This document shows, piece by piece, positions 1-41,505 of a stretch of 41,505 bases of DNA. The translations under genes were made by a program, and so were the position numbers. The DNA is from Myxococcus sp. Lineage in GTDB: Bacteria > Myxococcota > Myxococcia > Myxococcales > Myxococcaceae. The notes under the pieces are model-generated. The model searched no databases. It was not told where the DNA came from and saw only the letters and a list, made by a program, of their open reading frames with translations. The DNA lies in contig JACSRE010000094.1 in the NCBI GenBank assembly GCA_014879945.1, positions 1 through 41,505 on the forward strand. The letters are read 5' to 3'. Each line of letters starts with the position of its first letter. Position 1 is the first letter of the stretch.

Positions 1-1
1 A

Positions 2-136
2 GGCGGCGGGAGCTCAGGCGGCGGGAGCTCAGGCGGCGGGAGTTCGGCCGGCGGGAGCTCGGGCGGCGGGAGTTCGGGCGGCGGGAGTTCGGACGGCGGG
101 AGCTCGGGCGGCGGGAGCTCAGGCGGCGGCGCCTCC
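2..136 (+). repeat. 15-bp tandem repeat encoding (GGGSS)n
   Basis: There are eight consecutive 15-bp units related to GGCGGCGGGAGCTCA, plus a ninth degenerate unit at 122-136. Units differ mainly at the Ser wobble bases (agctca, agctcg, agttcg) and at one Gly codon (gcc or gac in units 4 and 7). The unit is a multiple of three, so copy-number change alters linker length without breaking the frame. The array starts at the window edge and may extend further left. Confidence 0.93.
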
Positions 137-610
137 GCCGTTGCCGGGTGCGCCGATGGTAGCCGCGAAGGGCTCGCCGATCTCACGACCTTCCCTGACG
201 TCGCCGCTTGCGCCGGGCCCTGGAGCGGATGGATTGATGAGGCCCCCGCCGCCGCCCTGTGTGCACCCGGGTGGCACGTGTGCCGAGGCCTCGACGCGCC
301 GGTCGGCCGGGTCACCTTTCAGCAGGCCACCTCCTTCCTCGGCTGCTTCGCCTTCGACACGGCCCACGACTGCAACGCCTGCTACCCGACGTGTCGCGGC
401 TCCATTGGGCAGTGCCTGACCTGCTGCGTGCCGAACAACCCGACCGATCCCGACATGGGCGGCGTCGGCGCCAACTGCGTGCAGCTCCCCTTCGGCTCGG
501 GCGCGTCGTGCCTGGCGAGCGGGCGCGTCGACGCCTCGCAGAACACCACCGGCTGCCAGTGGAACCCGATGATCACCGGCGTCACCTGCTGTCGCGACGG
601 CGCGACGTGA
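2..610 (+). CDS. Cys-rich exported protein with Gly/Ser repeat linker (5' end outside window)
   Basis: Only the C-terminal 202 residues are present; the reading frame is open from the first base, so the start lies upstream. The visible part begins with about 45 residues of repeated GGGSS units. A compact domain follows, starting AGCADGSREGLADL and containing many cysteines (for example CNACYPTC, CLTCCV and a terminal TCCRD) that would form disulfides outside the cytoplasm. A Gly/Ser linker before a Cys-rich domain is typical of myxobacterial lipoproteins or surface proteins, with the linker lifting the domain off the membrane. The signal peptide or lipobox would be in the missing part. I do not recognise a catalytic motif and assign no function. 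The TGA at 608-610 is followed by 44 bases before the next gene. Confidence 0.8.
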   Translation, partial: GGGSSGGGSSGGGSSAGGSSGGGSSGGGSSDGGSSGGGSSGGGASAVAGCADGSREGLADLTTFPDVAACAGPWSGWIDEAPAAALCAPGWHVCRGLDAPVGRVTFQQATSFLGCFAFDTAHDCNACYPTCRGSIGQCLTCCVPNNPTDPDMGGVGANCVQLPFGSGASCLASGRVDASQNTTGCQWNPMITGVTCCRDGAT

Positions 611-654
611 GGGCCCGATTGCAGACGCCGGGCAGATGAGGTTGAAGGCGCTCC

Positions 655-1410
655 ATGGGTACCCACGACGCGACGACCGTCAACCGCGACTACTACGAGC
701 GCACCACCGCTGGCCGGGAGGACTACTGGCGCAAGATGGCGGCGCCCCGGCACCGCGTCGAGGTGATGCGTGAGGTCGTCCGCTCGCTCAACCCCACCGC
801 CGTGGTCGATCTGGGCTGCGGCAACGGCGTGCTGATGACCGAGCTGCGCGACGTCGCCCCGAACGCGCAGTGGAGCGGGCTCGACCTCTCTCGGCCCCAG
901 GTCGCCGAGAACGTGAGGTTGCTGCCGTGGGGCACCTTCCTCGACGGGAACCTCGAGCATCCCTTCCCCGACGACTTCGCCTGGCTCGGCAAGTTCGATC
1001 TCGCGATCGCCACCGAGGTGATCGAGCACCTCGACTCGCCCGGCACGTTCCTCGAGAACGCGGGCCGGCTGCTCAAGCCCGGCGGCACCCTCGTGCTCTC
1101 GACCCAGTCGGGCCCCATTCGCGAGACCGAGCAGCGCGTCGGCCACCGTCGTCACTACAGCCAGCGCGAGATGTCCGAGCTGCTGACCCAGCACCGCTTC
1201 ACCCCGGTGCGGGTGTGGAACACGGGCTTCCCCTTTCACGATCTCTCGAAGTGGTACGCGAACCTCAACCCCGATCAGTCGATGTCGCAGTTCGGCGAGG
1301 GGGCCTACGGGTTCAAAGAGAACGCCGTGTGTGCGGCGCTGCGGCTGGCGTTCAAGTTCAACTCGCCCTCCACCGGCGCGCAGCTCTTCGCGATCGCCCG
1401 AAAGGCCTGA
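655..1410 (+). CDS. class I SAM-dependent methyltransferase
   Basis: This 251-residue protein has a Rossmann methyltransferase fold. Motif I is VDLGCGNG at residues 51-58, followed by the acidic GLDLS strand end, and later by ATEVIEHLDSPGTFLENAG and LKPGGTLVLST, the usual motif II/III signature of the Methyltransf_11/23 group. It has no signal peptide or membrane segment, so it acts in the cytoplasm. The acceptor cannot be read from sequence. Its position directly before a polytopic glycosyltransferase-like gene, only 4 bases away, suggests a sugar, lipid-linked glycan or polyprenyl-linked intermediate. The ATG at 655 is the first start in frame after a 44-base gap from the preceding gene. 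Confidence 0.85.
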   Translation: MGTHDATTVNRDYYERTTAGREDYWRKMAAPRHRVEVMREVVRSLNPTAVVDLGCGNGVLMTELRDVAPNAQWSGLDLSRPQVAENVRLLPWGTFLDGNLEHPFPDDFAWLGKFDLAIATEVIEHLDSPGTFLENAGRLLKPGGTLVLSTQSGPIRETEQRVGHRRHYSQREMSELLTQHRFTPVRVWNTGFPFHDLSKWYANLNPDQSMSQFGEGAYGFKENAVCAALRLAFKFNSPSTGAQLFAIARKA

Positions 1411-1414
1411 ACGC

Positions 1415-2953
1415 GTGGCAGCCGTTGGAGCGGCGCGGCGCCGGCACCTGCGTCGCGTGGGCGTCGCCTTCACAGGCGCGTGTCTGCTGGCCGGCTTCCT
1501 CGTTCGAGCGTGGGGCGGGTGGCACGGCTACTTCGCCGACGACGAGTCGCTCTTCTGGGCCACCGGCGTTCAGCTCGCGCGGGGTGAGATCTTCCCGCTC
1601 GTCGGGCCACCCATCAGCGGCTCGCCCGCGGGCCTGCCGGGGCCGCTGTTCTACTGGGTGTGCGCGCTGCCGGCGCTCGTCTCGCCGCACCCGTATGCGC
1701 AGAGCCTCTTCTACGCGCTGCTCTCACAGCTCGGCGTGCTCGCGTTCGCGGCCATCGTGCGGCGGTGGTGGGGGCTTCGAACGGCGGCGGTCTTCCTGGC
1801 GCTGAGCATCGCGATGCCGTACCTCGTCGCCTACGCCGACCGGATCTGGGCCGGAAACCTCTTCTTCCCTCTAGCGGCCCTGGTGGCGTGGCTGACCTCC
1901 CGGCTGGTGGCCCGGCCGACGCGGCGCGCCGAAGCGTTCGTCCTCGGCGCGCTCGCGGTCGCGATGCCCCAGCTGCACCTCTCGACCGTTCACCTGGTGC
2001 TCCTCGCGGGCGTCGCGCTGCTCGCGTTTCGGGTGCGGGTGAGCTTCCGATGGCTGGTCGCCGGCGCGGTGGTGGGCGCGCTGTTCTACACCCCGTACCT
2101 CGTGCACGAACTGCGCACCGGCTTCTCGAACACCCTCGCGATACGCGCACACGCCGCAGGGGCCCCTGAACGAACGGTCTCGGCCCTCGGCAGCCTCTAC
2201 GCGTCGTTCTTCGGGCTCGCGACCACCGACCTCTCGTACCTGTTCGCCCGCGGCTATTGGTACAGCTTCAACCACTTCACCTTCTGGAAGGGGAACGGCG
2301 TCGCCACGATGAGCCAGCTCTACGAGCAAGCCGGGTCGCGCCCGGTGCTCTGGCTCTCACACGGGCTGACGTGGCTCCTGCAACTGTGCGGCCTGGTGGT
2401 GCTGATCGTTCGGGTCTTCAGGCGTCGACGCGTCGATCTGCCGACGCTCTTCCTCTTCGTCGCGCTGGCCGACATCACCGCCCTCTACCTGCTCTCGGGC
2501 AAGTCCGGGTACGTGCACTACACGACGATCGTGCTCCCGCTCGCGCTGCTCCCGATGCTCGCGGTGTTCAGGGCGATCCCTCGCCGGGCGTGGAGGTTCG
2601 CCGCGCCCGCGCTGCTCGCCGTCGTGCTTTCGGCCTCTGGCCTGGTGCTCCACCACTTCTACCTCGGCCTCGAGGGCACCATTCCTGATCAGCTCGCGAT
2701 CGTGCGCCGGGTGCACCAGGAGCGCGCCGGCCGCCCGTGGGCCTTCGTCGGCGGCTCGCAGTGGATCTTCGGCAACGCCTACGCCCGGCTCTCAGACGTG
2801 CTCGAGAAGACCCCCTGGACGCCTCAGGCCACCGCGGCGCCGGCCGACACCTTCGTCGTCTTCACCCGCAAGGACTGGGACGTCGGGCCTCGGCCAGGGC
2901 TGGTGCCGATCGAGGTCCTGCCGCACCTGGTGCTCACGCGCGTCGTGCGCTGA
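1415..2953 (+). CDS. polytopic GT-C type glycosyltransferase-like membrane protein
   Basis: The frame stays open further upstream, but that part overlaps the methyltransferase. I place the start at GTG 1415, four bases after the upstream stop, behind an AAAGG sequence, giving 512 residues. A first membrane helix (about residues 16-33) is followed by the loop motif YFADDESLFWA with D42, D43 and E44. GT-C enzymes such as the GT39/ArnT group place their catalytic acidic residues in this first external loop. About ten further hydrophobic segments follow, then a short C-terminal soluble tail. Such enzymes take a sugar from a polyprenyl phosphate and transfer it on the outer face of the inner membrane. 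The donor and acceptor are unknown. It probably forms an operon with the methyltransferase before it. Confidence 0.75.
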   Translation: MAAVGAARRRHLRRVGVAFTGACLLAGFLVRAWGGWHGYFADDESLFWATGVQLARGEIFPLVGPPISGSPAGLPGPLFYWVCALPALVSPHPYAQSLFYALLSQLGVLAFAAIVRRWWGLRTAAVFLALSIAMPYLVAYADRIWAGNLFFPLAALVAWLTSRLVARPTRRAEAFVLGALAVAMPQLHLSTVHLVLLAGVALLAFRVRVSFRWLVAGAVVGALFYTPYLVHELRTGFSNTLAIRAHAAGAPERTVSALGSLYASFFGLATTDLSYLFARGYWYSFNHFTFWKGNGVATMSQLYEQAGSRPVLWLSHGLTWLLQLCGLVVLIVRVFRRRRVDLPTLFLFVALADITALYLLSGKSGYVHYTTIVLPLALLPMLAVFRAIPRRAWRFAAPALLAVVLSASGLVLHHFYLGLEGTIPDQLAIVRRVHQERAGRPWAFVGGSQWIFGNAYARLSDVLEKTPWTPQATAAPADTFVVFTRKDWDVGPRPGLVPIEVLPHLVLTRVVR

Positions 2954-2957
2954 GCCG

Positions 2958-4380
2958 CTACCGCCGCCCCCAGACCTTGAAGCCGTAGCGATCGAACAGC
3001 AGGGTGAACTCCGTGGCGAGCCGGGGTGGCCTCTGGTGTTTGCGTGAGTCGACCACCACGACCTCCGACGCCGCGATCTGCGCGTCGAGATCGTCAGGGA
3101 CGACGGGCGCCGCGCACGGCGTGAAGTAGAGGGGCTCCCAGCGTCGGTTGAGCTCGAGCGGCGTCAGGCGCTCGACCCCGCACACCATCACCAGCGCCGT
3201 GGGCGTGTCGCTCTGGAGCCGCGCGGGGTCGACCGCTGTGACGAAGGTGCCATCGCCGACCGACCACGCTTCGCGCCCGGTCAACTGCGCGAGTCGGTAG
3301 AACACGAGATCGTCGCCGATCGCCGAGTGGCCAAGCGGGGGCCCGGACCAATACAAGTGGGTCACGCCCAGCGCCTCAAGGCCCGAAGCGGCCTGCTTCA
3401 TCGAGCCCCACAGCGCCCAGTTGATCCCGCCTTGCCGCGCCAGGTGATCGCGCACTGCTCGACGGCCGAGGCCGAGGTGCAGGTGGTGATCGTGCACCAG
3501 CACCCGCGCGTCGTGGGGGAGTTGGGGGCGCGCGCGAGAGATGGCGAAGTGCTGAGCGATCAGCTCTTCGGGTGCCTCGCGCCGCGACGAGGCGATCAGG
3601 TCGATGACGGAGTGCAGCGGGTTCGCGTGCAGCATGCCGTGCGCAGGCAGGGTCCACAGATCTGCCGTGTGCAGCACCTGAAACGCCATCAAGGCGAGCA
3701 GCACCGGCCTGGCAGCCAGAGATGCACGCCAGACGCTGGTGAAGACGACGGCGACGACGACGGCCGCCCAGGGCACCAGCGCCTGCAGGTACCGGTCCTG
3801 GTGCTGCGTCAGGTACCAGATCGGTACCGCCGCGAGGGTCGCCGCCGACAGGGAGAGCAGGGCTCGTCTCCGGCGCGCAAAGGGACTCAGCGCGACGGCG
3901 ATCAGGAAGAGCGAGCCGAACACCGGGCGCTCGCCGTGGAACGTCCCAGTCGTGCGCCTCGAAGCCGAAGCGGGCTGTCGCCTTCCCCGCCGCCTTCAGC
4001 TTCTCGGGCCAGGTGCCCTTTGGCGTCCAGGCCTTGTCCGTGAAGGTGGTGTCGATGCCCTCGACGAGCGGCGTCGACGGGAAGATCTTCGAGAGGTGCG
4101 GGTAGACGGGGTTGTGGTGCCAGACGCTGTTGAGCAACCAGTGCGGTGACGACACCAGCAGGCCCATCGCCACGACGACGCCCACCGCGCGGGCGACCCC
4201 CGGCTGCTTGCGACCGAGCGCCCACGCCAGCCGCGCCAGCACCAGGGCCGCCGGCCCGAGCAGCAAGAAGACCGCCTGGTACTTGGTCATCGCGGCCGCC
4301 CCCGACAGCGCGCCCAGCACGGCCCCGGTCGAGAGCGTCGGCTGTCTCCAGAAGCGTCGCAGCGACAGCGCCAGCGGCAC
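2958..4380 (-). pseudogene. GT-C membrane glycosyltransferase-like gene, frameshifted and lacking its 5' end
   Basis: Two minus-strand reading frames together make one protein. The upstream part (4380 down to about 3943) encodes membrane helices of GT39 type, including AAAMTKYQAVFLLLG, and runs to EAHDWD. The downstream part (about 3941 to 2958) continues with FHGERPVFGSLFL, more helices and a C-terminal soluble domain. The frame changes at about position 3942, where one extra base, or two missing ones, separates the halves. The remaining roughly 470 codons also lack the N-terminal loop carrying the catalytic acidic residues: the frame hits a stop at 4426-4428 and the space is occupied by the divergent DUF2079 gene. 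The gene is therefore probably dead, although a sequencing or assembly error could explain either defect. Its 3' end meets the previous gene tail to tail, 4 bases apart. Confidence 0.72.
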
Positions 4381-4400
4381 GGCCTCACGAGCGCCGGCAG

Positions 4401-6128
4401 GTGCTCGCGTCGACGGCCATCGCCGTCATCGCCACCGTCGTCGTCGCGTTCGTCGCCTGGCTGAGGAACCGCCCTTACGCGTGGGTCGGCCTCGAGTGGT
4501 TGGCGCGCCTGGGCAGCCCCCTGCTCGTGCTGCCGTTGGCGGCCCCGCTCTTCCGTCGCGACTTTGCCGAGACGCCGCAGGCGGCCGTGCTGCTGGCGAT
4601 CGTCGTGCTGCTGACCGAGCGCTTCATGCGGGCGGCGCTCGCAGCGTGGGCCGAACGCCCGACCGCCTCGCCCGTCACCGACGACGCCTCGTGGTGGTCA
4701 CGGCGCCCGAGGCTGGGGCTCGCGTTGATCATCGCCGCGGCCCTCGCGCAGGGGCTCTACATGAGCGTCTACGCCGTCTGGTCGCACCAGCGCTTCGGCA
4801 CCTTCGGGTACGATCTCGGCCAGTACCACTCCATCTTCGCGAACACGCTGGCTGGCCGCCCCCTGCACGTGCCCGCGCTCGGGTGGGACTACGACTGGGG
4901 TGAGCTGCTCAACGGGCACGCCGACCTCGGCACGTTCTACATGTTGCCGATCTTCGCGCTCTACCCGAGGGCGCCCACGCTGCTGGTGATGCAGTCGGTG
5001 ATGATCGCCTCGGCGGCGGTGCCCCTGTTCCTGCTCGCGCGCCGCCACCTCTCGACGGGCTGGGGCCTGGTGCTGGGCCTCGCGTGGCTGGGCTACCCGC
5101 CGCTCCATGGAGCGCAGTTGTACGACGTGCACATGCAGCCGTTCGGCATGTCGTGGGCCATGTGGGCCGTGAGCGCCGTCGACGCGCGACGCTTCAAGAC
5201 CTATTGGGTCTTCTTCACGCTCGCGATCCTCTGCCGTGAAGACGTGTCGATCGGCCTGTGCATGCTCGGCGCGTTCCTCTGGCTGTCGGGCCACCGGCCC
5301 CGCACGGGCTTCGCGACGGCGCTGCTGTCGGGCTGCTACTTCCTGGTGCTTGGGTTCAGCATCATGAAGAGCTCGTACTTCGCCGACGCCTTCAAGGAAC
5401 TCTACCCGGTCGGCGAGCACGGCTTCGGCGCGGTGCTGGTGACGATCGCGTCGAACCCTGCCTTCTACGCCAAGTCGCTCATCACCTGGGAGAAGCTGCG
5501 GTACGCGCTGCAGGTCTTCGCGCCGCTCGCCTTCCTGCCGCTCCGCCGGCCCGCGCTCTACGCGGTGCTGGTGCCCGGCCTCCTGTTGACGCTCACCACG
5601 ACGGCGTACGCGCCGACGATCTCGATCAGCTTTCAGTACGTCAGCAACTGGGCGAACTACTCGTTCGCGGCGGCGGTGGTGGTGCTCACGCTCTACGGCG
5701 CCGACGCCGTGGGTCGCCGTCGTCGCCTCGCGGCGGGCGTCACGCTGGCCATGGGTATTCTGCTCGCGAACCAGCAGTGGGGCGCGTGGACGCCGAGCCC
5801 CGTGGTGCGCGGCGGGTTCCTCGACGTGCCCTTCCTCGCTCCCAGCGCGGCCGATCTGCAGCGCGACGCCGACCTGCAGGAGCTGATGAAGCAGGTGCCG
5901 CCGGACGCCAGGCTGTGCTCGTCCGACAAGACCCAGCCGCACGTGACGTGGCACCTGGGCAACTGGTCGCTGCGCGACGCGCTCTACGACTGCGAGTTTC
6001 TGCTCTTCACCGACGTCATCGGCGATCTCGGGAACGACCGCGGCGCGCGCGCCATCGCGACGGGCGAGTACGCCATCGTCCAGCAGGTCCGCGGCGTGAC
6101 GCTCTGCCGACGCGTGCCGAAGCCCTGA
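4401..6128 (+). CDS. DUF2079 family polytopic membrane protein
   Basis: The frame is open well upstream, but that part overlaps the opposite-strand gene remnant. The GTG at 4401 lies just before the first membrane helix and gives 575 residues. After three N-terminal helices comes the loop FGYDLGQYHSIFANTLAGRP, then NGHADLGTFYMLPIFALYP and a helix with LLVMQSVMIASAAVPLFLL. This order of Asp-containing loop, His/Asp motif and following helices is what I know of DUF2079 proteins, which belong to the wider GT-C glycosyltransferase-like group. The C-terminal 130 residues are soluble and probably periplasmic (LCSSDKTQPHVTWH). It lies in a glycan gene cluster, so a role in sugar transfer is likely but unproven. 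No clear ribosome binding site is visible, so the start is uncertain. Confidence 0.75.
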   Translation: MLASTAIAVIATVVVAFVAWLRNRPYAWVGLEWLARLGSPLLVLPLAAPLFRRDFAETPQAAVLLAIVVLLTERFMRAALAAWAERPTASPVTDDASWWSRRPRLGLALIIAAALAQGLYMSVYAVWSHQRFGTFGYDLGQYHSIFANTLAGRPLHVPALGWDYDWGELLNGHADLGTFYMLPIFALYPRAPTLLVMQSVMIASAAVPLFLLARRHLSTGWGLVLGLAWLGYPPLHGAQLYDVHMQPFGMSWAMWAVSAVDARRFKTYWVFFTLAILCREDVSIGLCMLGAFLWLSGHRPRTGFATALLSGCYFLVLGFSIMKSSYFADAFKELYPVGEHGFGAVLVTIASNPAFYAKSLITWEKLRYALQVFAPLAFLPLRRPALYAVLVPGLLLTLTTTAYAPTISISFQYVSNWANYSFAAAVVVLTLYGADAVGRRRRLAAGVTLAMGILLANQQWGAWTPSPVVRGGFLDVPFLAPSAADLQRDADLQELMKQVPPDARLCSSDKTQPHVTWHLGNWSLRDALYDCEFLLFTDVIGDLGNDRGARAIATGEYAIVQQVRGVTLCRRVPKP

Positions 6129-6152
6129 GTCAGCCGGGCAATCTCACCCACC

Positions 6153-7517
6153 TCAGGTCGCGGGGGCCTTTGCCCGCTCGGGCCAGCTCGCGGCCGCGAG
6201 GGCCAGGAAGACCAGCGCGTAGTAGTAGTAGTTGCAGAACGCTTGGCGCGCGAAGAGGAAGAACCAGACGTGCACCGCGGCCAGGCCCCACGACAGGCGA
6301 GGCAGTGACCGCCCCGCGCGCCACCACACCCACGCCGCCGCCCCGGCCGACAGGAGCAACGTGAGCATCGTGAACGGGCCATAGAGCGCCCTGAGCGCCT
6401 CGTGGCCCTGCACGCCCTCGGCTTCGCCGCGCAGCGCCACCAGGGTCAACGCGTCGGCGCGCGGCGCCTGATCGGCCCACAGCCCGAACATGGAGTTCCA
6501 GAAGGCCGAGGCGTCCATCGCCACGAAGGGGAGCAGGAAGGCGCCTGCCGTCGCCGCGGCGCCGATGACGAAGCGCCGGGCCCCCTTGAGCCCCTCGGCG
6601 CGCAGCACCCAGAGGCCGATCAACCCCACCGCGACGATGGCGTAGGTCTTCACCGCGAAGGCGAAGCCCAGCGCGACGCCGGCGAGCGCGAGGCGGCGCT
6701 CCTGCAGCGCCAGCACACACAGCGCGAGCGCCGCCATCAGGAGCGGGTCGACCCAGGACTGCTCGAGCACGAACAGCCCGATGGGGTTGGTGGCCCAGAC
6801 CAGCGCCACGGCGCCGCCGAGAGCGAGATCTTTCGTGCGCCGATACGTCAAGGCACCAAGGGTGAGCGTCAAGACTCCTTCGGCGATGAGCAACCCCACC
6901 CTGACGTCGTGCTGCCCACCGAACACCTTCGCCCACAGCGTCGACCAGAGGAGAAACGACGGCCCGTACGGCATGCCCGGCTTGTAGTTGTACGCTCCCG
7001 CATAGATGTCGGCGTACTGCTGCGCGTAGGGGTTCTTGCCCGCGAGAATGTGGTCGACGGCTGAGACGCTCGAGGTCCACACGTCGATGAAAGGCGTGGG
7101 CGACGCGCGAATCACCAGCGCCTTGCCGACGAGCATGGCGATGACGGCGACCCCCACGAACACCGCCGGCAGCCACCGCGCCCCGCGGAACCGGGAGAGC
7201 ACTTCACGCTGGCTCGCCCCGACGAGCGCGAGCACCGTCGTGAACACGGTGACGATGAGCGCGAGCCGCACCCCCTTGAGCGGCTCGACCTCGCGCGCGT
7301 AGATCATCTGGTTCCCTGCGGTGAGAATCGCGAGGTTCACCAGTGAACACGCGAGCACCACCGGCGCCTCGAGCACCCTCGCCTGGGCCTTCGCCCGGCC
7401 GACGCCCCACAACACCAGGCCGGCCCCCGTCAGCACCACCACCGAGCCGGCCCCGTAGTGCCCGTGGGAGACGACCAACACCATCGACAACCCCACGTAT
7501 AGAACGAGCGCGAGCAC
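6153..7517 (-). CDS. polytopic GT-C/GT87-like mannosyltransferase-type membrane protein
   Basis: The open frame extends to 7718 but would overlap the divergent methyltransferase start at 7617. I therefore choose the GTG at 7517, which is directly followed by a membrane helix (454 residues). No good ribosome binding site is seen, so a nearby start is possible. The protein has about eleven hydrophobic segments. A large external loop near residues 145-190 contains FIDVWTSS, GKNPYAQQY and MPYGPSFLL. This arrangement of an Asp, then a NPY motif, then YGP is common in GT87 and related polyprenyl-phosphate-sugar dependent transferases. A later helix ends NPIGLFVLEQSWVDPLL. The predicted role is sugar transfer on the outer face of the inner membrane; the substrate is unknown. 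The gene is divergent from the methyltransferase at 7617. Confidence 0.7.
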   Translation of the reverse strand: MLALVLYVGLSMVLVVSHGHYGAGSVVVLTGAGLVLWGVGRAKAQARVLEAPVVLACSLVNLAILTAGNQMIYAREVEPLKGVRLALIVTVFTTVLALVGASQREVLSRFRGARWLPAVFVGVAVIAMLVGKALVIRASPTPFIDVWTSSVSAVDHILAGKNPYAQQYADIYAGAYNYKPGMPYGPSFLLWSTLWAKVFGGQHDVRVGLLIAEGVLTLTLGALTYRRTKDLALGGAVALVWATNPIGLFVLEQSWVDPLLMAALALCVLALQERRLALAGVALGFAFAVKTYAIVAVGLIGLWVLRAEGLKGARRFVIGAAATAGAFLLPFVAMDASAFWNSMFGLWADQAPRADALTLVALRGEAEGVQGHEALRALYGPFTMLTLLLSAGAAAWVWWRAGRSLPRLSWGLAAVHVWFFLFARQAFCNYYYYALVFLALAAASWPERAKAPAT

Positions 7518-7552
7518 GCGGGCAATGTACCCAATCGATCGGGCACCCCAAC

Positions 7553-7578
7553 GAGTTTTGCAGTCGAGTTTTGCAGTC
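7553..7578. repeat. perfect 13-bp tandem duplication between divergent genes
   Basis: The sequence GAGTTTTGCAGTC occurs twice back to back (7553-7565 and 7566-7578) in the 99-base gap between the divergent genes starting at 7517 and 7617. It is more AT-rich than its surroundings. It could be a paired protein-binding site or a recent slippage duplication. Confidence 0.85.
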
Positions 7579-7616
7579 GGTGGTGTGCGCGGCCGACTCG
7601 GTGTAGAGAGGCAGGC

Positions 7617-8354
7617 ATGGACCAGGTCGTCTACCAGGAGCTGGCGAGCCTCGACGAGAACGACTGGTGGTGGTTCCTCGGGCGCCGGGCGATCATTCGC
7701 GAGACGCTGGAGCGACACCTGCGGCCGCGCGCTGCGAGGCGCGTTCTCGACGCGGGCTGCGGGAGCGGTGGGAACCTGCCCATGCTGCGTCGCTTCGGAG
7801 CCGTCACCGGGCTCGAGCCGTCGCCCATCGCCGTAGAGGCCGCCCGGCGGCGCTGTGGCGACGCCGTGCGGGTGGTCCAGGGCACGATTCCCGAGGGACT
7901 ACCGCAAGAGGCGTTTGAGCTGATTGGCCTGTTCGACGTGCTGGAGCACCTCGCGGAGCCGGTGCCTGCGCTGTCGGCGATTCGCGAGCGTCTGACCCCT
8001 GACGGCCAGCTTGTGATCACCGTGCCCGCGTTTCAGTTTCTCTGGAGCAAGCACGATGAGATCAACCACCACTTCCGTCGGTACACCCTTCCCCTGCTCG
8101 CCGCGGAGCTCGCCAGCGCTGGCTTCCAGGTCGACTTCTCGACCTACTACAACATCACGCTCTTTCCGCCGATCGCTGCTGTGCGCCTGCTCCGCAAACT
8201 CCTGCCGGGCAACGAGAGCGACAACGAGGGCTCGCTGACCGGCGGGCTCGCCAACGCGATCCTCTCGCGCACCTTTGCCGCCGAACGGCACCTCGTCAGC
8301 CGGGTGCGGTTCCCGTTCGGTGTCTCGTTGCTGGTGATGGCGTCGCGGCGCTGA
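7617..8354 (+). CDS. class I SAM-dependent methyltransferase (Methyltransf_11/23 type)
   Basis: The protein has 245 residues. It opens with the DENDWWWFLGRRAII segment, a variant of the HWWFxGRR motif common in methyltransferases of polysaccharide clusters. Motif I is VLDAGCGSGG at residues 43-52, followed by GLEPSPIAVEAARRR for cofactor ribose binding and LFDVLEHLAEP for motif II. A later segment, KHDEINHHFRRYTLPLL, resembles the active-site region of this family, which often methylates sugars or lipid-linked intermediates. There is no signal peptide; the hydrophobic stretch around YNITLFPPIAAVRLL is short and amphipathic. The gene ends 3 bases from the oppositely oriented GT-C-like gene. 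Confidence 0.87.
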   Translation: MDQVVYQELASLDENDWWWFLGRRAIIRETLERHLRPRAARRVLDAGCGSGGNLPMLRRFGAVTGLEPSPIAVEAARRRCGDAVRVVQGTIPEGLPQEAFELIGLFDVLEHLAEPVPALSAIRERLTPDGQLVITVPAFQFLWSKHDEINHHFRRYTLPLLAAELASAGFQVDFSTYYNITLFPPIAAVRLLRKLLPGNESDNEGSLTGGLANAILSRTFAAERHLVSRVRFPFGVSLLVMASRR

Positions 8355-8357
8355 ACG

Positions 8358-10274
8358 TCACTTCGGCCACTCGAAGAGCCAGAGCTCTCCGTTCGCAAGC
8401 GGCGCCAGGCGGGTCGCACCGGCCTGCTCGAGGAGCGCATCGGGCCCCCCTGCCCCCACGACGCTGAAGCGGGGCTTCTTTGCGAGGACCCGTGACGTCA
8501 GCGTCTGCAGCTCAGGCCTCGAGGCGACGTAGACGAGGTTGGTCCGAAGGTCCCACGTGAAGAGCTCTCCGGGGAACGGCACGGCGTCGTCCCAGGTGAC
8601 GACGTCGCCAGCCTGAAAGCGCGCGTCGAGCAGCTCACGCTGCGCCTTCGGCCAGTTCCATGGGACGACCTGCACGGCGCTCCGCTCGGCCGCCGTCCAC
8701 CCCGGGGCGGCGCTGAGCATCGCCGGCCACTGATAGTTGACGTTGGTCGCGAGCTCGCGCACGCAGAAGAACAGACTGGTGGCGAAGAGGCCGGTCGTGA
8801 CAAGCGAAAGCAGTCGCCGGGCCGGCCGCCACGGGAGCAGCACCCAGACGAGCGCAATGGCCGCCACGCCTGCGATCGAGGTGCCCATCGAGTACCGGGG
8901 CCAGAACGCCGACGGCACCGACACGGCCGCGAAGGCCAGCCACCACAGCGCAGGCGCCTGCCAGCGGCGTCCCTTGAGGGCGAACGCCACCACCGCCAAC
9001 CCCAGGCACGGGAGCGCGAGGCTGGTGAAGGCGATGCCCAGGTAGCCATCTCGCAGATCGGGCCAGTAGACGGCTCGGTTCCACTCGGTGAGTTGGAAAA
9101 TGAAGCGATCCCACTCGCCGGGAATGCCGAAGAACGACGCGCGGCCTCCGGGTGGCCCGCCGTACTGAGATGAGGCGTCGTTCTCACCGGGTAGCGCTCC
9201 AAAGAAGGGCAGCGTCATTTTGAACGGCCACGCCGGGTTGCCCATCACCAGCGCGTTCTGCAGGTACTTGTGTCCGCCGAGCAGCAACAGCAGCGCGGCA
9301 GACGACACCTGGTTTCCGAAGAGTCGCCAGCGGGCGTCAGCAGCGCGCAGCTCGAGCCCCGCGCGCAGCAGGAGGACCGGCGCGTAGAGCGCGAGGTGGA
9401 ACAGCCCGGTGTGCTTGGTGCCCAGGTAGAGACCGAACGCCATCGCCGAGGCCCAGCGGTCGCGCTTCTCGAGCGAGAACGCGCTGAAGTACGCGCCGGT
9501 GCCCAGGAGCGCTGCGCACGCGACGTCGACGTGCACCGAGGGCAACTCAAGGAAGACGGGCGAGAAGCAAAGCCACGCCGCGCCGAGGCTGGCCGAGAAC
9601 GCACGCGACGCGCCGAACCGCCTCGCCCAAGCCGCCACCACCAGCATGCCCATCAAGCCGAACGGCAACTGCGGCGCATCGTCGAGCGAGGTGTTGCCAA
9701 GGAAGAAGCCGTTCCATGCCGCCAGCAGGTGCACGTTGCGGGGGTAGCCGCGCGCCTGGTGAAAGCCCGTGTCCATGAAGGCCAGCGAGCCGTCTTGCAC
9801 GATCGTGTTGGTGATCGTGGTGTGGAACATCAAGACGTCCCACCCCCAGGAGCGGAAGAACAACACCATGAAGACGCACCAGCCGAGAATGAGCGCGGCC
9901 GGAACCAGCAGGACCACGGCTGGCTCCTTCGTCTCGAGAGCATCGGCGAACAGGCGTCTCGGGGCCGAGAGCTCCTGCTGAAATTGAGCCAGAAGAACGC
10001 TCGGCCCCAGGCCCTGCACCGCCAGCCACTTCAAGACGCCCAAGGAGCCGGCCGACGAGATGACGAACAGACTCAGTGCGCTAATCGGCCGCACCAGGTC
10101 GGCGATGAGGAAAGTGACGACGATGAGGCTGACGAAGCTCATCAGCGCGACGAGCAACCGCTCGAAGACGCCGCGCTCGCGGAAGAACCGCACCGAGACG
10201 CCGTAGCCGGCGATCAGCGGAGCCAGCGTCGCCACCATCAACCAGAGGGCCCGGAGCACGTCGATCATGAACAT
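8358..10274 (-). CDS. large polytopic membrane protein, GT-C glycosyltransferase-like
   Basis: I place the start at the ATG at 10274 (MFMIDVLRALW), giving 638 residues; an ATG two codons later is an alternative. The earlier in-frame codons encode a hydrophilic PRG-rich stretch that does not fit the family. About twelve hydrophobic helices are visible. The first long external loop reads SWGWDVLMFHTTITNTIVQ, then HQARGYPRNVHLLAAW; the conserved Asp and the following loop resemble GT-C proteins with a displaced catalytic loop. A helix with FGLYLGTKHTGLFHLAL resembles the TK motif of GT39 enzymes. The last 120 residues form a soluble domain that is probably periplasmic. It lies tail to tail with a methyltransferase and divergent from another. 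The sugar specificity is unknown. Confidence 0.68.
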   Translation of the reverse strand: MFMIDVLRALWLMVATLAPLIAGYGVSVRFFRERGVFERLLVALMSFVSLIVVTFLIADLVRPISALSLFVISSAGSLGVLKWLAVQGLGPSVLLAQFQQELSAPRRLFADALETKEPAVVLLVPAALILGWCVFMVLFFRSWGWDVLMFHTTITNTIVQDGSLAFMDTGFHQARGYPRNVHLLAAWNGFFLGNTSLDDAPQLPFGLMGMLVVAAWARRFGASRAFSASLGAAWLCFSPVFLELPSVHVDVACAALLGTGAYFSAFSLEKRDRWASAMAFGLYLGTKHTGLFHLALYAPVLLLRAGLELRAADARWRLFGNQVSSAALLLLLGGHKYLQNALVMGNPAWPFKMTLPFFGALPGENDASSQYGGPPGGRASFFGIPGEWDRFIFQLTEWNRAVYWPDLRDGYLGIAFTSLALPCLGLAVVAFALKGRRWQAPALWWLAFAAVSVPSAFWPRYSMGTSIAGVAAIALVWVLLPWRPARRLLSLVTTGLFATSLFFCVRELATNVNYQWPAMLSAAPGWTAAERSAVQVVPWNWPKAQRELLDARFQAGDVVTWDDAVPFPGELFTWDLRTNLVYVASRPELQTLTSRVLAKKPRFSVVGAGGPDALLEQAGATRLAPLANGELWLFEWPK

Positions 10275-10382
10275 TTCGACCGTACACCACCCCCTCGGCG
10301 GCCCTCGCGGAAACCACACGCTCGCGCTTGGAAGGCCTCACGCAAACGGCTACATCGCCGACTCTTTCGCGAGGTCGAACCC

Positions 10383-11369
10383 ATGCGTGTCGAAGTCCTG
10401 CAGTGGCTGATGTGCCCTGAGACGAACGAGCCCCTCGAGCTGGCGGCGGGCGCCGAGACGGCGTCTGACGGCCACGTGATGCGCGGCGTGCTCTCGACCA
10501 AGGGCGGCAAGCGCTACGACATCGTCGACGGCGTGCCCGTGCTGATCCCCGGCTCCACCACCTCGCTCGAGAAAGAGACCGCCGACCGCTTCGCCGAAGA
10601 GTGGCACCGCTGGAGCGAGCTGCGCGACTACTACGAGAAGCAGTTCCTCGACTGGGTGGCGCCCGTCGGCAAAGACGACTTCAAGGACAAGATCGTCTTC
10701 GAGGGCGGCTGCGGCAAGGGCCGGCACACGCACGTCGTCGCCAACATGGGCGTGAAGGCCATCGTCTCGGTCGATCTCGGCACCTCGGCGTACGTGGCCT
10801 TCCGCAACACGCGCCACCTGCCCAACGCGCACGTCGTCATCGGCGATCTGCTCCAGCCGCCGGTGCAGCGCGTGTTCGACCTCGCCTTCTCGGTGGGCGT
10901 GCTGCACCACCTGCCCGACCCGCGCGCGGGCTTCCTGTCGCTGTCGTCGAAGGTGAAGCCGGGCGGCCGGGTGGTGTTCTGGGTCTACGGCCACGAGAAC
11001 AACGAGTGGATCACCCGCTTCGTCGACCCGGTGCGCAAGCAGCTGACCGCGCGGCTCGACTCGAACGTGCTCCGGGCGCTCTCGGCGGTGCCCACGGCGG
11101 GCCTCTTCGGCCTCATCAAGGTGGCCTACGACAAGAAGCGAAACCCCTTCGTGGCCAGCCTGCCCTACGGCGAGTACTTCGCCTCGATGCACGACTTCCC
11201 CTTCGACGAGCTGCACAGCATCGTGTTCGACCAGCTGGTGACGCCCGTCGCGTACTACCTGCGCGGCGACGAGGTGAAGGCGTGGTTCGACGGCAAGCCC
11301 TTCAAGGACGTCGAGGTGCGCTGGCACCGCAAGTACAGCTGGACGGGCACGGCCCAGATTCCGAGCTGA
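10383..11369 (+). CDS. methyltransferase with N-terminal Trm112-like domain
   Basis: The ATG at 10383 gives 328 residues; the longer open frame upstream is the shadow of the opposite gene. Residues 1-57 (MRVEVLQWLMCPETNEPLEL to YDIVDGVPVLIP) look like a Trm112/YcaR small domain, but only one of the usual zinc cysteines (C11) is present, so it probably does not bind zinc. The catalytic domain has motif I FEGGCGKGRHT (106-116), then SVDLG and FSVGVLHHLPDPRAGFLSLS, followed by VKPGGRVVFWVYG. This two-domain layout is common in methyltransferases encoded within polysaccharide or lipid-sugar clusters. No membrane segment is seen. The acceptor is unknown. It is 7 bases from the tail of the next gene on the other strand. 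Confidence 0.85.
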   Translation: MRVEVLQWLMCPETNEPLELAAGAETASDGHVMRGVLSTKGGKRYDIVDGVPVLIPGSTTSLEKETADRFAEEWHRWSELRDYYEKQFLDWVAPVGKDDFKDKIVFEGGCGKGRHTHVVANMGVKAIVSVDLGTSAYVAFRNTRHLPNAHVVIGDLLQPPVQRVFDLAFSVGVLHHLPDPRAGFLSLSSKVKPGGRVVFWVYGHENNEWITRFVDPVRKQLTARLDSNVLRALSAVPTAGLFGLIKVAYDKKRNPFVASLPYGEYFASMHDFPFDELHSIVFDQLVTPVAYYLRGDEVKAWFDGKPFKDVEVRWHRKYSWTGTAQIPS

Positions 11370-11376
11370 CCGGGCC

Positions 11377-12504
11377 TCACCCCTCGACGACGGCCCTGGC
11401 GAGCTCAGCGTCAGGGTGCGCGCGATCGGCGGCCCACTCCGCGAGCAGCGGCCGCACCCACTCCTTTTCCCGGAGCCAGGCGATGGCTCGCGCCTTCACC
11501 TTCGACTTCTCACCCGACAGGCGAAGCACCAGCCGCGCAGCGAGCGGAGAACGAAGGAGCTCGTAGGACTCGAAGGCCTCGCCCTGTCTCGTGCCCGGGT
11601 AGCGGTGAACGACCTGCAGCTCGGTCTCGAGCGCCCTCTCCCCGGCGAGGAAGAACAGGCGCGCCGGGGAGGGCCCGTTCATGTTCGCCTGCACCTTGAA
11701 CCCGAAGGCCGTCCACAGCGCGTGGAATTGAGCGGCGACGAAGTCAGGGGCGCCGTCGCAGAAGCAGAGGTCGTTCACGTTCGAGGGGTCGGCGCTGGCG
11801 TTGCGCTGGTACGAGCCGAACTTGAGGCTGTACTTGTAGCCGACGCGCGAAATGCCCTCTGGGCCGTGGAGCAAGATGTCGAGGTTGGCGGCGGCAAAGG
11901 TCTTCTGCCGCCGCTTGAAGAGCCCCTCGAGGCGCGCACGAGCCTCGGTCGACTCGGCTGCCGGCGTTCTCAGGAGCAAGCCGTACAGCACGGGGAAGAG
12001 CCCCTGGAGGCGCCCTGTCCCCCACACCTCGTCATCGGTCGCCTCGAGGCCATCGAGAAAGGCGGGGAGGACACACGAGGGCCCCACCATCGCCTCGAGC
12101 GCGCCAAAGTGAACGGGCAACAGGTCGAGCGCCGGCAGCCGCTCCTTGACCAGCGCCTGGGCCTCGAGAGCGCCGATGGGCGCTGGCGCTGCCTCGTATG
12201 GGATCTGCTCACCGAAGTGCCGGGGCGTCACGCGCAGCTCGGCGATCGCGACGTTGCGATGCAGGTGCGTCGATGAGGAGCGCCGCTTCGCTCCGGGCGC
12301 CAGGTCAGGCAGCAGCGTCACGGGCGCCATCGCCGAGCCGAGGCCGAGGGCGAACGCGAGATCGAGCGCAGGAGTCAGGGCGAACCCGGGCTTGAGGTAC
12401 TTCGCGCCGAACGCCTCGTCGCCGTGCTCCATGGCGCGCGAAGGCAGGGGCTCGGGGCCACGCGTCGTCGTCGCCTTCTGAGAGGAGCCTCGAGCAGGTG
12501 CCAT
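11377..12504 (-). CDS. hypothetical protein, unknown family
   Basis: This 375-residue protein is not one I recognise. It has no signal peptide and no membrane helix, so it is probably cytoplasmic. A central segment (LFKRRQKTFAAANLDILLHG, then SRVGYKYSLKFGSYQ) and DLCFCDGAPDFVAAQFHALW are well-formed globular sequence. The C-terminal 60 residues, rich in Ala, Leu and Arg with regular helices, could be HEAT-like. The start is uncertain: ATG 12504 is used, but an internal ATG at 12432 (MEHGDEAFGAKYL) also fits, and neither has a clear ribosome binding site. It lies 42 bases downstream of the epimerase gene and may be the last gene of that operon. Codon bias and amino-acid composition support this strand over the opposite frame. 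Confidence 0.6.
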   Translation of the reverse strand: MAPARGSSQKATTTRGPEPLPSRAMEHGDEAFGAKYLKPGFALTPALDLAFALGLGSAMAPVTLLPDLAPGAKRRSSSTHLHRNVAIAELRVTPRHFGEQIPYEAAPAPIGALEAQALVKERLPALDLLPVHFGALEAMVGPSCVLPAFLDGLEATDDEVWGTGRLQGLFPVLYGLLLRTPAAESTEARARLEGLFKRRQKTFAAANLDILLHGPEGISRVGYKYSLKFGSYQRNASADPSNVNDLCFCDGAPDFVAAQFHALWTAFGFKVQANMNGPSPARLFFLAGERALETELQVVHRYPGTRQGEAFESYELLRSPLAARLVLRLSGEKSKVKARAIAWLREKEWVRPLLAEWAADRAHPDAELARAVVEG

Positions 12505-12546
12505 CAAGCCATCGTGCCCGGCGACACCGGCTTCGTCAGCTGGCTT

Positions 12547-13512
12547 TCACTTCCAGCCGTCGGCGGCCGGCGTCTTGAACCACTCCGCGAAGCGCGCGAG
12601 GCCCTCGTTGATGGGCGTGGTGGCCTTCCACCCGAGCAGCCGCTCGGCCTTCTCGGTCGCGGCGCAGGTCAACGGCACGTCGCCGGGTTGGTCGGGCTGG
12701 CGATCGAGCTTCGCCGTCTGCCCCAACGCCTTCTCGAGGCCCGCCACGAGATCGGTCAACGTCACCGGCCGCGAGCCGCCGAGGTTCAGCACCTCGAACT
12801 GCGGCCAGCGGTGATCGAGCGCGGCGATGACGCCCCGCACGGTGTCGTCGACGAAGGTGTAGTCGCGCGCCGACTTGCCATCGCCGAAGAAGGGCACCGT
12901 CTCGCCGCGCCCGATGAGGCGGGCGAACTTCGAGATGGCGAGATCGGGCCGCTGGCGGGGCCCGTACACGGTGAAGAAGCGCAGCGCGCAGGTCTCGAGG
13001 CCGTAGAGGTGCGCGAAGGTGGCGCAGAGCATCTCGCCGGCGATCTTGGTGGCCGCGTACGGAGAGACGGGCCGGTCGATGCGGTCCTCCTCCGAGAACG
13101 GGGCGTTCGAGCGCGCGCCGTACACCGACGATGACGACGCGAAGATGAAGCGGCTGGCGTGCTGCTTGCGCGCCACCTCGAGCATGTTGGTGGTGCCGTC
13201 GACGTTCACCTCGGAGTACAGCAACGGTTGGGCGATCGACGGCCGCACGCCCGCCCGCGCCGCGAGGTGAATGACGCCCGCGCCCTGCCCCGCCGCCGCG
13301 AAGGCCTTCTCGACGTCGCCGACGGTGCGCAGGTCGCCTTCGATGAACGACACGCCCAGCTTCGTGAGGCGCTCGGCGGTGCGCCGCTTCAGCGCCGGGT
13401 CGTAGAAGCTGTCGAAGCAGTCGAGCACCGTCACGCGATCGCCGCGGGCCACCAGTGCCTGGGCCACGTGCGAGCCGATGAAGCCCGCCCCTCCGGTCAA
13501 CAAGACGTTCAC
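12547..13512 (-). CDS. NAD-dependent NDP-sugar epimerase/dehydratase (GalE-like extended SDR)
   Basis: The start is GTG 13512, whose GTGA overlaps the stop of the amidotransferase gene by four bases; AAGGAG lies eight bases upstream. This gives 321 residues, normal for the family. The nucleotide-binding motif GGAGFIG is at 7-13. The catalytic SSSS (126-129) and Y152-x-x-x-K156 (PYAATK) are intact. Other family marks are HLAARAGVRPS, ALRFFTVYGPRQRPD and FFGDGKSARDYTFVDD. The RPDLAISKF segment is typical of UDP-glucuronate or UDP-N-acetylglucosamine 4-epimerases, rather than of plain UDP-glucose 4-epimerase. It would supply an activated sugar to the glycosyltransferases in this locus. The exact substrate cannot be settled by eye. 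Confidence 0.87.
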   Translation of the reverse strand: MNVLLTGGAGFIGSHVAQALVARGDRVTVLDCFDSFYDPALKRRTAERLTKLGVSFIEGDLRTVGDVEKAFAAAGQGAGVIHLAARAGVRPSIAQPLLYSEVNVDGTTNMLEVARKQHASRFIFASSSSVYGARSNAPFSEEDRIDRPVSPYAATKIAGEMLCATFAHLYGLETCALRFFTVYGPRQRPDLAISKFARLIGRGETVPFFGDGKSARDYTFVDDTVRGVIAALDHRWPQFEVLNLGGSRPVTLTDLVAGLEKALGQTAKLDRQPDQPGDVPLTCAATEKAERLLGWKATTPINEGLARFAEWFKTPAADGWK

Positions 13513-15416
13513 GGTGTCGTCTCCTTCTTCAGCCAGCGCCTTCGCCAGAGCTCGAACATCAAGAGCGCCCACAGCGGCTTGCGGTGATCGACGCGGTCGG
13601 ACAGGTGATCGTCGATCAACCGGCGCACCACCTTCGGCTCGAAGAACCCGGCCTGGGCGACGGCCTGCTCCGACAGCAGCTCTTCGAGGAGCGGCCGCAG
13701 CGGCCCCTTCAGCCACGCCGCCACCGGTAGCGCGAAGCCGTGCTTCTTGCGGTACAGAATCTCGGGCGGCAGCAACGGCTCGAGCGCCTTCTTGAGCAGC
13801 CACTTGCGGGTGGTGCCCCGCATCTTGAGCGAGAACGGCAGCGACATGGCCAGCTCGACGACGCGGGTGTCGAGGAAGGGCGCGCGCACCTCGAGCGAGG
13901 CCGCCATCGACGCGCGGTCCACTTTCACGAGGATGTCGTCCTTCATGTAGAAGTGGACGTAGAAGCGCTCGACCTGCTCGATGCCCGACTCCGGGCGCTC
14001 CGAGGCGAAGGCGTCGAGCGGCGCGTAGATGTCGGCCACCCCGTCTCCAGGCGCGCGCCAGGCCGGCGTCAGCACCTCTTGCACGGCCTCGGGGGTGAAC
14101 GACGCGATCCACGCCTGGTGGCGGTGGTGCGCGGGGCGGCCCAGCCCACCGAGGAACTGGCGCGCCCGGAAGTCGAGGCTCATGTACGCGCCCGACTTCG
14201 GGAGCAGCGACGTCAGCCCGCTCGCCTTGTCCCACAGCGCGCGGGGCAGCCCCCCAAGCGCCACGCCGATGGGGTGCGCGAGGAAGCTGTCGTAGCCGGC
14301 GAAGAGCTCGTCTGCGCCGTCACCGCCCAGGGCCACCGTCACGTGCTTCCGGGTGAAGCGTGAGAGCAGGTAGGTCGGCACGTACGACGGGTCGGCGAAG
14401 GGCTCGTCGAGCTGATCGGCCACCTGCGGCACCAGATCGACGCAGGCCTGCGCCGAGAGCGTCTCTTCGTGGTGATCGGTGCCCAGGTGCCGGGCCACCA
14501 GCCGCGCGTACTGGCTCTCGTCGAAGCTCGCCTCCGAGAAGCCGATGCTGAAGGTCTTCAGCTTGCCCTTCGGCACCTCGCGCGCGGCCAGGGCGGTGAC
14601 GGCGCTCGAGTCGATGCCGCCCGAGAGGAAGACGCCCAGCGGCACGTCAGACACCAGGCGCCGCTTCACCGCGCCCGCCAGCTCGTCTCTCAGCTTCTCG
14701 CACGCCGCGTCCACCGAGGCGGGCAGCTGCTCCATCAACGAGTGGGCTGGCGCGTCGGGCACCCGGTAGTAGCGCTCCAGCCGCAGGCGGCCGCCCTCGT
14801 ACACCGCGAAGTGCGACTCAGGCAGCTTGCGCACGCCCTGAAGAATCGAGTCGGGCGTCGGCACGCAGTCGAAGGCCAGGTAGCGGCGCAGCGCCGCGGC
14901 GTCGACCGCTCGCGGACAGGCCGGGTGCTGGAGCAGCCCTTTGAGCTCGCTCCCGAACAGCAGCCCGAACGGCCCCTCGGCGACGTAGACCGGCTTCTTG
15001 CCGAAGCGGTCGCGCGCCAGCACCAGGCGCTGGTGCTTCGCGTCCCAGATGGCCACGCCGAACATGCCCTGAATGCGCTCGAAGACGCCGGTGCCCCACT
15101 CGAGGTACCCGTGGAGGATCACCTCGGTGTCCGAGCGGTTCTCGAAGACGTGGCCCCGCTGCTCGAGCTCCACCTTGAGGGTGCTGAAGTTGTAGATCTC
15201 TCCGTTGAAGACGATGGTGGCGTGCGCCGCCGTCATGGGCTGGTGGCCGCCCTCGACGTCGATGATCGACAGCCGCCGAAACCCCAGGGCGCAGGGCCCG
15301 TCGAGGTGAAAGCCGTCGTCGTCAGGGCCGCGGTGGCTGATCGCGCTCGCCATCGCCCGCACGAGCCGCTCTTCTGCTCTGGCCCCTGAGGTGACGAAGC
15401 CGACGATGCCGCACAT
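13509..15416 (-). CDS. asnB: asparagine synthase-type glutamine amidotransferase
   Basis: This 635-residue protein matches the glutamine-hydrolysing asparagine synthetase family. The N-terminal class II glutaminase domain starts MCGIVGF, with Cys2 as nucleophile after Met removal, and includes SHRGPDDDG and NGEIYNF. The C-terminal ATP-pyrophosphatase domain carries the P-loop SGGIDSS at 265-271 and the ALGGDGADELFAGYDSF segment. All expected catalytic motifs are present. It could make asparagine, but AsnB-like enzymes in glycan loci often amidate uronic acids or other sugar carboxylates. Its place between a GT2 glycosyltransferase (3 bases upstream) and an epimerase (4-base overlap) favours the second role. 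The symbol reflects family membership, not a proven reaction. Confidence 0.88.
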   Translation of the reverse strand: MCGIVGFVTSGARAEERLVRAMASAISHRGPDDDGFHLDGPCALGFRRLSIIDVEGGHQPMTAAHATIVFNGEIYNFSTLKVELEQRGHVFENRSDTEVILHGYLEWGTGVFERIQGMFGVAIWDAKHQRLVLARDRFGKKPVYVAEGPFGLLFGSELKGLLQHPACPRAVDAAALRRYLAFDCVPTPDSILQGVRKLPESHFAVYEGGRLRLERYYRVPDAPAHSLMEQLPASVDAACEKLRDELAGAVKRRLVSDVPLGVFLSGGIDSSAVTALAAREVPKGKLKTFSIGFSEASFDESQYARLVARHLGTDHHEETLSAQACVDLVPQVADQLDEPFADPSYVPTYLLSRFTRKHVTVALGGDGADELFAGYDSFLAHPIGVALGGLPRALWDKASGLTSLLPKSGAYMSLDFRARQFLGGLGRPAHHRHQAWIASFTPEAVQEVLTPAWRAPGDGVADIYAPLDAFASERPESGIEQVERFYVHFYMKDDILVKVDRASMAASLEVRAPFLDTRVVELAMSLPFSLKMRGTTRKWLLKKALEPLLPPEILYRKKHGFALPVAAWLKGPLRPLLEELLSEQAVAQAGFFEPKVVRRLIDDHLSDRVDHRKPLWALLMFELWRRRWLKKETTP

Positions 15417-15419
15417 GGG

Positions 15420-16400
15420 TTACTCCCGGCGCTCTGGAGCCTTCGTCTCGCCCTTCACCGTCACCGAGCCGACCAGGTACGGCCGCTTGCCCTGGCTCTC
15501 GTAGTAGGTGCGGATGACGACCTCGGCCAGCAGCCCGACGAGGATCGACTGAATGCCGGTGAGCCCCGCGATGCCCGCGAACAGCGGCAGCGGCGTCGCC
15601 ACGAAGTCGCGCAGCCCCGCCAGCTTGAGGCCCACCGCGATCGCGAACGCGAGGAGCGAGAGCATCATCGACACCAGGCCGAACCCGCCGAACACGTAGA
15701 TGGGCTTGGTGAGGTACTGGAACAGGAACTTCACGACGATCAGATCGAGCACCACGCGCGGAATGCGACCGAACCCGTACTTCGAGACGCCGGCGACGCG
15801 GGCGCGGTGGTTCACCACCATCTCGGTGACGCGCGCGCCCTGCCAGTGGGCGTAGATGGGAATGAAGCGGTGCATCTCGCCGTAGAGCTTCACGCCCTCG
15901 ATGACGTCGCGGCGGTAGGCCTTCAAGGTGCAGCCGTAGTCGTGGAGCTGCACGCCCGACAGCCACGAGATGAGCCCGTTGGCGACCTTCGAGGGCAGCA
16001 CGCGCAGGCCCGAGTCCTGACGGTTCTTTCGCCAGCCCGAGACGCACTCGTAGCCCTCGGCCATCTTCGCCAGCATCTTCGGAATCTCGGCGGGGTCGTT
16101 CTGCAGGTCGCCGTCCATGGGCACGATGACCTCGCCCGAGGCCCGCTCGATGCCCGCCGCCAGCGCCGCCGTCTGCCCGAAGTTGCGCCGGAACTTCACC
16201 AGCACCACCGCGTCGTCCTGCTTCGCGATGGCCTCGAGCACGCCGTAGGTCTTGTCGGTGGAGCCGTCGTCCACGAAGACCATCTCAAAGGACCGGCCGA
16301 ACGCGACCAGCACGCCCTTGAGCTCGTCGTAGAGCGCGCGGGCGTTCTCCTCTTCGTTGAAGAACGGAACGACGACCGACAGGTCGATGGGGGCAGGCAT
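15420..16400 (-). CDS. GT2 family glycosyltransferase, ArnC/DPM1-like with two C-terminal membrane helices
   Basis: I choose the ATG at 16400 (MPAPIDLSVVVPFFNEEENA), because homologues usually begin just before this first beta strand; an ATG at 16439 adds 13 residues. The 326-residue protein has the GT-A motifs VDDGSTD (43-49) and DGDLQND (96-102), then RNFGQTAAL and SWLSGVQLHDYGCTLKAYRR. Two hydrophobic hairpin helices follow (PIYVFGGFGLVSMMLSLLAF and PLFAGIAGLTGIQSILVGLL). This layout is that of undecaprenyl-phosphate sugar transferases, which make the polyprenyl-phosphate sugars used by GT-C enzymes, several of which are encoded nearby. It is the first gene of the operon with the amidotransferase and epimerase. 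Confidence 0.9.
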   Translation of the reverse strand: MPAPIDLSVVVPFFNEEENARALYDELKGVLVAFGRSFEMVFVDDGSTDKTYGVLEAIAKQDDAVVLVKFRRNFGQTAALAAGIERASGEVIVPMDGDLQNDPAEIPKMLAKMAEGYECVSGWRKNRQDSGLRVLPSKVANGLISWLSGVQLHDYGCTLKAYRRDVIEGVKLYGEMHRFIPIYAHWQGARVTEMVVNHRARVAGVSKYGFGRIPRVVLDLIVVKFLFQYLTKPIYVFGGFGLVSMMLSLLAFAIAVGLKLAGLRDFVATPLPLFAGIAGLTGIQSILVGLLAEVVIRTYYESQGKRPYLVGSVTVKGETKAPERRE

Positions 16401-16510
16401 CGGGCCGCGAGTTAGCAGAACCCGCCGATGGGTCGACATGAATGTGCCCCACGGACCGTTTGGTCATTGGCTTCCTTGAACCGGGCTCCCAGTGCCGTTA
16501 GGGCGGGCCC

Positions 16511-19500
16511 ATGTTTTCGCCTGGCATCGACGGCTTCACCTTCGACGATCTGCACCAGCCAGCGGGCCTCGAGCGCTTGTTCACGCGGTTCTGCATGGAG
16601 CTGCGAGCCCTCACGCCCGAGGTCGCCGCTCGGTACGACGCCTACCGCGCCGCGATGGCCGCCGGCCGGGCGCGCGGGGGACTGACGGCGCCGCAGGAGT
16701 CGGAGCTGCTGATCGACGTCGCCGCCTTCACCTCGAGGTTCGTCGCCAGGCTGTTCCGCGTCGAGCGCGAGCTGGGCATGCTGAAGACGCAGCTGACGGG
16801 CGAGCTCGAGCTCTTCGAGTTCAAGCGCGAGTTCGTCACCCGCCGCGTGTTCAAGAAGGGCGCCCTCGACCGCCCCAGGCGCGAGGAGCTGCCCGAGCTC
16901 GACGCCCGCATGGCGCTCTTGCTGCGCCTGGGCTTCGACGCCGAGCTGCCCCCGGCGCCCGAGGGCCACCCGCACCACGGGCCCGATCACGAGCGCGCCC
17001 TGGCCGAAGCGGTGATGACGTTGATGAACGTCGAGCGCCACTTCGCCGGGCAGAAGCCCGCCGAGCCGATGGTGGAGCGCTGGGGCCGGCTGCGCGCGGC
17101 GCTCGTCTCGACCGAGCCGGGCAAGGCCGCCTTCGGCTCCACCCTGCTGGGAGACGACCTCGCGCAGGTGCGCGGCCTGTTGGCGCTGGCCGACCGGTGG
17201 ACCTACGCGCGCGCCAGCTACACGCACACCTTCCACGGCTGGAGCACCATTCGCCAACCCAGGCCCGTGGTGGCCGACAAGCTGGTGGAGCTCAAGACGC
17301 CCGACCCGACGATGCCCGAGCAGTTCGAGGGGCCCGACGCGCACCTGCGCCGCCGTGACGGCTTCACGCTGACCGACCCGCGCTTCGGCCCCCGCGAGGT
17401 GATGAACGAGGTGGACTACTGCGTGGTGTGCCACGAGCGCGAGAAGGACTCGTGCAGCAAGGGCTTCAAGGAGAAGGACCCCGCGGCGGGCAGCACCTAC
17501 AAGAAGAACCCGCTGGGCATCGATCTCGCCGGCTGCCCCCTCGAGGAGCACATCAGCGAGATGCACGTGCTCAAGAGCCGGGGCGACTCCCTGGGCGCGC
17601 TGACCATGGTGATGCTCGACAACCCGATGTGCCCGGGCACCGGTCACCGCATCTGCAACGACTGCATGAAGGCCTGCATCTTCCAGAAGCAGGAGCCGGT
17701 GAACATTCCGCAGATCGAGACCAGCACCCTCACCGACGTGCTCGCGCTCCCCTGGGGCTTCGAGATCTACGGGCTGCTGACGCGCTGGAACCCGCTCAAC
17801 GTCAAGCGCCCCTGGGCCGCGCCCGCCAACGGCAAGACGGTGATGGTGGTGGGCATGGGGCCCGCCGGGTACACGCTCTCGCACTACCTCCTCAACGAGG
17901 GCTTCACGGTGGCGGGCATCGACGGCCTGAAGGTCGAGCCGTTCTCCGACGCGCTGACGGGAAAGAACGGCCACGCGCTCCAGCCCGTGCGCGACTGGCG
18001 GCAGATCGCCGCGCCGCTCGATCGCCGCATCCTCGAGGGCTTCGGCGGCGTCAGCGAGTACGGCATCACCGTGCGGTGGGACAAGTCGTTCCTCACCCTC
18101 ATCCACCTCACGCTGGCCCGCCGCGAGGGCTTCAAGGCCTACGGCGGGGTGCGCTTCGGCGGCACGCTGACGGTGGAGGACGCGTGGGCCCTGGGCGTCG
18201 ACCACCTCGCCATCGCCGCGGGCGCCGGCAAGCCGACGATGGTGAAGATGAAGAACAACATGCTGCGGGGCGTGCGCGCGGCGAGCGACTTCTTGATGGC
18301 GCTGCAGCTGACCGGCGCGTTCAAGAAGGACTCGCTGGCCAACATGCAGGTGCGGCTGCCTGCGCTCGTCATCGGCGGGGGCCTCACCGGCATCGACACC
18401 GCCACCGAGCTGTTCGCCTACTACCCGGTGCAGGTGGAGAAGGCGCTGGCGCGGCACGAGGCGCTCTGCGACTCCATCGGAGAGGGCGCGGTGTTCGCGA
18501 AGCTGAACCCCGAGGAGCTGGCCATCTACCAGGAGTTCCTCACCCACGGCCGGGCCATTCGCGCCGAGCGGGAGCGCGCGGCGAAGGCCCACGAGGCGCC
18601 CGACTTCATTCCGCTGGTGCGGAGCTGGGGCGGGGTGGCGCTGTGCTACCGGCGCAGCCTCGCCGAGTCGCCGGCGTACCGGCTCAACCACGAAGAGGTG
18701 GCCGAGGCGCTCGAAGAGGGCATTCGCTTCATCGAGCGGGTGACGCCGGTCGAGGCCGTGCCCGACGAGTTCGGCGCGGTGAAGGCGCTCAGGTTCGAGC
18801 GCATGACGACAACCGACGGGAAGCTCACTGGCACCGGCGCCTTCTACGAGCTGCCCGCGCGCACGGTGTGCATCGCGGCCGGCACGGCGCCGAACGTCAC
18901 CTACGAGCACGAGTACCCGGGCACCTTCAGGCTCAGCGACGACCGCACCACCTTCCGGTGCCACGTGGTGGAGGAGCGCGACGGAAGGCTGGCCGTCAGA
19001 GAGGTCGAAGAGCACGGCGACATCGGCCGCGACACCGGCTTCTTCACCTCGTACGAGAAGGACGGGCGCTTCGTCAGCTACTACGGAGACAACCACCCCA
19101 CCTACAACGGCAACGTGGTGCGGGCGATGGCGTCGGCGCGCGACGGCTTCCCCTCGGTGGTGAAGCTGTTCGAGCGCGAGCTGGCGGCGCAGACGGCCGC
19201 CGAGCAGCCGGCGCGTGACGCCGCCCGACGCAGCTTCTTCGAGCGGCTCGACTCGGCGTTCCTCGCGACGGTCGAGGCGGTCAACCGGCTGACGCCCACC
19301 ATCGTCGAGGTGGTGGTGAAGGCGCCCTACGCCGCGCAGCACTTCCAGCCCGGGCAGTTCTATCGGCTGCAGAACTTCGAGCGCACCGCCCCCATCGTCG
19401 AAGGCACCCGGCTCACCATGGAGGGCCTGGCCCTCACCGGCGCCTGGGTGGACAAAGAGAAGGGGCTGATGTCGACCATCGTGCTCGAGCTGGGCGCGTC

Positions 19501-20239
19501 GTCGCGCATGTGCGCGATGCTCGAGGAGGGGGAGCGGGTGGTGCTGATGGGGCCGACCGGCGCGGCCACCGAGATTCCACACGTCAAAGAGACCGTGCTG
19601 CTGGCCGGCGGAGGCCTGGGCAACGCGGTGCTCTTCTCCATCGGGCAGGCGCTGCGGGCGGCCGGGTGCAAGGTGCTCTACTTCGCGGGCTACCGACGGG
19701 CCGGGGACGCCTACAAGTTCGACGAGCTCGAGCGGTCGGCCGACCAGGTGATCTGGGCCGTCGACGCAGGCACGCCGCTTCAGGCGCGCCGGCCGGGCGA
19801 TCGCTCGTTCGTCGGCAACATCGTGCAGGCCATGGTGGCGTACGCGGAGGGCAAGCTCGGCCCCACCGGGCTCCAGCTCCAGGACGTCGACCGCATCATC
19901 GCCATCGGCTCCGACCGCATGATGAACGCGGTGAAGAACGCCCGTCACGGAGTCCTCAAGCCATTCCTCAAGCCCGAGCACTGCGCCATCGGCAGCATCA
20001 ACTCGCCGATGCAGTGCATGATGAAGGAGATCTGCGCCCAGTGCCTGCAGCGGCACGTCGACCCGCGCACGGGCAAAGAGTCGTTCGTCTTCTCGTGCTC
20101 GAACCAGGACCAGCCGCTCGACTCGGTCGACTTCGCGCACCTCGACATGCGGCTGCGGGCGAACTCGGTGCTCGAGAAGCAGGCCGACCTGTACTTCGCC
20201 TACTTGGTGGGCAAGCGCGAGGGGCTGCTGCGGGTGTAG
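16511..20239 (+). CDS. fused NfnB/GltD-like and NfnA/PyrK-like flavo-iron-sulfur oxidoreductase
   Basis: This 1242-residue cytoplasmic protein has three parts. Residues 1 to about 290 are a helical domain that I do not recognise. Residues about 300-900 are GltD/NfnB-like: cysteines C304, C307, C315, C342 and C374, C382, C385, C389 fit two [4Fe-4S] sites around GCPLEEHISEMH and GHRICNDCMKAC; GMGPAG at 448-453 and VIGGGLTG at 620-627 are the FAD and NAD(P)H Rossmann motifs. Residues about 908-1242 are NfnA/SudB-like: an FNR fold with AGGGLGN at 1032-1038, then INSPMQCMMKEICAQC and FSC, with C1169, C1175, C1178 and C1196 able to hold a [2Fe-2S] cluster. NfnAB and SudAB carry these parts on two subunits and exchange electrons between NADH, NADPH and ferredoxin or sulfur compounds. 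The fused protein probably does related chemistry; its actual substrates are unknown. Confidence 0.78.
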   Translation: MFSPGIDGFTFDDLHQPAGLERLFTRFCMELRALTPEVAARYDAYRAAMAAGRARGGLTAPQESELLIDVAAFTSRFVARLFRVERELGMLKTQLTGELELFEFKREFVTRRVFKKGALDRPRREELPELDARMALLLRLGFDAELPPAPEGHPHHGPDHERALAEAVMTLMNVERHFAGQKPAEPMVERWGRLRAALVSTEPGKAAFGSTLLGDDLAQVRGLLALADRWTYARASYTHTFHGWSTIRQPRPVVADKLVELKTPDPTMPEQFEGPDAHLRRRDGFTLTDPRFGPREVMNEVDYCVVCHEREKDSCSKGFKEKDPAAGSTYKKNPLGIDLAGCPLEEHISEMHVLKSRGDSLGALTMVMLDNPMCPGTGHRICNDCMKACIFQKQEPVNIPQIETSTLTDVLALPWGFEIYGLLTRWNPLNVKRPWAAPANGKTVMVVGMGPAGYTLSHYLLNEGFTVAGIDGLKVEPFSDALTGKNGHALQPVRDWRQIAAPLDRRILEGFGGVSEYGITVRWDKSFLTLIHLTLARREGFKAYGGVRFGGTLTVEDAWALGVDHLAIAAGAGKPTMVKMKNNMLRGVRAASDFLMALQLTGAFKKDSLANMQVRLPALVIGGGLTGIDTATELFAYYPVQVEKALARHEALCDSIGEGAVFAKLNPEELAIYQEFLTHGRAIRAERERAAKAHEAPDFIPLVRSWGGVALCYRRSLAESPAYRLNHEEVAEALEEGIRFIERVTPVEAVPDEFGAVKALRFERMTTTDGKLTGTGAFYELPARTVCIAAGTAPNVTYEHEYPGTFRLSDDRTTFRCHVVEERDGRLAVREVEEHGDIGRDTGFFTSYEKDGRFVSYYGDNHPTYNGNVVRAMASARDGFPSVVKLFERELAAQTAAEQPARDAARRSFFERLDSAFLATVEAVNRLTPTIVEVVVKAPYAAQHFQPGQFYRLQNFERTAPIVEGTRLTMEGLALTGAWVDKEKGLMSTIVLELGASSRMCAMLEEGERVVLMGPTGAATEIPHVKETVLLAGGGLGNAVLFSIGQALRAAGCKVLYFAGYRRAGDAYKFDELERSADQVIWAVDAGTPLQARRPGDRSFVGNIVQAMVAYAEGKLGPTGLQLQDVDRIIAIGSDRMMNAVKNARHGVLKPFLKPEHCAIGSINSPMQCMMKEICAQCLQRHVDPRTGKESFVFSCSNQDQPLDSVDFAHLDMRLRANSVLEKQADLYFAYLVGKREGLLRV

Positions 20240-20280
20240 CCAGCGCCTGAATTTCCGGGCGCGCTCGCCGTCGGTGCGCC

Positions 20281-21762
20281 GTGCTCCGCCTGGCGTGCCT
20301 CGTCCTCCTGCTGTCGAGCGCGTGCGGGCTGCGGCAGGCCAGGCTCGAGCGCGCGACCGAGCGTGTGTCAGGCCAACGCGCCGACCCCCGCTGTGGACCG
20401 GTCGGCCTCCGCCGCGCCGCGCTCGGGAGCCGCTGGGGCGAGTCCCTGCGCGTGCACGTCAAGACGACGACGCCGCTGTCGGGCGAGGCGCGGGTGCACG
20501 TAGGCGCCCGGCCGTCCCCCCTCAAGGCGTTCTCGGTCACGAAGGACGAGGTCGTCTTCGAGGCGAGCTGGCCGAACGAGAAGCTGAGCGTGCCCTCGGG
20601 GCTGGAGAAGGGCGTGGTGCTCGACGTGACGTTGACCGGCCTCTCGACGCCGAGCGGTGACTGCGAGGGCATCGCGTTCACCGTCGAGCAGGGCGCCTTC
20701 CATCCCTCGGTTGACGAGGCGGCGTGGGTCGCCGAGCTGGTGCGCCGTGGCGGGCCCGACGTCGACGCGTGGCGGGCGCAGCAGACGCCGAAGCCCAGCC
20801 CCCGAGTGACGGTGGCCGCCGCGGCTCCGCGACCGCCGCCGATGCCGCGGGCGCCACTTCGCGTCACGCCCGTCGTCGCAGCGCGTGGCTCCGACGAGCG
20901 CGAGTGGGCGCGGTGGGTCGGCGAAGAAGCCACCGGCGCCGACGCGCTGCGGTGGGCCGAGTGGCCGATGGCGAACATCATCAAGAACGCGGGCGAAGGC
21001 TCGGCGCTGGGCCGAGGCGCGTGGGTGGTGCTGACCAGCCGCGGCGACGACGTTCGCGCCAACACCGAGGCCGCCGCCGCGCACTACCAGGTGCCGCCCC
21101 CTCGCACGGCGCGCGAGCTCGAGCAGTTGCTCACCATCATTCGCAGCGAGGTCGAGACCGACGACGCCGCGATGCTCGCCCTCTTCGCCGGGCGTGAGGT
21201 GACGTTCGCCGCCCTGGCCCGGGCCGGCGCCTCTGCGCACCTCGACGCGCTGGCCGCGGCGCTCCCGAGGCAGAAGGCGCGCGCGGCCGAGGCCACCTCG
21301 CAGGCGTTGATGTTCAGCACCGCGTTCTCACTCTCCTGGCCGGTCGCGGCCACCACGCGGGTCTCGTCTCCCTTCGGCTACCGCGACCACCCGACGCTCG
21401 GCGGCGTGCGGCTGCACACGGGCGTCGATCTGCCGCTCCCCAGAGGCACCGAGGTGCGGGCCACGGCCTCGGGGCTGGTGGTGCGCGCTGGACAGGATCC
21501 GGTGAACGGGCGCTACCTCGTCATCGACCACGGCTTCGGCGTCACCACCGCGTACCTGCACAACACCGAGGTGCTCGTGAGCGAGGGCCAGTGGGTCGCC
21601 GCGGGCGCGCTCGTCTCGTCTTCAGGCAACACGGGACGAAGCACGGGCCCGCACCTGCACTACCAGCTGGAGCTCGAGCACCGGCCCGTCGACCCGCTGC
21701 TGTTCCGAACCACCCGCGACACCAGGTCGGAGCTCGTCGCGACCAACCACCCGCCTCACTGA
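20281..21762 (+). CDS. M23 (LytM) metallopeptidase lipoprotein
   Basis: The GTG start at 20281 is directly followed by a lipoprotein signal ending LLLSSAC, so C15 would be lipidated. Residues 30-170 form a soluble region without a known motif, followed by a Pro-rich linker near residues 170-195. A second soluble region precedes the C-terminal M23 domain. There the zinc ligands are visible: H379 and D383 in RLHTGVDLP, and H460 in GPHLHYQLEL with catalytic H458. The FGYRDHP opening and YLVIDHGFG are family hallmarks. With all residues intact it is probably an active peptidoglycan endopeptidase in the periplasm. It lies 41 bases after the oxidoreductase gene and overlaps the cupin gene tail to tail by 7 bases. 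Length is 493 residues. Confidence 0.88.
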   Translation: MLRLACLVLLLSSACGLRQARLERATERVSGQRADPRCGPVGLRRAALGSRWGESLRVHVKTTTPLSGEARVHVGARPSPLKAFSVTKDEVVFEASWPNEKLSVPSGLEKGVVLDVTLTGLSTPSGDCEGIAFTVEQGAFHPSVDEAAWVAELVRRGGPDVDAWRAQQTPKPSPRVTVAAAAPRPPPMPRAPLRVTPVVAARGSDEREWARWVGEEATGADALRWAEWPMANIIKNAGEGSALGRGAWVVLTSRGDDVRANTEAAAAHYQVPPPRTARELEQLLTIIRSEVETDDAAMLALFAGREVTFAALARAGASAHLDALAAALPRQKARAAEATSQALMFSTAFSLSWPVAATTRVSSPFGYRDHPTLGGVRLHTGVDLPLPRGTEVRATASGLVVRAGQDPVNGRYLVIDHGFGVTTAYLHNTEVLVSEGQWVAAGALVSSSGNTGRSTGPHLHYQLELEHRPVDPLLFRTTRDTRSELVATNHPPH

Positions 21763-22181
21763 GCGCCGGGCTGCCAGCCGGGCGGCGCGAGCTCGAAGTG
21801 ACGGAACTCGAAGCCAGGGGCGACGGTGCAGCTGACCAGCGTGTACTCACCGGTGGTGCGCGCGGCCTGCCACGCGCCGGCGGGGACGATGGCCTGCGGG
21901 CGCTCGCCGTGCAGGAGGCCCGGCCCCAGCCGCACCGTGCGTGACGTCTTCCCGTCCTCCGAGAGCCCCAGCTCGAGGGGCGCGCCGGCGTGGAAGAACC
22001 ACACCTCGGCGGCGTCGACCCGGTGCCAGTGCGAGCGCTCGCCGCCCTTCAGCAGGAAGTAGATGGCGGTGGAGTGCGCGCGCCCGTTCGTGGTGGCGGG
22101 GTCGCGAAACGTCTCGACGTACCAGCCGCCCTCGGGGTGCTTCTCGAGGCGAAGCTCGCCGATGATCTCATCGGCAGTCAT
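21756..22181 (-). CDS. DUF985 (cupin_5) family protein
   Basis: This 141-residue protein (from ATG 22181) is a single cupin barrel of the DUF985 type. The features are ELRLEKHPEGGWYVETFRD, then GGERSHWHRVDAAEVWFFHAG and PAGAWQAARTTGEYTLVSC. The histidines in SHWHR and the acidic residue a few positions later are likely metal ligands. Family members have been linked to sugar or nucleotide-sugar related enzymes, but no reaction is certain. A GTG at 22190 overlaps the stop of the sugar kinase as GTGA and, with the GGGGG just upstream, is a credible alternative start adding three residues. It is the last gene of the long minus-strand operon. Confidence 0.83.
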   Translation of the reverse strand: MTADEIIGELRLEKHPEGGWYVETFRDPATTNGRAHSTAIYFLLKGGERSHWHRVDAAEVWFFHAGAPLELGLSEDGKTSRTVRLGPGLLHGERPQAIVPAGAWQAARTTGEYTLVSCTVAPGFEFRHFELAPPGWQPGAQ

Positions 22182-22186
22182 GGCCG

Positions 22187-23170
22187 TCACCGCGCCCCCG
22201 CCGTGTGGAGCTGGTCCAGCGTGGGCAGGCCCGCGACCGCGCCCAGCTTCGTCACCACCCGAGCGCCCACGACGCACCCGAAGTGCGCGGCGTCTTCGAC
22301 GTCATCGAACGACAGGGCCATCAACTCCTCGCGCGTGCCGGCGAGCGCAGCCAGCGTCGTCAGCAGCCCCGAGGTGAAGCCGTCTCCCGCGCCGGTGGTG
22401 TCGACGACCTTCACCTTCGGCGCCGGCACCTGCTGGGTCTGTCCCCGAAACCGAAACGTCGCGCCCTTCGCGCCCTGCGTCACCACCGCGAGCGGCACGC
22501 CGAGCTCCTCGAGCGCCAGGAGCGCGTCCTCCACGTCGTCGGTGCCGGTGACGAAGGCGATCTCTTCGTCCGACAACTTCACGATGGCCAGCATCGGAAA
22601 CAGCTCGACCAGCAGCGCGCGCAACGTCTTCGGCTCGGGCCACAGGTGCAGGCGCAGGTTTGGGTCCGACGAGGTGAGCCGGCCGGCCTTGTACGAGCGC
22701 CGCACCGCCGCCGTCACCGCCGCGCGCGCCTTCGGCTGCAGGAGCGAGTTGGTGCCGATGTGCAGCACCCGCGCCGCGTCGAGCACCTTCGAGGCCCGCC
22801 TCGTGTCTCGCCCATCGAGGAACTGCTCGGCCGCCTGCGCCCGGTAGAAGGTGAAGGAGCGCTCGCCGGTCGCGGTGAGCGAGACGAAGCCCAGGCCCGT
22901 CTTGCCCTCGTTCGTGTGGCGCAGCGACGAGGTGTCGACGCCCTCTTCGTCGAGGCGCTGGCGCAGGAAGTGGCCGAACTCGTCGTCGCCCACCACGCCC
23001 ACCAGCGCGCTGCTGCCGCCGAGCCGCGCGACGCCCACGGTGACGTTCGCGGGTGCGCCCCCCAGGCACGGCGTCCACCGGGTGACGTCTCGCACCCGCT
23101 GCCCGCGCTTGTCGGGAAGAAAGTCGACCAGCGCTTCGCCCAGACACACCACGTCGTGACCCGTGCTCAA
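22187..23170 (-). CDS. PfkB family carbohydrate kinase (fructokinase-like)
   Basis: This 327-residue kinase phosphorylates a sugar or nucleoside with ATP. The N-terminal VCLGEALVDFLPD, the GGAPANVTVGVARLG motif for substrate binding, and the C-terminal anion hole and catalytic base in DTTGAGDGF are all intact. SSDPNLRLHLW corresponds to the D-x-N-x-R stretch common in fructokinases, and TQGAKGA is another family mark. The TTG start at 23170 overlaps the recO stop by four bases (TTGA) and is preceded by AGGTGGG, so translation is probably coupled. GTG at 23152 is an alternative. The substrate is probably fructose or another ketose, inferred only from the motif pattern. Confidence 0.87.
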   Translation of the reverse strand: MSTGHDVVCLGEALVDFLPDKRGQRVRDVTRWTPCLGGAPANVTVGVARLGGSSALVGVVGDDEFGHFLRQRLDEEGVDTSSLRHTNEGKTGLGFVSLTATGERSFTFYRAQAAEQFLDGRDTRRASKVLDAARVLHIGTNSLLQPKARAAVTAAVRRSYKAGRLTSSDPNLRLHLWPEPKTLRALLVELFPMLAIVKLSDEEIAFVTGTDDVEDALLALEELGVPLAVVTQGAKGATFRFRGQTQQVPAPKVKVVDTTGAGDGFTSGLLTTLAALAGTREELMALSFDDVEDAAHFGCVVGARVVTKLGAVAGLPTLDQLHTAGAR

Positions 23171-23904
23171 TCCGTACCCACCTGTTCCATGAAGTCGACT
23201 GAGTTCAGCTTTCGGCCGAGGTGGTGCGCGATGAAGACGTTCAACAGCTCCCGCGCCCGCGCGCGCGTCTCGGCCGGCAGCGGCGTTCGTTCGCCGGCCT
23301 GCAACCGCGAGAGCGCCTCGACGACCTGCGCCGACACCGGAAACCCGCCCGCCACCCTCGTCGAGCACGGCAGGCACAACACCCCACCGTGCGAGGGGTC
23401 GAACCGCGGCCGCTCGCCCGTCGGCTCTCCGCACAGCGCGCACGGCGCGAAGCTGGGCATGAAGCCCGCCTGCGCCAGGGCGTCGAGCTCGAAGAGCAGC
23501 AGCGACGTCGGGCCCGCCTCTTTCGCGTCGAGCTTCTGCAGGTAGTCGCGCAGGCCGTCGAAGAGCTGGGTGTGCGGCTCCTGGTCGCGGGTCAGCTCGC
23601 GAATCAGCTCGAGGCAGTACATCAGCCGGGCGATGCGCGGCAGATCGTCACGGAGCCGATGAAAGCTCTGCACGATGTCGGCGCCGTCGAGCCGAAACAC
23701 CTCACCGCGGCGCTCCACCAGCTGCGCCCTCAAGTGGGTGCCCGCCTCGAGCGCACCCGCGAACCGGCGCTTCGACTTGCGGGCGCCCGCCGCGAAGGCC
23801 GAGAGCCGGCCCCTGCCGCGGGTGAAGAGCGTGACGATGCGATCGGCCTCGCCGTAGTCGATGGTCGAGAGCACCAGCGCCTCGTCGACGATGGCCAGGC
23901 TCAC
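23167..23904 (-). CDS. recO: DNA repair protein RecO
   Basis: RecO loads RecA onto single-stranded DNA together with RecR in the RecF pathway. The N-terminal OB-fold region is visible (VDEALVLSTIDYGEADRIVTL, then GRGRLSAFAAGARKSKRRF with its basic DNA-binding face). A helical domain follows (ARLMYCLELIRELT), and a zinc site with C155, C158, C177 and C180 (CALCGE, CLPC). Its 245 residues match the family length. The start is GTG 23904, whose GTGA overlaps the stop of the HTH gene by four bases; the longer open frame upstream lies inside that gene. It is embedded in an operon with membrane and lipoprotein genes, not with other repair genes. Confidence 0.93.
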   Translation of the reverse strand: MSLAIVDEALVLSTIDYGEADRIVTLFTRGRGRLSAFAAGARKSKRRFAGALEAGTHLRAQLVERRGEVFRLDGADIVQSFHRLRDDLPRIARLMYCLELIRELTRDQEPHTQLFDGLRDYLQKLDAKEAGPTSLLLFELDALAQAGFMPSFAPCALCGEPTGERPRFDPSHGGVLCLPCSTRVAGGFPVSAQVVEALSRLQAGERTPLPAETRARARELLNVFIAHHLGRKLNSVDFMEQVGTD

Positions 23905-24338
23905 CGAAGGCCCCACGCCGCGCGATGCACGAAGACCCACGCGCCATGGAGCAGGAACCACAACACGCCCGACGCGAGGCCGGCCGCCAGCACCGCCAAC
24001 GCCGTCTGCGCCTGCGCCCAGCGCGCCGTCTCGAGCGCGTGGGGGTCGAACGCGACTGCTCTGGGCGCCTCGGCGAGCCGATCGAACCGCGAGAGCGTCT
24101 CTTCCACCGGCAGCCCCACCGCGGTGGCGTAGGTGCGCAGGGCGTTGACGACGAAGACGCGCTCGGGCCACTTCTCGGTCTCGCCGTCTTCGATGGCGCC
24201 GACCAGCAGCGAGGGCAGCCTGGTGGCCTTCACCAGCTCGGAGCGCGAGAGGCCACGGCGCTCCCGGTGTGAGGCGAGGTACCTGCCGAACTCGAGCCGC
24301 GCCTGCTCGGCAGACGGCGTGGGGCCTTCGACGTCCAC
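23901..24338 (-). CDS. small RodZ-like HTH protein with C-terminal membrane helix
   Basis: The GTG at 24338 gives 145 residues; the track beyond it belongs to the upstream gene in another frame. Residues about 17-75 form a helix-turn-helix of the HTH_25/XRE type (FGRYLASHRERRGLSRSEL, then TRLPSLLVGAIEDGE and TYATAVGLPVEE). A hydrophobic segment near the C terminus (ALAVLAAGLASGVLWFLL) would anchor it in the inner membrane, with only a short tail outside. RodZ has the same cytoplasmic HTH plus one helix but also a long periplasmic domain, missing here. It may be a short RodZ-like cytoskeletal or scaffold protein and not a DNA-binding regulator. It begins 2 bases after the Tgl-like gene and overlaps recO by 4. 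Confidence 0.8.
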   Translation of the reverse strand: MDVEGPTPSAEQARLEFGRYLASHRERRGLSRSELVKATRLPSLLVGAIEDGETEKWPERVFVVNALRTYATAVGLPVEETLSRFDRLAEAPRAVAFDPHALETARWAQAQTALAVLAAGLASGVLWFLLHGAWVFVHRAAWGLR

Positions 24339-24340
24339 GC

Positions 24341-25543
24341 TTACGGCTGCTCCTTGAGCTTCAGGCACGAGTCCTTGAGATCGAGGTTGGTGGACTTCTC
24401 GACGCACACCGCGAAGCTCTTGACCGCCTCTTCCTTCTTCCCTGCGCGCAGCAGGCACTGGCCGACCTTCTGGTAGCCGTCGGCGGCGTCGGGGCAGGCG
24501 TCGCGGTAGCGCGTGTACTGCTTGCACGAGTCGTCTTCCTGGCCCTGCTCGGCGTAGATCTCTCCCAGCTTCGCGTAGCCCAGGCAGTACTTCGGGTTGA
24601 TGGTGACCGAGGCCTTGAGGTGCTCGAGCGCGTTCCTGGTGTCGCCCTTGCGGTAGTACGCCCAGCCCATGTTGCCGTGGGCGATGAAGGGGGCGCCGTA
24701 GAGCACGTCGGCGAGCGCCTTCTCGTAGAGCGCGATGGCGTCGTCGTAGCGCTTCATGTCCATGTACAGGTTCCCGAGGTTGGTCATCGCCTCTGAGAAC
24801 GGCTGCTTGAGCTCCATCGCCTTGTCGTAGGCGACCTTCGCCTCGTCGAGCTTGCCGAACGAGTGGTGGAGCAAGATGCCCTTGACGTGCCACGCCTCGG
24901 CGAGCTTCGGGTTGAGCTCGAGCGCCTTCTCGATCTCGACGTACGACTGCTGGCCGTTGCGCGAGATGAGGCCGACGGCGAGATCGTAGTGGCTCTGCGC
25001 GCTGTCGCGGTCCTCCTGGGTGACGTGCGCGCACGAGGCGACGAAGAGGGCGAGGCAGAAGGCGGCGAACAGCTTGCCGATGTTCACCACCCCGCCCTTC
25101 GAGCCGGTCGGCGGCCTGGCGCCGCCCTCCATGGGCACGCCGGGCACCGCCGAGGGCGCGGGCGGCTCGCGCTGGAACACCGGCGCGCTGCGAATGATCG
25201 TCTCTTGCTCGTCGGGCGGCCGGCCGCGGAAGTTGAGGTTGTCCATGATGAAGCCCATGGACTCGACGAAGCCGAGCGCCTCGGCCTCCTCCGACTGGTA
25301 CTTGTCGGCCGGCACGGTGCCGCTGGTGGGCACGTAGACGGCGCACTCACCGGCCTCGCTCAGGTACAGGTAGACGAAGACCGCGAAGCCGCTGGGGCCG
25401 CGGAGCCCGAGCACATACGCGGTCGCGGGACCTGCGCTCCGCCCCGGCACGGCCAGGTGCGGCTGGTTGAGCGACTGGTACAGCTGCACCACCTGCTCCT
25501 TCACCGCGGGCAGGCCCTTGAGGCGTTCGTCGATGGTGTACAC
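24341..25543 (-). CDS. tgl: TPR lipoprotein like Tgl (PilQ assembly factor), in one open frame with an upstream domain
   Basis: The open frame encodes 400 residues but looks like two genes. Residues 1-150 are a soluble domain with no signal peptide (MYTIDERLKGLPAVKEQVV, then ALGFVESMGFIMDNLNF) and a Pro-rich tail. At residue 152 a typical lipoprotein signal begins, ending LALFVASC, followed by about six TPR units (for example AKVAYDKAMELKQPFSEAM and AIALYEKALADV). From the internal GTG at 25087 the lipoprotein is 248 residues, close to the 252 of Myxococcus xanthus Tgl, which helps PilQ assemble in the outer membrane for type IV pilus motility. An internal signal peptide in a fused protein would be strange, so two polypeptides are more likely. 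The Tgl identity rests on length, lipobox, TPR count and likely phylum. Confidence 0.72.
   Translation of the reverse strand: MYTIDERLKGLPAVKEQVVQLYQSLNQPHLAVPGRSAGPATAYVLGLRGPSGFAVFVYLYLSEAGECAVYVPTSGTVPADKYQSEEAEALGFVESMGFIMDNLNFRGRPPDEQETIIRSAPVFQREPPAPSAVPGVPMEGGARPPTGSKGGVVNIGKLFAAFCLALFVASCAHVTQEDRDSAQSHYDLAVGLISRNGQQSYVEIEKALELNPKLAEAWHVKGILLHHSFGKLDEAKVAYDKAMELKQPFSEAMTNLGNLYMDMKRYDDAIALYEKALADVLYGAPFIAHGNMGWAYYRKGDTRNALEHLKASVTINPKYCLGYAKLGEIYAEQGQEDDSCKQYTRYRDACPDAADGYQKVGQCLLRAGKKEEAVKSFAVCVEKSTNLDLKDSCLKLKEQP
25085..25090 (-). promoter_or_regulatory. likely internal translation start of the Tgl-like lipoprotein
   Basis: Two consecutive GTG codons (first bases at 25090 and 25087) follow an AAGGGCGGG sequence that can serve as ribosome binding site. 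The next residues are the lipoprotein signal. In the frame one base over, a TGA overlaps the second GTG as GTGA, the same 4-base overlap that joins several other genes in this operon. Confidence 0.55.
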
Positions 25544-25564
25544 GTCGCGACTTCCCTTTCACCT

Positions 25565-26158
25565 TCAGCGCGTGGTGACGCTGAACTCTTGCCGAACGTC
25601 GTTGCTCTCGCTGGCGTTGCGCTCGAACTTGATGAGCGGCGTCTCGATGGTCACCTGATCGGCCGTGATCGAGCCTTCACCGATGATGACGCGGAAGAAG
25701 TGCTCGGTGCGCGTCGACTTGGGCTGGTCTTTCTGGGCCTGCACCTTGCGCGCCTGCATCAGCACCGAGTTCTTCCCCGGCGCGAAGTGCCTGGTGATGT
25801 CCGAGACGATCTGCTCGTCGTCGCTGCGCAGGGTGCGAATGAACTTGCCGTTGATGTAGAGGTCGATGTCGTACTCGGTGCGGCCGAGCACGTTCTGCTC
25901 GGTGACCACGAAGTACTTCTTCGTCACCACGCCCTCTTCGCGCACCGCGGCGCTGCCCTTGTCGGCGGCGATGGTCACCTTCTTCACCGCGTAGCCGGGG
26001 GCGTCGATGTGCACGTTGCCCTTCTCGTCGATGGTGACGTTCACCTTGCTGAAGCTCTGGTTCGAGAGGCCCTCGACGTTGACGCCGTTGACGTAGACGT
26101 CGGCAGCAGACGCCGCGGTGGCGAGGAGCGCAGCGAGCAACAAGGTTGAACGAGTCAT
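25565..26158 (-). CDS. periplasmic protein of unknown function, PEGA-like start
   Basis: The ATG at 26158 has an excellent ribosome binding site (AGGAGGT at 26165-26171 on this strand) and is followed by a cleavable signal peptide (MTRSTLLLAALLATAASA, cut before ADVYVNG). The mature part of about 179 residues is rich in beta strands. DVYVNGVNVEGLS and VHIDAPGYAVKKVTI recall PEGA-type repeats, and YDIDLYINGKFIRTL to ILMQ-like SVLMQARKVQ looks like an Ig-like sandwich. It has no cysteine and no membrane anchor, so it is probably soluble in the periplasm. It is the first gene of the operon ending at 21756, 21 bases before the next one. A role with pili or the cell envelope is a guess from context. 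Confidence 0.78.
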   Translation of the reverse strand: MTRSTLLLAALLATAASAADVYVNGVNVEGLSNQSFSKVNVTIDEKGNVHIDAPGYAVKKVTIAADKGSAAVREEGVVTKKYFVVTEQNVLGRTEYDIDLYINGKFIRTLRSDDEQIVSDITRHFAPGKNSVLMQARKVQAQKDQPKSTRTEHFFRVIIGEGSITADQVTIETPLIKFERNASESNDVRQEFSVTTR

Positions 26159-26264
26159 CGTGAGACCTCCTGGAACCAGCCGGTCACTGGCCGCGCGGGT
26201 GGTGTAGCGCAAGTGTAAACCATTGGCATGTGAGGAAGATTTCGGCTACCGCACGCGCGTCCCC

Positions 26265-26786
26265 ATGAGCTTCTTCACGCGCCTGAAACTCGCGCTGTCC
26301 ATCCTCTTCAGAGGCGATCTGCCGGCCCCGGCCGCGCCCGCCCTGCCCGCGCCAGCCCCCGCTCCGGCCCTGCCTGCGCCAGTCGCCGTCGTGACCCCGG
26401 AGCAACGACACGGCGCGGCGCTCTTCCTCCTCGGCCTGCTCCAGCGAGAAGGCCGCCTCATCGACTTCCTCCAGGAAGACCTCGCGGGCGCCTCGGACGC
26501 CGATGTCGGCGCCGCCGCGCGCGTCGTCCACACCGGCTGCAAGAAGGTGCTCGCCCAGTACCTCGCCCTCGCGCCGGTCGTCACCGACGGTGAAGGCTCG
26601 ACCATCACCGTGCCCCAGGGCTTCGACGCCAGCCGCTTCCGCCTCACCGGCAACGTCACCGGCCAGGGCCCGTGGAAGGGCAGCCTCAAGCACCACGGCT
26701 GGGCCTGCACGAAGATCGAGCTGCCGGCGGTGCCGACCACCGTCGACGTGAAGGTCATCGCTCCCGCTGAAGTCGAGCTGCCGTGA
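26265..26786 (+). CDS. DUF2760 domain protein, first gene of an Hsp70-like operon
   Basis: From ATG 26265 the protein has 173 residues. The first part (MSFFTRLKLALSILFRGDL) is an amphipathic or weak membrane-binding helix, followed by an Ala/Pro-rich linker. The rest (QRHGAALFLLGLLQREGRLI, FLQEDLAGASDADVGAAARVV and the C-terminal GPWKGSLKHHGWACTKIELP) matches my knowledge of DUF2760. Such proteins are found next to Hsp70-like genes, as here. Its stop overlaps the start of the first Hsp70 gene by four bases (GTGA), so the two are probably made together. A role as client, adaptor or membrane tether of the Hsp70 pair is inference; no enzymatic motif is seen. Confidence 0.8.
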   Translation: MSFFTRLKLALSILFRGDLPAPAAPALPAPAPAPALPAPVAVVTPEQRHGAALFLLGLLQREGRLIDFLQEDLAGASDADVGAAARVVHTGCKKVLAQYLALAPVVTDGEGSTITVPQGFDASRFRLTGNVTGQGPWKGSLKHHGWACTKIELPAVPTTVDVKVIAPAEVELP

Positions 26787-28591
26787 CCGCGCGCTACGCC
26801 ATCGGCGTCGATCTCGGCACGACCCACTCGGCCCTCTCGTACATCGCGCTCGACGCCACCGAGGGCCGCGGCCCCAACCAGGCCGTGCTCCCGATTCCGC
26901 AGGTGACGGCGCCCGGCACCGCCGAGGCCCGCCAACTGCTCCCGTCCTTCGTGTACCTCGCCGCCGACGCCGAGTTCCCCAAAGACGCGATGGCGCTGCC
27001 GTGGAAGACCGATCAACACGCCGTCGTCGGCGAGTTCGCCCGCACGCACGGCGCGAAGGTGCCCACCCGGCTGGTGTCGTCGGCCAAGTCGTGGCTGTGC
27101 CACCCGGGCGTCGATCGCCGCGCGAAGGTGCTGCCGTGGCAGGCCCCCGCTGACGTCGCCCGAATCTCGCCCGTCGAGGCCAGCGCGCGCGTGCTCGAGC
27201 ACCTGCGCGCCGCGTGGAACAAGGAGCTCGGCAAGAAGGCGCCGCTCGACGAGCAGGAGCTGATCGTCACCGTGCCCGCGTCGTTCGACGCCGCCGCGAA
27301 GGAGCTGACGCTCGAGGCCGCCACCCAGGCCGGGCTCCCGCGGGTGACCTTGCTCGAGGAGCCCCAGGCCGCCGTCTACGCGTGGCTTGAGGCGATGGGC
27401 GCCGGCTGGCGGAGCCACCTCGAGGCCGGGAGCGTGCTCCTGGTCGTCGACGTCGGCGGCGGCACCTCTGACTTCTCGTTGCTCCGCGTGGGCCAGCAGG
27501 GCGGTGAGCTGACGCTCGAGCGCCTCGCCGTCGGCGACCACATTCTGCTCGGCGGCGACAACATGGATCTCGCGCTCGCCTTCGCGGTGAACGAGCGCTT
27601 CAAGACGGCCGGGAAGACGCTCGACGGGTGGCAGCTCGCCGCCCTGACCCAGGCCTGCCGCGTCGCCAAGGAGCAGCTCTTCTCGAACGACGAGCTCGAC
27701 AAGGCCGCGGTGGCGGTGCCGGGCCGGGGCAGCGCGCTCGTCGGCGGCACGCTCAAGGGCGAAGTCACCCGCGCCGAGCTCACCGCGCTGCTGACCGACG
27801 GCTTCTTCCCCAGGTGCGCCGTCACCGACGTGCCCGCCTCGGCGCGCCGCTCGGGCCTCACCCAGGTCGCCCTCCCCTACGCGCAAGACGCCGGCATCAC
27901 CCGCCACCTCGCGTCGTTCCTCGCGCGTCAGGCCGGCTCGCTGCACCTGGCGACGGGCTTCGCCCAGCCGACGGCGGTGCTCTTCAACGGCGGCGTCTTC
28001 AAGGCCCAGCCGCTCAAGCACCGCGTGCTCGAGGTGCTCAACGGCTGGCTCTCGACGGCCGGCGCGAAGCCCGCGAAGGAGCTGCCCGGGGCCGATCTCG
28101 ATCTCGCCGTCGCGCGTGGCGCGGCGGCCTACGGCTGGGTGAAGAACGGCCACGGCATTCGCATTCGCGGCGGCACCGCGCGCAGCTATTACGTCGGCGT
28201 CGAGGCCGCGATGTTGGCGGTGCCAGGCTACGTGCCTCCCGTGAAGGCCCTGTGCGTCGCGCCCTTCGGCATGGAAGAGGGCACCCAGGCCGACGTGCCG
28301 CCGCAGGAGTTCGGCCTCGTCGTCGGAGAGCCCACGCGCTTCCGCTTCTTCTCGTCGTCCACCCGCCGCGAAGACGTGGTGGGCTCGATGGTCGAGAACG
28401 CCGACTCCGCGAAAGATCTCGAAGAGCTGCCGCCCATCGAGACCTCGCTCGCCGGAAGCCAGGTCGGCCAGCTCGTGCCCGTCAACCTGCAGGCCGCGGT
28501 GACGGAGCTGGGCGCCCTCGAGGTGCGGTGCCTCGAGCGCGGCGGCAAGGGCCAGTGGAAGCTCGAGCTCAACGTTCGCGAGCGGGAGTAG
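26783..28591 (+). CDS. Hsp70 family protein (DnaK-like ATPase), first of a pair
   Basis: The GTG at 26783 overlaps the previous stop as GTGA. The 602-residue protein has the actin-like ATPase fold: phosphate 1 motif VDLGTTHSALSYIAL near the N terminus, LEEPQAAVYAWLE before phosphate 2, and VVDVGGGTSDFSLL near residue 222, then LLGGDNMDLALAF. The substrate-binding half is shorter and more divergent than DnaK's: no clear C-terminal lid or EEVD-like tail is seen. These features fit the YegD/Hsp70-related proteins, which bind ATP but often lack DnaJ/GrpE partners, and none is encoded here. It lies 6 bases from the second Hsp70 gene, suggesting that they act together. Confidence 0.88.
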   Translation: MTARYAIGVDLGTTHSALSYIALDATEGRGPNQAVLPIPQVTAPGTAEARQLLPSFVYLAADAEFPKDAMALPWKTDQHAVVGEFARTHGAKVPTRLVSSAKSWLCHPGVDRRAKVLPWQAPADVARISPVEASARVLEHLRAAWNKELGKKAPLDEQELIVTVPASFDAAAKELTLEAATQAGLPRVTLLEEPQAAVYAWLEAMGAGWRSHLEAGSVLLVVDVGGGTSDFSLLRVGQQGGELTLERLAVGDHILLGGDNMDLALAFAVNERFKTAGKTLDGWQLAALTQACRVAKEQLFSNDELDKAAVAVPGRGSALVGGTLKGEVTRAELTALLTDGFFPRCAVTDVPASARRSGLTQVALPYAQDAGITRHLASFLARQAGSLHLATGFAQPTAVLFNGGVFKAQPLKHRVLEVLNGWLSTAGAKPAKELPGADLDLAVARGAAAYGWVKNGHGIRIRGGTARSYYVGVEAAMLAVPGYVPPVKALCVAPFGMEEGTQADVPPQEFGLVVGEPTRFRFFSSSTRREDVVGSMVENADSAKDLEELPPIETSLAGSQVGQLVPVNLQAAVTELGALEVRCLERGGKGQWKLELNVRERE

Positions 28592-28597
28592 CGCTTC

Positions 28598-31354
28598 ATG
28601 TCGTTCATCATCGGCATCGATCTCGGCACCTCGAACTGCGCGGTCGCCTTCACCGACCCGAAGGCCGGCGCGAGGGCCACCATCACCGACTTCCCCGTGC
28701 CGCAGCTGGTGCGGCCGGGCGAGCAGGCCGCGCGCGCCCTCTTCCCCTCGGTCATCTACCAGCCGGTGGCCGGCGAGTTCCCCGCGGGCTCGGCCTCGAT
28801 GCCGTGGAGCGACGACTCCCGCGTCACCGGTGAGTTCGCGCGCTGGCAGGCCGGCCGCGTTCCGCAGCGCGCGGTGACGTCGGCGAAGAGCTGGCTCATT
28901 CACCCCGGCGTCGATCGCCAGGCGCCGATTCTTCCGTGGGGCGCGCCCGCCGACGTGCCCCGGCTCTCGCCCGTCGAGGCGCAGGCCGAGCTGCTCAGGC
29001 ACGTCGCGCAGGCGTGGAACCGCGCGCACCCCGCGCACCCGCTCGCGCAGCAAGACGTGGTGCTGACCATTCCCGCCTCGTTCGACGAGGCCGCGCGGGC
29101 GTTGACGCTCCAGGCCGCGCGCGACGCCGGCTTCGAGCTGCAGCGCCTCACCCTGCTCGAGGAGCCCCAGGCCGCCTTCTACGACTTCACCTCGCGCCAC
29201 CGCGACACCCTGGCGAAGGCGCTCCACGGCGTGCGGCTGGTGCTGGTGGTGGACGTCGGCGGCGGCACCACCGACTTCTCGCTGGTGCAGGTCGCCATGC
29301 TGCCCGAGGGCCCGGCCCTGCAGCGCCTCGCCGTGGGAGAGCACCTGCTGCTGGGCGGCGACAACATGGACGCGGCGCTGGCGCGCCAGCTCGAGCGCAA
29401 GCTCTTCCCCGACGGGCGCACCTTCTCGGCCGCGCAGTGGGCCCAGGCGCTTCAGCAGGCGCGCATGGCCAAAGAGACGGTGCTGTCGAAGGGCGGCCCC
29501 GACGCGCACGCCGTCTCCATCGTCTCGGGCGGCAGCAAGCTGATCGGCGGCACCCTGTCGTCGCAGCTGACCTACGACGAGGTGGTGCAGAGCGTCGTCG
29601 AGGGCTTCTTCCCGAAGGTGGCGGCCGACGCCGCGCCGATGAGCGCGCCGCGAGGTGGCGTGGTGGAGCTCGGCCTGCCCTTCGCGAAGGACGCCGCCAT
29701 CACCCGGCACCTGGTGGCGTTTCTGCGCGCGCACGCAGACGCGGGCTTCAAGGCGCTCGGCGCGCCAGGGGTCGGGGTGCCCCGGCCCGACGCGATCCTG
29801 CTCAACGGTGGCGTCTTCAACTCACCGACGCTGGCCGACGCGCTCGTCGAGGCGGTGTCGGCGCTCTTCCCCTCGTCGCCGCAGGTGCCGCTCTTGCCGC
29901 ACGACTCGCTCGATCTCGCGGTGGCGCGCGGCGCGGCGTACTCGGGCCTGGCGCGGCGGGCGCTGGGCAAGAAGATCGGCGGGGGCGCGCCCCGGGCCTT
30001 CTACGCGCTCGTCAGCACCGGCTCGAATGAGAAGCAGGGCGTGTGCCTGGTGCCGCGCGGGCTCGAAGAGGGCGCGACGGTGGAGCTGAAGGAGCGCGAG
30101 TTTCAGCTCACCCTCGGCCGCCCGGTGCAGTTCCAGCTCTTCTCGACGACGGCCGATCGCCTCGACGTGGCGGGCGCGCTGGTGTCGCTCGAGGACGAGC
30201 AGTTCAAGCCCCTGCCGCCGATCCACACCATCCTCTCGGGCGCGAAGGGCAGCACCATCGGCGTGCACCTGTCGGCCACGCTGTCGGAGGTGGGCACGCT
30301 GGCGCTCGCGGCGCTCGCCGGCGAGCAGCGCTGGCGGCTGGAGTTCGAGCTCCGCGGCGCCGCGCGCAGCCAGGACATCACCGTCACCGAGTCGATGCCG
30401 GCCCGCTTCGCCGAGGCCTCGACCGAGGTGGAGCGCGTGTTCGGCACCAGGCCGCTCCCGGTGAAGCCGCAAGACGTCAAGCAGCTGTTCAAGACGCTCG
30501 AGCGCATTCTGGGGCCGCGCGAGACGTGGCGCCTGCCGGTGCTCCGCGAGCTGTGGACGGCGCTGGCCGCCGGGGTGTCGAAGCGCCGCCGCTCGGTGGA
30601 CCACGAGAAGGTGATGTACCAGCTGCTCGGCTACGCGCTGCGCCCGGGCGTGGGCTACCCGCTCGACGCGTGGCGGTGCGAGCAGACGTTCGCGCTGTTC
30701 AAGGAGCAGGTCACCAACCACGGCGAGCAGGCGGTGTGGGCCGAGTTCTGGGTGCTGTGGCGACGCATCGCCAGCGGGCTGAGCGAGGCGGCGCAGCAGG
30801 CCATCTACGCGGTGCTCGAGCCGCACCTGGCGCGGCGGGTGCCGGTGGGCCTCCCGGTGCCGAAGGAGAAGCTGAAGGGCATTCAGCCGCAGGCGCTGGA
30901 GGAGATGGTGCGCTGCGCGGCGTCGCTGGAGCTGCTGCCGGTGGGGAAGAAGGCCGAGCTGGGCGCGTGGGTCGCCTCGCGCGTGGGCGCGCCCGACACC
31001 GTCGGCGGGCCGTGGGCGTGGGCCCTGGGCCGACTGGGCGCGCGGGTGCCCGTGCATGGCGCCGCGCACCGCGTGGTGAGCGCCGAGACGGCCGAGGCGT
31101 GGATTGCGCAGCTGCTCTCGCTCGACCCCAAGCGGCACGACACGGCGGGCTTCGCGCTCGCGCTCCTGTCGCGCAAGACGGGCGACCGGGTGCGCGACGT
31201 GGACGAGGCGTCGCGCGCGAAGGTGCTGGCGCACTTCGAGGCGATCGACGCGCCCCCCTCGTGGGCGCTGTTGGTGAAGGACGTCGTTCAGCTCTCGGCC
31301 GCCGACGAAGCGCGGGCGCTCGGAGACACCTTGCCGGTCGGGCTCAGCCTGTAG
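28598..31354 (+). CDS. Hsp70-like protein with long C-terminal DUF3731-type extension
   Basis: This 918-residue protein begins with an Hsp70 ATPase domain: GIDLGTSNCAVAFTD, LLEEPQAAFYDF and VVDVGGGTTDFSLVQ near residue 221, then LLLGGDNMDAALARQ. Residues about 400-600 correspond to a divergent substrate-binding region (QLFSTTADRLDVAGALVSLE). From about residue 605 a helical extension of more than 300 residues starts at SMPARFAEASTEVERVFGTR and includes LERILGPRETWRLPVLRELW and WAEFWVLWRRIASGLS. This matches the DUF3731 region of DnaK-related proteins as I know them. The extension may replace the normal lid or co-chaperone contact. It is similar to but clearly distinct from the preceding Hsp70, so the pair may form a heteromer. 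There is no evidence of damage. Confidence 0.87.
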   Translation: MSFIIGIDLGTSNCAVAFTDPKAGARATITDFPVPQLVRPGEQAARALFPSVIYQPVAGEFPAGSASMPWSDDSRVTGEFARWQAGRVPQRAVTSAKSWLIHPGVDRQAPILPWGAPADVPRLSPVEAQAELLRHVAQAWNRAHPAHPLAQQDVVLTIPASFDEAARALTLQAARDAGFELQRLTLLEEPQAAFYDFTSRHRDTLAKALHGVRLVLVVDVGGGTTDFSLVQVAMLPEGPALQRLAVGEHLLLGGDNMDAALARQLERKLFPDGRTFSAAQWAQALQQARMAKETVLSKGGPDAHAVSIVSGGSKLIGGTLSSQLTYDEVVQSVVEGFFPKVAADAAPMSAPRGGVVELGLPFAKDAAITRHLVAFLRAHADAGFKALGAPGVGVPRPDAILLNGGVFNSPTLADALVEAVSALFPSSPQVPLLPHDSLDLAVARGAAYSGLARRALGKKIGGGAPRAFYALVSTGSNEKQGVCLVPRGLEEGATVELKEREFQLTLGRPVQFQLFSTTADRLDVAGALVSLEDEQFKPLPPIHTILSGAKGSTIGVHLSATLSEVGTLALAALAGEQRWRLEFELRGAARSQDITVTESMPARFAEASTEVERVFGTRPLPVKPQDVKQLFKTLERILGPRETWRLPVLRELWTALAAGVSKRRRSVDHEKVMYQLLGYALRPGVGYPLDAWRCEQTFALFKEQVTNHGEQAVWAEFWVLWRRIASGLSEAAQQAIYAVLEPHLARRVPVGLPVPKEKLKGIQPQALEEMVRCAASLELLPVGKKAELGAWVASRVGAPDTVGGPWAWALGRLGARVPVHGAAHRVVSAETAEAWIAQLLSLDPKRHDTAGFALALLSRKTGDRVRDVDEASRAKVLAHFEAIDAPPSWALLVKDVVQLSAADEARALGDTLPVGLSL

Positions 31355-31369
31355 CGGCCCTGGGCTCCC

Positions 31370-31388
31370 GTGTGCCCGCTCGGCACGC
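31370..31388. terminator. possible bidirectional hairpin between convergent genes
   Basis: GTGTGCC at 31370-31376 can pair with GGCACGC at 31382-31388 (one G-U pair) around a five-base loop. It lies in the 49 bases between the convergent Hsp70 and START genes. There is no T tract, so Rho-independent action is uncertain. A second short hairpin (GGCGC-GA-GCGCC) is at 31392-31403. Confidence 0.35.
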
Positions 31389-31403
31389 CTCGGCGCGAGC
31401 GCC

Positions 31404-32090
31404 TCAGCGACTACCCGGCGCGCCACCCGGGGGCTGTTCGCGCGCCAGCACCTGCGCCGCCAGGCGCTCCTTCGTGCGCTTCTGCGCCTCGCGCTCGACG
31501 TTCTTGTAGGTGTCGGTGACGCCCTTCTCGTTGCCGAGGTTGGCCGCGAACGCCGGAATCCACCCGCCGGGGTCCACCGCGAACTTGTGCACCAACCACG
31601 TCTTGCCGCCGTCTCGCGGCGTCGCCAGCCACATGCCGTCGTTGGTCTGCAGGCGGGTGACGCCGCTGCGCTCGGGCAGGTGCTTCGGCCGCGCCACCCA
31701 CTTCGCCTCGAACGTGCCCGTGCCGTCGGCGCTCACCGCCTGCGGCTGCCAGAGCTGGGTGACGTAGTCGCGCTTCCCGATCACCGGGAGATCGAGCAGC
31801 GTGTAGATGAAGATGCTCCGGTCTTCGGGGCGCTCGAGAATCACCCGCGCGTCCCTCATGTAGGGCATGAACGTCTTGAGCCGTGACACGTTCATCAGCG
31901 CGTCTTGCACGTCGATGATCGGCGCGTTCACCTCGCCCTCGGCCCACACCTCTTTGATCGGCGTGCCCGGGAGCGCGCGGTTCTTCACCGTCACCGGCCC
32001 CGACACCACCGTCTCCCACCCCGGCTCGTCGGCGTGCGTCACCGCGGCCCACAGGAGCGTCGCCGACGCGATGGAGAAGAGGTGTCTCAT
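31404..32090 (-). CDS. exported START/SRPBCC-domain protein
   Basis: From the ATG at 32090 the protein has 228 residues with a signal peptide (MRHLFSIASATLLWAAVTHA). The mature part is a START-like helix-grip domain: GWETVVSGPVTVKNRALPG, then KEVWAEGEVNAPIIDVQDAL, IFIYTLLDLPVIGKRDYVT and WVARPKHLPERSGVTRLQ, ending in a long amphipathic helix. START domains hold a hydrophobic ligand such as a lipid or sterol in a cavity. The exported form would work in the periplasm. It is divergent from an RND/MMPL lipid-exporter gene 108 bases away, which hints at a joint role in lipid handling; that link is inference. An earlier in-frame start would overlap the intergenic region and give no signal peptide. 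Confidence 0.85.
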   Translation of the reverse strand: MRHLFSIASATLLWAAVTHADEPGWETVVSGPVTVKNRALPGTPIKEVWAEGEVNAPIIDVQDALMNVSRLKTFMPYMRDARVILERPEDRSIFIYTLLDLPVIGKRDYVTQLWQPQAVSADGTGTFEAKWVARPKHLPERSGVTRLQTNDGMWLATPRDGGKTWLVHKFAVDPGGWIPAFAANLGNEKGVTDTYKNVEREAQKRTKERLAAQVLAREQPPGGAPGSR

Positions 32091-32198
32091 GCGCTTCAAG
32101 GCACAGTGTAGCGCCCGTGAAACGCGCGTGCTACGCGCGCACCCGCCCAGTCGTCTTCGGGGTTTGAAGCCTCGAGCAACCACCTTCGAGGTGAAGTC

Positions 32199-34637
32199 GT
32201 GTCGCCTGACTCACGCACCGGTCACCTGCTCACCAGGTTGGTGAACTTCAGCTTCGCCCGGCCTGCGCTGGTGTTCCTGGTGCTGCTGACCGTGGGCGGC
32301 GCCTGCGCCTTCATCGCCAGCAAGCTGGGCTTCCGCGGTGACTTCATCGAGCTGCTGCCCGACTCGACCCGCGAGGTGCAGGACCTCAAGATCGTTCAGG
32401 AGATGGCCGGCGGCGGCGGCTACTTCGTGGTGCGCGTTCGCGGAGCCTCGAAAGAGAACCGGCGCGTCTACGCCACCACCCTCGCCGCGAAGCTCGAGCA
32501 AGAGAAGGAGCTGGTCTCGTACGTCGAGTACCACTTCGACGCGTCGTTCTTCTCGACCCGCGCGCTCTGGTTGTTGTCGGCCGAGAAGCTGAACGCGCTC
32601 GCCGACGACCTCGACGCCCGCATCACCTGGGAGAAGCAGCGCGCCCTGCCCGGCTTCGTCGACCTGCTCGGCGAGGCGCCCCCGCCCACGCTCGAAGAGC
32701 TCGAGAAGAAGTACGGCAGCCAGGCCCGCACCAGCGAGTACATCGAGGGCCGCACCGCGCCTGAGCTGTACATGTTCGTCAAGCCCACGAAGCAGGCGGG
32801 CGATCTCGACTTCAACCGGCAGATCCTCACGCGGGTGACCGAGGTGACGGCCTCGCTGAAGGCCCAGCACCCGGACATCGAGACCGACTTCACCGGCGCC
32901 TACGTCGCGCGCGTCGAAGAAGACGACGTGATGCGCGAAGACCTGGGCCGCGCGGGCCTGGTCTCGTCGATGCTCGCGCTCACCATCATTCTCCTGTCGA
33001 CCCGCCGCATCACCGCGCTGTGGGTGGTGGCCCTGCCGGTCGCGCTCGGCATCTCGGCGACCTTCGCCTTCGCGTACTTCACCATCGGGCACCTCAACCC
33101 CGTCACCGGCTTCCTCGGCGCGATCCTCGTCGGCCTGGGGCTCGAGTACGGCACACACCTGGCCATGCGGTACTGGGAGGAGCGCCGCGACAGCGACGTC
33201 TTGCCCGCGCTGCGCATCACCGTCATCGGCACCTTCCCCGGCGCCCTCACCAGCGCCACCACCAACTCGGTGGCGTTCCTGGTGCTGCTGATGAGCGACT
33301 TCGACGCGTTCAAGCAGTTCGGCAGCATCGCCGGCTTCGGGGTGATGGCCACCGTCATCTCGGCCTACGTGATGGCGCCCGCGATTCTTCGCCTGAGCGA
33401 GCGCGTGCGGCCCTTCAAGGCGCGCCCCGTCTCGCTCGGCGCCGACGGCAAAGAGAAGTCGCTCCCGCGGATTCCCACCGGCGCGCTGGTGGGGCTGATC
33501 GTCGCCATCACCGCCGTGGCGGCCGTCTCGGCGACCTACGCCCCGAAGGCGTCGTTCGAGAAGGACTTGAAGCGCCTCAAGGGCAAGTCGCCGGCCACCG
33601 AGCTCGACGAGGCCATCAACGAGCAGCTGGGCATCATCATGACGCCGGCCATCGTGGCGGTGAAGTCGCTCGACGAGGCCCGCCAGCTCGCCGCCCTCTC
33701 GCGCGCCTTCAAGACGGAGCGTGGCGCGGCGTCGGCGATTCAGGAGATCGCCTCGCTCAACGACTTCTACCCGGTGCCGTCCGAGGTCGAGGCGCGCCGG
33801 GCCGGCATCGCCCGGGTCGGCGCCGTGCTCCAGCGCGTGCCCGAGTCGATCCGCACCGGCAAGGACAAGGACCGCTTCGACTCGCTGGCGAAGATGCTCG
33901 AGTCGCAGCCCTGGGGCCCCGCCGAGGTGCCCAACGAGCTGCGCCGGCGCTTCGAGCCCATCAAGGGCAGCGGCACCTTCGTGCTCATCTTCCCCGCGCT
34001 CACCGGCTACAACGCCGACTCGCTCGACAAGTGGGCCGCCGATCTCGACGAGGTGCTGGCGCGCGGGCTGAAGCTCGGCCTCGACCCGCACGTGCTCGAC
34101 ACCAACCGCATCGCCTCGCGCATCTTCACCATCGTGCGGCAAGACGGGCCCTTCATCATGGGCGCCGCCGCGCTGGTGGTGTTCGTGATGATCCTCATCA
34201 GCCTGCGCTCCTTCACCCGCACGGTGCTGGTGACGGTGCCGCTGTACATCGGCATCACCTGCCTCTTCGGCGCGATGCAGCTGTTCGACGTGAAGTTGAA
34301 CTTCCTCAACGTGGTGGTGCTGCCCAACCTGCTCACCATCGCCGTCGACAACTCGGTGCACCTGTACCACCGGTACATGGAAGAGGGCCCGGGCTCGATC
34401 GGCCACGCCCTCAAGCACACCGGCTTCGCGTCGTTCGTCGCCACCTGCAGCAACGCCGCCGGCTACGCCGCGCTCTTCGTCGCGCGCCACGAGGGCCTGC
34501 GGAGCATCGCCTGGCTGGCGGTGCTGGGCGTGCTGTGCTCGTTCATGGGCACCACCATTCTCTTCCCGGCGGTGCTCGAGCTGGTCGAGCGCCTCAAGCT
34601 CAAGGCGCGCCCCGCCGTCGAGCCGGTCGCGAAGTAG
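32199..34637 (+). CDS. RND superfamily (MMPL/HpnN-like) exporter
   Basis: The GTG at 32199 has GAGGTGAAG just upstream. The 812-residue protein shows the RND pattern: one helix (PALVFLVLLTVGGACAFIA), a large periplasmic loop (about residues 45-245), five clustered helices around GLVSSMLALTIILLS and LGAILVGLGLEYGTHLAMRYWEER, then a second helix-loop-five-helix half. Helix 4 carries G-x-x-x-x-Y/D motifs (GLGLEYGTHLAMRY and, in the second half, LLTIAVDNSVHLYHRYMEE) that fit the proton-relay asparagine/aspartate region. Members of this MMPL/HpnN group export lipids such as hopanoids. The cargo here is unknown. Its 3' end meets the GNAT gene tail to tail, 3 bases apart. Confidence 0.88.
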   Translation: MSPDSRTGHLLTRLVNFSFARPALVFLVLLTVGGACAFIASKLGFRGDFIELLPDSTREVQDLKIVQEMAGGGGYFVVRVRGASKENRRVYATTLAAKLEQEKELVSYVEYHFDASFFSTRALWLLSAEKLNALADDLDARITWEKQRALPGFVDLLGEAPPPTLEELEKKYGSQARTSEYIEGRTAPELYMFVKPTKQAGDLDFNRQILTRVTEVTASLKAQHPDIETDFTGAYVARVEEDDVMREDLGRAGLVSSMLALTIILLSTRRITALWVVALPVALGISATFAFAYFTIGHLNPVTGFLGAILVGLGLEYGTHLAMRYWEERRDSDVLPALRITVIGTFPGALTSATTNSVAFLVLLMSDFDAFKQFGSIAGFGVMATVISAYVMAPAILRLSERVRPFKARPVSLGADGKEKSLPRIPTGALVGLIVAITAVAAVSATYAPKASFEKDLKRLKGKSPATELDEAINEQLGIIMTPAIVAVKSLDEARQLAALSRAFKTERGAASAIQEIASLNDFYPVPSEVEARRAGIARVGAVLQRVPESIRTGKDKDRFDSLAKMLESQPWGPAEVPNELRRRFEPIKGSGTFVLIFPALTGYNADSLDKWAADLDEVLARGLKLGLDPHVLDTNRIASRIFTIVRQDGPFIMGAAALVVFVMILISLRSFTRTVLVTVPLYIGITCLFGAMQLFDVKLNFLNVVVLPNLLTIAVDNSVHLYHRYMEEGPGSIGHALKHTGFASFVATCSNAAGYAALFVARHEGLRSIAWLAVLGVLCSFMGTTILFPAVLELVERLKLKARPAVEPVAK

Positions 34638-34640
34638 GCG

Positions 34641-35108
34641 CTACAGCGTCTTCTTCATCTCGAGGTGCGGCATGCCGGCCTCTTCGAAGACGGCGCCGTC
34701 GGCCTCGTAGCCGTGGCGCTTGTAGAACTCCATGGCCGACAGCTGCGCGTGCAGCTTGATGCCCTTGAGCCCGCGCTTCTTCGCCTCGGCCTCCAGCGCC
34801 GTCAGCAGCTTCGCGCCCACGCCCGACTTCCGGTCGCTCGAGAGCACCGCCATGCGGCCGATGCGGCCCCACTTGCCCTGCTCGCCCGGCGGCGGCTCCG
34901 TCAGCGCCACCAGCCGCCCGGTGCCGATGGCGTGCCCGCCCTTCATGGCCAGCACGTGGAAGGCGCTGACGTCTTCGGCGTCGCGCTCGAGCCCTTCGGG
35001 CACGCTCTGCTCTTCGATGAAGACGACCTCACGAATGGCGAGCGCCTGGAACAGCTCGCCCTCGTTCGTGACCGGGACGACGTCAATCTTCGGGGCGGTG
35101 TCCGACAT
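34641..35108 (-). CDS. GNAT family N-acetyltransferase (ElaA/YjcF-like)
   Basis: From the ATG at 35108 this is a 155-residue single GNAT domain. The opening LAIREVVFIEEQSVPEGLER, then GTGRLVAL, the acetyl-CoA loop segment RMAVLSSDRKSGVGAKLLTAL (R/Q-x-x-G-x-G/A type), KLHAQLSAMEFYKRHGYEADG and the end FEEAGMPHLEMKK are together the pattern of ElaA/YjcF-like members. It would move an acetyl group from acetyl-CoA to an amine; the acceptor is unknown. The larger open frame upstream is the shadow of the MFS gene. The gene is divergent from the MFS gene with only about 28 bases between starts, so the two promoters must overlap the neighbouring coding sequence or be very compact. Confidence 0.88.
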   Translation of the reverse strand: MSDTAPKIDVVPVTNEGELFQALAIREVVFIEEQSVPEGLERDAEDVSAFHVLAMKGGHAIGTGRLVALTEPPPGEQGKWGRIGRMAVLSSDRKSGVGAKLLTALEAEAKKRGLKGIKLHAQLSAMEFYKRHGYEADGAVFEEAGMPHLEMKKTL

Positions 35109-35135
35109 CGCGGCGCGTGATAGGGCACTTCGCTC

Positions 35136-36308
35136 GTGATGGCAAACGCGCGCAGCCTGATGGTGTTCTACGGGCTGTTTTTCATGTTCGTCGGCGTCAC
35201 GCTGCCGTTCCTCCCCGTCTACTACCAGGCCATCGGAATCGCGCCCGGCCGCATCGGCGTGCTGCTGTCGGTGGGGCCGCTGTTCGCGCTGGTGGCGCCG
35301 CCCCTGTGGGGGCAGGTCGCCGATCGCTCGGGCCGCCCCGGGCTGGTGCTGCTGGTGCTGGCGCTCGGCAGCCTCGTGGGCTTCGGCTTTCTGCTCACCG
35401 CCTCGACCTTCGAGGGCGTGCTGGCGTGCCTGGCGCTCTTCTCGCTCTTCAACGCCGCCACCACCACCGTCATCGACAGCCTCACCCTCGGCCACGTGGA
35501 GCAGCACGGGGGCTCCTTCGCGGGCATTCGCTCCATCGGCTCGGCGGGCTTCGTGGTGGCCACCCTCGCCTTCGGCTTCTTCGTCGACGTGGTGGACCGG
35601 CGGGTCGTCGTCGTCGCGCTGGCGCTCATCGCCAGCTACACGCTGTGGACGGGGCTGACGCTCGCCCGCGCGCCCGCGCACCGGAAGGCCGGGCCGCGGC
35701 CCGATCTCGCCCAGGCAGGCAGGCTGCTGAGCAACCCGCAGGTGCGGTGGCTGCTGGTGGCCAGCGCCTCGCACTGGATCGCCAGCGCGCCGTACCACGG
35801 CACGTTGGGGCTCCACTTCGAGGCCCTGGGCTTCGCGCCGTGGGTGCTCAGCCTCTCGGCGAGCGTGGCGGTGACGAGCGAGGTGCTGGTCTTCTCGACC
35901 TGGTCGCGCTGGTCGCACCGGGTCAAGCCACGCTCGCTGTTGATGCTGGCCTTCGCGGTGAGCGCGGCGCGGTGGGCGGCGATGGGCCTGACGACGTCGT
36001 GGGTGGTGCTGGTGTCGCTGGCGGCGCTGCACGGCCTCAGCTTCGGCGCCTTCTACGTCGCCAGCATCTCGTGGGTAGCTGAGCGCGCGCCCGGCTCGCT
36101 CCGATCGACCGGCCAGTCGCTCTTCGTCGCCGCCACCTTCGGCCTCGGCGGCCTCCTCGGCTTCCCCGGGTCGGGCCGGCTCTACGGCGCGCTCGGGGGC
36201 CAGCGGCTGTTCCTGCTCGCGTCCTTGGCCGAGCTGGTGCCCTTCGCGGTGGTGTCGCTGCTGCTGGTCGACCGCTCGAAGGAGCCCTCGCCACAGCTCG
36301 CCGCTTGA
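35136..36308 (+). CDS. MFS transporter (MFS_1-like, 12 helices)
   Basis: This 390-residue membrane protein has about twelve hydrophobic segments. The first helix LMVFYGLFFMFVGVTLPFLP is followed by GRIGVLLSVGPLFALVAPPLWGQ, then the loop 2-3 motif GQVADRSGRPGLVLL, a form of the MFS G-x-x-x-D-R-x-G-R/K signature. A similar turn (WSRWSHRVKPRSLLML) sits in the second half. The pattern of helix 1-2 matches the MFS_1-like/nucleoside:H+ symporter-type group. The substrate cannot be read from sequence. GTG 35136 is directly followed by ATG 35139, and either could start translation. Confidence 0.87.
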   Translation: MMANARSLMVFYGLFFMFVGVTLPFLPVYYQAIGIAPGRIGVLLSVGPLFALVAPPLWGQVADRSGRPGLVLLVLALGSLVGFGFLLTASTFEGVLACLALFSLFNAATTTVIDSLTLGHVEQHGGSFAGIRSIGSAGFVVATLAFGFFVDVVDRRVVVVALALIASYTLWTGLTLARAPAHRKAGPRPDLAQAGRLLSNPQVRWLLVASASHWIASAPYHGTLGLHFEALGFAPWVLSLSASVAVTSEVLVFSTWSRWSHRVKPRSLLMLAFAVSAARWAAMGLTTSWVVLVSLAALHGLSFGAFYVASISWVAERAPGSLRSTGQSLFVAATFGLGGLLGFPGSGRLYGALGGQRLFLLASLAELVPFAVVSLLLVDRSKEPSPQLAA

Positions 36309-36315
36309 CCTCGGA

Positions 36316-36339
36316 CAGGGGGCGCCGAATACCCCCCTG
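36316..36339. terminator. possible hairpin after the MFS gene
   Basis: CAGGGGG at 36316-36322 can pair with CCCCCTG at 36333-36339 around a 10-base loop, 7 bases past the MFS stop codon. No T tract follows. It could stop transcription before the next gene, or simply be GC-rich sequence. Confidence 0.35.
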
Positions 36340-36381
36340 GCCCCGCCGTCACTCGACGCACGTGGTACCTTCGGAGCCGCC

Positions 36382-37416
36382 ATGCGCCTGATGTCCATAT
36401 TCCTCGCCCTGTCCTTTGCCACCCCCGCGCTCGCGCAGAAGGACGAGCTCTTCGGCACCGGGAAGCCCGTGGTGTACCGCGAAGAGACGATGGACCGGCG
36501 CTTCGCCAAGTCGCGGGTGGCGAAGATGTTGAAAGAGGGCTCGGCCGAGGTGGGCTGCGTGCAGCTGATGGGCGCGCTCTTCATCGCGCTGGCCGAGATC
36601 GGCCCCAACCTGCACAAGCGCGACGAGAACTTCCTGCTCGACCCCAACCTCGTGGCCGCCATTCAGAACCAGGTCACCACGCCCAACTTCCCGGCCATGG
36701 CGTACCTGCTGTCGATGGTGCGCCGGGTGTTGATCGACAAGCGCCTGCCCGACGAGTGGTTCGAGACCGCCAAGGCCATCAACGGGGTGGTGAAGATCAT
36801 CGACCTGGGGAAGCTGAAGATGATGAACGAGGGCATCACCTTCGTCGACTCGGCCGCCTTCACGATTCCCCTGCTGAAGAACCGCTACTTCACCGAGGTG
36901 GTGGGCGCCAACAGCGCCGTGACGACCGACGTGGCGGGCTCCTTCCGCGACGCCTACCTCGATCGCGACGTCGCCTGGGGCGGCGCCACCTTGATCGACG
37001 CCGGCTCGAACGCGCCGAAGAAGAAGAAGGGCAAGAAGTACAACCCGGTGGAGTTCGGCGAGCTGGTCGCGATCCTCGAGTGGCTGCCGCCCGACCCGCG
37101 CAAGACCGAGATCGACTTCTACGGCGACGCCTCGAAGAAGCCGCCCCCGCCGGTGCGCATCATCGCGAAGCTCGCGCCCAAGCAGTACACCGACCTCGAG
37201 AAGGCCTTCCGTGGGCAGCGCATGCTGGTGCGCGGCCGCTTCTGGGAGATGAACCGCGACGTCACCCAGGTCGAGGTGCGCGACGCGCAGCTCTTCGAAG
37301 ATCGCGACTGGTACGGGGCCCTGCTCGCCGACCCGAATGTCATCGCCACCTGCCCAGCGGCGATCAATGAGCTCACCGGCATCGGCCCCGCGCAGCCGGG
37401 TGGCTTCAAGCACTGA
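36382..37416 (+). CDS. exported protein of unknown function
   Basis: This 344-residue protein starts with a clear signal peptide (MRLMSIFLALSFATPALA, cut before QKDEL). The mature part is mostly alpha-helical in its first 170 residues (KSRVAKMLKEGSAEVGCVQLM, FPAMAYLLSMVRRVLIDK), then has a Lys-rich loop (NAPKKKKGKKYNPVEFG) and a C-terminal region with beta strands (RMLVRGRFWEMNRDVTQVEVRD). I do not recognise the family and see no catalytic motif. The two cysteines (one early, one near the C terminus) could form a disulfide. It stands alone, separated by a possible hairpin from the MFS gene and by 125 bases from the next gene. Confidence 0.78.
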   Translation: MRLMSIFLALSFATPALAQKDELFGTGKPVVYREETMDRRFAKSRVAKMLKEGSAEVGCVQLMGALFIALAEIGPNLHKRDENFLLDPNLVAAIQNQVTTPNFPAMAYLLSMVRRVLIDKRLPDEWFETAKAINGVVKIIDLGKLKMMNEGITFVDSAAFTIPLLKNRYFTEVVGANSAVTTDVAGSFRDAYLDRDVAWGGATLIDAGSNAPKKKKGKKYNPVEFGELVAILEWLPPDPRKTEIDFYGDASKKPPPPVRIIAKLAPKQYTDLEKAFRGQRMLVRGRFWEMNRDVTQVEVRDAQLFEDRDWYGALLADPNVIATCPAAINELTGIGPAQPGGFKH

Positions 37417-37510
37417 TTTTCTGCGGCACGGCGGGTCTGCCGAGACGCGCAGGTCCTGCCAGCGCGCGCGCGGCCCCACCCTTCGCTCCGGAAATCCCTC
37501 GGGTTGGAGG

Positions 37511-37526
37511 TGGCACGCGCCCTGCT
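37511..37526 (+). promoter_or_regulatory. candidate sigma-54 (-24/-12) promoter
   Basis: The sequence TGGCACGCGCCCTGCT matches the sigma-54 consensus TGGCACG-N4-TTGCW with one mismatch (C for the first T of TTGC), and the GG and GC pairs have the right spacing. Transcription would start near 37537, only about 5 bases before the ATG at 37542, or about 40 bases before a possible GTG start inside the gene. Confidence 0.35.
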
Positions 37527-37541
37527 CGGGTGGCAGCCCCT

Positions 37542-38315
37542 ATGTCTTCGCGCGTCTCACGCCCCCCAGCCGCCGCCGTGCCCAGCGCACCGAAGCCCAC
37601 CTCGGCCCACCCCTTCAAGGCGCTCCTCGAAGAGGCAAAGCGGAGCCCGAAGACGCCGCCGGGCCTGACGGCCAGGCAGCAGCAGGGGGCGCCGACGGTC
37701 AAGATCGTCCCCGTGGCGGCGACGACCGCCTCGACCTCCTCCACCGTCTCGACCGCCGAGTCGCAGCGCGCGGTGGCGCGCGCGGGAGCCAACGCAGAGG
37801 CAGCGCGGCTCGACACGGCGCGCTCGCATCACGTCGCCACCGCCGACGAGGTCACCGCCCGGGGCCTCGCCCTCAACGACCGAACCGACGAGACGCGGAC
37901 CCAGCGCGTGGTGGAGCTCATCGTCAACGAGCTGCTCGCGGAGTTCGAGCCGCGCAGCCCCTCCACGACGGTGGGCAACCCCGTTCAGCCGACCTCGTCG
38001 CAGCCCGACGTTCCCTTCGGTCGCGCCAGCGCGTCGAGCGCGCAGCGGCCGACGGTGACGGCCGAGGTGCGCGCCAACCAGGCCGCGGCGCTCATCGAGC
38101 GCATCGACACCTTCGTAAAGTCGCAGCGGCCCGCGCTCGCGCTCACCCTCAACAACTCCCTGGGGGCGCGGGTGGAGATCGAGAAGCTCGGGCCGGGGCG
38201 CATCGCCCTGCGCCTGGTGGGGCAGAACGGGCCGCCTGACGCCGACACCGTCAACCACCTGCGTGACGAGCTCACCGCGCGCGGCCTGAAGATCGGCGCG
38301 CTCTCGGTGGCGTGA
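37542..38315 (+). CDS. FliK/SctP-like protein (hook/needle-length control type)
   Basis: From the ATG at 37542 the protein has 257 residues (a GTG at 37530 adds four). Residues 1-170 are low in hydrophobicity and rich in Ala, Pro, Ser and Thr, like the disordered rulers of FliK proteins. The last 65 residues form a compact domain: ALALTLNNSLGARVEIEKLG, GRIALRLVGQNGPP and NHLRDELTARGLKIGALSV. This order (L-x-x-x-LG-x-v-x-v, i-x-l-x-l, then LR-x-x-L-x-x-x-Gl) is that of the FliK/SctP C-terminal domain. Such proteins switch substrates of type III secretion or flagellar export. No other secretion gene is in the window, so this is either an orphan or a remote part of a system. The match is by eye. 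Confidence 0.6.
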   Translation: MSSRVSRPPAAAVPSAPKPTSAHPFKALLEEAKRSPKTPPGLTARQQQGAPTVKIVPVAATTASTSSTVSTAESQRAVARAGANAEAARLDTARSHHVATADEVTARGLALNDRTDETRTQRVVELIVNELLAEFEPRSPSTTVGNPVQPTSSQPDVPFGRASASSAQRPTVTAEVRANQAAALIERIDTFVKSQRPALALTLNNSLGARVEIEKLGPGRIALRLVGQNGPPDADTVNHLRDELTARGLKIGALSVA

Positions 38316-38321
38316 GACCGA

Positions 38322-38657
38322 CTACTTCGCGCCGGACAGATCGAGCAGCGAGCGCTTGCCCTCTTTGTCCTTGAACTCCTCGGCCTCGGGCAGCGGCGAC
38401 TTCTTCTCGGAGATGACGGGCCACTTCGTCGAGAGGTCGGCGTTGAGCGCCTTGTACTCGTTCCACTTCGCCGGCAGGTCGCTCTCGGGGAAGATCGCCT
38501 TGGTCGGGCACACCGGCTCGCACGCGCCGCAGTCGATGCACTCGTCGGGGTGGATGACGAGGAAGTTGGGGCCCTCGTAGAAGCAGTTGACGGGGCACAC
38601 CTCGACGCAGTCGGTGTACTTGCACTTGATGCACGGCTCGGCGACGACGTAGGCCAC
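38322..38657 (-). CDS. fdxA: 7Fe ferredoxin (FdxA)
   Basis: The GTG at 38657 is preceded by GAGGAG at 38664-38669 on this strand. The 111-residue protein is nearly identical in its first 50 residues to Azotobacter ferredoxin I as I remember it ([20 protein letters not shown] and [18 protein letters not shown]). By that comparison C9, C17 and C50 would hold the [3Fe-4S] cluster and C21, C40, C43 and C46 the [4Fe-4S] cluster. The C-terminal extension ([20 protein letters not shown]) also fits. It carries electrons at low potential in the cytoplasm; the donor here is unknown. Its 3' end is 6 bases from the FliK-like gene tail. Confidence 0.95.
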
Positions 38658-38793
38658 GGCGGACTCCTCGGGTTCGACTGCACGGGAACGCGACGCGGCT
38701 CTTACCGTCGCCGTGGCCCGATTTCATCCCAGAAAACCGCTGCACCGAGGGCTTCACCACCCTGCCATTAGCGGTAGTGTCCGCGCCCGCAGC

Positions 38794-38811
38794 GCTCCGG
38801 CCGAGCGGAGC
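38794..38811. other. short hairpin in the fdxA/protease gap
   Basis: GCTCCG at 38794-38799 can pair with CGGAGC at 38806-38811 around a six-base loop. It lies just upstream of the ribosome binding site of the protease gene in the 169-base divergent gap, which otherwise shows no recognised motif. It might affect translation. Confidence 0.3.
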
Positions 38812-38826
38812 CAACGAAGGAACCCG

Positions 38827-41445
38827 ATGCTTACGACCCTCATCGCGTCTTTGACCGCCGCGAACGTGTTTCTGCCCACCATCGCCTTCGAGACGAGGCC
38901 TGGTCCCACCGCCGCGCCGACGCTCCAGCTCGGCGTCTTGTCGGAGCCGCTGGCCGGCGATCTCGCCGTCGCCGCGCGAGCCTGGGCGCTCACCAACCGC
39001 GCCCGCCTGGGTCTGCACCCGGCGTCGACGCTGCACTTCGACGTCGGCTTCGCCACGCGCTTCGGCGCCAGCCTCCACTACCTGCAGCGCCTCGACGGCC
39101 TCGACGTGTACCAGGCGAAGCTGGTGGTCACGGTGGACAACCAGCGCCGCGTCGTTCAGGTGTCGTCGAGCCTCGTCGACGCGCGGCCCGTGCGCGCGCA
39201 GTTCGAGATGAGCGAGGGCGCCGCCTTTCACTTCGCGGGCAAGCAGGTCAGCTTCCCCGCGCTGCGCCGTGACGACCCGACGCGCCCGCTGGGTGGGGCG
39301 AAGCGGCTGCTGTTCCCCGTCGGTGACGAGCTGCACGCCGGGTGGCTCGTGCACGTCGCCTCGTACGACCCCTCGAAGAACTTCTACGTCGGCCTCGACG
39401 CGGTCTCGGGCGAGGCGCTCTTCGTGCAGAACCGGGTGCACCACGCCGGGTTCGACCTGAACGCCTACCCCATCTCGCCCGGCGATCTCGACGGCGGCGT
39501 CGGGCGCACGCCGACCGAGGTGCGGTCGCTCGAGCGCGGCGACGGCGGCTCGTTCATCGCCGACACGTGCGAGCTCTTCCTCCCCGACGGCGGCTTCGCG
39601 ACCGAGCCCAACGACGGTGGCGTGCTCTGCGGCGATCAGCTCACCAGCTACAACTGCTGCACGCGCGCCAACTGCGCGGCCGACGCGGGCAGCCGGCGCG
39701 TGTCAGGCCCGACCAACTTCATGGGCTTTCAGCTGAACGTCGATCTGCCGGTCTGCGATCGGGTGAACCAGGCCACCAACCAGCGCGACGCCGGCGACTA
39801 CCGCTACGAGCCGGTCGACCCGCCGGCCAACCGCGGCGCGGTGGAGCTCGACGACCCCGCGAACTCAGACACCTTCGCGCACGTGCACGGCTTCTACCAC
39901 GTCAACCGCGTCTACGACTGGGTGCGCGGCCTCTCGGGCACGGCCTCGACGCGCTTCATGGCGGTCGACGGGGGCGTCATCGGCCCCTTCCAGATGCGCG
40001 ACGAGCGCCGCACGCCCGCCCGCAAGCCGGCGGTGCTGACCAACGTCCTCATCCCCAACTTCCAGGACATCCAGGGCATCCCCCAGTGCCTGCCGCCGCC
40101 CATCGGCCAGGGCATGGGCGCGTGCGTCGTGGGCAGCTTCGGCCGCTTCGACAACGCCGCGTTCTTCCCGGTGGAGCAGTTCGCGCAGCTGCCGCTCCCG
40201 GGCCTCTCGACCGGGGTGGACACGCTGGTCATCTTCCAGGGCAACGCCGCTGACGCCGCCTACGACGCGACGGTGCTGTGGCACGAGTTCGGGCACGGCG
40301 TCGTCTACGCGACCGCCGCGCTCTCGTTCGAAGACATCGCCCTCGACAACCGCTCGGCCAACAACGAGGGCGGGGCGCTGCACGAAGGCCTGAGCGACTA
40401 CATCGCCGGCGCGTTCGGCAACACGCCCGAGGTCGGGCCCTACTTCGGGCCGCGCGCCGTCGGGGGCGCCGGGGTGATGGGCGTGCGCCAGGACAGCTAC
40501 CTGCGCACCCTCGCGAACACCCTCGCCTGCCCCGACGTGCTCTGGGGAGAGGTGCACCAGGACGGCCAGCACGTGGCGGCCGCGCTGTGGGCCGGGCGCC
40601 TCGCCAACCTCGGCGCCGACAACGGCGCGACCTACGACGCCGCCTTCTACGCCATGCTGGTCTCGCTCGCGCCGAACGCCGACTTCGCCGCGGTCGCGCA
40701 GATCATGGCCGCGCGCGTGACGACGGCCTTCAACGCCGCCGCTGGCGCCGCCATGACGCAGGTGTTCCAGACCAGGGGCGTGGTGGGCTGCTCGAAGGTG
40801 CTCGACGTGACCGACGCGATGGCGCCCCGGCCGGTCTTCGCGGTGCCGACGGCGTCGATGCTGCGCACGGCCACGGTGCCGGGTCCGTTCCAGTTCAAGC
40901 TCCGGGTGCCGATGGGGGCGCAGGGCATTCGCATTCGCGGCGCCCAGGGTGGCGGTGGTGGCTTCGGCGGGGGCACACCACCTGCGGTGATCGTGCTCAC
41001 CCGGGCCGCGAGCCCCATCACCTTCACCCGCAACGGCGCCCAGCTCACCAACGACGCCGAGACCACCACCTCGGTGCAGGCGTCGGGGGGCAACCTCGAC
41101 AGCGTGGTGCCGGTGCGCGTGCCGTGCGCGGCCAACCAGGAGGTCTTCGTGGCCATCGCCGCGCGCGGCGGCGGCGCGCAGCTGCAGGACCTGCAGGTGA
41201 CGGCCGAGCCCCTGGTCAACTGCATGTTCCCGGTGGACGCCGGCATGCCGATGCCCGACGCCGGCGTGATGATGATGGACGACGCCGGAGTACCGCCGAC
41301 CGAGACGAAGACCCTGGCGCGCGCGGGCGTCATCTCGCAGCCGGCTGCGCAGACCGGCTGTGGCTGCTCCTCGCTCGAGGGCTCCGCGGTGCTGGCGGCG
41401 CTGGCGCTGCTGGGCGTGGGCCGGCGGCGTCGCGACGGGCGCTAG
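38827..41445 (+). CDS. exported zinc metalloprotease (M36/M4-like) with MYXO-CTERM tail
   Basis: The ATG at 38827 has AAGGA five bases upstream; 872 residues. A signal peptide (MLTTLIASLTAANVFLPTIA) is followed by an FTP-like propeptide (LDVYQAKLVVTVDNQRRVVQ). A Cys-rich segment (CGDQLTSYNCCTRANC) precedes the catalytic domain. The zinc motif is HEFGHG with H486, E487 and H490, and the third ligand is probably E520 in GALHEGLSDYIAG, 34 residues after H486, as in fungalysin-like gluzincins. A Gly-rich beta domain and an Asp-Ala-Gly linker follow. The end, TGCGCSSLEGSAVLAALALL then GVGRRRR, is a MYXO-CTERM signal, which myxobacteria use to anchor or release proteins at the surface after processing. 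The protein is therefore probably an outer-surface or secreted protease; its prey or substrate is unknown. Confidence 0.9.
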   Translation: MLTTLIASLTAANVFLPTIAFETRPGPTAAPTLQLGVLSEPLAGDLAVAARAWALTNRARLGLHPASTLHFDVGFATRFGASLHYLQRLDGLDVYQAKLVVTVDNQRRVVQVSSSLVDARPVRAQFEMSEGAAFHFAGKQVSFPALRRDDPTRPLGGAKRLLFPVGDELHAGWLVHVASYDPSKNFYVGLDAVSGEALFVQNRVHHAGFDLNAYPISPGDLDGGVGRTPTEVRSLERGDGGSFIADTCELFLPDGGFATEPNDGGVLCGDQLTSYNCCTRANCAADAGSRRVSGPTNFMGFQLNVDLPVCDRVNQATNQRDAGDYRYEPVDPPANRGAVELDDPANSDTFAHVHGFYHVNRVYDWVRGLSGTASTRFMAVDGGVIGPFQMRDERRTPARKPAVLTNVLIPNFQDIQGIPQCLPPPIGQGMGACVVGSFGRFDNAAFFPVEQFAQLPLPGLSTGVDTLVIFQGNAADAAYDATVLWHEFGHGVVYATAALSFEDIALDNRSANNEGGALHEGLSDYIAGAFGNTPEVGPYFGPRAVGGAGVMGVRQDSYLRTLANTLACPDVLWGEVHQDGQHVAAALWAGRLANLGADNGATYDAAFYAMLVSLAPNADFAAVAQIMAARVTTAFNAAAGAAMTQVFQTRGVVGCSKVLDVTDAMAPRPVFAVPTASMLRTATVPGPFQFKLRVPMGAQGIRIRGAQGGGGGFGGGTPPAVIVLTRAASPITFTRNGAQLTNDAETTTSVQASGGNLDSVVPVRVPCAANQEVFVAIAARGGGAQLQDLQVTAEPLVNCMFPVDAGMPMPDAGVMMMDDAGVPPTETKTLARAGVISQPAAQTGCGCSSLEGSAVLAALALLGVGRRRRDGR

Positions 41446-41505
41446 AGCGCCGATCAGGTTTCCGCCCGAGGAAAGTCGATCGCTTACGGGTGCGGTCGAC
41501 GCCGC

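Follow-up and report, generated by a model that had tools for sequence, protein, structure and literature searches.

A conserved three-gene unit encoding a DUF2760 protein and two Hsp70-like ATPases, with a tentative reading as a membrane-linked chaperone pair

Two Hsp70-like genes follow a small DUF2760 gene in the DNA analysed here (the window, 41,505 nucleotides in full), and the question is whether the three encode one machine, and of what kind. The first-pass annotation had proposed a three-gene operon encoding a dedicated two-Hsp70 machine, perhaps linked to the membrane by the DUF2760 protein. The gene positions (Table 1) were correct, and all three family assignments were confirmed by profile matches, with scores of 165.3 bits for DUF2760 (PF10816) and 277.5 bits for DUF3731 (PF12531), both above the curated cut-off of 25. 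The first Hsp70 (H1) gave a secondary match to the MreB family (2e-08); the second (H2) carries the DUF3731 domain.

Table 1. Positions of the genes and sequence features, with the basis of each assignment.
Feature	Position	Strand	Basis
Non-coding block, presumed promoter or operator	26211..26250	+	Kept in close relatives' loci, alignment of 9 sequences
DUF2760 protein, 173 aa	26265..26786	+	PF10816 6.5e-49; model mean pLDDT 89, pTM 0.66
Helix at the DUF2760 N-terminus (residues 3-15), presumed to bind the membrane	26271..26309	+	Model and sequence
DUF2760 C-terminal tail APAEVELP, candidate docking peptide	26760..26783	+	Conservation across loci
H1, Hsp70-like ATPase, 602 aa	26783..28591	+	PF00012 HSP70 3.8e-20; GTG start overlapping DUF2760 stop
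H1 interdomain linker IRGGT, residues 461-465, replacing DnaK VLLLD	28163..28177	+	Gap-free alignment
H2, Hsp70-like ATPase, 918 aa, C-terminal DUF3731	28598..31354	+	PF12531 1.6e-82, HSP70 5.7e-14
H2 interdomain linker IGGGA, residues 460-464	29975..29989	+	Alignment
H2 SBD-beta-like sandwich, residues 467-583	29996..30346	+	Model and structure comparison
H2 all-helical C-terminal domain, residues 604-918, including DUF3731 (666-918)	30407..31351	+	Model and Pfam

Both gene junctions were as first described, a GTGA overlap of DUF2760 and H1 at 26783-26786 and a 6-base gap between H1 and H2 at 28592-28597. The 4-base overlap was found again in 41 of the 74 loci measured, and the H1 and H2 genes overlapped or lay no more than 20 bases apart in 43 of 64 loci. 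The statement that the operon has no DnaJ or GrpE gene also held, and 11 J-domain and 2 GrpE matches lie elsewhere in the genome. A J-domain motif scan of 80 loci returned a single, chance-looking match and no J-protein partner. No fourth partner gene was found among the flanking ORFs, the largest cluster of which covered 13 of the 80 loci, all of Burkholderiales type (Massilia, Duganella, Rugamonas, Trinickia). By eye, the upstream non-coding block was absent from Myxococcus and other phyla. Two candidate natural DUF2760-Hsp70 fusions (frames of 779 and 851 aa) were rejected as overlapping ORFs in different frames, judged from the match positions. Opposite the operon, the minus strand contains an ORF of 1162 aa (26246-29734), presumably a mirror ORF such as G+C-rich coding sequence produces.

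DUF2760, H1 and H2 are one conserved unit. Among 156 Myxococcota genomes, DUF3731 was present in 114 and DUF2760 in 111; 110 had both, 41 neither, 4 DUF3731 only and 1 DUF2760 only, and both families lay on one contig at most 10 kb apart in 97 of the 110. The 276 genomes of one gammaproteobacterial class contained DUF3731 in 12 cases and DUF2760 in 11 (both in 11, DUF3731 only in 1, neither in 264). From 72,556 plasmids, 10 with DUF3731, 11 with DUF2760 and 10 with both were recovered, and the full triple was found on two conjugative Bradyrhizobium plasmids. In none of these three sets did the genes occur independently in most genomes, and the proposed dedicated three-part unit is thus well supported. 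DUF2760 was followed by H1 in every one of the 80 genome_contigs loci, and H2 was present in 67. When unlinked from DUF2760-H1, H2 was kept in 6 of 9 genomes, once as a fragment. All sampled H1 and H2 proteins formed a single well-supported branch (100/99, length 3.45) that excluded 16 further Hsp70-like proteins encoded in the genome; judged from this tree, in which their branch is long, H1 and H2 are a pair that arose by an ancient duplication. Since the three genes are inherited and moved jointly across several phyla, they are regarded as one little-studied machine.

The equivalents of D8, T11, K70, E171, D194, T199 and D201 were invariant in 51 H1 and 52 H2 proteins. This bears out the earlier statement that both Hsp70s keep the ATPase motifs, and both probably bind and hydrolyse ATP. 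In DnaK, the VLLLD linker couples ATP to peptide binding. A hydrophobic linker of this type is absent from both proteins (IRGGT in H1; IxGG followed by S, A or T in H2), and the position of DnaK D393 is occupied by T in 51/51 H1 and by S, A or T in 52/52 H2. Of the residues for J-domain docking, N170 is replaced by E in all 103 H1 and H2 proteins, and R167 is kept in 4/51 H1 and 28/52 H2, so that a J-protein may still dock to H2. Because the DnaK linker and the invariant J-domain contact are lost, H1 and H2 probably do not take part in the DnaJ/GrpE cycle; the machine seems to have departed from the usual Hsp70 helper route. The lost linker together with the intact active site offers a natural test of the coupling between ATP use and client binding.

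In the H2 model, residues 1-587 aligned with the ATPase domain (NBD) and SBD-beta of DnaK and BiP as one block (Z 33-38), and C-terminal helices extended from 604 to 908. The helical extension of more than 300 residues noted at first pass was right in length, but it stands in the place of the lid and not after one. According to its alignment and the H2 model, H1 consists of an NBD and an SBD-beta-like domain and ends there, without an alpha-helical lid; homology to H2 indicates the SBD-beta sandwich in H1 as well. The catalytic residues and the fold of NBD and SBD-beta are shared with DnaK and BiP, whereas the missing alpha lid of H1, the DUF3731 replacing the lid of H2, the linker and the N170E exchange are not.

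Hsp110 (Sse1) and Hsp70 are a long and a short Hsp70 homologue working as a pair. The Hsp110 NBD (6gfa) aligned with the H2 model at Z 32.9 (rmsd 3.2, 350 residues), among the top NBD rows. In a Foldseek search with this model, DnaK stood above Hsp110 and Sse1 (2qxl) was found at rank 37; in this ranking, H2 did not stand closer to Hsp110 than to DnaK. The long part differs too, being DUF3731 in H2 and an extended lid in Hsp110. Ssz1 of the RAC complex is a lid-less Hsp70 bound to a partner, a J-protein. H1 is likewise lid-less and would have a partner, and the RAC core (6sr6) stood at rank 35 in the Foldseek search, but the partner in RAC is a J-protein, and none was found in the 80 loci here. 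Vibrio cholerae VC1373-VC1375 is a three-gene unit with two genes named as DnaK-related and with a VC1375 promoter activated by HapR; it was matched to DUF2760-H1-H2 by the gene names, not by sequence.

The DUF2760 protein comprises the N-terminal helix, a variable proline-rich linker and a conserved domain of about 125 residues. The amphipathic N-terminus proposed at first pass was found as a helix in the model, but its amphipathicity is modest (maximum 18-residue moment 0.20). A transmembrane helix takes its place in four loci, and positive residues follow the transmembrane N-termini of some lineages. The proposed membrane link is indirectly supported, as a true transmembrane helix occupies the same position in Methylococcales-type loci, although the helix of the present copy is only modestly amphipathic. 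The C-terminal tail is kept with or without overlap with the next gene (48/50 near, 23/24 far). With the DUF2760 model, Foldseek gave no match at E <= 0.001, and the best VIA match of a fold search had Z 4.6 over 59 residues at 4.7 A; no known fold was assigned to the protein.

The first-pass annotation had known of no described function for these families. This was incomplete, since deletion phenotypes have been published for MXAN_5323 of Myxococcus xanthus (PMC8265645), which is almost certainly the orthologue of H2, an assignment made from length and annotation rather than from compared sequences. Like H2, the protein of 925 aa has an NBD-only Hsp70 annotation and is far from DnaK (Pan et al. 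2021, PMC8265645). The H2 gene of a Myxococcus locus also has 925 codons, and in both Myxococcus genomes searched, the sole NBD-only Hsp70 match in a frame of about 936 codons was H2. Deletion of MXAN_5323 reduced both spore numbers and survival of H2O2 treatment, and E. coli dnaK is not replaced by the gene (PMC8265645). The phenotype is not specific, because it is common to three other deleted non-canonical hsp70 genes (PMC8265645). Unlike the present analysis, the main text of that paper, by term search, has no operon partner or DUF. Among the papers searched, none was on DUF2760 or DUF3731 and none contained MXAN_5321, 5322, 5324 or 5325.

As a tentative reading, which we hold at somewhat less than an even chance, the unit would be a membrane-tethered two-Hsp70 machine, perhaps with a division of labour like that of Hsp70 and Hsp110. 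Its N-terminal helix would hold the DUF2760 protein to the inner membrane on the cytoplasmic side, where the protein would recruit the lid-less H1, possibly through its conserved C-terminal tail. H1 would form a complex with H2, its ancient duplicate, whose helical domain replaces the lid. Probably outside the DnaJ/GrpE cycle, the two would act on each other as eukaryotic Hsp110 acts on Hsp70, one holding substrate and speeding nucleotide exchange in the other. Their task might be to protect or remodel proteins close to the membrane during stress, both oxidative and developmental. The full picture of an inner-membrane-tethered bacterial heteropair of Hsp70/Hsp110 type, which abandoned the J-protein/GrpE cycle, has its own recruiter, arose by one ancient duplication and moves as a unit between phyla and on conjugative plasmids, is doubtful as a whole. 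Should H1 and H2 control one another with neither J-protein nor GrpE involved, bacteria would have a second way to run the Hsp70 cycle, and the presence of the unit in genetically tractable Myxococcus makes the question directly testable.

H1 and H2 could instead be separate non-canonical Hsp70 holdases with a common promoter that use ordinary DnaJ and GrpE, with DUF2760 as regulator or client. This we consider rather unlikely. The J-domain and GrpE matches elsewhere in the genome, the resemblance of the MXAN_5323 mutant to three other non-canonical hsp70 mutants (PMC8265645) and the genomes with H1 but without H2 fit it, whereas strict co-occurrence, plasmid co-transfer, the retention of unlinked H2 and the loss of linker and N170 do not. 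It is likewise unlikely that the unit is not a chaperone but an ATP switch or scaffold of Hsp70/actin fold at the membrane, acting in signalling or in the assembly of the envelope, where the SBD-like domains and DUF3731 would serve as protein-binding arms. The superposition of NBD and SBD-beta of H2 on DnaK/BiP as a single block argues against this, and the oxidative-stress phenotype of MXAN_5323 suits a chaperone (PMC8265645), even though the MreB-family match of H1, the lost VLLLD linker, the separate large helical domain DUF3731 and the DUF2760 anchor would all agree with a switch. An anti-phage defence system is very improbable: the copy on the Thiodictyon plasmid pTs485 adjoins annotated anti-phage and TIR-domain genes, but the PADLOC matches were weak, to PDC-M61B, and limited to the shared NBD, no phage record with DUF2760 was found, and chromosomal conservation is wide in Myxococcota. 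Identity with a known anti-phage system was rejected, as no specific PADLOC model was matched and DUF2760 was found in no phage record.

Against the membrane-tethered pair stands also the view that the core machine consists of DUF2760 and H1, with H2 as an adaptor that is optional and broadens the substrate range. DUF2760 and H1 are adjacent in 80/80 loci, against 67/80 with H2; they occur without any DUF3731 in three genomes, two of them from Chromatiaceae, and plasmid pTs485 has DUF2760-H1 with no H2 nearby. H2 is therefore not always needed. Its presence in nearly all DUF2760 genomes (110/111 and 11/11) nevertheless makes this view quite improbable. In the three H2-less H1 proteins, the otherwise near-invariant columns 493, 497 and 598, all in the SBD, differ; control trios averaged 0.08 such columns, with 2 as the highest. 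Since the three proteins are from one family and two of them are 92% identical, shared ancestry may explain these differences. For a paired machine of H1 and H2, the differences at columns 493 and 497 hint at a site of contact with H2 on H1.

Three adjacent genes encoding a DUF2760 protein (PF10816) and the Hsp70-like ATPases H1 and H2 were located where the first-pass annotation had placed them. The end of the DUF2760 gene overlaps the GTG of H1 by four bases, and six bases separate the H1 stop from the H2 start. The DUF2760 match and the C-terminal DUF3731 match of H2 (PF12531) were both far over the Pfam cut-off. HscA- and DnaK-type ATPase domains were the only NCBIfam and PDB matches of H1 and H2, far under the NCBIfam cut-offs. 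The reading of an operon without DnaJ or GrpE was also upheld: profile search of its own genome (Pfam) gave 19 PF00012, 11 J-domain and 2 GrpE matches, with no J-domain or GrpE match inside the operon. Besides H1 and H2, 13 PF00012 matches were strong (>200 bits), a large Hsp70 expansion. A non-coding block of about 40 bases 5' of the operon (core AACC[A/G]TTGGCA) is kept in close relatives, its surroundings are not, and it is possibly a promoter or operator.

Features of the window and of loci from other genomes or plasmids
Feature	Sequence	Positions	Strand	Remarks
DUF2760 gene	window	26265-26786	+	Pfam, 165 bits
H1 gene	window	26783-28591	+	GTG start; PF00012 Hsp70 ATPase match clear
H2 gene	window	28598-31354	+	DUF3731 278 bits; Hsp70 ATPase match clear
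Non-coding block	window	26211-26250		candidate promoter or operator
MMPL-family transporter	window	32199-34637		neighbour
M23 peptidase	window	20281-21762		neighbour
Triple, then groES-groEL	L142, megaplasmid pCB82_1	14213-16257		conjugative
Split H2	L070, MAG	12234-17367		H1 with frame break
H1 and H2 parted	L110, Methylococcaceae MAG	12502-14774		
IcmF/TssM- and ClpB/ClpV-type genes	L113, Duganella-type	17723-20557	-	Pfam
IcmF/TssM- and ClpB/ClpV-type genes	L098, Duganella-type	16593-19370	-	Pfam
DUF2760-H1 without H2	L141, Thiodictyon pTs485	1-16366		

DUF2760, H1 and H2 form a conserved unit. DUF2760 was found in 32 of 40 relatives, and every match except that of the window's own genome was retrieved as a locus. 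H1 follows DUF2760 in 30 of these 31 loci (exception L039) and H2 follows in 24, contig ends accounting for part of the remainder. A scan with one genome per species gave at least 549 DUF2760 relatives, of which the best 80 were taken as loci; they span Myxococcota, Betaproteobacteria and Gammaproteobacteria, together with entries that carry the labels Verrucomicrobia and Lentisphaerae. H1 follows in 80/80 of these best loci (the L085 copy is only a fragment); H2 follows in 67, the flank is short in 6, and H2 is absent from at least 3 kb in 7. Among nine genomes with an H2-less locus, DUF3731 occurred elsewhere in six (once as a fragment) and was absent genome-wide in three (loci L099, L120 and L085). 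The co-occurrence analysis suggested in the first-pass annotation found both families together in 110 of 156 Myxococcota genomes (DUF3731 in 114, DUF2760 in 111); they lay at most 10 kb apart in all 97 with both on a single contig and on separate contigs in 13. In the class to which a Methylococcales genome belongs, 276 genomes were searched; DUF3731 occurred in 12, DUF2760 in 11 and both in 11. DUF2760 was found in 11 of 72,556 plasmid records and DUF3731 in 10, all 10 also carrying DUF2760. The full triple is present on conjugative Bradyrhizobium plasmids, adjoining trb genes in one and lying about 1 kb upstream of groES-groEL in another. No fourth conserved gene or flanking gene was shared across lineages among the loci compared.

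The triple with groES-groEL on pCB82_1 is possibly a mobile chaperone island. In L070, about 2.4 kb of extra DNA splits H2, reflecting either an insertion element or an assembly error. In L110, H1 and H2 are parted by three unrelated ORFs, of which one looks methyltransferase-like by eye. The IcmF/TssM-type and ClpB/ClpV-type genes downstream of the operon in Duganella-type loci are of the kind seen in type VI secretion clusters and are lineage-specific. The L141 pair lies amid annotated anti-phage, VapC and TIR-domain genes.

The tree comprised every third row of the H1 and H2 sets (17 of 51 and 18 of 52, respectively), plus 16 further proteins of the own genome that match PF00012. A single branch (100/99, length 3.45) carries all H1 and H2 of the tree. 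H1 is one group, and one H2 row (locus L086) is the basal split on the side of H1; placement via long branches is unsure, and rooting was by midpoint. From this tree, H1 and H2 are duplicates. All 51 H1 and 52 H2 were aligned with the own genome's DnaK, residues being named by E. coli DnaK numbering, mapped by motif. The active sites are intact: the catalytic positions checked were invariant throughout, in line with the ATPase motifs noted earlier. The V389-D393 linker, which couples the Hsp70 domains, is replaced by I-R-G-G-T in H1 and by I-x-G-G-[S/A/T] in H2; H1 and DnaK have the same spacing between AVAxGAA and the first SBD strand, and the linker alignment is therefore gap-free. R167 and N170 of DnaK contact the J-domain; N170 is replaced by E in 103/103 sequences, and R167 is kept in 4/51 H1 and 28/52 H2.

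In the H2 model (pLDDT 86.8, pTM 0.70), the NBD is followed by an SBD-beta sandwich that runs to about residue 583; residues 585-597 form a loop of low confidence, and helices span 604-908, matching the helical extension of over 300 residues described at first pass. The alignment of residues 1-587 with DnaK/BiP covered about 465 residues and reached a best Z of 37.7 (rmsd 4.0); past residue 587, a part barely probed, nothing matched in the structure comparison. By sequence comparison, H1 appears to end where the SBD-beta of H2 ends. The DUF2760 model (pLDDT 89.0, pTM 0.66) shows a helix at its N-terminus as well as a helical hairpin and a few strands, and gave no convincing match in the PDB.

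The DUF2760 N-terminus of most loci follows the pattern MSFFxRLxLAxxxxF. In L097, L108 and L116 its place is taken by a helix of strong hydrophobicity (hydropathy 2.9-3.3 over 19 residues), and in L110 such a helix is visible 5' of the first-assumed start. Basic residues follow the helix in all four loci and, since a basic flank marks the cytoplasmic side (positive-inside rule), the conserved domain would be cytoplasmic. The C-terminal tail APAEVEL was found in 48/50 loci with H1 near and in 23/24 with H1 more than 20 bases off; being kept irrespective of H1 distance, it looks like a protein-level constraint rather than a ribosome-binding-site effect.

We infer that the unit may be a membrane-tethered two-Hsp70 machine, in which H1 and H2 would act on each other instead of with DnaJ and GrpE. 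The existence of Chromatiaceae that lack H2 speaks against a strict need for it. Three H1 from H2-less Chromatiaceae loci deviate from nearly all others at the near-invariant columns 493, 497 and 598, all within the H1 SBD; control trios centred on each of the remaining 75 H1 had a mean of 0.08 such columns (maximum 2), and the three positions vary in H2 or are unlike H1 there. The columns may be a lead to an H1-H2 contact, from one family sampled and mild changes. On present evidence the unit is not placed in the Hsp110 family, though it may work in an Hsp110-like way.

PMC8265645 examined six hsp70 genes of M. xanthus and deleted five of them. There, MXAN_5323 (925 aa, annotated NBD-only) was dispensable; its loss lowered sporulation and H2O2 survival and left motility and predation unaffected, and MXAN_5323 failed to complement a dnaK mutant of E. 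coli. MXAN_5323 is probably the H2 orthologue, because H2 of Myxococcus dinghuensis has 925 codons, the sole NBD-only Hsp70 match in a frame of about 936 codons was H2 in two Myxococcus genomes searched, and H2 lies about 72-73% along two single-contig genomes of the genus taken as Myxococcus, where gene 5323 of about 7,350 would also fall (M. xanthus total 7,348; PMC8265645). Given this deletion phenotype of the probable H2 orthologue, the earlier statement that no function had been described needs correction. The main text of PMC8265645 mentions neither a DUF nor neighbouring locus tags of MXAN_5323. V. cholerae VC1373-VC1375 resembles the triple, by name only, in having two genes named DnaK-related. 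VC1374 is listed among genes repressed in biofilm and in a table of transcripts differing in a vc1639 mutant compared with wild type, and HapR activates the VC1375 promoter in vivo and in vitro.
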